Below are positions 1 to 64,000 of a DNA stretch of 64,000 bases, in pieces. Numbering within the stretch: position 1 is the stretch's first letter; every line of letters starts with the position of its first letter. Origin of the DNA: Comamonas testosteroni (GTDB lineage Bacteria > Pseudomonadota > Gammaproteobacteria > Burkholderiales > Burkholderiaceae_C); NCBI RefSeq assembly GCF_003569915.1, contig NZ_KZ984445.1:1-64000 (forward strand), in the 5' to 3' direction. The notes under the pieces are model-generated. The model saw only the letters and a list, made by a program, of their open reading frames with translations, did not search any database and was not told the origin of the DNA. Both the position numbers and the translations under genes were made by a program.

Positions 1-111
1 TCGCGCCTTCAACGCTGCGTTGTAAGCCTTCCAGTTCGTTGTGCGGTACTTAACCCGACCCCAGCTCGTCTCTCTCATCTCCCGAGCCTACCTCAGCTGC
101 GACCGGCATTT

Positions 112-1065
112 GTGCAACAACGCCCTTGGCATGAACTGGGCCACGCCCTTCCCGCCAAACAAGGCATCGATGTCTGGGCCCAGGCCGCCGGCATGGATTG
201 GCGCATCCAGGAAACACCGGTGCGTTATCTGGCTTCCAATGGTGATTCAGGCCTGTCAGGCCTGTACGCCGAGCCCAAAGAGTTCCCTGAGCAAAAGGTG
301 CTGTACCGCAGTGACACCCAGACTCCGCTGTCTGTGGTGGGAAGCCGCTACCAGGTAGTCCAGCCCCGCCAGGTGCTGGAGTTCTATCGTGATCTGACGG
401 AAGTGGCCGGCTACGAACTGGAGACCGCAGGTGTACTCAAGGCTGGGCGCAAGTTCTGGGCTCTGGCCCGTACTGGCAAGTCAGCAGCGCTCAAAGGCAA
501 TGATGTGGTCAACGGCTATTTGCTGCTGGCGACGTCCTGTGACGGAACGCTTGCTACGGTAGCCATGCCGACGACGGTGCGGGTTGTGTGCAACAACACG
601 CTGACGATTGCACTGCGTGACGGTGTCGGTGCTGTCAAGGTACCGCATAGCACGACCTTTGATGCCCAGGCGGTCAAGCGCCAGTTGGGCGTGGCCGTGG
701 GCCAGTGGGACAGCTTTATGTACCGCATGAAGACGCTGGCCGAGCGCAAGGTCAAGACCCATGAGGCGCTGAACTATTTCCTGAAGGTGATCTGCAATAC
801 AGACTCCCATTCGGATTTGTCTGTGGGACTGACCAATGAACGGGCTCTCAAGAAGGTGCAGATGCTCTATGAGGGCCATGGCCGTGGGGCTGAGATGCAT
901 GCGGCCAAGGACACGGCTTGGGGCCTGCTGTGCTCCGTGACGGAGTTTGTTGACCATGAGAAGCAGGCTCGTAGTCAGGACAACCGTCTGGACAGCGCTT
1001 GGTTTGGTCAGGGAGCAGTGATCAAGCAGCGTGCTCTGGATCATGCCCTGCAACTGGTCGCCTGA
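112..1065 (+). CDS. DUF932 (phage/plasmid-like TIGR03299) domain protein, start uncertain
   Basis: This protein of about 317 residues matches the DUF932 family found on plasmids, integrative elements and phages; its biochemical role is unknown. Visible family marks are the N-terminal PWHELG motif and the RYQVVQP segment near residue 80. The first usable start is GTG at 112, but family members normally carry some 15-30 residues before the PWHxLG motif. The frame stays open to the left window edge without an ATG, so the true start may lie outside the window or the N-terminus may be altered. It is followed by a strong hairpin terminator and by a YqaJ-type nuclease gene, a usual neighbour on Burkholderiales integrative elements. 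The family call is firm; the start is not. Confidence 0.8.
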   Translation: MQQRPWHELGHALPAKQGIDVWAQAAGMDWRIQETPVRYLASNGDSGLSGLYAEPKEFPEQKVLYRSDTQTPLSVVGSRYQVVQPRQVLEFYRDLTEVAGYELETAGVLKAGRKFWALARTGKSAALKGNDVVNGYLLLATSCDGTLATVAMPTTVRVVCNNTLTIALRDGVGAVKVPHSTTFDAQAVKRQLGVAVGQWDSFMYRMKTLAERKVKTHEALNYFLKVICNTDSHSDLSVGLTNERALKKVQMLYEGHGRGAEMHAAKDTAWGLLCSVTEFVDHEKQARSQDNRLDSAWFGQGAVIKQRALDHALQLVA

Positions 1066-1159
1066 CTAGCTGACGACATGGCAATGAATAGCTGCAGACC
1101 TTGTTGTTCCTCTTTGGACCGTTCACACCTCTTCAACCTTCTCTGTTTTCCACCTACCC

Positions 1160-1186
1160 AAGCCACCTTTTGAGGTGGCTTTTTTA
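1160..1186 (+). terminator. Rho-independent terminator after the DUF932 gene
   Basis: A 7-bp perfect stem (AGCCACC / GGTGGCT) with a six-base loop is followed directly by a run of T. It lies about 95 bp past the DUF932 stop and before the next ribosome binding site, so it separates the two transcripts. Confidence 0.75.
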
Positions 1187-1216
1187 TGCCCGCCATTGGC
1201 GGGGCAGGAGATTTCT

Positions 1217-2278
1217 ATGTCTGTGCATATTCTCAAAAATGGCAACCTGGACGGTACATCCTCACCCTCTTCCTCACTGTCTACTTCACGGCCACTGCGC
1301 AAGGGCGCAGCCTTGCGCCTGGTGTCCACCAAAGACATGGAGCGTGACGACTGGCTGGAGATTCGCCGCACTGGCATTGGCAGCTCGGATGCCGCTGCGG
1401 CTATTGGCCTCAATCCCTATCAGTCCCAGTTGGAGCTGTGGATGCAAAAGACGGGCAAGGGCCATCTCTTGCCGGCCGTCGATCCGCAGGACGACACCAG
1501 CCCGATGTTCTGGGGCACTTTGCTGGAGCCCATTGTGGCGGCCCACTACACCAAGCGCACAGGCAACAAGGTGCGCCGGGTGAATGCGGTGTTGCAGCAT
1601 CCTGAGCATCCCTGGATGCTGGCCAATGTGGACCGCGAGGTCGTTGGTGCTGCCGATGTGCAGATTCTGGAGTGCAAGACGGCGGGCATCCATGGGGCTC
1701 GCCTGTGGCGTGATGGGGTTCCCGAGTATGTGCAACTACAGGTCATGCACCAGTTGGCCGTGACGGGCAAGCAGGCCGCTGATGTGGTGGTACTGGTCGG
1801 TGGGCAGGAGTTGCGAGTTTTCCGCATCGAAAGGGATGAGGCTTTGATGGCTCGCCTGATCGATCTGGAAAAGCAGTTCTGGGACATGGTGCAACAGGGC
1901 ATTGCGCCAGCCGGTGATGGCTCGGACAGCAGTGAGAAGGCTTTGCGCTGCCTGTTCCCGTCCGATGTGGGTGACCAGGTGGATCTCAGCGAGGACCAGG
2001 ATCTCAACACGACGTTTGAAGAGTTGCTGCAAGTCCGCACCGATCTCGATGTCGCGCAAAAGCATGAAGCCCGTTTACGCCAGCGCATTCAGATGCACAT
2101 GGGTGAAGCCAGCAAGGCCTTGTTTGCCTCTGGCGGCTCCGTGACCTGGAAGCGCAGCAAGGATGGGCAGGCTTTCAACACCAGTGAGTTTGTCCAAGCA
2201 CATCCCACATTGGCCCAGCGCTTCATGAGTCCCAAGCCCGGATCACGGCGCTTCTGTGTTTACGAACCCGAGCAATGA
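1217..2278 (+). CDS. YqaJ-type viral recombinase / phage-related exonuclease
   Basis: This 353-residue protein belongs to the YqaJ/lambda-exonuclease-like PD-(D/E)XK family, which resects DNA ends for single-strand annealing recombination on phages and mobile elements. The motifs run in family order: WLEIRRTGIGSSDAA near residue 48, the WGTLLEP glutamate, ANVDRE, and the catalytic ILECKTA (ExK) near residue 150. The C-terminal part is a helical tail. ATG at 1217 is chosen over an in-frame upstream start because GCAGGAG lies six bases before it. A terminator lies on each side, so it may be transcribed alone. It probably supports recombination of the element it rides on. No annealing (Bet/RecT) partner is visible in the window. 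Confidence 0.88.
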   Translation: MSVHILKNGNLDGTSSPSSSLSTSRPLRKGAALRLVSTKDMERDDWLEIRRTGIGSSDAAAAIGLNPYQSQLELWMQKTGKGHLLPAVDPQDDTSPMFWGTLLEPIVAAHYTKRTGNKVRRVNAVLQHPEHPWMLANVDREVVGAADVQILECKTAGIHGARLWRDGVPEYVQLQVMHQLAVTGKQAADVVVLVGGQELRVFRIERDEALMARLIDLEKQFWDMVQQGIAPAGDGSDSSEKALRCLFPSDVGDQVDLSEDQDLNTTFEELLQVRTDLDVAQKHEARLRQRIQMHMGEASKALFASGGSVTWKRSKDGQAFNTSEFVQAHPTLAQRFMSPKPGSRRFCVYEPEQ

Positions 2279-2309
2279 AACCGCTGGGGACGAAGCATCG
2301 TTTCAACAC

Positions 2310-2353
2310 CCCCCCAGCCCTCCTTGGCTTTGCCCTGGGGGGCTTTGTTTTTT
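2310..2353 (+). terminator. Likely terminator after the YqaJ gene
   Basis: A C-rich arm (CCCCCCAG) and its complement (CTGGGGGG) form a long hairpin ending in a T-rich run just ahead of the next ribosome binding site. Confidence 0.6.
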
Positions 2354-2363
2354 GGAGATCCTC

Positions 2364-3452
2364 ATGATCAAAGGTTTGATGATTACGCCTCCGGTGATTG
2401 GCCGGATTGCAATTGGCAAGGTGGTGGAGCGCAATGGCAAGCGTCTGCCCGAGAAAGATGATGAATTCACCATCACCACACAAGTTCAGTCTCGTGGACA
2501 GTGGATCTTGCATCCGCTCGATGAAACGCTGCGCCTGGCTGCCGACAAGACATACGGCAGCATAAAGGAAGGCTCGCAGCCTTCCTTGTCTGATGGAGGT
2601 GAAGGCGGTCGCAGTACCGCTGATTTGGAGCAAGCCACCCAGCCTATTTCGACAGTACGGCCTATTCGCTCTGGCAAGCGTTCGCTCAAGGAGAAGATAG
2701 GAGTCGCTGCGGATGCAAATCCAGGTCAGGCGATGGAGCCTGCATCTTCCCCATCATTGCCAGCATCTTCGGTATCTGAACGACGCAAGCTGCGCAGTAT
2801 TCCGGTGCGAGTGCTGTTCAATGACCCCGATCTGAATCTGCGCGCCCACTACACCTTGTTTGATCGCACGACGGCCAGGCCGGTTTGTGTGGGAGATGGG
2901 GAGAATTGCAAACGCGTGAGCAGCAAGGGGCTGGAGTCCATGCCCTGCCCTGGGCCCGATATCTGCTTGTTTGGCAAGGAGGGATGCAAGCCCTATGGGC
3001 GTTTGAATCTGATCATCGGTGACAGCGATGAACTGGGCAGCTTTGTGTTCAGAACCGCAGGATTCAACAGCATCCGGACTTTGGCAGCCCGGCTACGGTA
3101 CTTCGCGGCCGTGTCTGGAGGTCATCTGGCCTCCATGCCACTGGAGCTCAAGCTGCGAGGCAAGTCCACCACACAGTCTCATCGCTCAGCCATCTACTAC
3201 GCCGATCTGATTGTGCGCAGTGGCTTGTCTCTGAATGCCGCTATTGGTCAAGCCCGCGAACTTACGGTTCAGCGCAAGATGGCAGGGTTTGATCAGACGG
3301 CTTTGGATGAAGCTGCTCGACTGGGCTATGCCAATGGCAACTTTGAAGACACCCCAGATGAAACCGAGCGCATTGTGGAAGAGTTCTATCTCAAAGAAAG
3401 CGAAACATCCACCACCTCCACCATGACGGTAGCCAATGACCACTGCACCTAG
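2364..3452 (+). CDS. Element-borne 'hydrolase or metal-binding' / recombination directionality factor-like protein
   Basis: This 362-residue protein resembles a family that accompanies YqaJ and DUF932 genes on Burkholderiales integrative elements. It is usually annotated as hydrolase or metal-binding protein and shows similarity to Gp3-like recombination directionality factors. The N-terminus (MIKGLMITPPVIGRIAIGK) is typical. A central low-complexity linker at about residues 65-140 separates it from the conserved block that begins RSIPVRVLFNDPDLNLRA. Four cysteines (CVGDGENCK, then CPGPDICLFGKEGCK) could bind metal. The start at 2364 follows GGAG at a normal distance; an upstream in-frame start lacks a site and would cover the terminator. 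A role in DNA recombination is inferred from company, not shown. Confidence 0.7.
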   Translation: MIKGLMITPPVIGRIAIGKVVERNGKRLPEKDDEFTITTQVQSRGQWILHPLDETLRLAADKTYGSIKEGSQPSLSDGGEGGRSTADLEQATQPISTVRPIRSGKRSLKEKIGVAADANPGQAMEPASSPSLPASSVSERRKLRSIPVRVLFNDPDLNLRAHYTLFDRTTARPVCVGDGENCKRVSSKGLESMPCPGPDICLFGKEGCKPYGRLNLIIGDSDELGSFVFRTAGFNSIRTLAARLRYFAAVSGGHLASMPLELKLRGKSTTQSHRSAIYYADLIVRSGLSLNAAIGQARELTVQRKMAGFDQTALDEAARLGYANGNFEDTPDETERIVEEFYLKESETSTTSTMTVANDHCT

Positions 3453-3618
3453 CCCGCTCAGACTGGGCAACGAAATGGTGCACATAGTCCGTCTCCGCAA
3501 AAACTGTGGAGGCTCAGCCCGTATTACTTAAGGCAGTGTTTTTGCACACCGTGATCACTATCGCTGGGTGCTTTTGCACTGTGGCCAATCGTGCTACGAA
3601 TAGTAACCATTGCGTCCC

Positions 3619-3957
3619 ATGGCAAGCAAACCAATGACAGATGCAGACCGCTCCCCCGTGCTTAAAGCATTCGGGGAGGCCGTGCGTGAGCGTCGAAAGG
3701 CTCGGGGGTTTTCTCAGGAAGGTTTTGCGCATTACTGCGGCTTGGATCGCAGCTATATGGGCAGCGTGGAGCGTGGCGAGCGCAACGTGACGCTGGTCAA
3801 CATGGAGCGCATCATCGCCGCCCTGGATATGAAAGCATCCGAATTCTTCCTGACTTTGGATGAGCATTTCCGGGACCTAGCCGTGCAACGCAATGCTGCG
3901 CATTTAAACGACTTTGCGCCTTATTTCAGACCTGGAATTCCTCGACAAACACCCTAA
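3619..3957 (+). CDS. XRE-family helix-turn-helix regulator
   Basis: This 112-residue DNA-binding protein has a classic Cro/C1-type helix-turn-helix at about residues 18-72 (RRKARGFSQEGFAHYCGLDR followed by the ERGERN turn). The C-terminal tail has no obvious sensing domain, so it is probably a small dimeric repressor. ATG at 3619 or 3634 are both possible, and neither has a strong ribosome binding site. It stands alone, after the recombination genes and before an AT-rich lipoprotein gene. Such regulators on integrative elements often control transfer or excision; nothing here shows its operator. Confidence 0.85.
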   Translation: MASKPMTDADRSPVLKAFGEAVRERRKARGFSQEGFAHYCGLDRSYMGSVERGERNVTLVNMERIIAALDMKASEFFLTLDEHFRDLAVQRNAAHLNDFAPYFRPGIPRQTP

Positions 3958-4042
3958 AGCTAATATTTTTCTCCCCCCTCATTTGAAAGTTTCAAGATTG
4001 CGTTCGTATTCTCAATTCAATTCAATTCCAAGAGATGTCCCT

Positions 4043-4780
4043 ATGAAAGAACGAATACTTATATGTTCAGCATTAATCTTTGCATTGACCGGTTGTAACT
4101 CCTCCCCAAGCAATAGCGACCTAGAAGACTATCTGAATCCCATATTCGTTAGCTGCAAAAACCTAAAAATCGTAGACATCAAAAAGACCAATGGCTATCA
4201 AGAAGACGGCTACTATAGAGTGGAATTTTCTTACGGATTGGAACTTAAAGACCCGAGCCTGCTAGATACTATGCGCAATCGCTGGAATGAAGAAAAAGAA
4301 GAGGAGCAAAGGCGGAAAGAGGCAACGAAAAATTTCCACGAAACGAGAGATGCACTTGAAAAAGACATAGAAGAATCAGCACAAGACATCGGCATGAATG
4401 TACGATTTACATCACTTTCCAACGAAATTATTGTACGCAACCAAGGCTTCAGCGCAGAAGTCACAAATGGAACACCAGAATTCCTCCAAGAAAAAATAAA
4501 TAAATGGAAAAACCTCGTAAAAAATAGAGAACACGAGATAGAAATTCAAAAACCATTCAAAATATTTGGTTCTGAAGAAACCATTTTATACAAGAACTAC
4601 TACAACGGATGCAATCCTAGCGTGAAGCAATTCACAAAAAGTCTGTTCGAAGGGCAGCAGTTCGCGTTATTACAAAGCGATGATAAAACACCTTTATTCA
4701 ACGAATACAAGGTCAAAGTGAATTTTATTTTACCGATGCGCAAGACAGAAAATGGGTGGCGGGTAATCAGCAAAAACTGA
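4043..4780 (+). CDS. AT-rich predicted outer-membrane or periplasmic lipoprotein
   Basis: This 245-residue protein has a short signal peptide ending in the lipobox LTGC at residues 15-18, so it should be lipidated at Cys18. The mature part is charged, with a helical Glu/Lys-rich stretch at about residues 80-125 and two further cysteines. I do not recognise a family. The start at 4043 is chosen because it places the signal sequence at the N-terminus and has AGAGA upstream. The base composition is far more AT-rich than its neighbours and its codons differ, which points to acquisition from another source. There is no obvious operon partner. Confidence 0.75.
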   Translation: MKERILICSALIFALTGCNSSPSNSDLEDYLNPIFVSCKNLKIVDIKKTNGYQEDGYYRVEFSYGLELKDPSLLDTMRNRWNEEKEEEQRRKEATKNFHETRDALEKDIEESAQDIGMNVRFTSLSNEIIVRNQGFSAEVTNGTPEFLQEKINKWKNLVKNREHEIEIQKPFKIFGSEETILYKNYYNGCNPSVKQFTKSLFEGQQFALLQSDDKTPLFNEYKVKVNFILPMRKTENGWRVISKN

Positions 4781-5065
4781 TTATTTAAAATAGTGATCCA
4801 CACTGACTGCTACCATCAATGATGGATCACATGCCTTTATTTTTTTGTAGGAGTTTTCCCCAGCACCACCATATTTTAGTGACAACAGCGCTCGCTTGAG
4901 TGGGAAAAACCTGTAGCCGCCTTCGCGGAATAATTTTTTTCTGAGAACCGACACCTGTATTACGCCTACTAGCTTGAAATATATATAATCCCAAAAAATT
5001 CTGTCTCAGAGCCCTAATTTCGCTGCCAATTCAGCAGTACATAGACTCGCCATGAAAAGCCGTGT
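4781..5065 (+). other. AT-rich intergenic stretch
   Basis: About 285 bases between the lipoprotein and the first glycosyltransferase gene. The AT-rich character of the lipoprotein gene continues to about 5000. I see no gene, no clear terminator and no strong promoter, though the AT content would suit one for the glycosyltransferase pair. Confidence 0.4.
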
Positions 5066-5857
5066 ATGAGAAAGCGACAAGTCTCTATCGCCACCTTGAT
5101 CGCCTCAAAGCCTAAACGGCCAGAGGTCCTGTTTCGGGCTCTGTCCACCGCGACCTCTCAAGAGCGGACTCCGAATCAACTGGTATTGGTTTTCGATCGT
5201 GTGTGGCCTCAGCCTAGCGAGTTGACAACCATTCGGAGCCTCTTAGCTCCGTTGAACGCTGTCATCATTCGCAATCTGCGAAGCCCGGGTGCCGCTGGCA
5301 CATGGAATACCGGTTTGCAGTACTTATTTCAGAGGAACTTTGATGGCTACGTGGCAATTCTCGACGACGACGATGAATGGGACACCGATCATTTACTTCA
5401 GTGTGAAACTGCTTGTCAGGGCGGCGAGGCAGAGGTGGTTCTATCAGGCCTTCGTTTGGTAAAAGATGGAGTGGAGTTGCCTCGTAAGCCACTGTCATCT
5501 GTTTGCAGAGACGATTTCTTAGCAGGTAATCCTGGCTGGCAAGGCAGCAATACGTTCGCCAAACTTCATACGCTGATGCGTGTCAATGGGTTCACGGATG
5601 GGATGCCAAGCACTAATGATCGAGATTTGGCCGTTCGTCTCCTCAGCCTTCCAGATCTAAAAGTAGCTTTTACTCACCGCATGACATCAACTTGGCACAT
5701 AGATAGTCAAGAAGATGCACTGTCGAGCCCTGGTAGCTCACAAAAACGTGATGGGCTTACTCAATTTTTGAGCATGCATGGCCACCTAATGACACCCGAG
5801 ATTTTGGCTAATTTCAAGAGTCGTTCCAGAGATATCTTCGGTATCGAAATGCCATGA
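5066..5857 (+). CDS. Family 2-like (GT-A) glycosyltransferase
   Basis: This 263-residue cytoplasmic protein has a GT-A fold glycosyltransferase pattern. An N-terminal nucleotide-binding segment (VSIATLIASKPKRPEVLFRAL) leads to an acidic DDDDEW cluster near residue 101 that corresponds to the DXD metal and sugar-nucleotide site. A later NDRDLAVRLL segment may belong to the acceptor and catalytic region. The donor and acceptor cannot be told from sequence. Its stop overlaps the start of the next gene by four bases (ATGA), so the two are translationally coupled and probably act on the same glycan. No ribosome binding site of good quality precedes the start. Composition is intermediate, near 50% GC. 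Confidence 0.8.
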   Translation: MRKRQVSIATLIASKPKRPEVLFRALSTATSQERTPNQLVLVFDRVWPQPSELTTIRSLLAPLNAVIIRNLRSPGAAGTWNTGLQYLFQRNFDGYVAILDDDDEWDTDHLLQCETACQGGEAEVVLSGLRLVKDGVELPRKPLSSVCRDDFLAGNPGWQGSNTFAKLHTLMRVNGFTDGMPSTNDRDLAVRLLSLPDLKVAFTHRMTSTWHIDSQEDALSSPGSSQKRDGLTQFLSMHGHLMTPEILANFKSRSRDIFGIEMP

Positions 5858-8800
5858 AAAAGAGCTTAAATCATTGCATACCCTCTGTGGATTGGTCAGA
5901 GCCACGATTACCTAGTGTCAAGCTGACACACAGGAACATCCACTTCCTCAAAGTCCCAGATAAAGTCGCGCTGAAAGCCCAAGTAATTGTCGGTTTGACA
6001 CATCGCAATCATCCTGAAGGACTTCGGGAGGCTCTGCACTCAGCTCTCCAACAGGACGTAAGTCAAGCAGTTGCCTTCTTGGTGCTTGATGACAGCTCCG
6101 ATGAAGGATGGATGCGGACTCTAGAAAATCCGCTGTTGTCTGATCCTCGCTTGGTCATTGCCGCAGGTCGCTTTGGTTCGCCGCCTCAGGCGAGAAACGC
6201 TCTACTTGATCTTGTGGATCAGCGATTCCCATCAGCGCGGTGGGTTGCCCGCATGGATGCAGACGATCGCTTTGCAACTACTGGTAGCTTGCAAGAGCTT
6301 GTTCGCGCAGGAGATGCTAGCAACTGCTCGTTTGTGATTGGAAGCAATCACCTCTCCGTAAATGGCACTGTGCTTCCCAGCATTAATTTTGCTCGTGCGG
6401 AGACACTACAGGATCGTCAGCGCTTAAACACCTTTATCCAGAGCTTCTGCCGTCAAGAAATCCCCAACGAGCTGCCTTCTTGCAATTTGCTGCTCAGGAC
6501 ACAATCAGGTATTCGCTATCCGAATGCAAGCAGTGCGGAGGACCATTGGCTCGTAGCCGCCTTGCTCATGCATCGCCCACAGGACGGCTGCGTAGTGACG
6601 GAACCTGTATATGCCATCTACTCTTTGGGAGGAGAGGCCACGCGAGCTAACCAAAAGCAGGAAAGCTGGAAAGCCTCGAGATTGGCGTTGGCACAAGCCG
6701 CAGAGACATGGTATCGCGCACATCAGATTTCCAAATCGACAGTGCTAGGTTGGGGACAAGAAGGTGTGGTCTGGCGGGACTCGGTTGGCACTTATAAGCG
6801 CTTCTATCCCGATTCATTGACTAAAGATGATCTTTTGCGATGCAAGCGTTTGGTTGAGGCTGCCGGAAATGCAATCATTTCCTTTTCCGTGTGTGACGGC
6901 GATGGTCAAGGATCATTGATCCAGCTTGCCCAATCTCCGCTGAAAGAACTAGGACAGCATTGGCTCCTAGAGAAAACACAGCGTTTTCTGAAAAAGCTCT
7001 ATCAGTCCAGTGTAGTGACCAGCAATGTCAAGCGCGACAACCTCCGGTTTACGTCCGCAGGTGAACTTCAGTACATCGATATTGGACACGATATCGTGCC
7101 ACTGACGACTTCTCGGTTCCTGGATTGTGCTGCTCGGTTGTATGCCATCGGCGAATTAGGATGGTCAGATCATGAGTTGGCACGTCGTAGAACTGTCCAA
7201 CGCCCGGCCGAGGCGCTCGAAGCCATTCCTGGCTTTAGCTCCTTCTATAGTGGCTTGGTTCATGCATTGCATCCAGGTTATGTGCCGAATGCCTCCATTG
7301 CTTTGCCAGTGACAGCGCCACCCGAGCATACCGACGTGACACTACTGATCAAGTGCTGCCCTCAAGATGCCAACTCTCTTGATGTTCAAGTGCACCATAT
7401 AGTTGGCGAACTCAGGCTTCGGGCGCGCTTTAGCAAGACGGTTCTCAACGTAGATCCATTTGAGGGTCCTTATCTGCGACAGCACTCCAAGGGCAGCCTG
7501 TCTCAGTTGAAGCTAATTGCAGATCGGCTACTGAGGGCCGGCCTAATCGACGAAGTCTGGTTTGCACCAACTGATCACGACTCTATTGCCAACGTCCATC
7601 GTCATTGGTTTGACCTCCCGGGAATAACCGAGTCTCACACTGCACAAGGAGCCCCCGTCTTCTCTCAATTGTGGGCATTTGATCGAATCAGAACTCCATT
7701 TGTCCTGCAGTTGGATGTGGACGTTTTTATCGGCGGAAATGACATTCGGCACGATGTTGTTGGAGACATGAAACGAGCATGTCTAGAAACAGGTGTGTGG
7801 TGCGTAGGCTTCAATATTCCGCAAGCCAACAATGGCTTCAAGCCATACATGGGTGAACCGGATCAGTTTGCACCAGAAGTCCGTTTTGGGCTATTGAACC
7901 TCGAAAGAGTCAAAGCACATGCGCCGTTTAAGAACCCTGTTATTGAAGGTCGCTTGACCTGGATGTGGCATCGATTCTTAAAGCATGCGCAGCACAGGAC
8001 AGGCATGTGTAGTGTTAGAGGAGGCGATAGCCGAACTTTTTACATACACCCAAAAAATGAAGACAAGGGACTGAGTTTCATTGACATAGCACGAGATTTG
8101 ATCGCTCAAGGTAGTCTGCCAGAGGCTCAGCGAGGAGCCTGGGACCTAGTTCCTGCAGCCAATTGGAAGCGCATCCATCGACATGAAAGCATCGTCTTTT
8201 TGTTGTTTGGGCGCGAGACTCAAACCTGCAAACTGGAACGCTGCCTAGCATCCCTGAAAAACCAATCCAACCAAGATTTCGGGATCGTCTTTATTGATGA
8301 CGGAGGCAGCCCGCTTCAAGCAGCAGAGTTACCACATCGAATGTCTTGGCTGGGCGATCGGGTAACTCTTATTAGACGCCCTCAACGCGCTGGCTATATG
8401 GAAAATTTTCGCGAATCCATTGCGCAAGTTTGCACGAACCCAGACACCCTGCTCGTCGTTCTGGATCAGGACGATGCGCTAATGCACCGCGAAGCGGTCA
8501 ACATGCTTAGGACCGCTTGGCAGGCCGGCGCTGATTTGATCAATGCTCCAATGTTTAGGCCCGAGAAGCCATTGACTTTGTACGAAGTCAATTACGAACG
8601 ACCACGAAAGCATGGTGGTGGGAATGTGTGGAGCCACCTTCGTGCTTTCCGGAAGTCTCTGTTTGAACAGGTGCCAAATATTATTTGGGATCAGGCACCA
8701 GATCCCGATTGCCTGAGCGATTTCTTGACGATGGTTCCAATGACTGAACTAGCCCAGCATCCCGTATTTTTGGATGGACCCTATCTTTACTGGCACGAAC

Positions 8801-8883
8801 GCCCTGCTTACTCTGCCGAGCGAAAAGAGCGCGAAAAAAAGGTGAAAACTTGGCTTTTTAGCCAACCCTCACTCGCTGACTGA
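5854..8883 (+). CDS. Giant fusion: glycosyltransferase, kinase-like domain, two further glycosyltransferase domains
   Basis: This 1009-residue protein reads as four parts. Residues 42-250 are a GT2-type domain (VIVGLTHRNHPEGLREAL, with MDADDR as the DXD). Residues 295-450 look like a lipopolysaccharide- or aminoglycoside-kinase-like fold: a glycine-rich GWGQEG loop, SNVKRDNLRF as a possible catalytic loop, and YIDIGHD as a possible metal-binding aspartate. Residues 480-760 hold a GT-A-like region with LQLDVDVFIGG. Residues 779-1000 are another GT2 domain (DQDD near 870). No membrane segment is seen. It is coupled to the upstream glycosyltransferase and its 3' end overlaps the convergent sialyltransferase-like gene by 26 bases. 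It may build and phosphorylate a surface or secreted glycan. Domain calls are by motif; the kinase part is the least certain. Confidence 0.72.
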   Translation: MKKSLNHCIPSVDWSEPRLPSVKLTHRNIHFLKVPDKVALKAQVIVGLTHRNHPEGLREALHSALQQDVSQAVAFLVLDDSSDEGWMRTLENPLLSDPRLVIAAGRFGSPPQARNALLDLVDQRFPSARWVARMDADDRFATTGSLQELVRAGDASNCSFVIGSNHLSVNGTVLPSINFARAETLQDRQRLNTFIQSFCRQEIPNELPSCNLLLRTQSGIRYPNASSAEDHWLVAALLMHRPQDGCVVTEPVYAIYSLGGEATRANQKQESWKASRLALAQAAETWYRAHQISKSTVLGWGQEGVVWRDSVGTYKRFYPDSLTKDDLLRCKRLVEAAGNAIISFSVCDGDGQGSLIQLAQSPLKELGQHWLLEKTQRFLKKLYQSSVVTSNVKRDNLRFTSAGELQYIDIGHDIVPLTTSRFLDCAARLYAIGELGWSDHELARRRTVQRPAEALEAIPGFSSFYSGLVHALHPGYVPNASIALPVTAPPEHTDVTLLIKCCPQDANSLDVQVHHIVGELRLRARFSKTVLNVDPFEGPYLRQHSKGSLSQLKLIADRLLRAGLIDEVWFAPTDHDSIANVHRHWFDLPGITESHTAQGAPVFSQLWAFDRIRTPFVLQLDVDVFIGGNDIRHDVVGDMKRACLETGVWCVGFNIPQANNGFKPYMGEPDQFAPEVRFGLLNLERVKAHAPFKNPVIEGRLTWMWHRFLKHAQHRTGMCSVRGGDSRTFYIHPKNEDKGLSFIDIARDLIAQGSLPEAQRGAWDLVPAANWKRIHRHESIVFLLFGRETQTCKLERCLASLKNQSNQDFGIVFIDDGGSPLQAAELPHRMSWLGDRVTLIRRPQRAGYMENFRESIAQVCTNPDTLLVVLDQDDALMHREAVNMLRTAWQAGADLINAPMFRPEKPLTLYEVNYERPRKHGGGNVWSHLRAFRKSLFEQVPNIIWDQAPDPDCLSDFLTMVPMTELAQHPVFLDGPYLYWHERPAYSAERKEREKKVKTWLFSQPSLAD

Positions 8884-9718
8884 CGTGCTGCACGAAAGCT
8901 TGTTCTTGAGCTGAGCGCAAGTTTTCTGCAATGCGCTCAACGATTACAGAGACATCCGTGTCATAAAGCCACCAATTGGGCGTATCACTACGGAGACGAC
9001 ATAGATGAAACTGTTGCTCTAGGTCTCGAATTCTTTTCGTTTCATGCAGCAACTCGACTGCAGGCAGAACTGGTGACTGAGCCACATCTTTAAGCTCGCT
9101 AAACGATCCTGACCTCGAAGCAGCCTTAAATGCTTCCAGGACCTCAATATGGGTAACGAAGTTAGAGCCAGTCTCCCGGTTAATGCCCCTTATACCTTGG
9201 AAAAGTGACCAAGACCAACTTGTGCGAGGCTCAGCCAGCCAGCGTTGAAATGTGGTACGACGCTCGCCAAGCCAATTATGGAAGGCTTGTGGTTGCGGTT
9301 TTCTTGGGGGAAGACATGTGGGCCTAGCCAAACTGGGGTTGAAGCCAACCCCATCAATAACAACATTGTCTACGCATTGCCAGAGGCCGTGTACCAGTGC
9401 GTAGCCCGTTGAGGGAAGACAGCCAAGAATTGCCATTTGCAACTCGAGAGATTGATTGAGTTGATCCTCTACGCTTGTCCAAAGCACTTTATTCTGTGTG
9501 CCCGAAAGCTTTAGCCGATACTCTCCAAATGAGTCACGACTCATCCAAACGTCAATGCTTGAAATCGGCTCCATGAATGAACCTTTTCCATTGAACGTGA
9601 ATGTCACCTCACTTGATTCTTGAGTTGTCGCAGTTGAGGTGCCATTTCCCAGAATCAAAATTTTCAGCTTTCGCGAAAGTGGGTTGACGGTGCCGAAATC
9701 ATGCATCTCAATTTTCAC
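8858..9718 (-). CDS. Sialyltransferase-like (GT29/GT42/DUF115-type) protein, tentative
   Basis: This 286-residue protein has two marks of the bacterial sialyltransferase-like fold. One is an N-terminal LILGNGTSTATTQES segment, recalling the GNGpS nucleotide-binding loop followed by a conserved Asn (TFTFN). The other is PSTGYALVHGLWQC near residue 100, recalling the (P)STG sialyl motif. The C-terminal half is helical with several Trp and Arg. GTG at 9718 is preceded by AGAGG at a good distance. It converges on, and overlaps, the large glycosyltransferase gene, so a shared glycan pathway is likely although the genes lie on opposite strands. An unrelated Rossmann-type enzyme is possible. Confidence 0.5.
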   Translation of the reverse strand: MKIEMHDFGTVNPLSRKLKILILGNGTSTATTQESSEVTFTFNGKGSFMEPISSIDVWMSRDSFGEYRLKLSGTQNKVLWTSVEDQLNQSLELQMAILGCLPSTGYALVHGLWQCVDNVVIDGVGFNPSLARPTCLPPRKPQPQAFHNWLGERRTTFQRWLAEPRTSWSWSLFQGIRGINRETGSNFVTHIEVLEAFKAASRSGSFSELKDVAQSPVLPAVELLHETKRIRDLEQQFHLCRLRSDTPNWWLYDTDVSVIVERIAENLRSAQEQAFVQHVSQRVRVG

Positions 9719-9893
9719 TGAACACCTCTACTGGGCCTGAAGTTGGCGGCTATATGCTTTGTGAATTTACTTGACTTCCAAGTGTTGGACATAGCGTCTT
9801 GGCGAAATAGTGCTGGGCCAACAAAGTACGAGTCTCCTGTCGGGTCAAGGCTCAACTCTTGTCTCTTTGGGCTGAGGGATTCACAAGTCGGCA

Positions 9894-10017
9894 TTGCAGC
9901 GGTTGCAGCGGTTGCAGCGGTTGCAGCGGTTGCAGCGGTTGCAGCGGTTGCAGCGGTTGCAGCGGTTGCAGCGGTTGCAGCGGTTGCAGCGGTTGCAGCG
10001 GTTGCAGCGGTTGCAGC
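9894..10017 (+). repeat. 9-bp tandem repeat, 13 perfect copies of TTGCAGCGG plus a partial copy
   Basis: Thirteen identical nonamers run from 9894 to 10010 and a fourteenth is cut after seven bases. The unit is a multiple of three, so every frame through it stays open and gives artificial peptides (VAA, CSG, ATA or QPL repeats). A minus-strand frame at 9715-10035 reads through it and overlaps the next start as GTGA, but it has no convincing ribosome binding site. The rest of the gap 9719-10134 shows nothing else. Perfect identity suggests recent expansion and probable length variation between strains. Confidence 0.95.
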
Positions 10018-10134
10018 CAATATTCTGCAAAACATGAACGGCGGTGACGAACTACAAAGCTGTCATTCCCACACGCATAAGGATCAAGCGCACCTAGCCC
10101 TGCCGGGCCAATGAAGACTGCCCACCATACACCA

Positions 10135-12348
10135 TCAAAGACTGCCAGCCCATACGGCAGCCGTCTCAATTACCTCAACAAGCCGCTCAATGGAAAAGCC
10201 ATCCGGGTATAGGGTGTCATTTTTGACGAGCTCCGCATACTCCTCCCGCCGGTGAGCGCGGTCGGCATGACCAGCAAGCAGCCCATGCGGGTCATTGAGT
10301 AGCCGCCTGTCATCTCGCAGTGCAATCAAGACCTCTTCCAGAGATACCTTTAGGAAACCTCCGAACAGTTGGTGATCCCATTCGATCGATGTATCAACGA
10401 TCCAAGCCGTGAACGTGGGCTGACTGTTCACAAGACCGAGCGCAGTCATTAATTCCATGTCTAGCTCAAGTGCCCGCTGGACAGCGGGGACTTTTCTTCT
10501 CAGTTGCAGCCCTGCCTTTCGAAGCGTGGAAGTACGATGTGCCCACGCCTCCTTCACAGAACGGCGTTGGTAGGTTGACTTGAGCTCCAAGATAAGCACA
10601 TGACCGTCTCGAGCACAAATTAAATCAATTTCTCCCGAGTTGGCATCCTCTGCAACAGGTGGAGAGACTTCGTACCCAACAAGCACCTGGAACCCGCGTT
10701 CTCTAAACAATGCTCCGAGCCGCTCTTCAATTCGGCGAGTCTCTTCCTTGGTTTCATTTCGCCGAGCGCCCAACCGTCGTAGGTTGTTGATAACAGACGC
10801 AGAGTTATTCTGTACAGCCATCATCCACGGCAACTGAAGCGAGAGTCGTCCCAACTTGAAAAAAGGTCGCTCTTGCCAGCGAGGCCTCAACGCCGAATCA
10901 CCTGAGCACAATTGCTTGGCCAGAGCAGCCCAGTCACATGTCATGAAGTCCAAGACTGCCTCTGCAGATCGTGAAGTGCCGCTCGGATGCTCTGCCGTAG
11001 CCGTCCAAGGCTTAATACGCTCAACTTTGGCTGCTCTATCCGACCATGTGAGTGGAAAGCGATTTTGCATGTCTGGCTGAAGCAAACCACCAAATGCCAG
11101 CCGCCCCATAGCGAGAAAAGAATTTCCGGTCTCGGAAAGGGACTGCTGATATGGCTTGAGGTAGTCTTCAATGAAAAAGGCTGTCATAAGTTCAGTGGCC
11201 ATCAGCACATGAAAGATCACCGCAGATGAGCCAGTGTCTGTTCGGACCTGCTCGGCCATGCCATAGACTTCTTTCAAGCGAAGCCATGTGCCCATCGCCT
11301 TGGCCAGAGCCTGAAGATTGGCTTCAAAGTTTGCAGGGCCTACACGGGCTAGCAAATCAGGAGCGTCCAAGAGGGCATCCATGCCCCGGTACAACCAGTA
11401 TTGTTGCAAAAGGTCAAACTTCTTGCCATCTCGACGCCACGCCGCTACGGCATCTGCATCCACCTCGACGATCTCAAGGTGATCTCCACATCGCTCAAAC
11501 CGAATGGAGTCATCGTAGCTGAAGGCATCAGCAGATCTATGCGCAAATGCGTTCAGCTCGATCTGTGCGCCAAGCAATGCAAGAAATGCCTGATAACAAT
11601 CGTGTCGCGGCCTTTCCGCAGACGGGAATAGAAATGGAATCAGATGCTGCCTCAATGATGAAGCGATTGATGTTTCGGTCAACTGCAGGTCCGCCTCATC
11701 GCAGTTGGCAAGTTTCCAGGCCAATATGTCGTCGATTGCTTCCCATGCTTCCACAGTATCGGGAGGTTCCGAGTGCACTCGGCCATCAAGCAAATTTGGT
11801 ATTTGGTGCTCAAAGGCGAAAAGGCTGGCATAGATCAGCAAATCAACAGGAGCGAGCTCATGCAAGGGGCTGCGCAGACGCACCACGTCATCAAGCCGTG
11901 CCTGATGAGCTTCGCAGAATATGAGAAACACGCGCTTCAACTCAGCGAGCTCCTCATGCTGATCTGCTGCCAACTCGTTGATCTCCAACCAACGCGAAGA
12001 ATCCTGTCGCATCACGAGGCCAGAATGGCGGGCAGCCCACAAAAGCGTATCGGGAGCGATGGCGGCAACCCGCGCCACGAGGGCCGGACACGCAACCCGA
12101 TCCTGTCCCAAGTACTGCGCTAGAGCTAAGCGAATGGGCTCTTGGTTCCAAACATCAGCTGGTAGATCTTTCAGAAACTCGGAGCCCCAGAAGGCTGCGT
12201 GACGATCTCTGCCACTCCACTTTTTCTTGGCCTGACGCATCGGCTTTCCGTCAAGAAATGCCATCGCTACTTCGTCCGCCGCTGCTGAGATCGTCAATTT
12301 TTTTTCGCGGCCTGCTGAGAACAATGTGTCGTAGTAGTGCTCATTCAT
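10135..12348 (-). CDS. Large protein with C-terminal PD-(D/E)XK nuclease domain
   Basis: This 737-residue protein is mostly helical and of unknown family over its first 500 residues, with no membrane segment. The C-terminal part looks like a restriction-endonuclease fold: a conserved helix with Glu (RRIEERLGALFRERGFQVL), then GEIDLICARDG, then ILELKSTYQ, which together give the D...ExK active site. This arrangement resembles NERD- and Mrr-like nucleases that act on DNA. It stands alone on the minus strand between the glycosyltransferase block and a coiled-coil McrBC-like pair, in a defence-rich context. It could be a single-gene defence nuclease or part of a system with genes I cannot assign. 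The nuclease call is good; the biological role is inferred. Confidence 0.65.
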   Translation of the reverse strand: MNEHYYDTLFSAGREKKLTISAAADEVAMAFLDGKPMRQAKKKWSGRDRHAAFWGSEFLKDLPADVWNQEPIRLALAQYLGQDRVACPALVARVAAIAPDTLLWAARHSGLVMRQDSSRWLEINELAADQHEELAELKRVFLIFCEAHQARLDDVVRLRSPLHELAPVDLLIYASLFAFEHQIPNLLDGRVHSEPPDTVEAWEAIDDILAWKLANCDEADLQLTETSIASSLRQHLIPFLFPSAERPRHDCYQAFLALLGAQIELNAFAHRSADAFSYDDSIRFERCGDHLEIVEVDADAVAAWRRDGKKFDLLQQYWLYRGMDALLDAPDLLARVGPANFEANLQALAKAMGTWLRLKEVYGMAEQVRTDTGSSAVIFHVLMATELMTAFFIEDYLKPYQQSLSETGNSFLAMGRLAFGGLLQPDMQNRFPLTWSDRAAKVERIKPWTATAEHPSGTSRSAEAVLDFMTCDWAALAKQLCSGDSALRPRWQERPFFKLGRLSLQLPWMMAVQNNSASVINNLRRLGARRNETKEETRRIEERLGALFRERGFQVLVGYEVSPPVAEDANSGEIDLICARDGHVLILELKSTYQRRSVKEAWAHRTSTLRKAGLQLRRKVPAVQRALELDMELMTALGLVNSQPTFTAWIVDTSIEWDHQLFGGFLKVSLEEVLIALRDDRRLLNDPHGLLAGHADRAHRREEYAELVKNDTLYPDGFSIERLVEVIETAAVWAGSL

Positions 12349-13016
12349 TACCTAATGCTATCCTGGCCGATATCGCGACAGTGGATCAGCAAATCCATCC
12401 TAACCAGACATTGGACTGCTTTGCCCATGAGCAGATTTCAGCAGAAGCCTGCGGCCCATGACTGCTCTGAGCATCAACAGTCATTGGTATTTCTGAGTCA
12501 AGCGACTGCAACCAGCCTGAAGCCGACTTCTGACTCCTAGGGCGGCTTTTCAGCGACTACGGTCGCTCGACTTCATCAACTTGACGCCGAAAAGCTGAAG
12601 CTCAGCATCGACTGCTTGCCAACACCCTCCTATCCCCGCATCGGTGAGATACATCTGCCTCCTCGCAATACTGAGGATTGCTAACGTCGCAGCTTACGAA
12701 CCTAAAGGGTGTAGCATGGAGCGTGATACACAGCGCTGTACTTTGAAGAAGCTGATTAGGGAGAAGTCGTTATATGTGCTGATGTTTTCGGAAGCTTGAA
12801 TGTATACGCTGAACCTCAGAAACTCGAACCTGCCAACGCCAAACAGCAGGTCGGTCAAACCGTAATCACTTGTGGGGTAATATCCAAAGCCCAGACCTTC
12901 AGCTAGGGAAGCCGCCTATGGATTCGGGCGGCTGTCGATCGACAAGTCGGTGGCTAGAATCATCTAGCCAGTAATTGAAGCTTTGAGCGAAGACGCTGGG
13001 TTTCGACGGCGGTTGC
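12349..13016. other. Divergent intergenic region
   Basis: About 670 bases separate the minus-strand nuclease gene from the plus-strand McrB-like gene. No credible gene is seen. There is a 7-bp inverted repeat (AGCCGCC at 12910-12916, GGCGGCT at 12927-12933) about 85 bases before the McrB-like start, which might be an operator or attenuator. Promoters for both flanking genes should lie here but none is clear. Confidence 0.45.
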
Positions 13017-15206
13017 TTGGATACGTTGACGCACGTGAGCTTGATAAAACAGCAGGGAGCGAACCCATCTGACCCAAACAGAGCGCGAGATGCCGGCTTC
13101 GGCGTCCTGCAGAATGATTTGGCTCTTTTGAATGAGTTACGTGAGGCGTGGGGCATAGCGCTTGGCGCACCGATTGTTGTGGTCGGTCGACTCAGCCCGA
13201 AACAACTCAATGACGGTAGGACGGTCTACTTTCTCAACGGCCTAGAGGACCCAGTTACCGGGGTCGGGCTGCTTTATCCACATCAGGAGTCGGGCGCATC
13301 GAGCGCGTTTGCGCCTCCCCCAGACGTTCGCCATCTTGATTTGTCGCAACAGCAATGGGCTGTTGCAGAGCTTGTGCTTTCGCCAGCAGATCGAAGGCAT
13401 AAGCTCAGGAATCCCTATGCATGCAACGTGCGCGAAGGGACCCTGCGGCCCTTGCGCGATATCCCCGCCGCATGGAACGTCACGGTCACAGGCAGGGACG
13501 CCGTGCGGCGCATTTCCGAAGCGGCTTACGACGCCATTCACGCACAGCAAAGGAAAATGCTTGAGCGCTCCGCTGCTGAACTCGCCGACTTAGGGGAGCA
13601 ACAATCCGCGGCGCTTGTTCGACATGTTGAAGAGTTGTCGCAACTCGAGCGAACCAAGAACTCATACAACAACGAGATTCTCGAATTGCACAAGACCGCG
13701 CAAGCCGAAAGCCTGCGGCAGGCTGAGTGCAAAGAACGCTTCACGAAAGAGATACGCGCGATGACGGATCGCTTGAACCGACTCTCCGACCTGTTGAATG
13801 AAAAAGGGCAACGCTTAGTCGCACTGGGTCTGCTGGACGAAATCGACTTGCAGGAGCTTCTGCCACCGGGCGAAGTGAATGATGAGCAGCCTAAGCACGA
13901 CTTCCAAGAGCTTCTTGGCGCGGACTTCTCCCGGCTTGCCCCCTTTGTGCAAGCGCGTCTTTGGCGGACCGGCATGCTCTTCACCCAGGCACAGTTGCGA
14001 GACTTCCTAGCGCTTCTGAGGACGCACGACGTGATCGTCCTAGCAGGAGATTCCGGCGCGGGTAAGACGAGCATGGTACGGACTGTTGCAGAGTCTATCG
14101 GCGGTCGCTGCACTGTGATTCCAGTCAAACCCAATTGGACAGGGCCAGAAGATCTGCTCGGCTACTACAACCCAATTGAGCGCAGCTACCAACCTACCCC
14201 CTTTCTGAGAGCACTGCAGGCCGCGCAAGCCGAACCGGAGGTGCCCCATTTCATCTGCCTGGACGAGATGAACCTTGCGCGCGTCGAACACTACTTCGCA
14301 GACTTCCTCAGCTTGCTTGAGACCCGCAAAGGAAATCCGCAGATCCCGCTCTACACATCTGACGAGGAGCGTCATGCTGTGATAGAGAATGGGGTCTTTC
14401 TGTCCATCGAGGCTGAAGTCCGTTCTCGCGTTGGTCTTTCCGAGGCCGCGACTCTGGAAGAGCTGCTGAGGAACGAAGAGGCCAATGCGCTGCTGCATCG
14501 CCTGGGTGGCTTCAAGGACGCGGAATCTGTCCTGTTGCACCATGCAAGGTTGCGTCGCTCGCTTGCAGCAGTTACGCGCACGCCCACCGCGCTATACCTT
14601 CCTGCAAACGTGCGAATCATCGGCACTGTCAACATCGACGAGACTACTCACTACCTTTCGCCCAAGGTGCTTGATCGCGTGCACGTGCTCCGCTTTCGCA
14701 ATCCAGTGCTCATCGACTGGGACTCGGTGGAGGCTGAAGTTCAGACGTTTGACGCCGATCTTCAACTCCCCGTGGGATTGGGTGCCGCGGGCCTGGGCAC
14801 CAGGGAGGACTATCCTCCTTTCGACCGACACGATCCGGACGCAGCGCTTCTTGCTGGCTTGGCCCGCCGTCATTTGGACCCCCTAGGTGTCGAATTCGGG
14901 CTACGGGCCATTCGCCAGTCGCTCCACTATCTTCGCCAGGCGCAGGCAGCGGGCATTGGGCGCCAGGCCGCCCTCAACAACATCGTGCTGCATAAGGTTC
15001 TGCCCAAACTGATGTTGGATCTGGGTCGAACCTCAGTCGAGGGGAAGTCGCGCCGTGACATATTGCTCGACCTACGTGCGGAGGTGGCGGAATCGTTGGA
15101 CGGAATGGATCGCCAAGCTGTTTCCGAATCCAGTGTGGATGCGCTGGACCAGATCATCGCTGCGGCTGATGGCAACAACGGAATTGCTAACTACTGGTTG
15201 CGTTGA
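13017..15206 (+). CDS. Coiled-coil McrB-like AAA+ ATPase
   Basis: This protein of about 729 residues has three parts. An N-terminal domain at about 1-160 contains VVVGRLSPKQLNDG and may be an OB- or YTH-like recognition module. A coiled coil rich in Glu, Lys, Arg and Leu spans 175-275. The C-terminal AAA+ motor carries Walker A GDSGAGKTS near 343, Walker B ICLDEMNLAR near 415 and GTVNIDETTHYL as the sensor strand. It belongs to the McrB/dynein-like clade but lacks the MNxxDR guanine-nucleotide signature of true McrB. The frame opens after a stop at 12984 and offers only TTG or GTG starts (13017, 13026, 13035), so the N-terminus is uncertain. The downstream McrC-like gene overlaps its stop, so the two form one unit, probably a type IV restriction-like defence pair. 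Confidence 0.8.
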   Translation: MDTLTHVSLIKQQGANPSDPNRARDAGFGVLQNDLALLNELREAWGIALGAPIVVVGRLSPKQLNDGRTVYFLNGLEDPVTGVGLLYPHQESGASSAFAPPPDVRHLDLSQQQWAVAELVLSPADRRHKLRNPYACNVREGTLRPLRDIPAAWNVTVTGRDAVRRISEAAYDAIHAQQRKMLERSAAELADLGEQQSAALVRHVEELSQLERTKNSYNNEILELHKTAQAESLRQAECKERFTKEIRAMTDRLNRLSDLLNEKGQRLVALGLLDEIDLQELLPPGEVNDEQPKHDFQELLGADFSRLAPFVQARLWRTGMLFTQAQLRDFLALLRTHDVIVLAGDSGAGKTSMVRTVAESIGGRCTVIPVKPNWTGPEDLLGYYNPIERSYQPTPFLRALQAAQAEPEVPHFICLDEMNLARVEHYFADFLSLLETRKGNPQIPLYTSDEERHAVIENGVFLSIEAEVRSRVGLSEAATLEELLRNEEANALLHRLGGFKDAESVLLHHARLRRSLAAVTRTPTALYLPANVRIIGTVNIDETTHYLSPKVLDRVHVLRFRNPVLIDWDSVEAEVQTFDADLQLPVGLGAAGLGTREDYPPFDRHDPDAALLAGLARRHLDPLGVEFGLRAIRQSLHYLRQAQAAGIGRQAALNNIVLHKVLPKLMLDLGRTSVEGKSRRDILLDLRAEVAESLDGMDRQAVSESSVDALDQIIAAADGNNGIANYWLR

Positions 15207-17731
15207 TGCATCCGGAAATAGAGGCTCACTACCTTGCCGTTGAATGGCTTGAGCCCGGGCGCGCACGACGCGTTGTCGTTTCGCCGGATCCGCTTGATAT
15301 CGAGCTAAGCCCCGATGGCGTGCTGAGGCTCGAGACACAGATCTTCCATGATTTTCACCCTTGGCTCGGGCTGCGGCTCAGTGGCCAGTTGCGCCAGAGC
15401 TCGCCAGTCTTCGTCGATACGCAAGGGCAAGAGCATCCCATGCTTGCTGTGGACGATGGTGCTAGCGGTACTTGGTGGGTGCAAGGCGATGGCTGGGATG
15501 CGCGGAAGAACAAGCATCTCAGCGAGTTGCATCGCACCATGGGGCGCTTCGATGTGCGCATTGGTAAGCATTGTTTGCTCATCGATAACTTGGCCACTGG
15601 CCTCGGCCAGGCCCAGCTTGAGGAGTACCTGCAAGACTTCAAGAACGACCTGATTTGGCTAGTTCTGAGTTCAGGAACCGCAACGTCTTCCAGAGCTGGA
15701 GCCTCCTCAGGAGGGGGTTTACCTGTAGCACTGATGGAGTTCGCTTCGTCAGCGGCCCGAGTGGGTTCCTGGCCGGCACGAATCCTACGCGAAGTTTTAG
15801 CCGAAACGCCCAGGTCTCGTTTGCGCCCTAACTCGGCAAGTTTTCGACAGTACGCCCGGCAGCCAGACAGGCCGCGCATTATCGGGCGAGCGAGCGAGGA
15901 GTCTGCGGACACTGCGGACAACCGCTATCTACGGCACATGGTGCAGGTTTGCAATCGGATTGCATTCACTGCTAAGCAAGCATCAGATCAGCAGGCTGAA
16001 CGTTTCGCGGAGCTCGCGTGCTTAGAAGAGAAGCGCAGCGTGGATTACGGAGCAACCGAAACCCGTCAAGTTAATCCAGAGATGTTCGATCGACAGATCG
16101 CGGAACTTACTGAGAAGTTGGATCGACTGGCAGCATGGTCAGACGACGACCCGGACGAAGATCGAGACGGCCTTCAAGACTACCGAATCGAGATTACCAA
16201 AAAGTATGGACGCCGAGGTGACGAGTTCTTTTATGAAAAGCCTGAAGGACGCAGTGCATATGACGACAAGAAGGGCATCGAGTACAACGTTGTTCGTCTT
16301 CCCGAGACATTGAGCAGCCTTGTGGTTGCTGTGCAGAACTTTTGCCGCTTATTTACGCTAACAGGTAGGCCTTCCATCAAACTCAAAAATAGTTTGAATG
16401 GGAAACAATACCGCTATTTGGACTTTTCGAGTGTATTTGCGGTTGATCCAGACCGTCGAGCGATTGAGGCCAAACTGCGAACGAGGACGCGCCTAGAGAG
16501 AAACGGCTGGCAGCACGCACTTTCTCATTCGGAACGAGCAGAGATGCAGCGCGAGTCGCACACTGCAACGTCACGTGCTAAGACCTATATGAGATTAGCC
16601 GGAGAAGCAATGAAGTCAGCCTCTGACCTCGAGTCCTCTCAGGCAGCATTGCGCCAACAAGATGCCCATTGGCACTCACTGGGCGTCCAGCCACAGTCGA
16701 CATTTCCGATGGGCATGCGATATGTCTTGAGTCCCGACTATGCAGCGGTTCTCAAAGCCTACACCCGGGTGCGTGAACTTGCAGAGCGCGCGGGCATCGG
16801 CGGTGAGTCGCTTGACGAACTACATCGGATCAGCATCTTGCATGCTAGTGCCGTCTATGAACGATGGTGTCTGGTGAAGATCATCGGCACCCTCATCAAG
16901 GATTTTGACTTTGAGCCAAGTCCTGGATGGCAAGAGTTGGTTTTTAGAGCGGTGACCGGGCGGCCAGACAGTGCGAGCCTTCTGTTCAACAGAAAGGACA
17001 TTGGCATTTCGGCCATCTTAGAAATCCAGCCAGTTCTTGAAAACGGCAGGCGCCCAGATTTTCGCTTGCGATTCAGCAATTCAGATTCTGCCGATGTGGG
17101 CGCCATCGTCATGGACGCCAAGTTCCGCACACGCTGGCGGCGGGGAGAACTAACCGACTTACTTGCTGAGCTCGTCGATGGGAAGGGCTACGGCGGCAAA
17201 AGGGACCGCGTGTTCATCTTGCAGCCGCAGGCGAATGCAGTTTCTGAACCGTCATCTCCGCTTGCCTGGGGACAACACTGCGACTATGGACAGGAGGCGC
17301 CCACAAATCACCGTACCGGAAGCATCCAACTCGCGGCTGGGACGCAAGGCGGTGGTGCGCAACAGAACCTGCGCCGTTTGATCGCCATAGAGCTACAAGC
17401 AGTGTTTCCTCAGCCCCCTAGCCCCGATGAGGAATACAACTGGAACAGTACGAGTTGCTGCATCCGCTGTGCTACCAAACACGAGTCTGTCGACATCAAG
17501 CGGCGACAGACTCGCAGAGGCAGGGACTATTGGTCACAGAACTGCGGAAATTGCGGCATGGAAACCGTTCGCACCCACTGCTACGATTGTGATGCAACGC
17601 TCTTCAAGAACGGCACCGATCTGACCTATCACCGCACGCTTGCGGAGCAGATCACGAACGTCATGTGTCCCTCGTGCGGAGCCTACTTCGATAAGGATTT
17701 TTTGGCTGTTGCCGCTTCAGCGACTGAGTGA
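15206..17731 (+). CDS. DUF2357/McrC-like PD-(D/E)XK nuclease with C-terminal zinc ribbons
   Basis: This 841-residue protein is the nuclease partner of the preceding AAA+ protein; the start overlaps its stop as TGATG. The N-terminal half has a DUF2357-like layout that recurs in McrC relatives. The nuclease core lies at about 570-670, with RPDFRLRF followed by AIVMDAKFR (D...DAK). After it come at least four CxxC-type pairs between about 750 and 830 (CCIRC, CGNCG, CYDC, CPSC), suggesting two zinc ribbons that may contact nucleic acid or ribosomes. Zinc ribbons are unusual on a McrC protein. It is followed after 30 bases by the convergent integrase gene, so the pair sits at the very end of an integrative element. 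Confidence 0.78.
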   Translation: MHPEIEAHYLAVEWLEPGRARRVVVSPDPLDIELSPDGVLRLETQIFHDFHPWLGLRLSGQLRQSSPVFVDTQGQEHPMLAVDDGASGTWWVQGDGWDARKNKHLSELHRTMGRFDVRIGKHCLLIDNLATGLGQAQLEEYLQDFKNDLIWLVLSSGTATSSRAGASSGGGLPVALMEFASSAARVGSWPARILREVLAETPRSRLRPNSASFRQYARQPDRPRIIGRASEESADTADNRYLRHMVQVCNRIAFTAKQASDQQAERFAELACLEEKRSVDYGATETRQVNPEMFDRQIAELTEKLDRLAAWSDDDPDEDRDGLQDYRIEITKKYGRRGDEFFYEKPEGRSAYDDKKGIEYNVVRLPETLSSLVVAVQNFCRLFTLTGRPSIKLKNSLNGKQYRYLDFSSVFAVDPDRRAIEAKLRTRTRLERNGWQHALSHSERAEMQRESHTATSRAKTYMRLAGEAMKSASDLESSQAALRQQDAHWHSLGVQPQSTFPMGMRYVLSPDYAAVLKAYTRVRELAERAGIGGESLDELHRISILHASAVYERWCLVKIIGTLIKDFDFEPSPGWQELVFRAVTGRPDSASLLFNRKDIGISAILEIQPVLENGRRPDFRLRFSNSDSADVGAIVMDAKFRTRWRRGELTDLLAELVDGKGYGGKRDRVFILQPQANAVSEPSSPLAWGQHCDYGQEAPTNHRTGSIQLAAGTQGGGAQQNLRRLIAIELQAVFPQPPSPDEEYNWNSTSCCIRCATKHESVDIKRRQTRRGRDYWSQNCGNCGMETVRTHCYDCDATLFKNGTDLTYHRTLAEQITNVMCPSCGAYFDKDFLAVAASATE

Positions 17732-17760
17732 GATGCCAGGAAACAGCCAGAAACACCCGC

Positions 17761-19023
17761 TCAACCTTGATTTAAAGCAACCCGCATTTTTTTAACACCT
17801 TCAACCACGCCCAACGATTCGCGTAAATGATCCAAATAGTCAGCCCACTGCTGAACCTGATCAAAGCGCTTTGCCAAGTACTTGGTGCGGTTGTAGCTAC
17901 GTCCATTGGCATCCTTGACGGCATGTGCCAGATTGGCCTCGATGGCCAGAGGATCCAGATCTAGCTGATCGACCAACATGGTTCTGGCACTAGCCCGAAA
18001 ACCATGCCAGCTTTGCTCATCGCCAAACCCGAGGCTATACAAGGCTGTACGCACAGAGTTATCTGACATGGGCCGGCCATGGTCTCGCTGGCCAGGGAAA
18101 ACATAACGGCCACGCCCACTGAGAGGCTTCAACTCACGAAGCATTGCTACCGCCTGTTTGGGCAACGGCACAACATGCGGCTCGCCGTTTTCCTTCTCTT
18201 GCACAGAACGCTTCATTTTTGCGCTAGGAATCGTCCACAGTTGCCCATCCAAATCAAGCTCTTCCCACTCCATCATCCGCAGATTGGCTGGGCGCTGATA
18301 AAGCAGCGGCGCCAGCAAAAGTGCCGTTCGCACAAACGGGCCGCCTTTGTAGGCATACATTGCCCTCAAAAGTTCGCCAAAGCGCTCCGGCTCCACGATC
18401 GCAGGGAAATTGCTTCCACGATAAGGGGTCAGCCGTGCCTTCAACCCCTCTGTGATGTCACGCTGAGTGTTGCTGGCCGTTGGTAGCCAATAGCGCCAGA
18501 CCTGCCGAGCTAGCATCAAAGCACGGTCTGCAGTCTCAATCGCACCACGCTCCTCCACCTTTTGAAGCACCGCCAAAAGCTCCATGGGCTGAATCTGTGA
18601 CATTTCCCTATCACCAATCCAGGGGAACAAGTCACGCTCCAACTGCCGAAGTGTGCGCTCTGCATGCCCTGGACTCCAGCGAGTTACCTGCCGCCCATGC
18701 CATTCCAAAGCCACTGATTTGAAAGAATTGTCAAACCCAGTCGGATTGACCAGCTTTTCAACCTTGCGCGCTTTAGCAGGGTCAATGCCTTCAGACTTTT
18801 GCAGCCGAGCAATGTCTCGCGCTTTGCGCGCAGCTGACAAGCTGACCTGCGGGTAACTTCCCAGTGCCAAACGACCTTCTTTACCGTCTTTACGGTACTT
18901 CCAGAACCAACGCCGTGATCCTGCGGGACTGACCTCCAAGTACAGCCCTCCAGAGTCAGAAAAACGCTCTCTCTTAGCGCCGGGGGAACAAGTGGCATTT
19001 CTGCACTGAGCATCGGTCAACAT
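17761..19023 (-). CDS. int: P4-type tyrosine integrase
   Basis: This 420-residue site-specific recombinase has the DUF4102 arm-binding domain at the N-terminus (FSDSGGLYLEV, LALGSYPQVSLSAAR). The core follows, with a central SAM-like DNA-binding part and the catalytic set: Arg in YQRPANLR, the HGFRASARTM box, a later His in LAHAV, and the nucleophilic Tyr in GRSYNRTKY. Length is normal for the family. The start has GAGAGG upstream, and a GGGGGAACA motif lies exactly between that site and the ATG, so an autoregulatory operator is possible. It reads away from a probable tmRNA 3' end some 220 bases upstream, as expected for an element inserted there, and so most likely belongs to the element on its left. 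Confidence 0.92.
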   Translation of the reverse strand: MLTDAQCRNATCSPGAKRERFSDSGGLYLEVSPAGSRRWFWKYRKDGKEGRLALGSYPQVSLSAARKARDIARLQKSEGIDPAKARKVEKLVNPTGFDNSFKSVALEWHGRQVTRWSPGHAERTLRQLERDLFPWIGDREMSQIQPMELLAVLQKVEERGAIETADRALMLARQVWRYWLPTASNTQRDITEGLKARLTPYRGSNFPAIVEPERFGELLRAMYAYKGGPFVRTALLLAPLLYQRPANLRMMEWEELDLDGQLWTIPSAKMKRSVQEKENGEPHVVPLPKQAVAMLRELKPLSGRGRYVFPGQRDHGRPMSDNSVRTALYSLGFGDEQSWHGFRASARTMLVDQLDLDPLAIEANLAHAVKDANGRSYNRTKYLAKRFDQVQQWADYLDHLRESLGVVEGVKKMRVALNQG

Positions 19024-19125
19024 GGGGGAACAAACCTCTCAAAAATCACCTTCTCCAGAGGGAGGTGGGGGAACAATGGGGGTAAATCTACCATTTCCAT
19101 CGTCTGTTCCCCCATCTGTTCCCCC
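18982..19125. promoter_or_regulatory. Five GGGGGAACA motifs around the integrase start (probable arm or operator sites)
   Basis: Perfect copies lie at 18982-18990, 19024-19032 and 19067-19075 on the plus strand, spaced 42-43 bp (about four helical turns). Two inverted copies lie at 19105-19113 and 19117-19125. The first is inside the integrase coding sequence and the second fills the gap between its ribosome binding site and start. Phased repeats next to an integrase and attachment site suit binding by the integrase arm domain, an excisionase or a repressor. Confidence 0.65.
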
Positions 19126-19198
19126 TCTCGTTATTGACAGAGGTGGAATCTCTTTAGACTCAATTGCACGCTAAGTCATTGATTTTTCAAAAGAAAAA

Positions 19199-19225
19199 GG
19201 GGTTCAATGAATTTCATTGAACCCC
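19199..19225 (-). terminator. Intrinsic terminator, minus strand
   Basis: A perfect 13-bp inverted repeat (GGGGTTCAATGAA, one base, TTCATTGAACCCC). Read on the minus strand it is followed by a T-rich run, so it would end transcription coming from the tmRNA-like sequence just upstream. Confidence 0.7.
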
Positions 19226-19242
19226 TTTGGATGGGTGGATGG

Positions 19243-19290
19243 TGGTGGAGCACGGAACCGAACCCGCGTCCGCTTTCCGATCCAGATAGT
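19243..19290 (-). ncRNA. Probable tmRNA (ssrA) 3'-end fragment, candidate attachment site
   Basis: Read on the minus strand this ends in CTCCACCA and contains GCGGACGCGGGTTCG, which matches the conserved acceptor end and T arm of bacterial tmRNA. The T stem after the loop (CCGTG instead of CCCGC) does not pair well. I could not find the tmRNA 5' end, tag sequence or pseudoknots in the next 350 bases. It therefore looks like a degenerate 3' copy of the kind left at one end of an element integrated in ssrA. Confidence 0.45.
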
Positions 19291-19637
19291 AACGCATGGG
19301 CCTTGAGGGCGTGGATTCAACGATTTGGCCGCTGGCGCTAGAAATAGTAAGCAATCCATTTCCCAATGTATCGAGGCAGCCAGGGCCCGCTAAGCCTCAA
19401 GGGGGAGCACCCCAGGCGCAAGGCCCTCGACGTACATCAAACGCTTTAATTCGCTGGCGCGTTCGGCTGGGGTACTTGGCTCTCATGGAGCACGCAGCTT
19501 AGCTTCAGTCACAGTCAGCCTGCTATCAGTACCTCATCGGGAAAAGATTTTGAACAGGTTCTGAGAGCGCAATTGGCTCATCGTAAGTTCTTCAAACATA
19601 TTCTCTGCCTCCCTTCACAGTATCTCGTAGCCGAACC
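19291..19637. other. Junction region without a recognised gene
   Basis: Between the tmRNA-like fragment and the end of the first defence-island gene. On the minus strand a short frame of about 30 codons containing ERASELKRLM ends near 19395 and may be a remnant of a lost gene. Otherwise I see nothing. Confidence 0.35.
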
Positions 19638-20285
19638 TCAGTCGGCCTGCCGCCGAAGCCAACCCGGTATGTCGTCGGCCCCAGCACGCTTGGCCTTGTC
19701 GTCCGGCCTTGCATCGTCCGGGATATCTCTCCAAACTGTCAGGAAATGGGCACCCGGCGATCCGTTTTGGACCAGGACGTAACCGGACCGCAGCTCCTTC
19801 CGCCCCCAGGTTGTCTGCCACCGTGCTGAGAACGACCACAATTCGCCACCATCAGCTTGACCCTTGAGGAACTCCTTCCACGCTGCGTTGAGGTGACCGA
19901 AAGGCAGTTCAGGCGCCGCCCTGAGAGGATCCGTGACGACCTCGCGCTTCTCAACTTCCTGCACCGTCAGTCGCTCCAGCAGGTGTTGCCGCTCGACGGC
20001 GAACTCCCGTTCCTCCTCAACCTCGGCATCATCCTTTTTCTTGAACATCTCCTTGGCCTTCATGTAAACCGCAACAGGCCATACTGCGACAACCAGAATG
20101 GCAGCCAGGATCGGCGCGACGACGTTGTTGAGGATTCGGTAGGAAAGCTTCTTGCGATCCGGGTTGACCGCCTCGAGCAGCTCCCGAAGGGACTCGGATT
20201 CCTTCTCCTTCGTCAGCCGATGGGCACCGTACACAACGGCGAGGACCGCGATGCCGACGCCCAGGTACCAATAGAGGTAGATCAC
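19638..20285 (-). CDS. Unknown protein with two transmembrane segments, last gene of the CoCoNuT-type operon
   Basis: This 215-residue protein has a membrane segment at about residues 3-20 and a second at 53-72 (VVAPILAAILVVAVWPVAVY). A charged Glu/Lys stretch at 75-110 and a soluble C-terminal domain of about 100 residues with several Trp follow. I do not recognise the family. Its start overlaps the preceding gene's stop as ATGA, so it is coupled to that gene and probably belongs to the ten-gene operon. A membrane protein ending a defence operon may be an effector or an anchor, but that is inference only. Confidence 0.7.
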   Translation of the reverse strand: MIYLYWYLGVGIAVLAVVYGAHRLTKEKESESLRELLEAVNPDRKKLSYRILNNVVAPILAAILVVAVWPVAVYMKAKEMFKKKDDAEVEEEREFAVERQHLLERLTVQEVEKREVVTDPLRAAPELPFGHLNAAWKEFLKGQADGGELWSFSARWQTTWGRKELRSGYVLVQNGSPGAHFLTVWRDIPDDARPDDKAKRAGADDIPGWLRRQAD

Positions 20286-20782
20286 GCCGTGCCCCCGTCG
20301 TCTTTGCTGGCTCGCGGGAAAACCGTCATGGCGCCAACTTCATAGCCCTCAGGGGCGCCATCAGACTCGGCGACCCCGTTGTGCTGCACGCGGGTGGCAA
20401 CGACGACCCCTCGCTCGACCTCCAAGAACAGGTCGCGCTCGAAGGTGCTGCCGTAGCCCATGTGTACGTACTCGAGCTGCTTGCCCTGCGGAAGACGGAT
20501 CGTGCCGGAGTACCAATGGGCGAACACCCTGTCCGGAAACCCGGGGAAGATGGTTGCCAGCGACGCATCGGTCCCGTCTTCGAGCGTTCCGTTCAGACCG
20601 ATCAGGTACAGGCGGTCGTCAGTGATCTCCCAACTGCCGACGTAGCCGCGCCATAGGGCCGTGCAGTTCGACTCGAAGCGCGGGTTGGTGCCCCCCATCG
20701 CGAAGTAGTCGCTCAGGGGGTTCGTGCACATGGCCACGTCCTCGCCCTGGTAGCGCAGCTTTTCAGCAATCTGTGCAGTCAT
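20282..20782 (-). CDS. Conserved hypothetical protein, CoCoNuT-type operon
   Basis: This 166-residue soluble protein opens with MTAQIAEKLRYQGED, contains TALWRGYVGSWEITDDRLYL and has a late EYVHMGYGSTFERD segment. The pattern recalls a widespread beta-rich family of unknown function that I have seen only as hypothetical proteins. AGAGAGG stands before the start. It lies 60 bases after the McrC-like gene and overlaps the next gene, so the pair may be an extra module of this operon or of the island. No catalytic residues can be named. Confidence 0.7.
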   Translation of the reverse strand: MTAQIAEKLRYQGEDVAMCTNPLSDYFAMGGTNPRFESNCTALWRGYVGSWEITDDRLYLIGLNGTLEDGTDASLATIFPGFPDRVFAHWYSGTIRLPQGKQLEYVHMGYGSTFERDLFLEVERGVVVATRVQHNGVAESDGAPEGYEVGAMTVFPRASKDDGGTA

Positions 20783-20842
20783 ATTGCCTCTCTAGAATCT
20801 GATTTTTTTCAAAATAAGGCCCGGGAGTACGGAATACCGTTC

Positions 20843-22663
20843 TCACAAAGAGACTTCAAAATCCAACCACTCGCGGCCAGACCAATTAAACCCATCGGCC
20901 AACGGTAAATTCGTCGCCCCCCTTGGTCGCAATGCAAAGACTCTCTTGTCACTCAAGGTCTTGAGTGACCAAGTGGTCTCGCAGGTTCGACATCGGCAAT
21001 AAAACTCCCGGTTCGGGCTAGCACTGAATTGAGCATCATGACTGCAGAGACGCGACAGAGTCGTCAATTGATCTACAGCAGTCAACACCTGATTTTTGAT
21101 TTGTTCGCTTGCAGACTCCTGCAGTTTTAACTTGATCTGGGACGCCTGCCTGGAGTCCAGTGGCGCGACAAGTCGAACGTGCGTCGAAGATATGCTCTCA
21201 AAATTATTGGGCCATCCGTCAGCCATCTGCTTTACAAGTGTTGGCAAGGGGCCAAGTTTTTTTCCGTAGCCTTCGATCAACCCTGAAATCATCCACTCAT
21301 CAATTAATCTCCCCATCTTTTCGACAACGTAAAGATCTAAAGGAGATATAGCCAAACGCTGCCGATAAGAAATACTGTCTGAGCAGCCTGGCCAGCAAAC
21401 GACATGACTTGAATTTAGGTTTTCACCTTCTTCGACATCTTTTCCAAACCAGGCGATAGGAATCAACCGAAGAGCTTCACCGTGCGAGTTGAGAATTAGC
21501 CAATCGTGTCCATCCTGTCTCACTGAAAACGTAATTCCAGCCCAGCCGAACTCCAAGCGATCACCCTGTCCACCTTGCAGTCCATATCTTTCCAGGGCTC
21601 GTCGAAGAACCAGGCCAACGTAATCTCTGTAGGCAAGGTGCAACTGCTGATGCTTCGCCAGTCGCTCTTCTGGCCTCATTTGCCGCTCCTCTCGTTCGTC
21701 TTTCAAACTTTCCCAAAGAGGAGGCAAATGCCTATAGTGAGGATCATGATTCAGAATGTTGGTGCGATGAATCTGCGCGGGTACTACAGACGCTGCGGGG
21801 ACCAGTGGGTAAAGACCACGTTGCTTCAATCCTCTAATTGAACGCAACTGAGCCTCAATCTCCGATAGAGCACGCTTTCCGGCTTCCAATTGCATCCCTG
21901 TCTTGTCATCAAGATATGACTCGCCCCAAAGGCGACAAATATCCTGGCGAAGTCGAAAATGCGTCTGCTCAGAGTCTTGAAACTTCAAAGCTCGTTCCAG
22001 CCGTGAATTGACACTCCGGATGCGAGCCAGTCGCTTTGTAAGGTGTAGATCAAGCCTATCCAGCAAGCGCTTGTAGAGCCTGTTCTCATAGATGGCGTAG
22101 TCGTCCTCGCTGAACCGCGCTAAAACTTTGCGCGGTTGAATTCCGCTGAGCGTGCGTTGCTGCCAGCAATCTGAGTGTGAAGCTAGGTGACTTAATGCCG
22201 AGGTTGCGAGGCGTCGAGCTCGCGCCACAGGTGCAACCAAATCGTCATACCGAAGGTCTCTGCGGGGCCGGCCAGATATTGAGTGCAAATGACGATCTCT
22301 GAGTACCGCCTTTAAGTTTCGTTCGAGCTCTTCAAGTGCACATTGCGCAGCCATCTCAGCCGGTAGCATCGGAGAGACATTGGCATCATGTACGTAACCG
22401 AGTTTGCCAGCGATCGAAAGGATCGCCTCGGCGGAAAGATCGGAGTCCGCTTGATCTTCGTCGGACTGTTCGCTGGAGAGCACTTGGCGTTCAGCGTCGT
22501 GAATCCGGATGACGCCAGAGCCATCATCTGCCAGCAGCTCGCCCGGTTGCAGTTGGCTGTGCCCGTTGACTACGAGTGGCTCAAGCAAGCAGTACCGCCC
22601 CGGCAGGTACACGTCGGGTAGGTCATGGAGCTTCCCGCCGGTAAGGCGGTCCAGAAATATCAT
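20843..22663 (-). CDS. DUF2357/McrC-like subunit of a CoCoNuT-type system
   Basis: This 606-residue protein is encoded right after the coiled-coil McrB-like ATPase, overlapping it as ATGA, the position of McrC in McrBC systems. The central ARFSEDDYAIYENRLYKRLLDRL segment near residue 190 is the DUF2357/McrC hallmark (ENRxxKxLL). A helical region follows. I do not see a clear D...ExK nuclease site, so the McrC nuclease may be lost or strongly diverged. Near residue 555 FYCRCRTCETTWSLK gives one CxC/CxxC group that may bind zinc. In CoCoNuT systems as described computationally by Bell, Koonin and colleagues, the McrC homologue partners the ATPase and may or may not cut DNA. Confidence 0.72.
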   Translation of the reverse strand: MIFLDRLTGGKLHDLPDVYLPGRYCLLEPLVVNGHSQLQPGELLADDGSGVIRIHDAERQVLSSEQSDEDQADSDLSAEAILSIAGKLGYVHDANVSPMLPAEMAAQCALEELERNLKAVLRDRHLHSISGRPRRDLRYDDLVAPVARARRLATSALSHLASHSDCWQQRTLSGIQPRKVLARFSEDDYAIYENRLYKRLLDRLDLHLTKRLARIRSVNSRLERALKFQDSEQTHFRLRQDICRLWGESYLDDKTGMQLEAGKRALSEIEAQLRSIRGLKQRGLYPLVPAASVVPAQIHRTNILNHDPHYRHLPPLWESLKDEREERQMRPEERLAKHQQLHLAYRDYVGLVLRRALERYGLQGGQGDRLEFGWAGITFSVRQDGHDWLILNSHGEALRLIPIAWFGKDVEEGENLNSSHVVCWPGCSDSISYRQRLAISPLDLYVVEKMGRLIDEWMISGLIEGYGKKLGPLPTLVKQMADGWPNNFESISSTHVRLVAPLDSRQASQIKLKLQESASEQIKNQVLTAVDQLTTLSRLCSHDAQFSASPNREFYCRCRTCETTWSLKTLSDKRVFALRPRGATNLPLADGFNWSGREWLDFEVSL

Positions 22664-25038
22664 GCGCCACGCTCCCTATCCTTGCGGCGACGGTCTTCAG
22701 CCAACAGGGCCATGGAACGGCGAGGCTCTGCTTTCCACCCTTTCCAAACAGTTGAGAGCGCTTGTTCGACAGCTGTCAAATCATCGACCTTCGCATCGTA
22801 GCGACCAGTGACCTTGCCGCGCCGAAATACTCTGGTAGCGAGCAAATGATCCAGAGCGTCCTCTTTGCGACCGCCTGCGGCCATGTAAACGGGGACAAAT
22901 CGCATAGCCTGACGCTCGAGTCGATTGCCCCAACCCAGGTCAAAGCGATCCTGCAAGATGCTTGTGAGCGGGCCCGTGGTCAACTCCGCCAACAACTCTG
23001 AAACCTCATCAGCGTTTTGTGTCACAGCAGCATCGAAACGCTCCATCAATGATCCATAGCTAAAGCTGGCCTTCGGCTTCGGCTCCACCTTGAATCCAGC
23101 TTCGTGGCGGGGAAGCGTCATGACATGAGCACGGTCGTAGGTTTTGTCAGCGAACTCGTTCGTCGTTTCATCGTGGTTAGCAGTGCCTACAAACCAAACG
23201 TTGTGGGGAACCCGAATTCTTCGACCCTCGACCAGCAGCGCTGGTGCGTTTGGCAACTGGCTCTCCGACAAACTGATGAGTCGATCTCTTGGGTCATTCT
23301 TTTCGAGCGCCGAGAGGAATTCAGCAAAATACTGCTCCGGGCGCGACAGGTTCATCTCGTCCAGCAAGATGATGTTGCACCGGTCCTTGTAGGCGGCTGT
23401 TTGCGCACGGTAGAGACCTTGTAGGCAGTCGCGCTCATAGAAGCGCTTCTCGAATGCGTTGTAGTGCCCTAGTAGATCATCACGGTCTCGCCAGCCAGCT
23501 TGGACGGCAATGTCAGTGCAGTGCCCTCCAACAGCCTTTGCGAACGCCTTCGCCAGGCTCGTTTTACCCGTGCCGCTGATTCCCTGAAAGATGTGAAGCT
23601 GGCTCATGGCCAACCCGGCAATAAGTAACTGAATATCTTCGAGGCTGAAATGCAATGTCGCTCCATCCTCCGCTTGAGCGATTCTGTGTTGCAGTTCAAC
23701 CGAGAATTTCTTCAGTTCCGGAACATCCTGCGCCGACAGGCTCAACTCCTTGGCCTTACGATCCTTGATCCAATCTGCATTAGTCGCCGAATCCATCCAT
23801 GCCATTTGAGGGAACGGCTTCTCGGATTGCTGTGACTGGGTTAGGTCATCTACCGTTTTGCCCAAGTCATTGAGTCTTGCACTCAAGATCTGATTGTTCT
23901 TTTCTAAGGCGCGCTTCTCTTTTTCAAGGTTCTCTTTGTCGCTCACACCGAGACGCAGGCGATGAAGCTGCGCCTTTGCATCGGCCAATTCGATGTGAAC
24001 CTCATCAAGCTGAACCTTCTGCTCATCCCGCAGTTTTCGCAGCGCCTCGTTCTCAAATTGCAACTGATCATCCTGACTGTTTGCAATTTGGTTTTCCAAT
24101 TGAGTGACTCGACGTTTCTGAGCAGCCAACTCGTCAAGTATCTCGCGGGCAGACCTCCCTGCCAATGCCTCTGAGAACTCCCGGTATTGCTCTAGTTTCT
24201 GTTCAGTCAATGTCCAATCGCGGTAAACCTTTTCAAGGCGTGCCTCTGCGCGTAGTCGAGCATCGGTCAATCTGGCAATTTCCTGACTGGCCTCGCGAAG
24301 TGAATCTTCGCGGATCTGTACCCGTTCACGCTCAAGCTCTTTCCACTCTGCATCTAGTTGCCGTTGCTGCTGCTGTAGAGATCTCTGCTTGTTTGCAATC
24401 TCCGCTTCACGTTCCATCACTTCGGATGCGCGCGCGGACTCATCGTCACGTGCTTTCTGCTCCGCTTGAAGGATGCCGAGTTGAATCTCAGTCTTCCTAG
24501 ACTCGAGCTCCACGATTTCTTTCTTGAGATCACTGAGTGCGGCCACGTTTTGGGCGGCAAAGCCGGAACGCGCATCCAGTTCTCGCTTCTCAAGTTCACG
24601 CTCCTTATCGGCCAAACTTGATTCGGACTTTTTTATCTCAACTTGCCTTTGCTTCAACTCTTCGTCGAGTTTGTTGATCTCTTCGGTTCGCTTCTTGTTC
24701 TCATCACTTCGCCGGGAGAATGCCTCCTCCTTGCGAACCAGGTCCTCTGTGCGCTTCTGCGCGTCTTCATGTAGATCACGAACTCTCTTTGCGACTTCGG
24801 AGATGTCCACCAATAGCTTCTCGAGCTCGATCTTCTTCTCCGGCTCGGCTTTGTCCAACGCAGTCACCTGATCTTTATCCAAGTCGGGCAGCGTCAAGGT
24901 GGCAGCATCGCTTTGTTCAAGCGGTGGCATGGAATTAATCGTCGCCTTTGCCTTCTGTAATTTAGACGCGAAATCGCTTTGTGCCGCATCCTTGTTATGC
25001 GCTACTGAGGGTTTTTTCCCTTTATTGTGTTGTGCCAT
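22660..25038 (-). CDS. Coiled-coil McrB-like AAA+ ATPase (CoCoNuT CnuB-like)
   Basis: This 792-residue motor has a very long coiled coil, about residues 60-420, made of heptads rich in Glu, Lys, Arg, Leu and Gln. An AAA+ domain follows with Walker A GISGTGKTS near 484, Walker B NIILLDEMNLSR near 559 and the sensor segment GTANHDETT. It is related to McrB but lacks the MNxxDR GTP signature. ATG at 25038 is chosen because it lies one base after the stop of the previous gene; an in-frame upstream start would add an implausible segment overlapping that gene. A motor with a long coil beside a McrC homologue and a HEPN protein is the defining layout of coiled-coil nuclease tandems, type IV restriction systems predicted to attack RNA. 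Confidence 0.85.
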   Translation of the reverse strand: MAQHNKGKKPSVAHNKDAAQSDFASKLQKAKATINSMPPLEQSDAATLTLPDLDKDQVTALDKAEPEKKIELEKLLVDISEVAKRVRDLHEDAQKRTEDLVRKEEAFSRRSDENKKRTEEINKLDEELKQRQVEIKKSESSLADKERELEKRELDARSGFAAQNVAALSDLKKEIVELESRKTEIQLGILQAEQKARDDESARASEVMEREAEIANKQRSLQQQQRQLDAEWKELERERVQIREDSLREASQEIARLTDARLRAEARLEKVYRDWTLTEQKLEQYREFSEALAGRSAREILDELAAQKRRVTQLENQIANSQDDQLQFENEALRKLRDEQKVQLDEVHIELADAKAQLHRLRLGVSDKENLEKEKRALEKNNQILSARLNDLGKTVDDLTQSQQSEKPFPQMAWMDSATNADWIKDRKAKELSLSAQDVPELKKFSVELQHRIAQAEDGATLHFSLEDIQLLIAGLAMSQLHIFQGISGTGKTSLAKAFAKAVGGHCTDIAVQAGWRDRDDLLGHYNAFEKRFYERDCLQGLYRAQTAAYKDRCNIILLDEMNLSRPEQYFAEFLSALEKNDPRDRLISLSESQLPNAPALLVEGRRIRVPHNVWFVGTANHDETTNEFADKTYDRAHVMTLPRHEAGFKVEPKPKASFSYGSLMERFDAAVTQNADEVSELLAELTTGPLTSILQDRFDLGWGNRLERQAMRFVPVYMAAGGRKEDALDHLLATRVFRRGKVTGRYDAKVDDLTAVEQALSTVWKGWKAEPRRSMALLAEDRRRKDRERGA

Positions 25039-25039
25039 T

Positions 25040-26503
25040 TCAATACCAGCCCTTAAAAATTTGAACCCATTCGATGACAAAGTCAGCGTATTCCATAGCT
25101 TCTTCTCTATCGATTTTTTCGCCACCTGAATGCCCGGCTTTTTTGTTGCGAGCATCGGCCATATCAAGCAGACGAGCCAGTTGAAGCTCATCGGCGGATA
25201 GCTTGAGGAAGGGGTGTGATGCTTGATCCACTGTCCCTAGAAGTCCTGCAAACAACAACGCCTTGAGCGAACTGGTACCGCGCTTTACCGCTGTGCGCAC
25301 CTGATCTAGGCGCTGCTGAGACAAACGCTTGATTACGTCATCGGTGAGGCAAGGAAGGTTGAAGAACTGGAGGTAATATTGCGCTTCCCCATCTTTCCAA
25401 TCCCTCTGGTCTTTCCAGTGCGGCAATCTACGAATGTCCGATGGGTATGCTTTCAACAGCCACTGCAGTACGCTTTCTGCCAGGTTGTGAGTCTCAATGA
25501 GAAGGCTAGTCACATCCTCCTGCCAAGACCTCTCCTGACTAGCCAGCACGGACCTTCGTCTCAGAACGCTGGCGAGGTATCCCTCAACAATCGGTACCTT
25601 CCGCGACCAGTTGTAGTCAGCAAGCAGTGTCAAGTCGATCTGATTCTCCAGGGATCGGAGCCACTCCTCTGCCGACAAATCGTTCGATCTCGTCTCGCCT
25701 ACCGCGTCAGCGATGTATCTTGCAAGTGCATCGTTTCGCGGCAAGACTTCCTGCAGGGGTTTGCGCAACCACGACGCAGCCTGGTGCAACCCGAATGGAT
25801 CTGCAACCAACCAGGGTTGTGACCCAGCCTCGTCGGGAAAAATCCATGTCCACAACCACATCGGCTGCGCCGAATCTTCGACAAAGCTCAGGCTCTCAAT
25901 CCGGACACGTGCCGAAAGCTCGTCATCACGCTGTTTGGCATGGTCGTGATCCGTCCGATAGCGCTGAAACGCATCAAAGATGGCCGCTGTGTCCAGTACG
26001 CCCTTTCGGAAGTGATTGAGGCGGAACGGGCGATCCTCCTTTCCGGAATCGAGGTCTCGCAGGAACACGGGGAAACCACGTTCATCGACTCGCTTCGCTT
26101 CGATCTCTGGAAGTTCTTCAGTGAATCGCGGCAGCCAATTCCCCGAAATCGAGTCCTGATATGCGTACCCCATGCGGACTTCCTCGCTGGCATCCTGAGC
26201 CTCTTCGAGGACACGCTCACCTTGAGAGGTGACTGATCCCGAGGTGTTCATCCAGCCGTTCGGGATCAGTTGAGTTGCAATGATGAAGGCCACCAGCTCT
26301 CGGTCCAGCCTCAGCAACTCAGCCATTTCCGAACTGTCTTGGCATCTGGCCCTTGCCAGTCCAAGGATCGCCTGCTGGAACAGGTTCAACTTGAGGACAC
26401 GATTTGTTGGATAAAGGACCTTCCAAACGCGGACAGGCCACAGAAGCGGCCGCCCACCCGGGGGGCGACGGACATCGAAGCGAAGATAGCGGTTAGCGGC
26501 CAT
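25040..26503 (-). CDS. HEPN-domain protein, predicted RNase effector
   Basis: This 487-residue protein has a winged-helix-like N-terminal part (LNLFQQAILGLARARCQDSS, then GSVTSQGERVL). A long helical middle follows. The C-terminal domain reads DARNKKAGH, then a helix DREEAMEYADFVIEWVQIF. The RN-x4-H at about residues 451-457 matches the HEPN RNase signature (R, polar residue, x3-4, H) in its usual place before the last helix. HEPN proteins cut tRNA, mRNA or rRNA in toxins and defence systems. ATG at 26503 overlaps the helicase stop by 11 bases and has GGAG upstream. It sits between the helicase and McrB-like genes, where a CoCoNuT effector subunit is expected. Confidence 0.68.
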   Translation of the reverse strand: MAANRYLRFDVRRPPGGRPLLWPVRVWKVLYPTNRVLKLNLFQQAILGLARARCQDSSEMAELLRLDRELVAFIIATQLIPNGWMNTSGSVTSQGERVLEEAQDASEEVRMGYAYQDSISGNWLPRFTEELPEIEAKRVDERGFPVFLRDLDSGKEDRPFRLNHFRKGVLDTAAIFDAFQRYRTDHDHAKQRDDELSARVRIESLSFVEDSAQPMWLWTWIFPDEAGSQPWLVADPFGLHQAASWLRKPLQEVLPRNDALARYIADAVGETRSNDLSAEEWLRSLENQIDLTLLADYNWSRKVPIVEGYLASVLRRRSVLASQERSWQEDVTSLLIETHNLAESVLQWLLKAYPSDIRRLPHWKDQRDWKDGEAQYYLQFFNLPCLTDDVIKRLSQQRLDQVRTAVKRGTSSLKALLFAGLLGTVDQASHPFLKLSADELQLARLLDMADARNKKAGHSGGEKIDREEAMEYADFVIEWVQIFKGWY

Positions 26504-29500
26504 GCGCCATCTCCTCTCTGCAAAGCTTGAGGAATGCAGCCAGAGCCGGGACCCCTTCCTCGGACTCGGGCCCTTCGGCCATGTGTTTGGCACCGACGGC
26601 GACGAGGAGCTTCCTCTGGCGACTCATCGCCACGTTCATGCGATTTGCCAACCGCAAGTGTCCATACTTGCTGTTTAGTAATCGTTCGCGCTCTTCCCCT
26701 TCCTTCTGATCGGGAATCACCACGTCGTTAGCACGCACTACGGACAGGAAGACGAGGTCAAATTCTTTGCCTTGAAACGCGTCAACCGTGCCGACGCGCA
26801 GTCGCTCATCACCTGATTCAGTCTGCCGGTAGGAGCGTGCGATTCGGATTTCCCCATCCTCTTCCTCTGCCAAGCCCTCGTCAGCCAGTGCATCAAGTAT
26901 CAGGTCACACTGGGCGCGGTAGAAACTGATGACCCCAATGCTCAGCGAAGGTCCACAAGAATCTGCAATCCGCTTAACCTCTTTTGCAATAGAAATTGCC
27001 TCCGCCCGTCTTTCATAACCGGGTTTTAGGAATCTTTCTTTCCCGTCCTGCAGAGGCACATCCAACCAAGCCGCACATTTGCCTTGGTAGCCAGGAATCG
27101 TGTGAGCGAAATCCTCCGCAGGTCGCCCCGAGTGCAAGACGTCCAATCCCTCAGATTCATAGAACTGTTTGCTGATGAAGTCACCCAGTGTCGGATGCAT
27201 TCTGTACTGCGTATCGAGCATCACGACGCGCTTGATGTTGTCGACTTTCTCTTGCTCCCTAAGCTGCTTCACCAGCCGCTCAAAAAGACTCTGCTCATAC
27301 GCCTTCGCTTGAGCCTCAGTCAGGCTTTGTCTCGAAATGAGTTCGTCTTCCAACTCTCGCTGAACAAGGTGAGGTAGTTGTCGATGGTCGCCGACCAGGA
27401 TGATGCGACGCCGCGCCATCGCCATAGGAACGAAGAGGTCTAGAGGGTTTGCCCTGGCGGCTTCGTCGATGACAACCGTGTCGAACTCAATTCCTTCTGA
27501 TGCATCTAGGTCGCTCAACTCTTTCAAACTACTCATCGCCTTACCAGCTGACTGCTGGCAGGTCGCACCGACAATGCTGGCGTACTCGCGGACCGCTCTC
27601 GCTGCCTCATTGGGGGCTTGGGAAAGTGCCGCGTGGTACGAGGCCACTACCGCAGAGATGCCACGGCGAGATTGACGCAAAGGCGCGTCGATTGCGTGCT
27701 CGATGTCGGCCAAGAGACCAAGTGCTTCGCCGCTCAACGCTTGCTTTAGCTGTGGGGGCCTGTAATCGGGGCTCAACCGATCCAGCATGGACCGCTTAAA
27801 CGCAGCCAATTCAGCAAGATCTGCTTCAGTGGCATCGGCAACCGTTGAAAGTCGCTGGAGCAAGCCCCATTCCGAATCTTGAAGTTTGACGTTGCTGCGC
27901 CGCAGCGTGCGCTCAAGCTGGTGAGCTCTGTCCGGCCCGTCGTCGGCGAACCCGATAGAACTGGTGCGCAGAGCCCTCAGCAAACGCACAAGCCCAGCAG
28001 GCTCATTGGCCTGACGCTGGGTTTCGACTCTCTTCTGCTGGGCAAGAAACTCATCCCATCGGTCCTTAATTTGGGCCGGGAGACGAACGTCTAGATCGAA
28101 CAGCTGACGCAAAAGGACATCAATTTGCTCGAACTGTGTTTGGCGTTCCTGTGCCGACATGCTCGCGAGTCTCAATGCTGTGATACGTCGATCTAGCTCT
28201 TCCAATGGTTGAGTCAGCGGCTCATTCAGCCGAATCGCGTCGAGTCTCACAGAGATTTCTTTCCGTTTGCGTTCACACCAAACACCAACGGGGTCGACAC
28301 CGCCTTCGTCACGGCGCCCTCGACCGCCAATTCGAACGGCAGGCAAGCCAAAGACTTCTGCACGATTCAGGGCGTTATCGACCGCATCGTGCTGGTAACT
28401 GCTAATCAGCACTTGGTGCTGCAGCGAGTTTTCCCCGAGTGTTTCGGCAAGGCGCCGCTGCAAAGCTGCAATGACCTGAGTCTTACCTGTTCCTGGTGGG
28501 CCAACGATAAGTGCGATATCAGGTGTATTGATCGCCTTCTCCAGCGCCTCAATCTGCCGCTTGGTCGGAACACCCTTGAAGCAAGATTTGGCGTAGCTGG
28601 ATAAGCCGTCGAGCTGACGTCGCCGGGCGCTTGGCGGAGCCACCCCTTCCAGCAAGTAGCTCAGTTGCGGCAGTCGCCGTCCTTCATTGATAGATTGCCT
28701 TGCGCGTGCACGACGGGTCTGTACGGCTTCATCACCCGATAGTGAGTAGTAGATGAACCCCTTGGTTGGGGGGCGTTCTGAGCGCCGGTCCTGGCTCGGA
28801 ACCAAGACCACGCCATCCCGCTCGAACCGCAATACACCACGAACCGGCCGACGGCGTGCTCGGTCAGCTCTGCCCGGCACGTCATCAACGTCGGAGTCAA
28901 GATCAAGCTCCCGATCCCCAAGCTCGACTTGCGTCGTGTTCGCCAGCCCCAAAGCTTTCCATCGCCTCCGGAAATCCTTCAGATGATCAGCGTCAACTTT
29001 TAGAAACCAGGCCCACAGTTCACCTTCGACGAGTTCCGCACTCTTGAAGCGAAGAGAACCCAGTTCCCTCGCGCAATCTCGAGCCTGCTCCCATTCGAGC
29101 GCACCATACTCTTGCCATAAACGTAGGTAGCTGCCGTTGTCGCGCAGCGCGGCATCCAAGAGTGCGCGTTGCTCTGTACTCTGGAGACGCACGGCGACAC
29201 TGGCATCTTCGAAAGAGATCTTGCCAACAGCCATGGCTACACGTGCTGTAGCCCCCTTGAGACGAGTGACGCTCATCAGTTTGAGCACGCCAGCATCTCG
29301 TTTGACGTTGCCGCGCCAGCCTGCACCAAACAGAACGAAGCTCTCATCGGAAGCGTTGTCGAAGCGGCCAAGAAAAACACGATCCATTTCTGAGTTCGGT
29401 GCTTTTTCAGCTGAGATGAATTGCTCATTCAACCAACCAACTGCAGTGGGTACGTCTGGAGCAGAAATCTCACCCCTGCTGGCCAATTGCTCCGCAATGG

Positions 29501-29807
29501 CCTCATCAACAGAAATCGCCATATCCAGCTGGATCTGCTCGACCAAATCCAGCGATTGAAGGTGGAGAACCTCGCCATGCCGTTGTCTTAACACCCACAA
29601 CGTCAGGCCTCGTTGTACCTGAAGCGCAGTTCGATCTTGGCGTCCTTCTACTTTGCCGACGCAAACGGAGTTGCCCTGTCGGAGAAGATAGTCATTACCG
29701 TGTGCCTGTACTGACACGGCCTCACCGATTTGCCAATCGGCTCCCAGGTCGTCACATGTGAACTTGGCAAGTTCACCCGACAGAAGAGGAAAGTCGCAGA
29801 GTTTCAT
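26493..29807 (-). CDS. UPF1/Dna2-like superfamily 1 helicase (CoCoNuT CnuH-like)
   Basis: This 1104-residue protein has about 400 N-terminal residues that look beta-rich and may include OB-fold modules. Helicase domain 1 has Walker A VGPPGTGKTQ near 435 and motif II VVIDEAARANP near 779. Between them lies a long helical insertion. Motifs III-VI follow (GDHRQLPHL, DTQYRMHP, VGTVDAFQGKEFD, NVAMSRQR). The DEAA box and the QGKE segment are typical of UPF1-like enzymes, which move on RNA or single-stranded DNA. ATG at 29807 follows GGTGAGG at five bases and lies seven bases after the kinase stop. It probably remodels the RNA or ribonucleoprotein target for the HEPN and McrC partners. Confidence 0.85.
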   Translation of the reverse strand: MKLCDFPLLSGELAKFTCDDLGADWQIGEAVSVQAHGNDYLLRQGNSVCVGKVEGRQDRTALQVQRGLTLWVLRQRHGEVLHLQSLDLVEQIQLDMAISVDEAIAEQLASRGEISAPDVPTAVGWLNEQFISAEKAPNSEMDRVFLGRFDNASDESFVLFGAGWRGNVKRDAGVLKLMSVTRLKGATARVAMAVGKISFEDASVAVRLQSTEQRALLDAALRDNGSYLRLWQEYGALEWEQARDCARELGSLRFKSAELVEGELWAWFLKVDADHLKDFRRRWKALGLANTTQVELGDRELDLDSDVDDVPGRADRARRRPVRGVLRFERDGVVLVPSQDRRSERPPTKGFIYYSLSGDEAVQTRRARARQSINEGRRLPQLSYLLEGVAPPSARRRQLDGLSSYAKSCFKGVPTKRQIEALEKAINTPDIALIVGPPGTGKTQVIAALQRRLAETLGENSLQHQVLISSYQHDAVDNALNRAEVFGLPAVRIGGRGRRDEGGVDPVGVWCERKRKEISVRLDAIRLNEPLTQPLEELDRRITALRLASMSAQERQTQFEQIDVLLRQLFDLDVRLPAQIKDRWDEFLAQQKRVETQRQANEPAGLVRLLRALRTSSIGFADDGPDRAHQLERTLRRSNVKLQDSEWGLLQRLSTVADATEADLAELAAFKRSMLDRLSPDYRPPQLKQALSGEALGLLADIEHAIDAPLRQSRRGISAVVASYHAALSQAPNEAARAVREYASIVGATCQQSAGKAMSSLKELSDLDASEGIEFDTVVIDEAARANPLDLFVPMAMARRRIILVGDHRQLPHLVQRELEDELISRQSLTEAQAKAYEQSLFERLVKQLREQEKVDNIKRVVMLDTQYRMHPTLGDFISKQFYESEGLDVLHSGRPAEDFAHTIPGYQGKCAAWLDVPLQDGKERFLKPGYERRAEAISIAKEVKRIADSCGPSLSIGVISFYRAQCDLILDALADEGLAEEEDGEIRIARSYRQTESGDERLRVGTVDAFQGKEFDLVFLSVVRANDVVIPDQKEGEERERLLNSKYGHLRLANRMNVAMSRQRKLLVAVGAKHMAEGPESEEGVPALAAFLKLCREEMAHGR

Positions 29808-29814
29808 CGTTGCC

Positions 29815-31284
29815 TCACCAGTTGAAACGCCAAACGACATGCTCTTCTTCTACTGAGCCTAGGTGGAGCCAGAAAGACACTCCTGAACGACTGTCTGATT
29901 TGAGCCGCTGCCGACGCACAACCGTGACGACTTTGTCGTCAGATGCTCTTTGCAAGGAAACTTGCGTACCGGCTGATGGCTCTATCCACAAGCCATCCTT
30001 AGCAAGTTCGACAGTGCATAGCGGACGGGCATCCGCGTACAGAGACGTTCCCAAGGGCAAAGTCTTTAACTCGGCAGGGCTCATACTCAAAACCATCGCC
30101 TTGCCTGTGCGAGTCCAGCACTCTTTTCGAATCAACGACTCTGGAACATCTTCCGGCAAGCCCTCCCGGAGCAGATCCGGAGGCATATAGCGATATTCCT
30201 GCAAGAGGATCGTGCGATTCGTGTCCTGGGCGTGATCGCAAAATGGACAGATGTGCTTCGAGGTGTAGAAAAACGTGCTGCCGCAAGACTCGCATTGATC
30301 GCAATGGCCTGTGGCAGCCTCGAATGCATCTGCCCACTCATTCAGACTTGGCCGCTCACCCGGATTGTTCAGCCCGGCATTGAAGCATCGTTCAAACAGC
30401 GCACGCAGTGGCGCATTGAGCGTGATTTCGCGGGGAAGACCTATCGACAAGGCGTTGCTGCGATCAACTGGGTGATCTACCCAAGGGAGTTCGCCTCGGA
30501 GGGCCGCCTCTTCACGCTCGGGTTCTCCCTCAAGAACAACGTCCCCCTTGAGGGGGTGAACCAGCGCGAGGACGCGATACGCCATAACCGCATAACTCCA
30601 GCTGTCGGTCAGGGTGTTGATGCCTGAATCCCCCCTCAGAATCTCTGGAGCCCCGTAATCGGGGGTGAACACACCTTGCTGACCATCTAGCGACTGACTC
30701 GAAATGTTGTCTGCGTCGATTAACCAGACTTCAGCATGCTCCAGTGATTCCGATACAAAGACATTGGCAGGAGACAGATCACCATAAGCAAGTCCCCTCC
30801 CGTGCAGATCAGCGAGCACGCGAGCGATTCGGCTAAGGATCCGAAACCTCCTGCGCAGGCCACCCGCAGCCAAGTACGCAGCCCTTTCCGCCAAGTTCAT
30901 CAACCCCGCGCGCTCTTCTCCTTCGGCTTCGGAAGCCGCCCGCATGCCATCTTCTACAACTTGCATGAGGCTTGCCATCGAAACAAGTCCATCCATTAAT
31001 TCCATGACGTATCCCGGCTGTGGCTGCGTAATGAGGGCCAGCGGATGCGCGATTGGCAGCCCCTCAAGTGGCTGACGCATAAGTGAGCGGATTTTGTTCG
31101 TCCAACTGGCTCGCTTTTCTTCAGTGGTTGCGCGAGAGACTTTGACGAGTACATTGGGGTAGTTGGTCGTGCAAACGATCCCCTGACCGCCTTCGCCGAT
31201 ACGCCCTGTCAGTTCATAGGACTGACCGTGTTGGTCTAGCACCGTCCTGTTTTTCTTTGGTGCCTCTGGTGTTGCTGTGCTCAT
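29815..31284 (-). CDS. Protein kinase with zinc ribbon (TerY-P triad kinase)
   Basis: This 489-residue protein has a kinase domain at about 20-300: glycine loop GEGGQGIV near 28, catalytic loop LAYGDLSPANVFV near 168 with HRD replaced by YGD, and LIDADN near 188 in place of DFG. An activation-segment GAPEIL is present. A four-cysteine zinc ribbon (CDQCESCG, CPFCDHA) follows at 325-350, then a beta-rich tail that could be an OB-like or FHA-like module. The start overlaps the phosphatase stop as ATGA. Kinase, PP2C phosphatase and TerY-type VWA protein form the TerY-P phosphorylation triad, known from comparative genomics near tellurite-resistance and defence genes; here it probably switches the downstream machinery. 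Confidence 0.85.
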   Translation of the reverse strand: MSTATPEAPKKNRTVLDQHGQSYELTGRIGEGGQGIVCTTNYPNVLVKVSRATTEEKRASWTNKIRSLMRQPLEGLPIAHPLALITQPQPGYVMELMDGLVSMASLMQVVEDGMRAASEAEGEERAGLMNLAERAAYLAAGGLRRRFRILSRIARVLADLHGRGLAYGDLSPANVFVSESLEHAEVWLIDADNISSQSLDGQQGVFTPDYGAPEILRGDSGINTLTDSWSYAVMAYRVLALVHPLKGDVVLEGEPEREEAALRGELPWVDHPVDRSNALSIGLPREITLNAPLRALFERCFNAGLNNPGERPSLNEWADAFEAATGHCDQCESCGSTFFYTSKHICPFCDHAQDTNRTILLQEYRYMPPDLLREGLPEDVPESLIRKECWTRTGKAMVLSMSPAELKTLPLGTSLYADARPLCTVELAKDGLWIEPSAGTQVSLQRASDDKVVTVVRRQRLKSDSRSGVSFWLHLGSVEEEHVVWRFNW

Positions 31285-31985
31285 TCAGACGTCCTAAAAA
31301 TGGCCACGAGTGTTTTGTCGTCGCTGTGTAAGGGTGTGGCCCAGTCATTCAGTTCAGACTGCAACCAGCGTCTGCCTCTGCGCCGATTTCGAGCGCTTAA
31401 GTCTTGGTAAAGCGCATCAAAGAAGTCGGCAAGATGTGCAGGTTCGAGGTCATCGGCCAAGCCATCTGTCATCAAGACAACACCATCACCCGGCTCGGTG
31501 AATCGGCCTTTCGTATAGCTCCATTTGTCCTGCAGGTGTGTGGACTCAAGTGCCCAAGTCTGATTGCCATAGGCTGTGCGCTCTGGCGTGACGCGACGGA
31601 ACTCACCAGCGCATTTCACCAGCAGAAGACCATCACCCAATTGGGCTGCATGGACCTCGCCTTGATCTGTCACGTGGCCGAACAGCAGCGTGGTCGCGGC
31701 GTCCCGAGGAGTTGTCGGCTCAACCGCTTCCAGCCATTGCTGATGAATCAACGGCAGCGTTGCCGGCAGATCGAAACTGATCGATGTGGCGCGCAAGATC
31801 CGCCGGGTAACTTGGCAGGCACTACGTGCCCCTAGATCACTACGTGCTCGCGATCCCAAACCGTCTGCTACAGCCGCAATCCAGCCACCACGGCAACCCG
31901 CCAGAACCATCGCGTCCTGATTTGGCTCGCCCAGATCCAGATGTCGGGGGCCGATGACGCTCGCGCCGCAGGCAATAAACCTCAT
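31281..31985 (-). CDS. PP2C-family serine/threonine phosphatase (TerY-P triad)
   Basis: This 234-residue protein has the metal-binding motifs of PP2C phosphatases: NQDAMVL near residue 22, AVADGLGSRARSD near 38, LGDGLLL in the middle, LMTDGLADD near 175 and DDKTLVAI at the end. It has no membrane or sensor domain, so it should act in the cytoplasm, removing phosphate placed by the kinase encoded next. Both junctions are four-base overlaps, so VWA, phosphatase and kinase are made in a fixed ratio. Confidence 0.9.
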   Translation of the reverse strand: MRFIACGASVIGPRHLDLGEPNQDAMVLAGCRGGWIAAVADGLGSRARSDLGARSACQVTRRILRATSISFDLPATLPLIHQQWLEAVEPTTPRDAATTLLFGHVTDQGEVHAAQLGDGLLLVKCAGEFRRVTPERTAYGNQTWALESTHLQDKWSYTKGRFTEPGDGVVLMTDGLADDLEPAHLADFFDALYQDLSARNRRRGRRWLQSELNDWATPLHSDDKTLVAIFRTSE

Positions 31986-32800
31986 TGGAAGTCGAGGTCC
32001 AGCGCGTCATCATCCGGGGGCGGGACAACGAATGCGGTAGAGACGTCTGGATTTTGGCTTGCCGTGCGAGTGGTCACACTCATGGTCACTGCACGGAAGA
32101 AACGGTGGATGTCCCGGGCGTTGTGGGCCTTGAAAATAGGAGCCTCTGCGTCGTTCGCAAAATCCTTCAGCATTGCTTCATCGGCATCCGGCCCAATCGC
32201 CATTGCAAGACGGGTCGCTTTTTGTGCCCGTTCGGAGTCGCGAAGAGCCTTGAAAGGCCTCTCCCAGTCGTCGGTCGGTTGTCCATCAGACAACAGAATC
32301 AAAACGGGGCGATAGGCTCGGGAGGGGATGCGATCCTTGTCCTCTAGCAACTGGCGCGCGAGATCAAATGCCGCACCCATCGGCGTGACACCGTCAGCCT
32401 TAAATTCCGAGAATCCTGCGACGCCATGCGCTGCAACCAATGGCAAGTGCATCTGCGCCTTGCCACCAAAGGTGATCAGGCCCACCTGGATCTCGGCGCG
32501 CAAACGACTTTCCTTGGCGAAAGTCGACACCATGTCCTTCATCGCAGCGTTGAGCGCTTCGATCTTGCCGTTCTCCCCCATGCTGCCACTTGTGTCAGCC
32601 AAGACGATCACGGGGAGAGGCCGGGGCGTGGCGACAGCGAATTTTTTGAGACTGCTCATCTTCTTTGTCCTTTGATCAGGTTGATTTTTGGCATTCGGGC
32701 TTGAGGGCTTGGGTGGTGAAACCGGCACCTTGATGGAACGCATCGCGAGATCGCCGACGTATCGACTCACGATGTCTTCTTGGTATTTGGCAAACCCCAT
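31982..32800 (-). CDS. TerY-like von Willebrand factor A protein
   Basis: This 272-residue protein has a VWA domain with a full MIDAS site: DTSGS at about 64-68, the Thr in GVTPMG, and LSDGQPTDDW. It is the first gene of the sigma-54-controlled run. The start at 32800 has GGAGG at a good distance and gives a 47-residue Pro/Lys-rich N-terminal tail; ATG at 32659, right before the VWA fold, is an alternative with AAAGGA upstream. In TerY-P triads the VWA protein is thought to bind a partner through metal and to be regulated by kinase and phosphatase. The acidic C-terminus (DDDALDLDF) could be a docking or phosphorylation tail. Confidence 0.85.
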   Translation of the reverse strand: MGFAKYQEDIVSRYVGDLAMRSIKVPVSPPKPSSPNAKNQPDQRTKKMSSLKKFAVATPRPLPVIVLADTSGSMGENGKIEALNAAMKDMVSTFAKESRLRAEIQVGLITFGGKAQMHLPLVAAHGVAGFSEFKADGVTPMGAAFDLARQLLEDKDRIPSRAYRPVLILLSDGQPTDDWERPFKALRDSERAQKATRLAMAIGPDADEAMLKDFANDAEAPIFKAHNARDIHRFFRAVTMSVTTRTASQNPDVSTAFVVPPPDDDALDLDFQ

Positions 32801-32833
32801 GATCCAGCCTCCAATTCATAAAAGTTCTTATGC

Positions 32834-34351
32834 TTATGCACCATCCGTGCCAGCTTTTTTGGACTGGTACTTGAGCAACCAATTCGTCAAAGTTTGGTAA
32901 CTGCCAAGACCCAACAGCTTCGCTGCCTCAGTCTTGTTGCCACGACTCTGCTCCATGGCCCTATCCAAGTAGTGCCGGGCTACATCTGCCATCAGGTCAG
33001 GCAGTGAAAACCCCTCGCCAATTGCAGCCCCGAGAATGGCGTCGTCGGTGCCGGTGGTTGTGAGCGAGAGAACCTCATCGACATCCTCGGCGGCTATCTC
33101 CTCTCCTGGTGCCCAGATGGACGCCCTCAAAAGCGCGTTGTGCAGCTCCCTCACATTGCCCGGCCAGGTGTGGCGAAGAAGAAGATTTCTTGCGCCAACA
33201 GATAATTTCTTATTTTTAAAGCCCGGCTGGGAAGTTGCTTCGCGATTGATCTGCGCCAGCAAAGCGTCGATCAATAGATTGAGGTCCCCTTCGCGAGCGC
33301 GCAGGGGAGGCAACGCCAAGATGCCAACCGCGATTCGATGAAACACATCCTCTCTGAATCGCCCCGCCCGAACTTCTTCCGGCAGAACCCGGTTGGTAGC
33401 GGCGACGATGCGCACATCGATTTTTCGGGACTTACTGGCCCCCAAGCGGGTCACTTCATGCTCCTGGAGTACGCGCAGCAGTCGAACCTGTGACTGCAGC
33501 GGCAGTTCACCGATTTCGTCCAAAAAAAGCGTCCCGCCATCAGCTGCCTCAAAGTAGCCAGCACGGGTTGCATGGGCACCGGTAAACGCACCCTTTTCAT
33601 GACCGAAAAGCTCGGAGTCGATCAGTTCGAGCGGGATGGCCCCACAGTTGACTGCAACAAAGGGAGCGCCTTTTCGCTTGCTCGAAGCGTGGATCGCACG
33701 TGCAAAGAGTTCCTTGCCGGTCCCGGACTCCCCTTGGATCAATACGGGCAGATCCCGTTGCGCCAATCGCTGCGCCATCGCGACTACACGCTTCATCGCA
33801 TTGCAGCGGTGAATGATGCTGGCGAACTCCGGCACTGCCGGGGGCAATCCTTGGACCAGGTGTGCGAGAGCTTCGTCAGCTTGCTTGCTCGCAACTGGAA
33901 GGAACTCAGCGGCCAGGTCGAATGGAACAACGACAGGACGCACGCCGTGTTCACGAGAGGATTCGATGAGGTTGGCCCCGTACTTGGCTTTCGCCAACAG
34001 CACCCAGACAGCAGCCATGGCAGGGGTACCAGGGCTCACGTGAAAAGTGACTGGCAGCTCAGGAGAAGAAGAAAGCGTCGCGGACACCGCTCCGTTGGCT
34101 GCGACGTATATGTCTTCGAAATTGGTGGGGCTGCGCAGTTTTGCGTACCGCACCTCTGTAGCCCCGGTGAATTTGCCGCTCAGCCACGCCACGAAGTTCT
34201 GCGTTTTCTGCTGACCGTGATCTGACAGGAGCACTAGACGGTCATACACCCCGGTCTCCAGCGCCATCAAGATGGGACCGAAGTCTGTGCCCGACGCATC
34301 TTCCGAGGCGCGAAGGTCTGAGTTACCAAGCCAGGCAAAAAGTGTGGGCAT
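32834..34351 (-). CDS. rtcR: RtcR-like sigma-54 activator with N-terminal CARF domain
   Basis: This 505-residue regulator has an N-terminal Rossmann-like CARF domain at about 1-180 ([24 protein letters not shown]), the domain that binds cyclic oligonucleotides or RNA with cyclic ends. The sigma-54 AAA+ domain has Walker A GESGTGKE near 206, GAFTGA near 252 for contacting sigma-54, Walker [10 protein letters not shown], and an arginine finger region. The C-terminus is a Fis-type helix-turn-helix ([20 protein letters not shown]). In E. coli RtcR controls the rtcBA RNA repair genes, but no rtcA or rtcB gene is present here. Instead a sigma-54 promoter follows directly before a TerY-P/CoCoNuT operon, so this copy probably links RNA damage or second messengers to defence. 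Confidence 0.88.
32837..32852 (-). promoter_or_regulatory. Sigma-54 (-24/-12) promoter for the VWA-to-membrane-protein operon
   Basis: Read on the minus strand: TGGCACG, four bases, GTGCA, against the consensus TGGCACG-N4-TTGCA. Only one base differs, and the GG and GC doublets are correctly spaced. It overlaps the last codons of the RtcR-like gene and would start transcription about 25 bases before the VWA start, just upstream of GGAGG. An RtcR-like activator needs exactly this promoter type. Confidence 0.8.
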
Positions 34352-34364
34352 CAGGCATAAGAAA

Positions 34365-34411
34365 TTATGTGACTACATAAATTTCATTCTATCGTGGGTC
34401 ATATGCATATG
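34365..34411 (-). promoter_or_regulatory. Inverted repeats upstream of the RtcR-like gene
   Basis: A 6-bp inverted repeat (TTATGT, four bases, ACATAA at 34365-34380) lies 14 bp before the start, and a 12-bp perfect palindrome (CATATGCATATG) lies at 34400-34411. AT-rich sequence around them suits a promoter, with TAGAAT as a possible -10. They may be operators for a repressor or for self-control. Confidence 0.4.
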
Positions 34412-34514
34412 GAAAGCGTCGTAGGCCCTAGCTGATGACAAGCGAAATCCTGGACGGCTAGGAGTGCAAACCGATCAACTTCACACTACCCCGGCATTCA
34501 CTCGCCATACCTCA

Positions 34515-34559
34515 TTGCCCCAGCTTCCGTCGCAGTGTATTATGTCATCAATTTGATGA
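34515..34559 (+). promoter_or_regulatory. Sigma-70 promoter and operator of the WYL/type I restriction operon
   Basis: TTGCCC (34515-34520), a 17-bp spacer and TATTAT (34538-34543) make a reasonable sigma-70 promoter. A perfect 7-bp inverted repeat, TCATCAA-T-TTGATGA (34545-34559), covers the expected start of transcription. This is the layout of an autorepressed operon and suits the WYL protein encoded 80 bp downstream. A 16-codon open frame at 34576-34626 lies in the leader, ending at the ribosome binding site; it may be chance. Confidence 0.6.
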
Positions 34560-34639
34560 TGTAAACTGCCTAGCAATGAGCAATCGAACAACCAATTTCG
34601 GTCTTACCGTCATCTTCCGTGGGTGAGGAGCACCTGACC

Positions 34640-35548
34640 ATGCATCCCCAGCGCGTCGAGAGCTTGAGCCACGCCCAGCGCGAGCGGCTGGCCTACATCG
34701 ACTTCCGGCTCTACTTCTTCGGCGAGATCGGTCGCCCTGACCTGATTGAGCGGTTTGGTGTGGCTCCGGCAGGGGCGACACGCGATTTGGCGCTGTACCG
34801 GGAAATCGCGCCGCAGAACATCACCTTTGACGGCAGCAACAAGATCTACCGGATCGGGCAGGCGTTCTCCCCGCTGTTCGACCACGCATCGCAGCGCGTG
34901 CTGTCGGCGCTGGCTCTGGGCTTCGGCGATGGCGTGAACGGCGCAACGCAGCCGCTGCTGCCGTGCGAATCGCCCACCGCCCTGAGCAACCCCAGGATGG
35001 ATGTGCTGGCCCCGGTCTGCCGGGCGATCCACGCCAAGCGACCCGTCGCCATTCGCTACCACTCGATGAGCAGCGGCGAGTCCGAGCGGGTCATCGTGCC
35101 CTTTGCGCTGGTGGACACCGGTCTGCGCTGGCATGTCCGGGCCTTTGATCGCAAGAGCGGAGAGTTTCGGGACTTCGTCGTCACGCGCATCGAAGCGCCG
35201 ACCCTTCTTGATGAGGAGCCGCAGGCGAACGAGCGTCCGGACAACGACATCCAGTGGACGCGCATCGTCGAGCTGGACTTCGTGCCGCACCCGCGCCTTG
35301 AGCGCCCCGAGATCATCAAGATGGACTACGGGATGACAGACGGCTCGATCCGGATGCGCGTTCGCGCCGCCGTCGCGGGCTACATGCTGCTGCGCTGGAG
35401 CGTGGACTGCTCGCCCGACCATCGTCTCAAGGAAGAACATTACCGCCTGTGGCTCAGCGATCCGCTGGCGCTGTACGGCGTCGAGAACGCCAAGCTCGCG
35501 CCGGGCTACCGCGCGCCAGAAAAAAGCACAAAGGACAAAAAACAATGA
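34640..35548 (+). CDS. WYL-domain transcriptional regulator (BrxR/CapW-like)
   Basis: This 302-residue regulator has an N-terminal winged helix-turn-helix at about 15-70 (RLAYIDFRLYFFGEIGRPDL), a WYL domain at about 130-210 (VAIRYHSMSS, then LRWHVRAFDRKSGEFRDFV) and a C-terminal WCX-like part. Proteins of this layout (BrxR, CapW) repress phage-defence operons and are thought to release DNA when a ligand binds the WYL domain. ATG at 34640 follows GGTGAGGAG; a GTG seven codons upstream is less likely. It leads the operon, overlapping the first hsdM by four bases, and a matching promoter and palindrome lie upstream. Confidence 0.88.
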   Translation: MHPQRVESLSHAQRERLAYIDFRLYFFGEIGRPDLIERFGVAPAGATRDLALYREIAPQNITFDGSNKIYRIGQAFSPLFDHASQRVLSALALGFGDGVNGATQPLLPCESPTALSNPRMDVLAPVCRAIHAKRPVAIRYHSMSSGESERVIVPFALVDTGLRWHVRAFDRKSGEFRDFVVTRIEAPTLLDEEPQANERPDNDIQWTRIVELDFVPHPRLERPEIIKMDYGMTDGSIRMRVRAAVAGYMLLRWSVDCSPDHRLKEEHYRLWLSDPLALYGVENAKLAPGYRAPEKSTKDKKQ

Positions 35549-37041
35549 GTGCAGACCAAATCACTCTAGGTCAGCTCGAAAGTCACCTCTGGGAATCCGC
35601 CAACATCCTGCGCGGCCCGGTGGATGCAGCCGACTTCAAGACCTACATCTTCCCGCTGCTGTTCTTCAAGCGCATCTGCGACGTCTGGGACGAGGAGTAC
35701 CAGGAGATCGTTGATGAGACCGGCGACGAGCAACTGGCCTGGTTTCCGGAGTCGCACCGCTTCCAGATCCCGGAAGACTGCCACTGGAACGACGTTCGCA
35801 CCAAGGCTAGCAATGTCGGGACGGCCCTTCAGCGCGCGATGCGCGAGATTGAGAAAGCCAACCCCGACACCCTGTACGGAGTGTTCGGCGATGCCCAGTG
35901 GTCGAACAAGGATCGGCTGTCTGATGCCTTGCTCAAGGACCTGATCGAGCACTTCTCCAAGCTGCCGTTTGGCAACAAGAACGTCAACTCGGATCTGCTT
36001 GGCGACGCCTACGAATACCTGATCAAGAAGTTCGCCGACGCCACCAACAAGAAGGCCGGGGAGTTCTACACCCCGCGCAGCGTCGTGCGGCTGATGATCG
36101 ACATGCTCGATCCCAAAGAAGCCGAGACCATCTACGACCCGGCCTGCGGTACCGGCGGCATGTTGCTGGCCGCTGTGCAGCACGTGAAGGAACAACATGG
36201 CGACGTGAAGCGGCTGTGGGGCAAGCTGTACGGACAAGAGAAGAACCTCACCACCTCATCCATTGCGCGGATGAACTTGTTCCTCCACGGCATTGAAGAC
36301 TTCCAGGTGGTGCGCGGCGACACGCTGCGCAACCCGGCCTTCTTCGAGGTCGACCGACTGGCTACCTTCGACTGCGTGATCGCCAACCCTCCGTTCTCGC
36401 TGGAAAAGTGGGGCGAGGACCTGTGGCTGAACGATCCCTTCGGCCGCAACTTTGCTGGCCTGCCACCCTCATCCAGCGGTGACTTCGCCTGGGTGCAACA
36501 CATGGTCAAGTCGATGGCCGACGTCAGCGGCCGGATGGCCGTGGTGCTGCCCCAGGGCGCCCTGTTTCGCAAAGGTGTGGAAGGCAACATCCGCCAGAAG
36601 CTACTGGAAATGGATCTGGTCGAGGCCGTGATCGGGTTGGCGCCCAACCTTTTCTACGGCACCGGCCTCGCCGCGTGCATCCTGGTCTTGCGCAAACGCA
36701 AGCCGGTCAAGCACAGGAAAAAGGTTCTGATCGCCGATGCGTCACGCCTGTTCCGCCGGGGTCGTGCGCAAAACTATCTGGAGCCCGAGCACGCCACCGA
36801 AATCCTCGGCTGGTATCGCGGCTTTGCCGATGTGCGGGACGCGGTCCGCGTGGTCAGCCTCGACGAGATCAAAGCCGAGGACTGGACGCTGAACATCTCG
36901 CGCTATGTCCTGCCGCCATTGCAAGAAGACATCCCCCCGCTGCCGGTTGCCATCACGGCATTCAAGGACGCGCTCACCCGCTGCCGTGAAGCCGAAGAGC
37001 GGCTCGCGCAGGTCATGACTGAAGGGGGATGGCTGAAATGA
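35545..37041 (+). CDS. hsdM: Type I restriction-modification methyltransferase subunit, copy 1
   Basis: This 498-residue HsdM has an N-terminal helical domain (QLESHLWESANILRGPVDAA), then the N6-adenine methyltransferase domain with motif I DPACGTGGML near 200 and catalytic motif IV NPPF near 285. A C-terminal helical tail should contact HsdS. Length is normal. The start overlaps the WYL stop as ATGA. A second, divergent HsdM follows at once, so this system has two methyltransferase genes for one HsdS and one HsdR. Confidence 0.93.
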   Translation: MSADQITLGQLESHLWESANILRGPVDAADFKTYIFPLLFFKRICDVWDEEYQEIVDETGDEQLAWFPESHRFQIPEDCHWNDVRTKASNVGTALQRAMREIEKANPDTLYGVFGDAQWSNKDRLSDALLKDLIEHFSKLPFGNKNVNSDLLGDAYEYLIKKFADATNKKAGEFYTPRSVVRLMIDMLDPKEAETIYDPACGTGGMLLAAVQHVKEQHGDVKRLWGKLYGQEKNLTTSSIARMNLFLHGIEDFQVVRGDTLRNPAFFEVDRLATFDCVIANPPFSLEKWGEDLWLNDPFGRNFAGLPPSSSGDFAWVQHMVKSMADVSGRMAVVLPQGALFRKGVEGNIRQKLLEMDLVEAVIGLAPNLFYGTGLAACILVLRKRKPVKHRKKVLIADASRLFRRGRAQNYLEPEHATEILGWYRGFADVRDAVRVVSLDEIKAEDWTLNISRYVLPPLQEDIPPLPVAITAFKDALTRCREAEERLAQVMTEGGWLK

Positions 37042-38669
37042 GTTCGGACCGCCCATTCAAAGACAACAAGATCTTTACTGAAGAACTGGCTAATGCTGCG
37101 CGCGCTCGACTGAAGGAAAAATTTGCCCAGATGGAACAAGAGAAAGCTCGTAGCACCAAACGCATCAGCCAACAAGAACTCGAAAGCTACCTGTGGGGCG
37201 CAGCCGTTCTGCTGCGCGGCCTCATCGACGCCGGCGACTACAAGCAGTTCATCTTCCCGCTGCTGTTCTACAAGCGCGTGTCGGATGTGTGGGAGGAGGA
37301 ATACCAGGCGGCCCTGGCGAACTCGAAGGGCGACCTCTCCTATGCCCAGTTTGCCGAGAACCACCGCTTCCAGATCCCCGAAGGGGCACACTGGAACGAT
37401 GTCCGTCAGGCACCCAAGAACGTCGGCGCGGCCATCCAAAAGGCCATGCGCGCCATCGAGACCGCCAACCCGGACCTGCTCGACGGCATCTTCGGCGATG
37501 CCCCCTGGACCAACCGCGAGCGGCTGCCCGATGAAACACTGAAAAACCTGATCGAGCACTTTTCGACCCAGACACTCTCGGTGGCCAACGTCCCAGAGGA
37601 CGAGCTCGGCAACGCCTACGAGTACCTGATCAAGAAGTTCGCGGACGATTCCGGCCACACGGCGGCCGAGTTCTACACCAACCGCACCGTCGTCCACTTG
37701 ATGACGCAACTTCTTGCACCTCAGGCGGGCGAGTCGATTTACGACCCCACGTGCGGTACCGGCGGCATGTTGATTTCAGCGCTGGACGAAGTGAAGCGCT
37801 CGGGCGGAGAGTACCGCACGCTCAAGCTCTACGGGCAGGAGCGCAACCTCATTACCTCATCCATCGCCCGCATGAATCTGTTCCTGCATGGCGTGGAGGA
37901 CTTCGAGATCATCCGGGGTGACACCCTGGCTGAACCCAAGCACATCGAAGGCGACCGCCTGCGCCAGTTCGATGTGATCCTGGCCAACCCGCCGTACTCC
38001 ATCAAGCAGTGGAATCGCGAGGCCTGGAGTAGTGACAAGTGGGGACGCAACTCGCTGGGTACGCCACCGCAGGGCCGCGCCGACTACGCCTTCCAACAGC
38101 ACATCCTGACCAGCCTCACCACCAAGGGGCGTAGTGCCGTGCTCTGGCCCCACGGTGTGCTGTTCCGTAACGAAGAACAGTCCATGCGCGCCAAGATGGT
38201 CGAGCAGGACTGGGTCGAGGCCGTCATCGGCTTGGGTCCCAACCTGTTCTACAACTCCCCGATGGAGTCGTGCATCGTCATCTGCAACTGCAAGAAGGTC
38301 GCCGCTCGCACGGGCAAGGTGATCTTCATCGACGCGGTGAACGAGGTCACCCGGGAGCGGGCGCAGAGCTTTCTCAAGCCCGAGCACCAGCAGCGCATCC
38401 TGAACGCCTACAAAACCTTTGCGGACGTGCCCGGTTTCGCCAAGGTGGCCACTCTGGCCGAAATCGGCGCCAATGCCGGCAACCTGTCGATCCCGCTGTA
38501 CGTGAAGCGCATTGCCGCCGCCATCGCCACCGACAGCAATGGTGACGCGGTATCGCTGCGCTCTGCCTGGGGCCAATGGCAAACCGATGGCCGAGCGTTC
38601 TGGCAACAGATGGACGCACTGTTGGAAACGCTGGATGGACTGATTACGGAGGACATCGAGCGTGTCTGA
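37038..38669 (+). CDS. hsdM: Type I restriction-modification methyltransferase subunit, copy 2
   Basis: This 543-residue HsdM is clearly related to the preceding one but not a recent copy. Its N-terminal extension is charged (KDNKIFTEELANAARARLKE), followed by the helical domain (QELESYLWGAAVLLRGLID), motif I DPTCGTGGML and motif IV NPPYS. Both catalytic motifs look intact. ATG at 37038 overlaps the first hsdM stop as ATGA, with GGGGG nine bases upstream; 37029 is a possible start lying too close to that site. Type I complexes usually hold two identical HsdM subunits, so a heterodimer is possible here. Confidence 0.9.
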   Translation: MSSDRPFKDNKIFTEELANAARARLKEKFAQMEQEKARSTKRISQQELESYLWGAAVLLRGLIDAGDYKQFIFPLLFYKRVSDVWEEEYQAALANSKGDLSYAQFAENHRFQIPEGAHWNDVRQAPKNVGAAIQKAMRAIETANPDLLDGIFGDAPWTNRERLPDETLKNLIEHFSTQTLSVANVPEDELGNAYEYLIKKFADDSGHTAAEFYTNRTVVHLMTQLLAPQAGESIYDPTCGTGGMLISALDEVKRSGGEYRTLKLYGQERNLITSSIARMNLFLHGVEDFEIIRGDTLAEPKHIEGDRLRQFDVILANPPYSIKQWNREAWSSDKWGRNSLGTPPQGRADYAFQQHILTSLTTKGRSAVLWPHGVLFRNEEQSMRAKMVEQDWVEAVIGLGPNLFYNSPMESCIVICNCKKVAARTGKVIFIDAVNEVTRERAQSFLKPEHQQRILNAYKTFADVPGFAKVATLAEIGANAGNLSIPLYVKRIAAAIATDSNGDAVSLRSAWGQWQTDGRAFWQQMDALLETLDGLITEDIERV

Positions 38670-39831
38670 CAAGAACAATAAAACCCTCAAGCCCGGCTGG
38701 CGCCGGGTGAAATTCGGCGACGTGGTGCGCCTCTCGAAAGCCCGCAGCCAAGATCCGCTGGCTGATGGCATTGAACGCTACGTCGGTCTGGAACATCTCG
38801 AGCCTGGTGATTTGCGCATCCGCAGCTGGGGCAGCGTCGCTGACGGCGTGACCTTCACCAGCGTGTTTCAACCTGGACAGGTGCTGTTCGGCAAGCGACG
38901 CGCTTACCAGCGCAAGGTGGCTGTGGCGGATTTCTCTGGGGTTTGCTCCGGTGACATCTATGTGCTGGAGACCAAGGATGCGCAGGTCTTGCTACCGGAA
39001 TTGCTGCCATTCATTTGCCAGACCGACGCCTTTTTTGATCATGCGGTGGGCACATCGGCGGGTTCGTTGAGCCCACGCACCAACTGGACTAGTTTGGCGA
39101 ATTTTGAGTTTGCGCTGCCCCCCATCTCCGAACAGATGCGGCTGCTTGGCGTTCTCTCCGAGGTACTAAAGACGGTAACAGCATTAGAAGGCTGCATTGC
39201 TGCCGTGAACGAACTGAAGAAGAGCATTGGCCTCAAGGCATTTGGCACCCAAGATAATCTACGGCCATTTGAAGAATTTGTTTTCGAGTCGATGTACGGC
39301 GCTCGATTCAGCAATAGTCTTTACTCTGAGACGGGATCTATTGCGCAACTGCGAACTACCGATATATCCGACAGTGGAGTAATTGATTACAAGAGCATTC
39401 CTCTTGCCGAATTGAATCTGGACGACATGCAGACTCATCTCCTTCAGCGAGGGGATCTTGTTTTTAGTCGAAGCGGAACCTGTGGCATCACCGCAGTATT
39501 CGAAGAGCACGTTGTCCCAACAATTCCTGCAGCGTTCTTGATTCGATTCAGGCTAAAGCCTGGACTTAATCCATATTTCTTGAACGAGTTTTTTCACAGT
39601 CCAGTCGGCCGTCAAATGTCCGCCTCTCTTGCGCGCGGCGGCGTTCAAAAAAACGTAAGCGCGTCTGAATTGGTTAAGCAGCTCATTCCAGTCCCGTCAA
39701 TAGAAATTCAAGAGGAAGTAATCTCACAGTTGCAGTCATTGACGGAGGCAGTCAACAACTGCGAAGTTCGGCGTGCCGATTTGCTTGGTGTTGCAAAGAT
39801 GATCCAGACAACAATGATTGAGGGCGGCTAA
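38662..39831 (+). CDS. hsdS: Type I restriction-modification specificity subunit
   Basis: This 389-residue HsdS has two target-recognition domains, about 1-155 and 200-350, each followed by a conserved helix (PPISEQMRLLGVLSEVLKTV; IQEEVISQLQSLTEAVNN). It sets the DNA sequence methylated and cut by the complex. The GTG start overlaps the second hsdM by eight bases, with GGAGGA upstream. The first half matches the GC-rich neighbours, while the second half from about 39,240 is clearly more AT-rich, which suggests that the second recognition domain was exchanged by recombination. Confidence 0.93.
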   Translation: MSDKNNKTLKPGWRRVKFGDVVRLSKARSQDPLADGIERYVGLEHLEPGDLRIRSWGSVADGVTFTSVFQPGQVLFGKRRAYQRKVAVADFSGVCSGDIYVLETKDAQVLLPELLPFICQTDAFFDHAVGTSAGSLSPRTNWTSLANFEFALPPISEQMRLLGVLSEVLKTVTALEGCIAAVNELKKSIGLKAFGTQDNLRPFEEFVFESMYGARFSNSLYSETGSIAQLRTTDISDSGVIDYKSIPLAELNLDDMQTHLLQRGDLVFSRSGTCGITAVFEEHVVPTIPAAFLIRFRLKPGLNPYFLNEFFHSPVGRQMSASLARGGVQKNVSASELVKQLIPVPSIEIQEEVISQLQSLTEAVNNCEVRRADLLGVAKMIQTTMIEGG

Positions 39832-42800
39832 ATGTTTACTGAATCAAACACCGTCGAAGCCTACGTCCGCGATCTGCTCGCCGGCCCAATCAAGGCAATC
39901 CAGGCCAACACCGTCCAGGAACCCCAGGCCAGCTACGACCCCAGCCCCAAAGGCCCTTCGGCTTCGCTCAGGACAGGCATCGGCTGGCGCTACGCCGCTC
40001 CGGCTGAGGTGCCGCGCCAGATTCAGGAGGTGCTGGTTGAGCCCTGGCTGCGCGAGGCGCTGATTCGGCTGAACCCGGAGATTGCCGCCCAGCCCGACCG
40101 CGCCGATGAAGTGCTCTACAAGCTGCGCGCCATCGTGCTGTCGGTGCGATCGGATGGCCTGATCCGCGCCAACGAGGAAATGACCGCCTGGATGCGCGGT
40201 GAGCGCTCGATGCCCTTCGGCCACAACAATGAGCATGTGCCGGTGCGGCTGATCGACCTGGATGATCTGGCGCAGAACCAGTACATCGTCACCCAGCAGT
40301 TCATCTACCGCGCCGGCCCCACCGAGCGCCGCGCCGATCTGGTGTTGTTGGTCAACGGGCTGCCGCTGGTACTGATCGAGGCCAAGACGCCGGTCAAGAA
40401 ATGCATCAGCTGGGTCGATGGCGCAGTGCAGGTGCACGACGACTACGAGAAGTTCGTACCGGAGCTATTCGTTTGTAATGTGTTCTCGGTAGCCACCGAA
40501 GGCAAGGCTTACCACTACGGGTCCATCGGCCTGCCGGTCAAGGATTGGGGGCCGTGGCATCTGGATGGCAATGGGGAGGATGGTCAGCACCACCCGCTGA
40601 AGTCGCTCAAGCTGTCCGCTGAGAGCATGTTGCGCCCGCATGTGGTGCTGGACATCCTCGGCAGCTTCACCCTGTTCGCCACCAACAAGAAAAAGCAGCG
40701 CATCAAGATCATTTGCCGCTACCAGCAGTTTGAAGCGGCCAACAAGATCGTCGAGCGCGTGCTGGCGGGTTACCCCAGGAAGGGTCTTATCTGGCACTTC
40801 CAGGGCTCGGGCAAGTCGCTGCTGATGGTGTTCGCCGCGCAGAAGCTGCGCATGCATGCGGGCTTGAAGAACCCCACGGTGCTGATCGTGGTGGATCGGA
40901 TCGACCTGGATACTCAGATTACCGGCACCTTCACTGGCGCTGACATTCCCAATCTGGAGAAAGCGGACAGCCGCGAGAAGCTGCAACAACTGCTCGCGCA
41001 GGATGTGCGCAAGATCATCATCACTACGATCTTCAAGTTCGGCGAGGCCACTGGCAGCCTGAACGACCGCAGCAACATCATCGCCCTGGTGGACGAGGCG
41101 CACCGCACCCAGGAAGGCGATCTAGGCCGCAAGATGCGTGAGGCCCTGCCCAACGCGTTTCTGTTCGGCCTGACCGGTACGCCGATCAACCGTGCCGACC
41201 GCAACACCTTCTACGCCTTCGGAGCCGACGAGGATGAGAAGGGCTACATGAGCCGCTACGGCTTTGAGGAGTCGATCCGTGACGGCGCCACGCTGAAACT
41301 GCACTTCGAGCCGCGCTTGATCGATCTGCACATCGACAAGGCCGCCCTGGACGCCGCCTACAAAGACCTGACCGGCGGCCTGTCGGATCTCGACAAGGAC
41401 AACCTCGCTAAAACTGCCGCCAAGATGGCCGTGCTGGTCAAGACGCCTGAGCGCATCCGCAAGGTGTGCGAGGACATCGTCGAGCACTTCCAGACCAAGG
41501 TGGAGCCCAATGGCTTCAAGGGCCAGATCGTCACCTTCGACCGGGAGTCCTGCTTGCTGTTCAAGGCCGAGCTGGACAAGCTGCTGCCGCCCGAGGCTAC
41601 AGACATCGTGATGTCGGTGCAGGCGGCGGACAAGAAGGAGCACCCAGAGTACGCGGCCTACGACCGCACCCGCGACGAAGAGGAGCGGCTGCTCGATCGG
41701 TTCCGCGACCCGGCCGACCCGCTGAAGCTGATCATCGTCACGGCCAAGCTGCTGACCGGCTTTGATGCGCCGATCTTACAGGCCATGTACCTGGACAAGC
41801 CGCTGCGCGACCACACGCTGTTGCAGGCCATCTGCCGGGTGAACCGCACTTACTCCGAGCAGAAGACCCACGGCCTGATCGTCGACTACCTCGGCATCTT
41901 CGATGACGTGGCAGCAGCGCTGGAGTTCGACGACCAGAGCGTCAAGCAGGTGGTCAGCAATATCCAGGAGTTGAAGGACAAGCTGCCTGAGGCGATGCAG
42001 AAATGCCTGGCCTTTTTCGCTGGCTGCGATCGCAGTTTGCAAGGTTATGAGGGCCTGATCGCCGCGCAGCAGTGTCTGCCCAACAACGAAGTGCGAGACA
42101 ACTTTGCCGCCGAGTACAGCGTGCTCAACAAGATCTGGGAGGCGCTGTCACCGGACACCGTTCTGGGCCCCTTCGAGAAGGACTACAAGTGGTTGTCGCA
42201 GGTGTACCAGTCGGTACAGCCCTCCAGTGGCCACGGCAAGCTGATCTGGCATTCGCTGGGCGCCAAGACCATCGAGCTGATTCACCAGAACGTGCATGTG
42301 GACGCCGTGCGGGATGACCTTGACACCCTGGTGCTGGACGCTGATCTGCTGGAGGCCGTGCTGTCGAACCCCGACCCGAAGAAGGCCAAGGAGATCGAGA
42401 TCAAGCTCAAGCGCCGACTGCGTGGGCATGGCGGCAACCCCAAGTTCAAGAAGCTGTCGGAACGGCTTGATGCGCTGAAAGACCGGTTCGAGTCTGGCCA
42501 GATCAACAGCGTCGAATTTCTGAAGCAGTTACTGGAGATCGCCAAGGAGACGCTGCAAGCCGAGAAGGAGGTCCCGCCCGAAGAGGATGAGGATCGCGGC
42601 AAGGCGGCGCTCACTGAACTATTCAACGAGGTCAAGACGGCCGAGACGCCTATCATGGTCGAACGCGTGGTCGCGGACATCGACGAGATTGTGCGACTGG
42701 TCCGTTTCCCGGGCTGGCAAGGCACGCAGGCCGGTGAGCGTGAAGTCAAGAAGGCCCTGCGCAAAGCCCTCTTCAAGTACAAGCTGCATGCGGATGAAGA

Positions 42801-42843
42801 GCTGTTCGAGAAGGCCTACAGCTACATCCGGCAGTATTATTAA
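39832..42843 (+). CDS. hsdR: Type I restriction endonuclease subunit
   Basis: This 1003-residue HsdR has the N-terminal PD-(D/E)XK nuclease (ERRADLVLLVNG, then LVLIEAKTP near 181). An SF2 DNA translocase follows, with Walker A-like FQGSGKSLLM near 322, DEAH in LVDEAHRTQ near 420, LTGTPI and later LLTGFDAP. A helical C-terminus contacts HsdM. The ATG follows the hsdS stop without a gap. A short in-frame insertion near residues 41-49 comes from a dispersed repeat. Together with the two HsdM and HsdS proteins it cleaves unmodified incoming DNA at a distance after translocation. Confidence 0.94.
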   Translation: MFTESNTVEAYVRDLLAGPIKAIQANTVQEPQASYDPSPKGPSASLRTGIGWRYAAPAEVPRQIQEVLVEPWLREALIRLNPEIAAQPDRADEVLYKLRAIVLSVRSDGLIRANEEMTAWMRGERSMPFGHNNEHVPVRLIDLDDLAQNQYIVTQQFIYRAGPTERRADLVLLVNGLPLVLIEAKTPVKKCISWVDGAVQVHDDYEKFVPELFVCNVFSVATEGKAYHYGSIGLPVKDWGPWHLDGNGEDGQHHPLKSLKLSAESMLRPHVVLDILGSFTLFATNKKKQRIKIICRYQQFEAANKIVERVLAGYPRKGLIWHFQGSGKSLLMVFAAQKLRMHAGLKNPTVLIVVDRIDLDTQITGTFTGADIPNLEKADSREKLQQLLAQDVRKIIITTIFKFGEATGSLNDRSNIIALVDEAHRTQEGDLGRKMREALPNAFLFGLTGTPINRADRNTFYAFGADEDEKGYMSRYGFEESIRDGATLKLHFEPRLIDLHIDKAALDAAYKDLTGGLSDLDKDNLAKTAAKMAVLVKTPERIRKVCEDIVEHFQTKVEPNGFKGQIVTFDRESCLLFKAELDKLLPPEATDIVMSVQAADKKEHPEYAAYDRTRDEEERLLDRFRDPADPLKLIIVTAKLLTGFDAPILQAMYLDKPLRDHTLLQAICRVNRTYSEQKTHGLIVDYLGIFDDVAAALEFDDQSVKQVVSNIQELKDKLPEAMQKCLAFFAGCDRSLQGYEGLIAAQQCLPNNEVRDNFAAEYSVLNKIWEALSPDTVLGPFEKDYKWLSQVYQSVQPSSGHGKLIWHSLGAKTIELIHQNVHVDAVRDDLDTLVLDADLLEAVLSNPDPKKAKEIEIKLKRRLRGHGGNPKFKKLSERLDALKDRFESGQINSVEFLKQLLEIAKETLQAEKEVPPEEDEDRGKAALTELFNEVKTAETPIMVERVVADIDEIVRLVRFPGWQGTQAGEREVKKALRKALFKYKLHADEELFEKAYSYIRQYY
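39952..39978. repeat. Short dispersed-repeat insertion inside hsdR
   Basis: About 25 bases (core CCCTTCGGCTTCGCTCAGG) match a small palindrome-like sequence scattered through many betaproteobacterial and related genomes, whose antisense reading gives the familiar ACPERSRR peptide. It sits in frame and adds a few residues (ASLRTG) just before the conserved GWRY segment of HsdR. Confidence 0.55.
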
Positions 42844-42855
42844 AGGGGGCGGAGG

Positions 42856-45078
42856 ATGACCACTCAGACGATAGATAGTGCACCGCATGCAACCTGGTTC
42901 GTTGGCGCCAGCTATGGCGGTACCGATGATCAGATGCCGCGATTTCTTGCAGAAGGAATTTGGGAGAACGGCTACGACGACAAGCTGCTCGATGTGGTGC
43001 GTTCCATGCGCACGGGGGAGCGGATCGCCATCAAGTCGTCTTACACGCGAAAGCACGGTCTGCCTTTCGATAGCCGTGGCCGAGCGGTTTCGGTTATGGG
43101 CATCAAGGCGGTCGGCACGATCACCGAAAACCTGAACGACGGGAAGCGGGTGAAGGTGGACTGGGCCAAGGTCGAGCCGGTACGGGAGTGGTACTTCTAC
43201 ACTCACCGAGCAACGATCTGGCGTGTGCTGCCCGGCGAATGGATGAACGATGCGCTGATTGCATTTGCGTTTGACGGCAAGCCGCAGGATGTAGATCGCT
43301 TTCGCAACGAGCCCTTTTGGCGGGAGCGTTACGGCACGACGTTGCCAGAAAAGCAGCGCTTCGAGTGGACTGACTTTTACGAGGCAGTGGCCGAAAAGCT
43401 GCTGGCCCACGCAGACGATCGAACTCCGCTCATCGAGGGCATCCACGAGATCGCGTCTCGGGTGCCGGGGCTGACCTATCTCCAGGATAAGTTTCCCGAT
43501 GGAACCAGTGGTCCGCTGCGGGACATTTGCCCATTCACCACGATGGGCACCTTTAACCGATCCATGACCGATGCCAACCGCAAGACCATCGCGGGTGAAC
43601 TTGCCAAGTTGCTAGGTGTGACGGTGCCGGTCCCGCCTTCATTCGAAGGCATTCCCGTTCTTAACAACCAACGTTCCTGGTTTTTTGCCTATGCCGACAA
43701 GCGTGGTGCGGGCGACATCGACGCGCTATGGAAGGTATTCGTTGCCGCGAGCAAGATGGTCGATGGCGACCATTTGGACACTCGCGATGCCTTCATCCGG
43801 GCTTATGACGAGGCAACCCAAGTATGGGGTGTCGCATGGAACCTTTCGACAGGTCTCTACTGGGCGCATCCGTGGGAATTCCTGACCTTGGATAGCCAGT
43901 CGCGCCACTACATCAACAAGCGGCTCGGCCTGAATGTCGCCATGAGTGGTCAGCAGGGCCCATGTGATGGTCAGGCCTATTTGAAGCTGCTGGACGATTT
44001 GCGTTCGCGCTTCGGCGAAGACGGCTATCCGGTCCACAGTTTCCCTGACTTGTCGCTTGCGTCCTGGATGTACAAAGACCCGGTTGACGAGCCTGTGCCG
44101 GCTGGCGATATTGGTACCAATGCCGGAGCAGAACAGGAAACTGAAGGTGAAGTTCGCGAAGCCTTTCAGGTTGCAGCGCCAATCGTTCCCTACTCGGTGG
44201 AGGATATCCTCAAGGACGGCTGTTTCCTGGAGCGGACCGAGATTGACCGCTTGCTCGATCGTCTGCGCACAAAAAAGAACCTCATCCTTCAGGGGCCTCC
44301 GGGCACGGGCAAGACCTGGCTAGCCAAACGGCTCGCGTTCGCGCTCATGGGCCAGAAGGACGACAGCAAGGTCCGTGCAGTGCAGTTCCACCCCAACCTG
44401 TCTTACGAGGACTTTGTTCGAGGGTGGCGCCCCACTGGAGAAGGCAAGTTGTCGCTGGCGGACGGTGTCTTCATGGAAGCTATCAAGGCCGCTTCGAAGG
44501 ACCCTTCGTCGAAGTTTGTCGTGGTGATCGAGGAGATCAACCGTGGAAACCCGGCCCAGATCTTCGGCGAGTTGCTGACGCTGCTTGAGGCGGGCAAACG
44601 GACGCCCAACGAAGCGCTGGAACTCTGTTATCCGGATGCGGACGGCAAACGACGTCCCGTCCATATTCCCGAGAATCTCTATGTGGTCGGCACCATGAAT
44701 ATCGCCGACCGATCGCTTGCGCTGGTCGATCTGGCATTGCGTCGCCGCTTTGCTTTCGTTGGGCTGGAGCCAAGACTGGGCCAGGTCTGGCGGGAGTGGG
44801 TGGTCAAGGATTGCGCTGTCGATCCGGGCTTGGTCGCGGACATCGAGCGCCGTATCGCCGAGCTGAACGACCAGATCGCGACGGATGCGCGCCTTGGCAA
44901 GCAATTCCGGATTGGTCACAGCTATGTGACACCCGCACATCGACTGGAGGCGGGAGACACGAAGAAGTGGTTCCAGCAGGTCGTGGATACGGAGATCGGC
45001 CCGTTGCTGGATGAATACTGGTTCGACGCGCCCGACGAAGCACAAAAGGCGATTGCACGGCTGACGCAGGGCTGGTGA
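42856..45078 (+). CDS. mcrB: McrB-type GTPase subunit of a type IV restriction system
   Basis: This 740-residue protein has an N-terminal recognition region. Its opening, WFVGASYGGTDDQMPRFLAEG, and the following 110 residues look like an EVE/YTH-like modified-base reader. The AAA+ GTPase has Walker A GPPGTGKTW near 481, VVVIEEINRGNPAQIFGELL as Walker B, and the McrB signature MNIADRS near 614. GGAGG precedes the ATG, 12 bases after hsdR. With McrC it should translocate on and cut DNA carrying modified bases. It thus complements the type I system in the same operon, which cuts unmodified DNA. Confidence 0.9.
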   Translation: MTTQTIDSAPHATWFVGASYGGTDDQMPRFLAEGIWENGYDDKLLDVVRSMRTGERIAIKSSYTRKHGLPFDSRGRAVSVMGIKAVGTITENLNDGKRVKVDWAKVEPVREWYFYTHRATIWRVLPGEWMNDALIAFAFDGKPQDVDRFRNEPFWRERYGTTLPEKQRFEWTDFYEAVAEKLLAHADDRTPLIEGIHEIASRVPGLTYLQDKFPDGTSGPLRDICPFTTMGTFNRSMTDANRKTIAGELAKLLGVTVPVPPSFEGIPVLNNQRSWFFAYADKRGAGDIDALWKVFVAASKMVDGDHLDTRDAFIRAYDEATQVWGVAWNLSTGLYWAHPWEFLTLDSQSRHYINKRLGLNVAMSGQQGPCDGQAYLKLLDDLRSRFGEDGYPVHSFPDLSLASWMYKDPVDEPVPAGDIGTNAGAEQETEGEVREAFQVAAPIVPYSVEDILKDGCFLERTEIDRLLDRLRTKKNLILQGPPGTGKTWLAKRLAFALMGQKDDSKVRAVQFHPNLSYEDFVRGWRPTGEGKLSLADGVFMEAIKAASKDPSSKFVVVIEEINRGNPAQIFGELLTLLEAGKRTPNEALELCYPDADGKRRPVHIPENLYVVGTMNIADRSLALVDLALRRRFAFVGLEPRLGQVWREWVVKDCAVDPGLVADIERRIAELNDQIATDARLGKQFRIGHSYVTPAHRLEAGDTKKWFQQVVDTEIGPLLDEYWFDAPDEAQKAIARLTQGW

Positions 45079-46214
45079 TGACCGCCGTCGCAGAACAGGT
45101 GGAAAGTGCATCCATGAGCGCTGAGGGGTTCATCGGACGCATTCCGGTGCGCAACCTCTGGCTGCTGATGCTCTACGCCTCTGACCTGTTCCGCACTCGC
45201 GGCATCGGCAAGATCGGCTTGGAAGACAGCCCGGACGATCTACCGGATCTAGTCGCGGAGATCCTTGCCCACGCGGTTGAGGTGCGACAGCGTCGCCGCT
45301 TGAGTCTTGGATATCGATCTCGTGATGCAGTCATCAATCGCGTGCGTGGCCGGATCGACGTCTTGACCACCGAACGCCATCAGTTGATGGATAGAGGCCT
45401 GGTGGCGTGCCGGTTCGACGAACTCACCATCGACACACCACGCAATCGTTTCGTCCGAGCAGCCTTGGAGTCCATCTCCAGGATCGTTCAGAGGAAGGAC
45501 GTTGCCCGTCGGTGCCGCGCACTTGCGGGTGGCATGAAGGCAATGGGTGTATCAGGGGACGCACCGACCCGCGCCCAAATGAGCACCGATCGTTTCGGCC
45601 GTAACGATGCGGACGACCGGTTCATGGTGGCAGCCGCAAAGCTGGCGTTCGACCTAGTGCTACCTACGGAGGCGTCGGGTGCGAATGTGCTCTCTCTGCC
45701 GGACCGAGAAGCGACGTGGGTACGTCGTTTGTTTGAGCGAGCGGTGGGCGGCTTCTACCAAGTCGTATTGAGTCCGCAGGGCTGGCGGGTGCTGTGCGGC
45801 GGGACGATGGGCTGGCAGATCGAGCAGAAGACAGCGGGGATCGACAAGATATTGCCGACCATGCGAACTGATGTCGTGCTCGACCACCCGTCAAACGGGC
45901 AGCGGATCGTCATCGATACCAAGTTCACCTCGATTGTGACGAGCGGTTGGTACCGTGAGGAAACCCTGCGCAGCGGATACGTGTACCAGATCTACGCCTA
46001 TCTGCGCTCCCAGGTTGGGTGCGGCGATGCGCTTGCAGATCACGCGAGTGGATTGTTGTTGCATCCCGCGATTGGCCAGATGGTCGACGAGACAGTGCTG
46101 ATCCAGGGGCATCGCATTCGTTTTGCCACCGTGGATCTGACTGCGTCGACGGCGGATATTCGATCGCAACTGCTGCGATTCTTTGACCCGATCCAGTCAG
46201 TGACAGGCCAGTGA
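45078..46214 (+). CDS. mcrC: McrC nuclease subunit of a type IV restriction system
   Basis: This 378-residue protein carries the McrC hallmark N-terminal region (IPVRNLWLLMLYASDL; then a DTPRNRFVRAAL helix) and a C-terminal PD-(D/E)XK nuclease with MRTDVVLDH near 264 and VIDTKFTS near 278. The catalytic Asp and DTK lysine are present. The start overlaps the mcrB stop as TGATG. It stimulates the McrB GTPase and cuts DNA. Unlike the two coiled-coil systems in this window, this is a conventional McrBC pair. Confidence 0.9.
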   Translation: MTAVAEQVESASMSAEGFIGRIPVRNLWLLMLYASDLFRTRGIGKIGLEDSPDDLPDLVAEILAHAVEVRQRRRLSLGYRSRDAVINRVRGRIDVLTTERHQLMDRGLVACRFDELTIDTPRNRFVRAALESISRIVQRKDVARRCRALAGGMKAMGVSGDAPTRAQMSTDRFGRNDADDRFMVAAAKLAFDLVLPTEASGANVLSLPDREATWVRRLFERAVGGFYQVVLSPQGWRVLCGGTMGWQIEQKTAGIDKILPTMRTDVVLDHPSNGQRIVIDTKFTSIVTSGWYREETLRSGYVYQIYAYLRSQVGCGDALADHASGLLLHPAIGQMVDETVLIQGHRIRFATVDLTASTADIRSQLLRFFDPIQSVTGQ

Positions 46215-47233
46215 AGAGCATGGATCGAATCTACATCGACACCTGGGCAAACATCAGCGCTGACGGTTGGAGCTCCCTCCTTCTGGGCAACGGCGCCAGC
46301 ATCGCCATCCACAAAGAGTTCGCATACCCAACACTCCATGGCATTGCTGATGCAAAAGGACTGCTCGCCACTACTGCCCCAATATTCGCGAAGCTCGGGA
46401 CAACCGACTTCGAGCATGTTCTGCTCGCGTGCTGGTATGCCGAGCATGTCAACGGGGCATTAGGGACGCCGTCGGCCGCCATCTCCGCAGCCTATGAGGA
46501 GGTTCGCACAGCGCTGATCGAGGCCGTGCACAGCGTGCATCCGGTGCATGCCGATGTTGCCACCGACCTACAGCGGGTCGGTGCGTTTGCAAGCGCGTTT
46601 CCCACGGTCGTCAGCCTGAACTACGACCTCACCTTGTACTGGGCAATGCTGCTGTTCAACGCGGCGCACGGAAGTTGGTTCAAAGACGCATTCCACGACG
46701 GGGAATTTCAGACGGATTGGGATTATCTGCGGCGACCCTATGGGCACGCTGCAGGAGCAACATTAGTTTTCTACCCTCACGGCAGTCTTGCGGTTGCTCG
46801 TGACTACCTTGGTGATGAGACAAAGCTTTCTGTAGGCGCGGGAGGCGCAGGTGACTTGCTTGGCACCATAACCCGGAGGTGGGCGTCCGGGCACTATGTG
46901 CCCGTGTTTGTTAGCGAGGGAACCAGTCATCAGAAGGTCGCTGCGATTCGCCGAAGTCACTACCTGACGAACGTATATGAAGAGGTGCTGCCCGCCCTTG
47001 GAGAGAGCCTGGTCGTATATGGCTGGAGCTTTGACGAGCGAGACCAACACGTGCTCGACGCCATCGCATCGAGTCCGCCAAAGCGAATGGCCGTCTCGGT
47101 TTTCACTGGTCAGCCAGATGGAGATCAGCAGGCGTTCTGCCACCAAGTGCTTAAGGCTGCTGGCCGGTCCTTGCCTGACACAGGAGTGATGTTCTTCGAT
47201 TCGCGAAGCCCTGGATGCTGGAACAATCCATGA
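46211..47233 (+). CDS. SIR2-like / DUF4917 family protein
   Basis: This 340-residue protein has a Rossmann-like SIR2-type layout: LLLGNGASIAIHK near residue 23, VVSLNYDLTLYWA near 135, and SHYLTNVYEEVLPALGESLVVYGWSF near 255 with SF-x-D-x-D after it. This matches the DUF4917 group, related to NAD-processing SIR2 domains of defence systems. Catalytic residues cannot be assigned with certainty. The start (GTG at 46211, overlapping the mcrC stop; ATG at 46220 is an alternative) makes it the last gene of the operon. It may deplete NAD as a back-up response when restriction fails; this is inference. Confidence 0.72.
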   Translation: MKSMDRIYIDTWANISADGWSSLLLGNGASIAIHKEFAYPTLHGIADAKGLLATTAPIFAKLGTTDFEHVLLACWYAEHVNGALGTPSAAISAAYEEVRTALIEAVHSVHPVHADVATDLQRVGAFASAFPTVVSLNYDLTLYWAMLLFNAAHGSWFKDAFHDGEFQTDWDYLRRPYGHAAGATLVFYPHGSLAVARDYLGDETKLSVGAGGAGDLLGTITRRWASGHYVPVFVSEGTSHQKVAAIRRSHYLTNVYEEVLPALGESLVVYGWSFDERDQHVLDAIASSPPKRMAVSVFTGQPDGDQQAFCHQVLKAAGRSLPDTGVMFFDSRSPGCWNNP

Positions 47234-47247
47234 TGCGGTGCTGAACC

Positions 47248-47748
47248 CTACTGCTCGCTGGCAACCTTCATCTCCCTGACCCACGTTTGCAACGCCCTTA
47301 GCTGCTCGGCGTTCTCGTGGCAGGTCTGGTAGTTGGCGGCAACGGTTCCGGCGACGGTAGAGAGCGCAATGCCTGCGGCGGCCGCATCAGCATCTCGGGC
47401 GGGCTCGGGCAGTTCACCGGCGGCGGCAGCGTCGTGCAGGCGCACAAAGCCACGGTTGATAGTGCAAGCAGCATCGGCTTGAACGGGCACATAGACGGGG
47501 ACCTCCTTGATGATGGTGTCGCCCTTCTCGCGGACGATGCGGACGCGATCGACGTACTGCGTAACGACCTTGACGGTGGCTTGCGCCTGCCGTTCGCGGA
47601 CGGCGGCGGCTTGCAGGGCTTGTTGCTGGATGGCGGCATCCCATTGCGCTTGAACGTGGCTCGCACCCTTGATCCAGCCGAAGCCAACCAGGGCGACGCT
47701 GAGCGCCGCGAGGGTCAGCAGCCGGTACGGCCACGGAATCACGCTCAC
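47248..47748 (-). CDS. rz: Rz-like inner-membrane spanin
   Basis: This 166-residue protein has one N-terminal membrane segment (YRLLTLAALSVALVGFGWI) followed by a periplasmic coiled coil rich in Gln, Ala and Arg (QWDAAIQQQALQAAAVRER), the form of phage i-spanins. GTG at 47748 overlaps the endolysin stop. A second reading frame inside it encodes the Rz1-like lipoprotein. Together they bridge and disrupt the outer membrane at the last step of lysis. Confidence 0.8.
   Translation of the reverse strand: MSVIPWPYRLLTLAALSVALVGFGWIKGASHVQAQWDAAIQQQALQAAAVRERQAQATVKVVTQYVDRVRIVREKGDTIIKEVPVYVPVQADAACTINRGFVRLHDAAAAGELPEPARDADAAAAGIALSTVAGTVAANYQTCHENAEQLRALQTWVREMKVASEQ
47298..47492 (-). CDS. rz1: Rz1-like outer-membrane spanin lipoprotein, nested in rz
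   Basis: This 64-residue protein lies entirely inside the Rz gene in another frame. The signal peptide ends in the lipobox LCAC near residue 18, and the mature part is very Pro-rich, as in phage Rz1 (TTLPPPVNCPSPP). The nested arrangement is that of lambda and P2-like phages. Confidence 0.82.
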   Translation of the reverse strand: MCPFKPMLLALSTVALCACTTLPPPVNCPSPPEMLMRPPQALRSLPSPEPLPPTTRPATRTPSS

Positions 47749-48245
47749 GACGCCTCCCCGATGCACTGCCGGTACTCGGCTTCTCGCCGAGTAGCCAGCC
47801 CGCCGCACAGCCGCGCGTTGGTAGGCTGCGCACAGTCCTTGCCCTGGAAGAAGCGCCAGCGCCGCAGCTCGGAGCACGCCCCGGCGTAGTCACCGGCATT
47901 GAGTTTCCTGACCAGCGTGGACTGGCAGAATGCGCGGCTGCCGACGTTGTAGGAGAAGCTCACCAGCGCGTCGTACTCGTGCTGGGCCAGCGGCACGGTG
48001 ACGCATTGCTTCAATGCACCCTCGAACTGCTGCACGTCGGTGAGTGCCCGGGCCAGCGCCTTCGGCGGCGTGGTGGTGTCGCCCAGCTTCACTCCGGTGG
48101 TGGTACCGAACCCGATGGTCGGCACATCGCCCTTGACCGGAATCACTGCGCGGTCGGTGTAGCCCTCGTGAAGCACGATGCCGACCAGCGCTGCAGCGGA
48201 CAGCGTGAGCGCGGCCACCGTCCGGCGTTGCGGCGGGCGGATCAT
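47745..48245 (-). CDS. Phage endolysin, GH24 lysozyme with signal-anchor
   Basis: This 166-residue muramidase has the catalytic Glu in LHEGYTD near residue 27 and the Asp and Thr of KGDVPTIGFG, the E...D...T triad of T4/P21-type lysozymes. The hydrophobic, Ala-rich N-terminus just before the catalytic Glu (TVAALTLSAAALVGIVL) is a probable signal-anchor-release sequence, so export would use the host Sec pathway. Start and stop overlap the neighbouring lysis genes by four bases. Confidence 0.9.
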   Translation of the reverse strand: MIRPPQRRTVAALTLSAAALVGIVLHEGYTDRAVIPVKGDVPTIGFGTTTGVKLGDTTTPPKALARALTDVQQFEGALKQCVTVPLAQHEYDALVSFSYNVGSRAFCQSTLVRKLNAGDYAGACSELRRWRFFQGKDCAQPTNARLCGGLATRREAEYRQCIGEAS

Positions 48246-48469
48246 CGGTGCATCTCCGGCTGCGCGACCAAGCGGGCGACGGTCGCGCCGATGCTGGCGG
48301 CAAAGGCCAGCAGCACGAACGCGCCGCGCGGCAGTACGTCCCCGAACAGCGGCACCACCACTTCCGCCGCCGTGAAGGCAGCGGCCAGCAGCGAGAAGCG
48401 AATGCTCCAGGCCCGTCGCAACACGCACCGCCAGTCGTCCAGAAGGCAGATCTTCGGCTTGGCGGTCAT
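48242..48469 (-). CDS. Small phage membrane protein, holin or pinholin candidate
   Basis: This 75-residue protein has two hydrophobic segments (about 24-42 and 48-68) between charged ends. It overlaps both the DUF6127-like gene and the endolysin by four bases. Size, topology and place fit a class II holin; with a signal-anchor endolysin it may be a pinholin. No family motif proves this. Confidence 0.65.
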   Translation of the reverse strand: MTAKPKICLLDDWRCVLRRAWSIRFSLLAAAFTAAEVVVPLFGDVLPRGAFVLLAFAASIGATVARLVAQPEMHR

Positions 48470-48771
48470 TGCACGCCTCCCATCAGCTTCAACTTGATGG
48501 CGGCCCCCACCAGCAGCGCAGCCAGGATGCCGGTGGTCACGACCTTGATGGTGGTCTGCCACGCCGTTCGGCGGGCATCGCGCCACGCCTCCAGCAGATC
48601 GCGCAGTTCGCGGATGTCCTTCGCGGCGCTGCCGTTCTCCAGCCCGAGATGGGCGAGGCAACGCTCGGCTCCGCGTTCGGCGGCACGGTCGAGCAGTTCG
48701 TCGAAGTCCTCGCGGCGCAACAGGAGCATGTTTTCCACAAGGGCGGCGGGTTGTTGTTCGGGTTCGGTCAT
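48466..48771 (-). CDS. DUF6127-like small phage membrane protein
   Basis: This 101-residue protein has a helical N-terminal part (LLRREDFDELLDRAAERGAE, then RELRDLLEAWRDARRTAWQT) and one C-terminal membrane segment (VVTTGILAALLVGAAIKL). It matches small DUF6127 proteins found beside phage lysis genes. ATG at 48771 is preferred to an upstream in-frame start. Function is unknown; a holin regulator (antiholin) is one possibility. Confidence 0.7.
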   Translation of the reverse strand: MTEPEQQPAALVENMLLLRREDFDELLDRAAERGAERCLAHLGLENGSAAKDIRELRDLLEAWRDARRTAWQTTIKVVTTGILAALLVGAAIKLKLMGGVQ

Positions 48772-48873
48772 TGCAGGTCTCCAGTTCAACGAAGTTGTGG
48801 AAAAGCCAAATGCGAAACCCGCCTGATGCACGTGGCACCAAGGCGGGTTCAGGGGTGATCAGGAAGATGGGTT

Positions 48874-49095
48874 TCAGATTTCGATGATTTCCAGCGTCAA
48901 GCTGGGGGCGCCGCCTTCGATGACGTCATCACGCACGAACACCTTTTGGCCGATGGCAGCGCTGCCGCGTGCGCGGATCAAGCCGCCGCCGGGCAAGGCA
49001 ACGGTCACGACGCCGGAGCCGATGCCGACTACCGTGCCCGCCTGCAATGGCGGATCAGGGATAAGTTGGCGGAACTGCTCGTAGAGGTTATGCAT
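48874..49095 (-). CDS. Small phage tail-tip associated protein
   Basis: This 73-residue protein has a short helix followed by beta-strands (GTVVGIGSGVVTVALPGGG) like the small OB-type modules of baseplate spike proteins. It overlaps the end of the tail hub-like gene by eight bases. The family is not recognised. Confidence 0.6.
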   Translation of the reverse strand: MHNLYEQFRQLIPDPPLQAGTVVGIGSGVVTVALPGGGLIRARGSAAIGQKVFVRDDVIEGGAPSLTLEIIEI

Positions 49096-51118
49096 GGCTC
49101 TGCACCCCCAAGGTCTGCCAGACCTCCGGCATTCCTGCCTCGACTTGCGTCGAGCGCACGATGCCCAGCCTCGTTACGCTGCCGTCCTGGTACTCGACGA
49201 ACGCACCCGGCTCGATGATCCCCGTCTCGGCCAGCACCGGCAGGCGCAGACTGACCTCGATCTGTTGACCGGTGTCGGCCAGCACGGCGATACCACGTTG
49301 CCTTGCGGCCGCCGCCTCGGTGATCAGTGGATCGACGACCATCGGTGCAAGTACGTCTCCTGCAGTCCCAGCCCGGGTCACTTGTCCGAGCACGCCGACG
49401 TCCTGCCCGGAGACGAACACACGGTTGTACGCAGGCTTTTCCAGCCATCGCAGCGACTCGCGGGCGACGGCGTCGACGGGCAGCACGAAGTCTGGCTGTA
49501 TTTGTCCATTTCGGGTGTTCCACTCCCATGGCGCGACCGGATACCGGTGGCGCACGCGGATGCTCTGGTCGGACGGGTGCGGGATCAGGTAACCCCCAGC
49601 CGCACTGGCAATGGCAACCAGGGCTTCCATCCACGTGCCCTGCTGGGTGAATACCCCGGCCGGGACGTTCCAGTCGGTCAAGCCCCAATCGACGCTCCAA
49701 CCCAGCGGGATGCCGTTGAGCGTAAGGACATCGTCCATCAACTGACGTGCCGTGCGCGCCTGCGGTTGCTGAAAGTTCATCACCGGCGCGTAGGGCGCGG
49801 CCAGCACGGCGTTACGCCCTCTTCCTGAGATGCGGATGCTCGCGTCGCCGAAAACACGCTCGCGGCTGATGCTCTCGGCCAGCACGCGAAACGGCGTGCC
49901 GTTGACGCTGGCCACCAGTTCGACCGGGCCGCCGTTGCTGCCGGGGGCGACGAGGCTTGTAGCGGCGACGGGCAGCAGCGCATCGAAGCCCCAGGTCCAG
50001 GACGCGGCATCGAGCGAAAGCGAGAGATTGAACACCGGCACGGGCAAGCCATCGGGCAGCCGGTGCAGCGTCACGTTGTTGATCACGAAATACACCCTCC
50101 GAACGGGAACGACCACCGGCTCCCCATCGGGAGGTAGCGGGTCGATGTGGTTTTCACAAACGAACAGCAAGTGGCTGTCCGCTGGGGCCAATGCCGCGAA
50201 AAGCAGGTGGGCGCTCGGCGTGTAGCAAGGTTGCGGCGCGGGCGGCTCTGGGATCACCCAGATGCTGATCCCTGGCAGCGGCGGCACGGCATCCTGATAC
50301 CGGCCACGCCATCCCATCGCTGATGGACTCGCGCTCTGAAAATCACTCCCTTGGCGCTGGGTGAGCTGTCGCGCGGTTTGCCAAGGGCTCACCCGTCCCG
50401 CGCGCTTGGTGCGGTCGCCGTCTTGATGACGAAACCCCGTCGCATCGCGCAGGCGGGACGCGTTCTGAAACAAGCTCAGTCGAGCCAATTCGAGATACGT
50501 GCCATCCTGATGCGCGAACCACGTCAAGTCGTGGAAGGGCCGAGCCTGTTGCTGGCCCGTTCGATGCTGCGCTGGCAGCGAGGCCAAGACCGGGGGTAAC
50601 CGATGATCGACGCCTTGAGGCGCGGCAATCGTGCGCCGCCAGAACGTCTTCCAGCCTGCGGGCGTTGCTGCCGTATCCTGCTGGCCCTGCTTCGCGCCGT
50701 CCTCCGTCTGCTTCGCCACCTGCCAGAGGTGCGAAGTCCGACCCACCGTGGGACGCTGGGTGCGCGAGTAGTACCTGATCTCACCGGAGAACACGACACC
50801 GGGAAGACTTGCACCCACCACGTCCAAGGGCACGCTCGGGCGCAGCAACAGCGTGCTCACCGCCAATGCAGGTAGCTCGGCCAGCAGTTCAGCCCTCGCT
50901 GGCGGGATGAACTTGATCGCCACGACCGGCAACGGTAGGCTGATCAGTAGCACGACGTCGTCGCGCGGCGCGATAAAGCCCGCACCGAACACCAAGTCGG
51001 CGTCGGTTGATGCGGGTTGATCGAACAGCAAATCGACCAGTGGTGGCCCGATCTGAATGCTGAACCCGGGCACTGGTAAAGTGGCGGCCAGGGTCAGTTC
51101 GCTGGGTGCGCTTGGCAC
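49088..51118 (-). CDS. Phage tail tip / hub-like protein
   Basis: This 676-residue protein has a variable N-terminal half that is Pro- and Gln-rich. The C-terminal half contains ARTARQLMDDVLTLNGIPL and ALVAIASAAGGYLIPHPSDQ, which resembles the hub domain of tail-tip proteins (gp27/gpD fold family). A GTG start is used. Its place at the end of the structural genes, next to a small OB-type protein, fits the tip of a siphovirus tail. Assignment is by context and general pattern. Confidence 0.6.
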   Translation of the reverse strand: MPSAPSELTLAATLPVPGFSIQIGPPLVDLLFDQPASTDADLVFGAGFIAPRDDVVLLISLPLPVVAIKFIPPARAELLAELPALAVSTLLLRPSVPLDVVGASLPGVVFSGEIRYYSRTQRPTVGRTSHLWQVAKQTEDGAKQGQQDTAATPAGWKTFWRRTIAAPQGVDHRLPPVLASLPAQHRTGQQQARPFHDLTWFAHQDGTYLELARLSLFQNASRLRDATGFRHQDGDRTKRAGRVSPWQTARQLTQRQGSDFQSASPSAMGWRGRYQDAVPPLPGISIWVIPEPPAPQPCYTPSAHLLFAALAPADSHLLFVCENHIDPLPPDGEPVVVPVRRVYFVINNVTLHRLPDGLPVPVFNLSLSLDAASWTWGFDALLPVAATSLVAPGSNGGPVELVASVNGTPFRVLAESISRERVFGDASIRISGRGRNAVLAAPYAPVMNFQQPQARTARQLMDDVLTLNGIPLGWSVDWGLTDWNVPAGVFTQQGTWMEALVAIASAAGGYLIPHPSDQSIRVRHRYPVAPWEWNTRNGQIQPDFVLPVDAVARESLRWLEKPAYNRVFVSGQDVGVLGQVTRAGTAGDVLAPMVVDPLITEAAAARQRGIAVLADTGQQIEVSLRLPVLAETGIIEPGAFVEYQDGSVTRLGIVRSTQVEAGMPEVWQTLGVQSHA

Positions 51119-51121
51119 GGC

Positions 51122-51517
51122 CTACCCTAGAATCGCCGACACCATCCGAGCGTCACCACCCAGATAGAGGTTGGTGCTGGCCAGCTTCACGTCGCCACTC
51201 CCATCGGTGCCGCTGCAGTCCATATCCAGGGCGGTCACGTCGTTGCCGTTGACCAGCCGTGCCCAGGTGGCGACGCCGGTGCTGGTGATCAAACCGTCCT
51301 CCTGTTGCGTCATGGTGAGGAGTCCCCCCGCAATCGTGCCTGCGGGCTTGGTGAGCCTGATCTCGACCAGCATCGCGCTCGTAGGCGTATCCGCTGGATT
51401 GGGCGGCCGCGTTCCGCCGTAGATGCGCAGGCGCGCCGGGTTGGTGCCTGCGTCGAGGAAGGCCAAGGTACCCACCAGACGCGCCTCGTTATGTTCGACA
51501 GTGATGGAAACGGTCAC
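51122..51517 (-). CDS. Small phage tail-module protein, unknown
   Basis: This 131-residue beta-rich protein (RLVGTLAFLDAGTNPARLRI) has no recognised family. It overlaps the previous gene's end by four bases and is followed after three bases by the hub-like gene, so it belongs to the tail operon. It may be a small tip or fibre-attachment protein. Confidence 0.65.
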   Translation of the reverse strand: MTVSITVEHNEARLVGTLAFLDAGTNPARLRIYGGTRPPNPADTPTSAMLVEIRLTKPAGTIAGGLLTMTQQEDGLITSTGVATWARLVNGNDVTALDMDCSGTDGSGDVKLASTNLYLGGDARMVSAILG

Positions 51518-52599
51518 GGCATCATCTCCGGGCGTAGGTTGTCCGCGATCACGGCGCGGTACAGCTGCTTGTAGTCGTAGCTAACTACGGTGTATCTCTG
51601 AGACAGATCGAGCAACTCAAACCGGTACACCCCGGTAGCGTCGCTCCAGGTTTCAGCCACCAGGATGCGGGTGTTCTCGCTGACCAATTGCACGCGCCGC
51701 ACCAGGGGCTGGTCGGGCTGGCCTTGCTCCTTGACCGTTCCGGTGATGAAGCCGTGGCCACTAAAGTGGATGTTCTTGCGGTAATTCGGAATCGCGTGAA
51801 CGTGCCAGTCGTAGCCACCACCCCGACTCCACAGCTCAGAGTTGGGACTGTTCAAGCGCCTCAGGTCGCAATCGGCATTGACGCCGATGTGGGCAGCAGG
51901 GTCAGGCAGCACCGAGGTCGAACCACCCGACAGCGGCAGAAGGTCATCTGCGGCGTTCACGCTCACCGTCGCGGGAAACGCGGGCAGACCGGAAGGTGTG
52001 TCACCCGCAATCGCGTGGACACGGGCAGTCGCTCCATAGAGAAATACGCCCGGGATCAGCTTGCCCCGGTAGGCAGCATCGCCAATCTGGAACATCAGCA
52101 CGCCACCAGCCTTGAACTGAATCAACCGCGCCCACGGCACACCATGGGCGTCAAAGGCTCCGGTGATCACCTCGCAGCGCAGGATCATCCGCTGGCCGAC
52201 GTTGAAGGTCGGGGCCACGTCGGCAAAACCAGCGACGGGCTTGGCCCCTTCGTTGATGCCGCCAGATACCGCCGCACCATCGCCGAAGCCACTGTTCCAG
52301 CGGGAAACGCTCCAACCGCCATCGAGATGGGCGAACCGGTAGCCCTCGGAACCATTGCCGGTCGTCATCCACAGCCCGATGTGCTTGCGGGCGCTTGGGT
52401 CGGTCAGCAACTCGATGTCGGCCTCGAACCAGAAATCGCCGTGGGCGGCTTCATTGAAGCGCAGGATGGACTGGCTGTTGGGAGCCGAGATGTCGATGGA
52501 TTGCTGCGCGCTGTTGTGCGTCGCGGCCATTCCACCGAGGACTGCTGTGTAGCCAGTGGCAGGCGCCGTGGCGAAGGTTTCGCTCAGCGGGTAGCTCAT
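51514..52599 (-). CDS. Phage tail protein with lectin-like domain, possible receptor-binding component
   Basis: This 361-residue protein opens with a beta-sandwich-like domain of about 220 residues (FWFEADIELL, HIGLWMTTGNGSEGYRFAHL) that recalls concanavalin A-like carbohydrate-binding folds. A carboxypeptidase-regulatory/Ig-like C-terminus follows (GFITGTVKEQGQPDQPL, then TGVYRFELLDL). Such combinations occur at phage tail tips and fibres, so it may touch the host surface. The exact family is not known to me. Confidence 0.6.
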   Translation of the reverse strand: MSYPLSETFATAPATGYTAVLGGMAATHNSAQQSIDISAPNSQSILRFNEAAHGDFWFEADIELLTDPSARKHIGLWMTTGNGSEGYRFAHLDGGWSVSRWNSGFGDGAAVSGGINEGAKPVAGFADVAPTFNVGQRMILRCEVITGAFDAHGVPWARLIQFKAGGVLMFQIGDAAYRGKLIPGVFLYGATARVHAIAGDTPSGLPAFPATVSVNAADDLLPLSGGSTSVLPDPAAHIGVNADCDLRRLNSPNSELWSRGGGYDWHVHAIPNYRKNIHFSGHGFITGTVKEQGQPDQPLVRRVQLVSENTRILVAETWSDATGVYRFELLDLSQRYTVVSYDYKQLYRAVIADNLRPEMMP

Positions 52600-52602
52600 G
52601 GC

Positions 52603-53868
52603 TTACCTCCACGGGCCGGTGATGTCGAACGCGATCTGCGCGCCTTCGGCTTCCCCGCTGTACTGCGTCCTGACCAGCAGGAAGCGCTTACCCGCCTGCC
52701 CCACCACGTTGTCCACGATGCTCTGATCGCTGTAGGGCCGATCTTGCGGCATCCACAGCATTCCAGGCAGGATGCCGCGCATATGGCCATCCTCCTGCCG
52801 CACGTAGGCGGGCAGCAGCCACAAGCTGTAGTCGGCTCCGTTCGGAAACGGCATCGGGCCCCGGCCGCAGATTTGCTGGCCGTTGTTCGTGTTCAGGGAC
52901 GTGAGCCCAAACCGCACCGGGTTGCCGAGTTGGGTGTGGTTACGCAGCAGCAGCTTGCCCGAGAAATCCAGTGAGCACACCAATCCGTAGCCGCCGTATT
53001 GACCCGGGTAACTCCAGTGGTTGCTCATGCCCGAGTAGTTGTCATCGGCAGCCAGCACCGTGGCGTAGTTGTCACCCGGCTTGAAGCTGATGAGATCCCC
53101 GAAGCAGTAGCTGTTGCGGCCATACCAGCCGTAGCCCGCCGCGTTGGTACAGAAGAGGAAGAACAGGCGGTCGTCACCGATCAGCACCCAGTTGCGCCCA
53201 CCGCCGCCGCTGTCACCAGCGCTCTCATACTGGCCGCCCCTCGCGTGGTACCACTTGTGCCAGCCCCACTGGCTGGCGGTGACCTGTTTCCAGTTCTGCG
53301 TCGGGTTGTTCGGGTCATAGGGAGCCTGCGCGCCGACGATGGTGTCGATGTCAGACAGGTCTTCGACGATGCCGACATTGGCCCACTTGGCCCAGCCCGT
53401 GGTGTAGTTGGGCGTCTTGAGGCTGTTGTCGATCAGCAGAATGTTTTGCGGGGACTGCGGGTTCTTGCTGCGATAAGCTGCCTTGTGAGTCGCCGAGAAC
53501 GGCTTCTCCCACCCCAGCGGGGCAACCTTGGCCGAGAGACTCGTCGCCGTCGTGGCCGGTGAGACGGGCGTGCCGGTCACCGCGTAGGTGAACGTGGTCA
53601 TCGTCGCCGTCAGCACGCGGAATTGCCCGTTGTACTCGGGCTGCTCAGCGCCAGCGATCTCGACCACCTGAAATGGCCGATAGGCGTGGCCCGAGGAAAT
53701 AGTCGCCGTGGCGATGCCGTCGACGAAGGTCAACGTATCGATAGCCTTCAAGGCGAAGCCATTGATCAGGCACGCATCGAGCATCGTCACCAGATCGCCC
53801 CAGTTGTTGGCGATCTGGGGCGCGCCGGTCATGCCGCTGCTGAAGTATTTGACGCTCAGGTCGGTCAT
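52603..53868 (-). CDS. Phage tail-module protein, unknown
   Basis: This 421-residue protein is rich in Gly, Tyr, Trp and Asn (for example AAGYGWYGRNSYCFGDLIS), typical of beta-structured tail-tip or fibre proteins. A C-terminal pattern GKRFLLVRTQYSGEAEG precedes the end. It lies between the 1211-residue tail protein and the lectin-like protein in one transcription unit. No enzymatic motif is seen. Confidence 0.65.
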   Translation of the reverse strand: MTDLSVKYFSSGMTGAPQIANNWGDLVTMLDACLINGFALKAIDTLTFVDGIATATISSGHAYRPFQVVEIAGAEQPEYNGQFRVLTATMTTFTYAVTGTPVSPATTATSLSAKVAPLGWEKPFSATHKAAYRSKNPQSPQNILLIDNSLKTPNYTTGWAKWANVGIVEDLSDIDTIVGAQAPYDPNNPTQNWKQVTASQWGWHKWYHARGGQYESAGDSGGGGRNWVLIGDDRLFFLFCTNAAGYGWYGRNSYCFGDLISFKPGDNYATVLAADDNYSGMSNHWSYPGQYGGYGLVCSLDFSGKLLLRNHTQLGNPVRFGLTSLNTNNGQQICGRGPMPFPNGADYSLWLLPAYVRQEDGHMRGILPGMLWMPQDRPYSDQSIVDNVVGQAGKRFLLVRTQYSGEAEGAQIAFDITGPWR

Positions 53869-53914
53869 AGGAATTCCTGCGAGAAGGGTTCAAAGATCAG
53901 GGGCACCCACACCA

Positions 53915-56900
53915 TCAGGGCGTGTCGACATCCCCGCGAATCAGCAACGTGAAGTGGTCGTCGGGCACGGACTCCGGCCCCTGCTGGACGGTGCGCACCA
54001 CCCAGACCGGGAACTGGCTGCCGATGGTGTTGAAGCGCAGCACGTTGCCGGTGGCCCAGCCGTTGCCCCAGCCGAGCGCAGGCAGGCGGAAGTACGGCAC
54101 CCCGGTCGCCGGGTTGTTGGGCGCGCAGTCGGCGCTGGTGTTGCCGGTGGCGATCACGCCGACGTTCTCGCCGATGACCTCGAACGAGGTGCTGTTGGTC
54201 ATCCGAACCACCCAGCGCTCGGTGAGCGCCCCACGATTGGTGACCGTAATCGGGTACTGGGTGTGGTTGAAGGTGGCAGTGGCGGCGCTGCCGACAAGCT
54301 CATCCGACCAACTGCCGTTCCAGGTGCTCTGGTCGAACACGAGGTTCACGCGGGCAAACAGGTCACCGGCCACCAGCGCACTGGAAACGAAGCTGCCGGA
54401 GACGGGGTCGCCTGGGTTGGCCAGCGGATAGGCGTGCGTCAGCGGTCGTGTGAAGCTGATCTCGCCGTTGATCTGCACGTCACGCACCACGGCCATGTCC
54501 TCGATGCGGTGCTCGATGGTCACTGGCTGGCTGTAGCCAGTCACGTCGGTAAACGTGACGGTGCCTGCTTCCAGATCGGTAACGTAGCCGGTGTGGATGA
54601 CCACGCCGTTGTGGCCGACCACACGCACGCGCGACAGACGCACCCGCGCGCAATCGATGGTCTGGCCGTTGCTGACCGAGGCAGTGATGCGACCGGTGTG
54701 GCCGACGACGGCGAAGCCTCCTGGACGGAAGATCGGCACACGCCCATCGCTGGGCAGGCGCACCGGGTCGATGCCCAGCAGCGCCGCATCGAGGGGCAGA
54801 TAGCTGTAGGCCACGGCGCTGTAGCGCAGGCTGGAAGCCGCGACCGGCTCTGGCCGGAAGATCTTGCCGTCTGGCCGCACGTTCTCGGCATCGAACCACG
54901 GCTCGCTCTCGTTGCCCGCCGCCGTGACCACGGTGCCAAACCGCACTCGCACAAGGCCAGTGTCGTAATCGACGCTGCCGATGACGCCAGACGCGGTGAT
55001 CGTGCCGTCGATGCCTGCCGTCACGGTCTGGGTTCCACCCACCCCATTCCCACTGTTTCTGGCGAACTGGATGGAGAGCGATCCTGGGCGCAGTGGCGCA
55101 GCACCGGTGCGGAACACGTACTCGCTGGAGATGTTCTCGCCCACGGTGGTCACGCAACTGGCGCGCGTGATGTTGTTGGCCACGCCCGCCGACCACGAGG
55201 TGAGCGTCACCGCACCCGAGAGGTAGTTGATGCTGCCGCGCGTGACCCAGCCGCTGGGCGTGAATTCGCGCAGCGTGCCCTGACCGCTATCTCCCCACAA
55301 TTGATGGCCCCAGGGCTGGCTGCCCGCGATGGCCAGCAACACCGTGCCCGTCACCACCTGCGCGTTGACACCGGGCACCAGCCGGAACGATGGGCTGAAC
55401 GTGAACGTCTCGCTGTGGTTGCTGGTCGAGCCCGCGCTGTTGTAGCGCAGCTTGACGTAGCCGGACTCGTCGTTCGGGTAGAGCGACGGCGCATCCACGT
55501 AGCTGATGCCGCCGTAGTTGAGGCGGAACATCTGGCCCACGCCCGAGGCCCAGCCAAGGCGCTGCGCCCCGTAGACGGGACTTGGAATCTTGACCGTGAC
55601 GTCGGGCTGGAACTGCACCGCCCCGGTGGCGTAGTTGACGCTACCGATGACTTGGCCTGCGCGCAGCACATTGCCCGCACCATCGTCGCGGGCGTATTGC
55701 GTGGGATCGACCCCGTTCCACAGGCCTAGCCCCATCGCCTGAATCTGCTGCAGCGTGTAGACCCCGAGTACGGCGGTGTCCGTCAGGGTGTTCCACTCGA
55801 TCTCCAATGAACCCGGCTCGATGGAGCCCAGGGTTGCAGTCACGGGTACCTTGCCCTGGCCGTCCCGCGAGGGGTGCGCGAAGCTGTCTTCCTGCTTGGG
55901 GCCCGCAACGTAGTCCACGGTCAGCAGTGCGCCGACTGGCGGCAGGACGTTCGGCGCGAAGCTCAAGAGGTTCTGCGCGACGTTCAGACTACCGGTGGCA
56001 GCACCACTGAGCTCGCCAGACGTGGTGGCGGACGCAGTGCGCGTGCCCGTGCCGCTCTCGTGTGGCCAGGTGATGGTGAGCGTGCCCGGCTGAACGCTTT
56101 TGCCTTCGGGCGGGGCAAGCTGCAGGGCCTGCGATGCCTTCAGAGCGGCGTTTGGCTGCTGCGTTTCCTGGGTCGGCACGTTCCACGTCAGGATCAGCGA
56201 TGAGCCCACGTCGGGCAGTGCCCCCAAGGTCACGACGAAGGCCCCGGTGTTCTCGTTGAAAGTACCCGCGCCGTAGCTGGCATCCAGCCCTTTGAGGGAG
56301 CCATTGCCGCCATCCGAAAGCACGTACCAACGGCCCTGCGCCATGTAGCTGATGGCAAGCGTGCCGGGTTGCGGCACCGGATTTACGGTGCCGACGTAGG
56401 ACTGGCTGCGCGATTCCGGCGTGACCGCGATCTCCGAGCTTTGCGGCGCCCGCTGCAGTTGTGCAGCAGGTGTGTAGGTGATGGCCTTGCTGCTCGACAT
56501 CGAGCCGGAGTTCAGGCTCAGGATGCCGTTGGCGTAGTCGATGGTGCCAAGCAGGCCGCTGGCGGTCTTGAGCAGGCCCGCATCGTCGAAGATCGTGATG
56601 CCATCGGTGACGATGGACAGCGAGCCCGGCAGGCAGCCGCCCGGCAGGTTGAATTTGATGCTGGTGTTCCAGGCGTGGCTGGCCGTATAGCTCACGGGTG
56701 CCGCGCCCGGTACCGGCAAACCTGCTGCAGCGTAGGGTGGCACGAAGGAGATCGGCGTCTCGGTCTGGGCGCTGGGCACGAGCTGCGTGTAGATGGACGC
56801 ACCCTTGATGGTGAAGTCGCCCACATTGGCAGCTTGGGTGAGCCGCACGACGCCGACGTAGGTGCCCGCGTCGGCCACCACCGTGTCGCGCGTTTTCGTG

Positions 56901-57550
56901 CTGTTGGTTGCCCGCGTGAACGTTCGGCTGGCGGGCGAGCCCGTGAAATCAAAGCGCAGCGCGTCGCTGATGGCGACGGTGACGACCGCCGCCTTGTAGT
57001 CCTGGTCAGTGTTGTAAGTGAAGCTGCGTTCGACCACCGACACGGCGGTAGCGCGGATGTACTGCTCCTTCTGCGTGGGCAGTCCTTCGTTCTCGATCAG
57101 GACGAGGGTCTGGCCGACGTTGGGCACGGCGTCGCTGAGGCGCTGGAAGAGCTGGATCACCCGCTGGCCCGCAATGTGGTTCTCGAACAGGTAGCCCGCC
57201 CACTCAGGACCCTTGTTGAGGTAGGCCTCGATACGGGTCTGGGCCTGCTCACGGGTGTCGAAGGTCTTGCGGGTGGAAAACAGCGTGACGCTGACGCGCT
57301 CGTCCTGCGGCGGCTCGGCCACGATGACGTTGGCCCCGAAGTAGGTGTCGGTGTCATCCGTGGCCACCTGCACGAAGCTCTTGCGCAGGTTGACACGGCC
57401 TCCGGCACGATCCAGCTCGGAGATGTCGGGGAAGATGGCGTTCGATACGCCATCGGCAATCACGAGTCCCGTGGGCGCGCCGCCGCCTTCGGGCACGTCC
57501 GCCATCACGGCGGACTTGAGCAGCTTCACGTCGCCAGATTGAATTGGCAT
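53915..57550 (-). CDS. Large phage tail-tip protein
   Basis: This 1211-residue protein has an N-terminal domain (GRVNLRKSFVQVATDDTDTY) and then many repeating beta-rich segments with the pattern GS-[IV]-[ND]-Y-x-[TNS]-G at roughly regular spacing, as in GSVNYATGAVQF and GSVDYDTGLVRV. It looks like a string of Ig-like or beta-helix modules at the tail tip. The start overlaps the previous gene as TGATG. Length and place, after the tape measure and before the fibre-like genes, fit a central tail-tip component. The family is not identified. Confidence 0.7.
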   Translation of the reverse strand: MPIQSGDVKLLKSAVMADVPEGGGAPTGLVIADGVSNAIFPDISELDRAGGRVNLRKSFVQVATDDTDTYFGANVIVAEPPQDERVSVTLFSTRKTFDTREQAQTRIEAYLNKGPEWAGYLFENHIAGQRVIQLFQRLSDAVPNVGQTLVLIENEGLPTQKEQYIRATAVSVVERSFTYNTDQDYKAAVVTVAISDALRFDFTGSPASRTFTRATNSTKTRDTVVADAGTYVGVVRLTQAANVGDFTIKGASIYTQLVPSAQTETPISFVPPYAAAGLPVPGAAPVSYTASHAWNTSIKFNLPGGCLPGSLSIVTDGITIFDDAGLLKTASGLLGTIDYANGILSLNSGSMSSSKAITYTPAAQLQRAPQSSEIAVTPESRSQSYVGTVNPVPQPGTLAISYMAQGRWYVLSDGGNGSLKGLDASYGAGTFNENTGAFVVTLGALPDVGSSLILTWNVPTQETQQPNAALKASQALQLAPPEGKSVQPGTLTITWPHESGTGTRTASATTSGELSGAATGSLNVAQNLLSFAPNVLPPVGALLTVDYVAGPKQEDSFAHPSRDGQGKVPVTATLGSIEPGSLEIEWNTLTDTAVLGVYTLQQIQAMGLGLWNGVDPTQYARDDGAGNVLRAGQVIGSVNYATGAVQFQPDVTVKIPSPVYGAQRLGWASGVGQMFRLNYGGISYVDAPSLYPNDESGYVKLRYNSAGSTSNHSETFTFSPSFRLVPGVNAQVVTGTVLLAIAGSQPWGHQLWGDSGQGTLREFTPSGWVTRGSINYLSGAVTLTSWSAGVANNITRASCVTTVGENISSEYVFRTGAAPLRPGSLSIQFARNSGNGVGGTQTVTAGIDGTITASGVIGSVDYDTGLVRVRFGTVVTAAGNESEPWFDAENVRPDGKIFRPEPVAASSLRYSAVAYSYLPLDAALLGIDPVRLPSDGRVPIFRPGGFAVVGHTGRITASVSNGQTIDCARVRLSRVRVVGHNGVVIHTGYVTDLEAGTVTFTDVTGYSQPVTIEHRIEDMAVVRDVQINGEISFTRPLTHAYPLANPGDPVSGSFVSSALVAGDLFARVNLVFDQSTWNGSWSDELVGSAATATFNHTQYPITVTNRGALTERWVVRMTNSTSFEVIGENVGVIATGNTSADCAPNNPATGVPYFRLPALGWGNGWATGNVLRFNTIGSQFPVWVVRTVQQGPESVPDDHFTLLIRGDVDTP

Positions 57551-57960
57551 CAGGCAATCTCCAAAAATCGAAGGGTCAGGCGGTAGAAGTCGTTGCCGGA
57601 TCGCGCCGGGATGCCCAGCACGGGTTCGGCCTCAATGGCGACCTCCTGGTGGCGGAAAGCGACCGTGGAGACCCGGCCATCGGTGAAACTCAGTTCGAAG
57701 CGGCCCGTGGCTTCACTCACCGCCAGCGCAGCCCACGCACGCAGTTGCTCCACAGCGGCGCGCGTCACCCACGCCATGTCGGGCGCACCCACCAAGGTGA
57801 TCGGGCGTCCTGCCTGCCGCGTCGCTGACTGAATCAGCAAGGCTCCGGTAATCAGGTAGGAAGTGCTGGCCAACGCAGGCGACCACGCGTGTTCGTCCGC
57901 CCACAGCAAGTCGTCCGGCAATGGCAAAGCCACCCCGGTGGCGAGGTTCTTCAGTTGCAT
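57550..57960 (-). CDS. Phage minor tail protein, unknown
   Basis: This 136-residue protein is encoded between the tape measure and the large tail-tip gene. It is beta-rich (RFELSFTDGRVSTVAFRHQE) and ends DFYRLTLRFLEIA. Position and size resemble the small distal tail adaptor proteins of siphoviruses, but no family motif is certain. Confidence 0.7.
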   Translation of the reverse strand: MQLKNLATGVALPLPDDLLWADEHAWSPALASTSYLITGALLIQSATRQAGRPITLVGAPDMAWVTRAAVEQLRAWAALAVSEATGRFELSFTDGRVSTVAFRHQEVAIEAEPVLGIPARSGNDFYRLTLRFLEIA

Positions 57961-57969
57961 CAGGGAATC

Positions 57970-60900
57970 TCAGACAGTGCGGGCGCGGGCGGCGTCTAGC
58001 AGTTGCAAGAGGCGCGCTTCATCGCGCGCATCGACGGTGGCATTGACCTTCTGCTGTCCCGCAGACAGTTCCACGCGCACGGTGCGCGACGGGCCGCTGT
58101 CACTTGGAAGCAGCGGGCTCGACAAGACAGAAGCGGCGGGCCGCACCAGTCCGCCCGAGGCAAAGCCCTGAATGCCCGCCAGCGCACGCCCGGCCAGGGC
58201 CTGCGTCGGGGCAGACAGGTTGTTGATGGCTTCAAAGAAGCCCACGCCAAGGCGCGCCACCGCCGATCGGTTGACCACGTACTCACCCGGAGTGAGCATT
58301 GCTGGCACAGTGTCGGATTTCGCCAAGCCACCGCGCCGGTAAAACTCGCCCTGGTTTTGCTCCATGTAGTTGATCAGCTCGCGCTCCAGGTCTTGCTTGC
58401 TGTTATTCATGGCCCATTTCCAACGCTCAATAATCGCTGACAAAGCGCCCTGCTCTCGGCTCGTCAAGGTCTTAAGTGACTCCAGGCGCTCGAGCACGGG
58501 CTTGTCCAGATTCCACAGCTTCGACCAGTGATTGCGTGTGGCCTGGTTGGCAATCGGGCCGCCCCAACTGCCCGTGTTGATGCTCACCATGCCCAGTTCC
58601 ATCATCTTTTGCGCCTGAACAACTTCGCGGTTTTTCTTCGGTTTTTCGCTCCCCACAAAGCCACCGGAGGCAAAGTGAGCGACGCTAGTGGCCAGCCGCG
58701 AGAGTGCTCCGCTGCCGTACTTTTGCACCGCAGCCTTGCGGATGACGAAGGCACCGGCCTCTAGGGTGCGCGGCACGGTGTCGTGGTGGCCGGAGCCGGG
58801 CACAGAGCCACCGCTCATCCGGGGAAAGGCGGGAGACACCGCACCGCCGTCGGCAAACCGCTGAACGCCACCACCAACCAGACCGCCAGTGGCGTTGGTT
58901 TCCACCTTGGTCACGTAGATGGTGTGGGTGCTCGAGGTGTTGCGCCCATTGAGGCTGTCGATTTCCGCGCGCACCGCGCCGACGTTGCTGGCCACCTGAT
59001 GTTGAGATTCGGTCTGGATGCGATCCAGCGCATTGATCATCCCCTCGACATTGGTGATCGCCGCCTGCGCTTTCTCAGTCGTCACCTTCAGTTCGAACTG
59101 CGCGTTTTGGTCGGCGTAGGCCTTGAGCCTATTCAGCGCCTCGCGCGCCTGGCTGACGTCGGCATCGACCGGCAGCGTCTTGCCTTCCTTGAGAAGTTGC
59201 TCGTATTCCTTGAGCTTCTGCTCCGCTTCCTGCAGATCGGCCTGGATCTGGAGCAGGTATTCCTTTTCGGCGAGCGCCTTGTCCAGATCGGCGATGGCCT
59301 GGTCGAAACGCGTGGTGTCGGCATCGAGCGTGACCTTCAGGCCGTCCTTGAGCTTGGCGGCGACCTGGTCGATCTGGGTTTGCGTCTGCTCCAGCGCCTG
59401 GCGAATCTGGTCACGCGCGCTGAGCGCTTCGCGTGCAGCGGTCTGGTGCGCCTTGGCCTCGGCATCCAGCGTCTGGTTGAGAATCTCCTCGGACTGGCGA
59501 ATGCGGTCGATGGCATCGCGCACGCCCTGTTTGCCCTGCGCGGCCTGCACGTCGGCATCCTTGGCCTTCTGCGCCAGTTCCGCGCGCAACTGATCGGCTT
59601 GCCGCATCAAATCGGTGGCCTGCTGGTACTCCTGCCTGCGGTAGGCCTCGCGCGACTGTGCTTCCAGTTGCGTGACCTGCGACACCGCCTGCTCGGACTG
59701 CTTGCGCGCTTCCTCGCCGCGCTTGGCCTCGTTGGTCTGGCTGGTGGCCACCTGCGCGGCCGTATCCATCGCCTTCTGCGCAAGCTGGCGGGCCAGCTCC
59801 AATTCACCGTTGGCCAGCGCCCGGCGCGCCTGCTCCTGCATCTCGGCGATCTGGCGCTTGCGATCCTCCGTGGCCTCGTACTCGGTCATGCCCTGACGAC
59901 GGATGTCGCGGATGCGCTCCTCCGTCGTCATCGACAACTGGCGCTTGGCCTCCTCGATACGCTGGACTTCGGCCAGATGCCGGTACGCTTCGGCGTTGAG
60001 CGCGTCGATGTGCTGGCGGTACTCGGAGAGCGCCTGCGTCAGGGTCTGGCGCTTGGTGGCCAGGATGTCGTTCTCGACACGCTGCACATTGGCCCGGCGT
60101 TCTTCCTCGGTCTGGCCTTGCCGGGCGGCGGCCTGCTTGCGCGCCTGCGTTTCCTGATCGATCAGACCGAGCGTCTCGGTCGTGGCCTGACGGCGCAGGG
60201 TCGCCTGCTGCGTCAGCGCCTCGGTGAAGAGCTGCGTGGACTTGGTGATCCTGGCGGTTTCCGACTGCTGGGTGAGGTCGAGCGCCGCCTTTTCCTGGTC
60301 GTAGCGGTTCTTCACCGCCTGCAGCTGCTGCGCGAGGCTCGCCTCGACGATGGTGGTCAGCCCCTTGTAGGCTTCGGCCATCTTGGCGGCGGCGTCGCCC
60401 ACCACACCTTGGGCCTTGCCGACGGCCTGTTCGACCTCGCCCAGCCGGGACTTGAGCTTTTCCAGCGCGGCGTGCACGGCCTCGATGCCACGCCCGACCG
60501 CTTCCTGCGTGCCCTGGCGCACGGCTTCGAGCCGCTTGGCGATCTCCTCGGCAGCGGTCGCGGCGGTGTTCATCGCGCCTTGGGCTGCGTTCGCGCCTTC
60601 GGTGGCGTCCGCGTACATCTCGGCGAAGATGCGATTCATCTCCGCGAGCCGCTGTTCGTGGCGCTTGGTGGCTTGTTGAATAGTGTCGGAGGTGAAGATG
60701 GCGGCGAACACCTCCCATTGGAAGCGGAGGTGCTCGATGCCTTTCATCAGCACCTCGACCATGAAAATGCCCGCCTTGCGGACGATCTCGAACTTCTCCG
60801 ACAGCCACGTCCCGATCTCCCAGCCGATGATGGCCGCACCGAGCACCCCGAACGCCACGCGCAGCTTGCCAACGGTAGCGATGGCGTTCGACACCGACAG

Positions 60901-61932
60901 GTTGGCCGCTGCCCACGCCGCCGCCGTGGTGCTGGCCGCAGTTACCGCCGCCGCACCTGCTGTCTGCCACGCGATGATCAACGCCGGGATCAGGCGGTAG
61001 ACCAGCACTGCGAGGCCGACCTCGGCGATGCGCCCCAGCCAATTCATCACCGTGTCGAGGTTCTCTGACAGCCACGTCAGGGCCTCGGCAAGCTTCTTGG
61101 TGAAACCGGTAGATTCGTCCAGACGGCTGATCCACTGCCCGAATGCGTTCGACAGGCGCGTGAAGGCCTGGCTCACGGTCACCGGCAACTGTGCGTACTC
61201 GGCGGCCAGCTTGTCCTTCTGACTCATCAGCGCGTTGACCACCACGTCGGCGGTGAGCCGCCCTTCTTCGGCGAGCTTGCGCAGCCGTCCGATGGGCACG
61301 TTCAGGCCGTCGGCCAGCGCCTTGGCCAGACGCGGGCTGTTCTCGACGACAGAGTTGAATTCCTCGCCGCGCAGCACGCCCGAGGCCAGGGCCTGACCGA
61401 ACTGCAGCAGGGACGACTGCGCCTCGGTGGCCGATGCGCCCGAGATACGCAGCGCCTGCGAGATACTTTCGGTGAGCGACAGCGCATCCTGCTGCTCGCC
61501 GCCCAGCATCCGCACCGCCTGTTGGAGCTTGCCATAGAGCGTGGCGGTTTCCTGGATCGGCACGCCGATGCGCTGCGCGATGGCAAACAGTTCCTTCTGG
61601 GCGACCGTGTACTCGCGGCTGCCTGCGGTGGCGAGCTTCAGGCGCGCGGACATCATGTTCCAGGCATCGGCGATCTGGACGATCTCCTGCACCTTGCCGC
61701 TGGCCCAGTTGATGGTCAGGAACGCCAGCAACTGCGTCTTGGCCTTGGCAACCTGATCACCAAAGGCGTTCATTCCGGCCTTGACCTCGGCCACCCCGGC
61801 AGCGGCCTTGTCGCCTGCGGTCTTGGCGCTGGAGCCGAACCCGCCGAGGCTGCGCTCGGCCGAGGTGATGGCGCGTTTGAGCCCCTCGTCGGCCCCTTCG
61901 AGGGCGACGAGGATGGAAATGCGGTTCGCCAT
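57970..61932 (-). CDS. Phage tail tape measure protein
   Basis: This 1320-residue protein starts with the tape-measure domain (LATAGSREYTVAQKELFAIA; the NSVVENSPRLAKALADGL motif near residue 130). Several hydrophobic segments at about 190-270 follow, then a coiled coil of about 700 residues rich in Gln, Glu, Ala and Arg, and a Gly-rich C-terminus with SDTVPAMLTPGEYVVNRSAV. The last motif is common at tape-measure ends. ATG at 61932 lies two bases after the previous stop; longer in-frame starts would overlap that gene. The protein sets tail length and helps DNA entry. Confidence 0.93.
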   Translation of the reverse strand: MANRISILVALEGADEGLKRAITSAERSLGGFGSSAKTAGDKAAAGVAEVKAGMNAFGDQVAKAKTQLLAFLTINWASGKVQEIVQIADAWNMMSARLKLATAGSREYTVAQKELFAIAQRIGVPIQETATLYGKLQQAVRMLGGEQQDALSLTESISQALRISGASATEAQSSLLQFGQALASGVLRGEEFNSVVENSPRLAKALADGLNVPIGRLRKLAEEGRLTADVVVNALMSQKDKLAAEYAQLPVTVSQAFTRLSNAFGQWISRLDESTGFTKKLAEALTWLSENLDTVMNWLGRIAEVGLAVLVYRLIPALIIAWQTAGAAAVTAASTTAAAWAAANLSVSNAIATVGKLRVAFGVLGAAIIGWEIGTWLSEKFEIVRKAGIFMVEVLMKGIEHLRFQWEVFAAIFTSDTIQQATKRHEQRLAEMNRIFAEMYADATEGANAAQGAMNTAATAAEEIAKRLEAVRQGTQEAVGRGIEAVHAALEKLKSRLGEVEQAVGKAQGVVGDAAAKMAEAYKGLTTIVEASLAQQLQAVKNRYDQEKAALDLTQQSETARITKSTQLFTEALTQQATLRRQATTETLGLIDQETQARKQAAARQGQTEEERRANVQRVENDILATKRQTLTQALSEYRQHIDALNAEAYRHLAEVQRIEEAKRQLSMTTEERIRDIRRQGMTEYEATEDRKRQIAEMQEQARRALANGELELARQLAQKAMDTAAQVATSQTNEAKRGEEARKQSEQAVSQVTQLEAQSREAYRRQEYQQATDLMRQADQLRAELAQKAKDADVQAAQGKQGVRDAIDRIRQSEEILNQTLDAEAKAHQTAAREALSARDQIRQALEQTQTQIDQVAAKLKDGLKVTLDADTTRFDQAIADLDKALAEKEYLLQIQADLQEAEQKLKEYEQLLKEGKTLPVDADVSQAREALNRLKAYADQNAQFELKVTTEKAQAAITNVEGMINALDRIQTESQHQVASNVGAVRAEIDSLNGRNTSSTHTIYVTKVETNATGGLVGGGVQRFADGGAVSPAFPRMSGGSVPGSGHHDTVPRTLEAGAFVIRKAAVQKYGSGALSRLATSVAHFASGGFVGSEKPKKNREVVQAQKMMELGMVSINTGSWGGPIANQATRNHWSKLWNLDKPVLERLESLKTLTSREQGALSAIIERWKWAMNNSKQDLERELINYMEQNQGEFYRRGGLAKSDTVPAMLTPGEYVVNRSAVARLGVGFFEAINNLSAPTQALAGRALAGIQGFASGGLVRPAASVLSSPLLPSDSGPSRTVRVELSAGQQKVNATVDARDEARLLQLLDAARARTV

Positions 61933-61934
61933 CT

Positions 61935-62600
61935 TTAGTCCACCAGCCGCAACTGCTTCTCGATCCGGGCCGAGAGACGCGGAATACGACCGGCAACAAT
62001 CCCTTCGACGTTCAGCCGCTTCTTGAGCTGCACCCGGGGCACCAGCACGGCAATGGGCACATCCGCGCCGCGTTTGAGCCGCAAGGACTTTCCACTGAGG
62101 CCCTCGGCCCTGAGTGAATTCCTGTAGCGGCGCTTGAATCCCGACAGTGGCCGGTCGTGTTCCTTGATGTTCTCGGCCATCAGCACGATGTTCCCCTTGG
62201 CGTTCTTGATGAAATAGGCATTGCCACCGCGCATCAGGTCGGCGATCTGCGCCTTGAAGCGTTTGCGGCCCACGCGCCCGTGCAGCGGGATCAGCATCCG
62301 GCCACCAATGACGCCACCACGCTTGTGGATGCCCGACCACGGGATGCGCGAGCCGACGTAGAGCGCGGGCAGCCGGTTCTTGTCCTTGTCCAGCACCTTG
62401 GCGGTGAAGCCCTTAACGAAGGACTTCTTGACCACCGCCATCTGACCCGCAACGTGGCTGCGTACGTCCTGCTTGAGTTCGGCGGCCTCACTGGCGATGC
62501 CGTGCGCAACCGCCTTCTGCACCTTCTCGCGGAAGTCGCCGCCCCAGCGGCGCAACTGCGCCTGTGCGGCCTTGCTATCGATGCGAACGGAGATGCGCAT
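61935..62600 (-). CDS. Phage tail-completion-like protein, possibly DUF6441
   Basis: This 221-residue basic protein starts MRISVRIDSKAAQAQLRRWG and has a GGVIGGRMLIPLHGRVGRKR core. It lies just before the tape measure gene and after the tail chaperone. It may be a head-tail or tail-completion protein of the HK97 gp10 kind, although its position is unusual for that. ATG at 62600 is preferred to an in-frame start 30 bases upstream. Confidence 0.6.
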   Translation of the reverse strand: MRISVRIDSKAAQAQLRRWGGDFREKVQKAVAHGIASEAAELKQDVRSHVAGQMAVVKKSFVKGFTAKVLDKDKNRLPALYVGSRIPWSGIHKRGGVIGGRMLIPLHGRVGRKRFKAQIADLMRGGNAYFIKNAKGNIVLMAENIKEHDRPLSGFKRRYRNSLRAEGLSGKSLRLKRGADVPIAVLVPRVQLKKRLNVEGIVAGRIPRLSARIEKQLRLVD

Positions 62601-62952
62601 GGTCTTGGAGCCTATCGAGTGTCTGGTCAAGGTGACGCGGATCGCCGCGTGCGCCGATGGCGATCAGCGAGAGCAGCCGCGCATCGCGCGCCGCGTCCTC
62701 ACGCACGGTGGCGGCGGCGAAGCCGCGCACCTGCGCCAGGGTGTAGTCGAGGATGTCCGGCAGTCGGTGGCCGTGGGCAATCAGGTGCTGGACGGTGTCA
62801 AACCAGCCGTCGCCGTGCTCGCCTGCTCGAACAGGCCGCCCATTTGCTCGTTCAGACGCGGCATCACGGTCCGGGTAAAAAAATCGGCATTGACCTCGAT
62901 CACCTTGGCAGCCACGAGGATCGCTTCGTCGGCATCGAGTGCATCGACCCAC
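62575..62952 (-). CDS. Tail assembly chaperone T-frame extension, made by -1 frameshift
   Basis: This frame has no good start of its own. Its second half (GWFDTVQHLIAHGHRLPDIL, then YTLAQVRGFAAATVRED) resembles the T part of lambda gpGT-like chaperones. It overlaps the end of the G gene in the -1 frame, so a slip of the ribosome between 62952 and 62781 would make a G-T fusion ending at 62575. The exact slippery site is not obvious; A-ATG-GGC near 62840 is a possible one. Confidence 0.55.
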   Translation of the reverse strand: MGRCTRCRRSDPRGCQGDRGQCRFFYPDRDAASERANGRPVRAGEHGDGWFDTVQHLIAHGHRLPDILDYTLAQVRGFAAATVREDAARDARLLSLIAIGARGDPRHLDQTLDRLQDHAHLRSHR

Positions 62953-63179
62953 GCGCGCGGTTTGCCGATGGCAATCGATACCGCTGTCAGCAAGTCGTCG
63001 CCGTGTTCGCCGAACAATGCCAGCCAGTCAATGCCATTGCCACCGAGCTGCTGCATCACCGGGGTGATGGCCCGCAGAAAGGCGGGCATCTGACCGATCT
63101 TCAGCGGCTTGATGGCAACGACGTCGCCCGCCAGGGAGATCTCGACGGCTTGCGGAACGAGTTTGTCCAGATCGCTCAT
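62781..63179 (-). CDS. Phage tail assembly chaperone (G-like)
   Basis: This 132-residue protein (MSDLDKLVPQAVEISLAGDV; DWLALFGEHGDDLLTAV) matches small tail-assembly chaperones encoded between tail tube and tape measure genes. GAGGG stands before ATG 63179. Its C-terminal end is expected to be replaced in part of the product by the -1 frame extension described separately. Confidence 0.75.
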   Translation of the reverse strand: MSDLDKLVPQAVEISLAGDVVAIKPLKIGQMPAFLRAITPVMQQLGGNGIDWLALFGEHGDDLLTAVSIAIGKPRAWVDALDADEAILVAAKVIEVNADFFTRTVMPRLNEQMGGLFEQASTATAGLTPSST

Positions 63180-63187
63180 GGCAGCCC

Positions 63188-63940
63188 TCACAGTTGGACG
63201 ATGCGGCCGAACTGGCCCAGCACCGCGTCATAGGGCTTGGTGGTGTCCACCAGGAGCGAGCCTTCCAGTTCGAACTTGTTGTACTCGTCCGAGATGAAAG
63301 AGATCTCCTTGAGCGGATCGAAAGCGACGCGGTACAGCTCGACCAGTACCTTGGCGTTGCCCTGCGCGGTATTGATACCTTCCAGGCGCAAATACCGCTC
63401 CGGCACCGACTGCGTGAAGATGCCAATCTCAGTGGTCACGCCGTAGGTGTAAGCGGCCTTGAAAGGCGCGGTGAAGCCGGTGATCTCCAGAAACTGGAGG
63501 GCACCGAAGTCGGTGTCCACCGTGTAGTGGGTGCCTGCGATCAGTGTCGCGGGCGTACCTGCCGAATCGGTGACCACGACCGCCGACACCTTGGGGTGAG
63601 CGAAGAAGTAGCGGTCGCCAACCACCGGAGCCTCGCCACCGATGGTTTCAGCAGTCACCGAGCCGGTGCTGCCGGTGATGTGGTTGCCGTACAGCGCCAG
63701 GGCGAGGTTTTCCTTGGTGAACTCCTCGATGGTGAGGTTCACGGTGGCCGACTTCTGCTTGACCATCCGGTGGTCGAGCGAGCGCTGGCCGGTCTGGCTC
63801 TCGTAGTGCTCCAGCACGTCGGTCTTGAGCGAGAGCTTGAGTTCGGCGACGTTGCCGGGCGAGCGCACTTCGATGGGAAGGCCGTCGATATCGCGCTTGC
63901 CGAGGAAGACGCGGCCCTGAAAACTGGCGTAGGTGCTCAT
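63188..63940 (-). CDS. Phage tail tube (major tail) protein
   Basis: This 250-residue protein (FQGRVFLGKRDIDGLPIEVR; QKSATVNLTIEEFTKENLAL) has the beta-rich layout of siphovirus tail tube proteins, and lies eight bases before the tail chaperone gene, the normal order. It polymerises into the tail tube. The start overlaps the stop of an upstream partial gene as ATGA. Confidence 0.82.
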   Translation of the reverse strand: MSTYASFQGRVFLGKRDIDGLPIEVRSPGNVAELKLSLKTDVLEHYESQTGQRSLDHRMVKQKSATVNLTIEEFTKENLALALYGNHITGSTGSVTAETIGGEAPVVGDRYFFAHPKVSAVVVTDSAGTPATLIAGTHYTVDTDFGALQFLEITGFTAPFKAAYTYGVTTEIGIFTQSVPERYLRLEGINTAQGNAKVLVELYRVAFDPLKEISFISDEYNKFELEGSLLVDTTKPYDAVLGQFGRIVQL

Positions 63941-64000
63941 GATTTGGATTCCTTACGTTGGGTGGTGATGGGTCGGATGGGCTCAATGGGTGTGCCGTCG
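63937..64000 (-). CDS. C-terminal end of an upstream phage gene, partial
   Basis: On the minus strand an open frame enters from the window edge, reads DGTPIEPIRPITTQRKESKS and stops with a TGA that overlaps the tail tube ATG. The four-base overlap, the same pattern used by the lysis genes, supports a real gene; its product lies outside the window. Confidence 0.5.
   Translation of the reverse strand, partial: DGTPIEPIRPITTQRKESKS

What the first reader, a model, noticed from the sequence alone, without database searches (positions are those of the whole stretch)
19638..34351. A full CoCoNuT-type RNA-targeting restriction operon with TerY-P and RtcR control
Ten minus-strand genes with overlaps or short gaps encode: CARF/sigma-54 activator, VWA, PP2C, zinc-ribbon kinase, UPF1-like helicase, HEPN protein, coiled-coil McrB-like ATPase, McrC-like protein and two unknowns. 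Coiled-coil nuclease tandems are known mainly from comparative genomics (Bell, Makarova, Wolf, Koonin and colleagues). Seen directly: the motifs and gene order. Inferred: that the ten act as one sensing-to-killing system.
Basis: partly seen in the sequence, partly recalled or inferred. Interest (0 to 1): 0.9.

Follow-up and report, generated by a model that had tools for sequence, protein, structure and literature searches.

The report
CoCoNuT defence operon with sigma-54 switch
This is a known type of predicted bacterial virus-defence operon, and a conserved sigma-54 promoter-like site sits exactly between its RNA-damage sensor gene and its weapon genes, which turns the guessed on-switch into something that can be tested directly.

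Summary
The ten minus-strand genes are real but are not one ten-gene unit. Eight (rtcR-like, VWA, PP2C, kinase, cnuH, cnuE, cnuB, cnuC) form a Type II CoCoNuT with TerY-P and an RtcR-like CARF/sigma-54 activator, an arrangement already published (PMC11090510). The same order recurs in 16 of 88 related loci. The two 3' genes do not belong: they have homologues in 1 of those 88 loci and beside unrelated genes elsewhere.
I found no report of the next point (seven paper searches, passages of three papers). A sigma-54 -24/-12 site overlaps the end of rtcR (32837-32852), 36 bp before the VWA start codon; it is the window's only one-mismatch match. The pattern lies upstream of vwa in 21 of 32 loci with a CARF activator in the locus and 6 of 10 with one 9-28 kb away, against 0 of 25 where none was found; one unresolved locus also has it. 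It stays with the CoCoNuT where rtcR lies at the other end. In 5 of 9 superoperons the CoCoNuT has its own site besides the one after rtcR, which would weaken the published read-through timing model. No function was tested; signal and enhancer are unknown.

The parts
32834..34351 (-). rtcR-like activator: N-terminal CARF, sigma-54 AAA+ with GAFTGA, Fis-type HTH
   Evidence: PADLOC RtcR_PspF2 3e-198; Sigma54_activat 2.4e-70, HTH_8 1e-06; GAFTGA at residue 254
32837..32852 (-). sigma-54 -24/-12 promoter-like site TGGCACGGATGGTGCA, in the last codons of rtcR just before its stop; predicted start of transcription near 32826
   Evidence: Only <=1-mismatch match in the window, both strands; top PWM score of the window; conserved in relatives
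32808..32812 (-). Shine-Dalgarno-like GGAGG before the VWA start
   Evidence: Read from sequence
31982..32800 (-). TerY-like VWA protein
   Evidence: VWA 6.1e-14; PADLOC TerY only 0.0055
31281..31985 (-). PP2C phosphatase
   Evidence: PP2C_2 3.4e-40
29815..31284 (-). Ser/Thr kinase with C-terminal zinc ribbon
   Evidence: Pkinase 1.6e-11, zf-ChsH2 0.0021
26493..29807 (-). cnuH, UPF1-like SF1 helicase
   Evidence: AAA_12, AAA_11; IGHMBP2 family 1.8e-34, below cut-off; the Met at 29807 is invariant in A1
25040..26500 (-). cnuE, winged HTH plus one HEPN motif (R-x5-H)
22660..25038 (-). cnuB, helical charged N-terminus plus McrB-like GTPase with NxD motif (GTANHDETT)
   Evidence: AAA_5; NxD in 46 of 46 rows; composition
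20843..22663 (-). cnuC, McrC homologue: DUF2357 plus C-terminal region with conserved Cys; no conserved nuclease triad
   Evidence: C-terminal half differs from the closest relative
20282..20782 (-). u1, conserved hypothetical, probably a passenger rather than part of the system
19638..20285 (-). u2, hypothetical with hydrophobic stretches by eye, found with u1

Best explanation
The locus is a Type II CoCoNuT with TerY-P, held under an RtcR-like CARF activator. The activator is made as a separate upstream gene and waits with its AAA+ domain held back by CARF. When CARF binds a signal of RNA damage (by analogy with RtcR, RNA ends with 2',3'-cyclic phosphate), it opens sigma-54 RNA polymerase at the site 32837-32852 and switches on the seven-gene block vwa-pp2c-stk-cnuH-cnuE-cnuB-cnuC. 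The products are then thought to find viral or stalled-translation RNA and cut it with the HEPN of CnuE, with phosphorylation by TerY-P as a further control. Shown here: gene content, co-inheritance, motifs, the position and conservation of the sigma-54 site, and its tie to CARF activators. Inferred: that the site is active, that this activator uses it, the signal, the RNA target and the killing.
For: Eight-gene order in 16 of 88 loci, including a Rhodoferax antarcticus plasmid at 68-84% identity. NxD in 46 of 46 CnuB rows. The sigma-54 site is the only one-mismatch match in the window; 1.11 are expected by chance over the whole window, both strands. By a PWM with recalled weights, 24 of 25 loci first classed as RtcR-positive have a best site within 600 bp upstream of vwa at same-locus p <= 0.054, and 17 of 25 rank first in their locus; median 16.0 against 7.5 for the 43 others, Mann-Whitney p = 1.5e-7. 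By the weight-free pattern TGGCAY-N7-GCW, after all 68 usable loci were sorted by protein evidence: 21 of 32 with an activator in the locus (0.32 expected), 6 of 10 with one 9-28 kb away (0.23), 0 of 25 with no full-length match listed (0.10); Fisher p = 6e-8 for the first against the third, 6e-7 if the unresolved L024, which has a site, is put in the third. Of 42 rtcR 3' ends listed, 41 were scored (one too short): 29 have a site within -30 to +150 at p <= 0.02 and 22 hold the top site of their sequence. In four loci with rtcR 3' of the CoCoNuT (L030, L055, L090, L040) the site is upstream of vwa. Four of four rtcR genes not looked at before, found by an RtcR search, have the pattern 1-84 nt after the stop. 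The genome has one RpoN match and one full-length RtcR-like match, this one.
Against: 11 of 32 in-locus cases miss the strict pattern; most of those still have a fair PWM site, but L033 (p = 0.55), L018 (p = 0.70) and L074 (p = 0.62, rtcR adjacent) have none by either measure in the 600 bp before vwa. In L018, L074 and the same-genus G224 locus the activator runs almost straight into vwa-like genes with no site between; L018 has a looser match about 440 bp before rtcR instead. L024 has a site but no full-length RtcR match listed in its draft genome (its contig ends 1 kb upstream). The 0-of-25 group is mostly other phyla: six are proteobacterial genomes, and against those alone the Fisher p is 0.004. 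'None found' means no full-length match in the listed rows at E <= 1e-60, so divergent activators beyond the locus could be missed, and for L011 and L012 only the plasmid was searched. Loci were re-sorted after the first scores were seen, though on protein evidence. No shared enhancer motif was found. Nothing was tested at the bench.
Confidence: 0.75

Rival explanations
1. One constitutive or upstream promoter transcribes rtcR and the CoCoNuT together, and the -24/-12 match is chance or coding constraint at the rtcR 3' end.
For: In the window the site lies inside rtcR codons; genes are closely packed; one weak sigma-70-like match (9 of 12) lies upstream of rtcR at 34386-34415, but in the scanned stretch such matches are no more frequent than in shuffles (5 found, 6.5 expected). 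L018, L074 and G224 have rtcR next to vwa with no site between.
Against: Of the 29 rtcR ends with a site at p <= 0.02, 24 have it after the stop (+2 to +139 nt) and five before it (window, L009, L013, L014, L016); the site is upstream of vwa in loci where rtcR is elsewhere.
Confidence: 0.13
2. All ten genes, with u1 and u2, form one functional unit.
For: u1 and u2 follow cnuC closely on the same strand; the pair also follows cnuC in the distant locus L043, at 84% and 57% identity.
Against: Not homologous to the genes in that place in Rhodoferax; no match in L013 and L014; u1 relatives sit 3' of a Zorya system, of an AAA gene pair, of an hsdR-like gene, beside a proteasome-like gene, and beside genes that look metabolic.
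Confidence: 0.08
3. A Mokosh-like defence system rather than a CoCoNuT.
For: PADLOC MkoA hits the helicase (1.4e-93, profile 336-1082) and the kinase (1.5e-09, profile 8-282), so kinase plus helicase together cover MkoA; MkoB hits CnuE weakly (3.4e-06).
Against: An NxD McrB-like GTPase and a DUF2357 McrC homologue are present and co-inherited, and kinase and helicase are separate genes.
Confidence: 0.03

Closest known systems
Type II CoCoNuT with TerY-P and RtcR (Bell et al. 2024, eLife, PMC11090510; abstract, sections 7, 9, 11 and passages read)
   Same: Gene content and order, NxD CnuB, UPF1-like CnuH, single-HEPN CnuE, reduced CnuC, RtcR at the 5' end
   Different: Here a sigma-54 site is located between rtcR and vwa and found to be conserved; the main text holds the word 'promoter' once, for RtcR-independent internal promoters thought likely. 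There is no room for a BrnT-like gene between rtcR and vwa in the window (33 nt).
RtcR of the rtcBA RNA-repair operon (PMC9650030, passages read)
   Same: CARF-AAA+-HTH design acting on a sigma-54 promoter
   Different: Best match is the RtcR_PspF2 group, not RtcR (3e-198 against 2.8e-59); the presumed target is a defence operon downstream on the same strand, not rtcBA
RtcR homologues linked to restriction-modification (Makarova et al. 2014, PMC4012209, passages read)
   Different: The word 'promoter' does not occur in that main text; here candidate sites are found
Mokosh
   Same: MkoA profile covers the kinase and the helicase
   Different: Kinase and helicase are separate genes here and an McrBC-like pair is present (Mokosh composition recalled)

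Membership tests
Type II CoCoNuT | McrB-like GTPase with NxD instead of NxxD | tested here: met
   GTANHDETT in the window; NxD in 46 of 46 aligned rows
Type II CoCoNuT | Long coiled coil fused to CnuB | tested here: inconclusive
   In favour: residues 110-470 are 51% charged or Gln with 3 Pro and 5 Gly; weak SMC matches over 64-455 (E 0.004-0.005). Heptad signal only marginal: 27 of 500 shuffles reach it. No coiled-coil program was run.
Type II CoCoNuT | UPF1-like CnuH helicase encoded next to it | tested here: met
Type II CoCoNuT | SmpB-like and RelE-like domains in the CnuH N-terminus | not tested
   No fold prediction was made for CnuH
Type II CoCoNuT | CnuE: winged HTH and one HEPN with the R-x4-6-H motif | tested here: met
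Type II CoCoNuT | CnuC with DUF2357 and no active PD-(D/E)xK | tested here: met
   DUF2357 in 21 of 33 at E <= 0.1; no invariant K and no invariant D after residue 341 in 33 rows, though E448 is invariant
Type II CoCoNuT | Inactive nuclease fold kept in CnuC | tested here: inconclusive
   Model pLDDT 86.7; no PDB match at E <= 0.001
TerY-P triad | VWA, PP2C and kinase with zinc ribbon in a row | tested here: met
   the zinc-ribbon match is weak
RtcR-like CARF activator | CARF plus sigma-54 AAA+ plus HTH | tested here: met
RtcR-like CARF activator | Acts at a sigma-54 promoter | tested here: inconclusive
   Site present and conserved; activity not testable here
Mokosh | MkoA (kinase and helicase in one protein) with MkoB and no McrBC pair (composition recalled; fusion as in the PADLOC profile) | tested here: not met
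   Kinase and helicase separate, McrBC-like pair present

The most novel reading that the evidence does not exclude
RtcR-like CARF activators run a local sigma-54 regulon in defence islands: the module after rtcR and often the CoCoNuT each carry their own sigma-54 promoter, so RNA-damage sensing can turn on DNA restriction and the predicted RNA-cutting module in parallel instead of by one long read-through transcript.
Probability: 0.55. Interest if true: 0.68.

Novelty: new member of a known kind. Interest (0 to 1): 0.52.

Why it matters
CoCoNuTs are known mainly from comparative genomics, and how they are switched on was a hypothesis. A defined promoter candidate, at a defined distance from a defined sensor, lets that hypothesis be tested with one reporter construct, and gives a way to search for the RNA signal. 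The second sites bear on the published idea that DNA restriction comes first and RNA destruction last because of gene order.

Tried and rejected
Ten-gene unit: rejected for u1 and u2. u1 in phages: no match; in viral contigs 17 pattern matches, none confirmed. CnuH relatives in viral contigs: one, at 29%. E. coli: no DNA match for 20843-24842. Enhancer sites for RtcR: the shared words and palindromes printed did not form one motif, left open. Sigma-54 site upstream of rtcR: of 23 loci scored, 21 are below the 95% background value, L046 (12.8) and L038 (9.9) are not. Sequence search of CnuE and CnuC against solved structures: nothing significant. Foldseek for CnuE and CnuC: no match at E <= 0.001; no HEPN entry is named among the 50 rows shown for CnuE, and the Roquin match came only through the VIA second look (that the Roquin N-terminus holds a HEPN domain is recalled). 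Organism of the window: not determined; a near search of 24 kb of the window in plasmids gave one 570-base match. Makarova 2020 on CARF is not held. The sigma-54 weights and consensus are recalled, so a pattern without weights was used as a second test.

Re-sorting of loci: one search used 31/10/17/10 loci. On checking I found L074 (rtcR cut by the locus edge, no site) wrongly among the unchecked, and L024 there although one search had covered it. One search searched nine of the ten unchecked records (all but L024), and one search gives the mended counts 32/10/25 plus L024. Of 88 loci, 21 were dropped before these counts because no complete vwa with upstream DNA was at hand; L005 and L035 are the same contig. 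Confidence in the best explanation was lowered from 0.77 to 0.75 for L074 and L024.
Full report
What is there. Ten minus-strand ORFs fill 19638-34351. From 5' to 3': rtcR-like activator, VWA, PP2C, kinase with zinc ribbon, cnuH, cnuE, cnuB, cnuC, u1, u2. Likely start corrections are cnuH 29807, cnuE 26500, cnuB 25038.

What it is. The first eight genes meet most of the features that Bell et al. give for a Type II CoCoNuT with TerY-P and RtcR (PMC11090510; sections 7, 9 and 11 read): NxD in CnuB (46 of 46 rows), a UPF1-like CnuH, CnuE with a winged HTH and one HEPN motif, CnuC with DUF2357 and no conserved nuclease triad. The coiled coil and the inactive nuclease fold are inconclusive here and the CnuH N-terminal domains were not tested. 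That paper says that many such CoCoNuTs carry only a CARF gene at the 5' end, as here. So the system itself is a new member of a known kind. A PADLOC Mokosh profile covers the kinase and the helicase together, which shows kinship of these parts, not membership.

Co-inheritance. With eight loci from earlier calls (L005-L012), 88 loci were compared with the window proteins. Sixteen have all eight genes in the same order on one strand (L009, L010, L013, L014, L016, L018, L020, L026, L029, L031, L032, L033, L037, L038, L043, L046). The rest are cut by contig ends, lack rtcR, have it elsewhere, or are other CoCoNuT types. Carriage is sporadic: 2 of 100 near relatives of the host have a CnuH match, one being the host itself.

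The two 3' genes. They are not homologous to the two hypothetical genes in the same place in Rhodoferax and no match to them was found in L013 or L014. Homologues of both lie after cnuC in 1 of 88 loci, the distant L043. u1 matched 4 of 369 genomes of the class, the host included, and 4 plasmids, of which I looked at two. Its relatives sit 3' of a Zorya system on a Nitrosospira plasmid, 3' of an AAA gene pair on a Frigidibacter plasmid, 3' of an hsdR-like gene in G015 (L100), next to u2 and a proteasome-like gene in G116 (L099), on the strand opposite u2 in a second G116 place (L098), and near genes that look metabolic in G009 (L101). So the neighbours are not always defence genes, and u1-u2 look like passengers. 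The C-terminal half of the window's CnuC is also an outlier: 52% identical to L013 against 84% for its N-terminal half and 92-99% for the other seven genes, while L013 and L014 keep 83% there. A recombination tract from mid-cnuC past the 3' end is the simplest reading.

The switch. A PWM scan of the regions around rtcR showed a strong sigma-54 -24/-12 site at the end of rtcR, 32837-32852 on the minus strand. It is the only match with at most one mismatch to TGGCACGNNNNTTGCW in the window on both strands (1.11 expected). The predicted start of transcription is near 32826, followed by GGAGG at 32808-32812 and the VWA ATG at 32800. In 25 loci first classed as having a full RtcR-like gene, the window among them, 24 have a best site in the 600 bp before vwa at same-locus p <= 0.054 and 17 have the highest score of the whole locus there. 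The 43 loci then classed as lacking it have a median of 7.5 against 16.0 (p = 1.5e-7).

Controls. Some of those 43 turned out to have a CARF activator: cut by the locus edge (L074, L077, L079), divergent in sequence (L018, L040, L043, L050; a weak CARF match by Pfam in all four), or 9-28 kb away (ten loci, stretches). After this sorting, with a pattern without weights (TGGCAY-N7-GCW) in the 600 bp before vwa, the counts over 68 usable loci are 21 of 32 with an activator in the locus (0.32 expected), 6 of 10 with a distant one (0.23), 0 of 25 with no full-length match listed (0.10), and L024, unresolved, which has a site. Fisher p is 6e-8 for the first against the third and 6e-7 with L024 in the third. 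Against the six proteobacterial genomes of the third group alone (L041, L047, L058, L065, L068, L092) it is 0.004, so part of the contrast may be ancestry. The eleven misses among the 32 are L010, L016, L018, L027, L031, L033, L035, L050, L061, L074 and L079; of these, L018, L033 and L074 also have no PWM site (p 0.55-0.70). In L018, L074 and the same-genus G224 locus the activator is followed almost directly by vwa-like genes. The 41 RtcR-like proteins compared fall into 22 clusters at 60% identity, 15 of which have at least one member with the strict site before vwa.

Position. When rtcR lies at the 3' end of the CoCoNuT (L030, L055, L090, L040) the site is upstream of vwa. At the rtcR stop itself, 29 of 41 scored cases have a site at p <= 0.02. 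Of the 12 that do not, six have rtcR 3' of or on the other strand from the CoCoNuT (L030, L040, L049, L050, L055, L090); the others are L010, L018, L020, L029, L033 and L112 (p = 0.042). As a further test, an RtcR search found six genomes of 369 with a match at E <= 1e-95; of the four whose rtcR had not been looked at before, all four have the pattern 1-84 nt after the stop (+1, +2, +2, +84). Three of them are followed by Type I restriction-modification genes, with no CoCoNuT in the stretch fetched; the fourth (G189) has a CoCoNuT.

Superoperons. In ten loci rtcR is far from vwa: in nine upstream on the same strand with Type I RM-like genes between, in one (L028) convergent. All ten have a site 4-20 nt after rtcR (p <= 0.042). 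Five of the nine (L019, L022, L023, L036, L039), and the convergent one, also have a pattern match 46-334 bp before vwa; L021, L025, L034 and L045 do not. The scores of these second sites are modest to good (9.6-16.0; same-locus p 0.014-0.16), so this point is weaker than the main one. Bell et al. propose that DNA restriction acts first because it is transcribed first (section 11 part 2) and think RtcR-independent internal promoters likely. The second sites suggest that the CoCoNuT can answer RtcR by itself.

Mechanism, shown and inferred. Shown: genes, motifs, co-inheritance, the site and its tie to CARF activators. Inferred: that RtcR uses the site; [quoted passage not shown] that HEPN cuts RNA; that TerY-P gates the system. 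The host has one RpoN match, two RtcB loci and no other full-length RtcR-like match.

Novelty of the promoter. Seven paper searches in the held library (listings seen) and passages of three papers gave no report of a sigma-54 site in CoCoNuT loci. Supplementary files, figures and subscription journals were not seen, so a report there is possible.

Noticed in passing
window 13017-17731 (+): A second McrB-like protein with an NxD-type motif (GTVNIDETT) and, by eye, a helical charged stretch, with an 842-aa partner that has Cys pairs at its C-terminus but no Pfam match: perhaps a Type I-A CoCoNuT, separated from the Type II system by an integrase.
   Followed up: partly
window 34619-46214 (+): Divergent from rtcR: WYL gene, two tandem hsdM genes, hsdS, hsdR, then a canonical McrBC pair with an NxxD-type motif (TMNIADR). 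Three McrBC-family systems thus lie within 33 kb.
   Followed up: partly
window 19638-20782 (-): u1-u2, a small gene pair; u1 recurs 3' of several unrelated defence operons but also beside other genes; could be a mobile accessory.
   Followed up: partly
window 20843-21643 (-): C-terminal half of cnuC differs strongly (52%) from a relative that is 92-99% identical in the other seven genes; may mark the part that sets specificity.
   Followed up: partly
window 19196-19228 (-): 15-pair terminator-like hairpin between u2 and the integrase.
   Followed up: no
window 34545-34559: Perfect palindrome TCATCAAATTGATGA between the WYL gene and rtcR, read; possible operator.
   Followed up: no
   Followed up: partly
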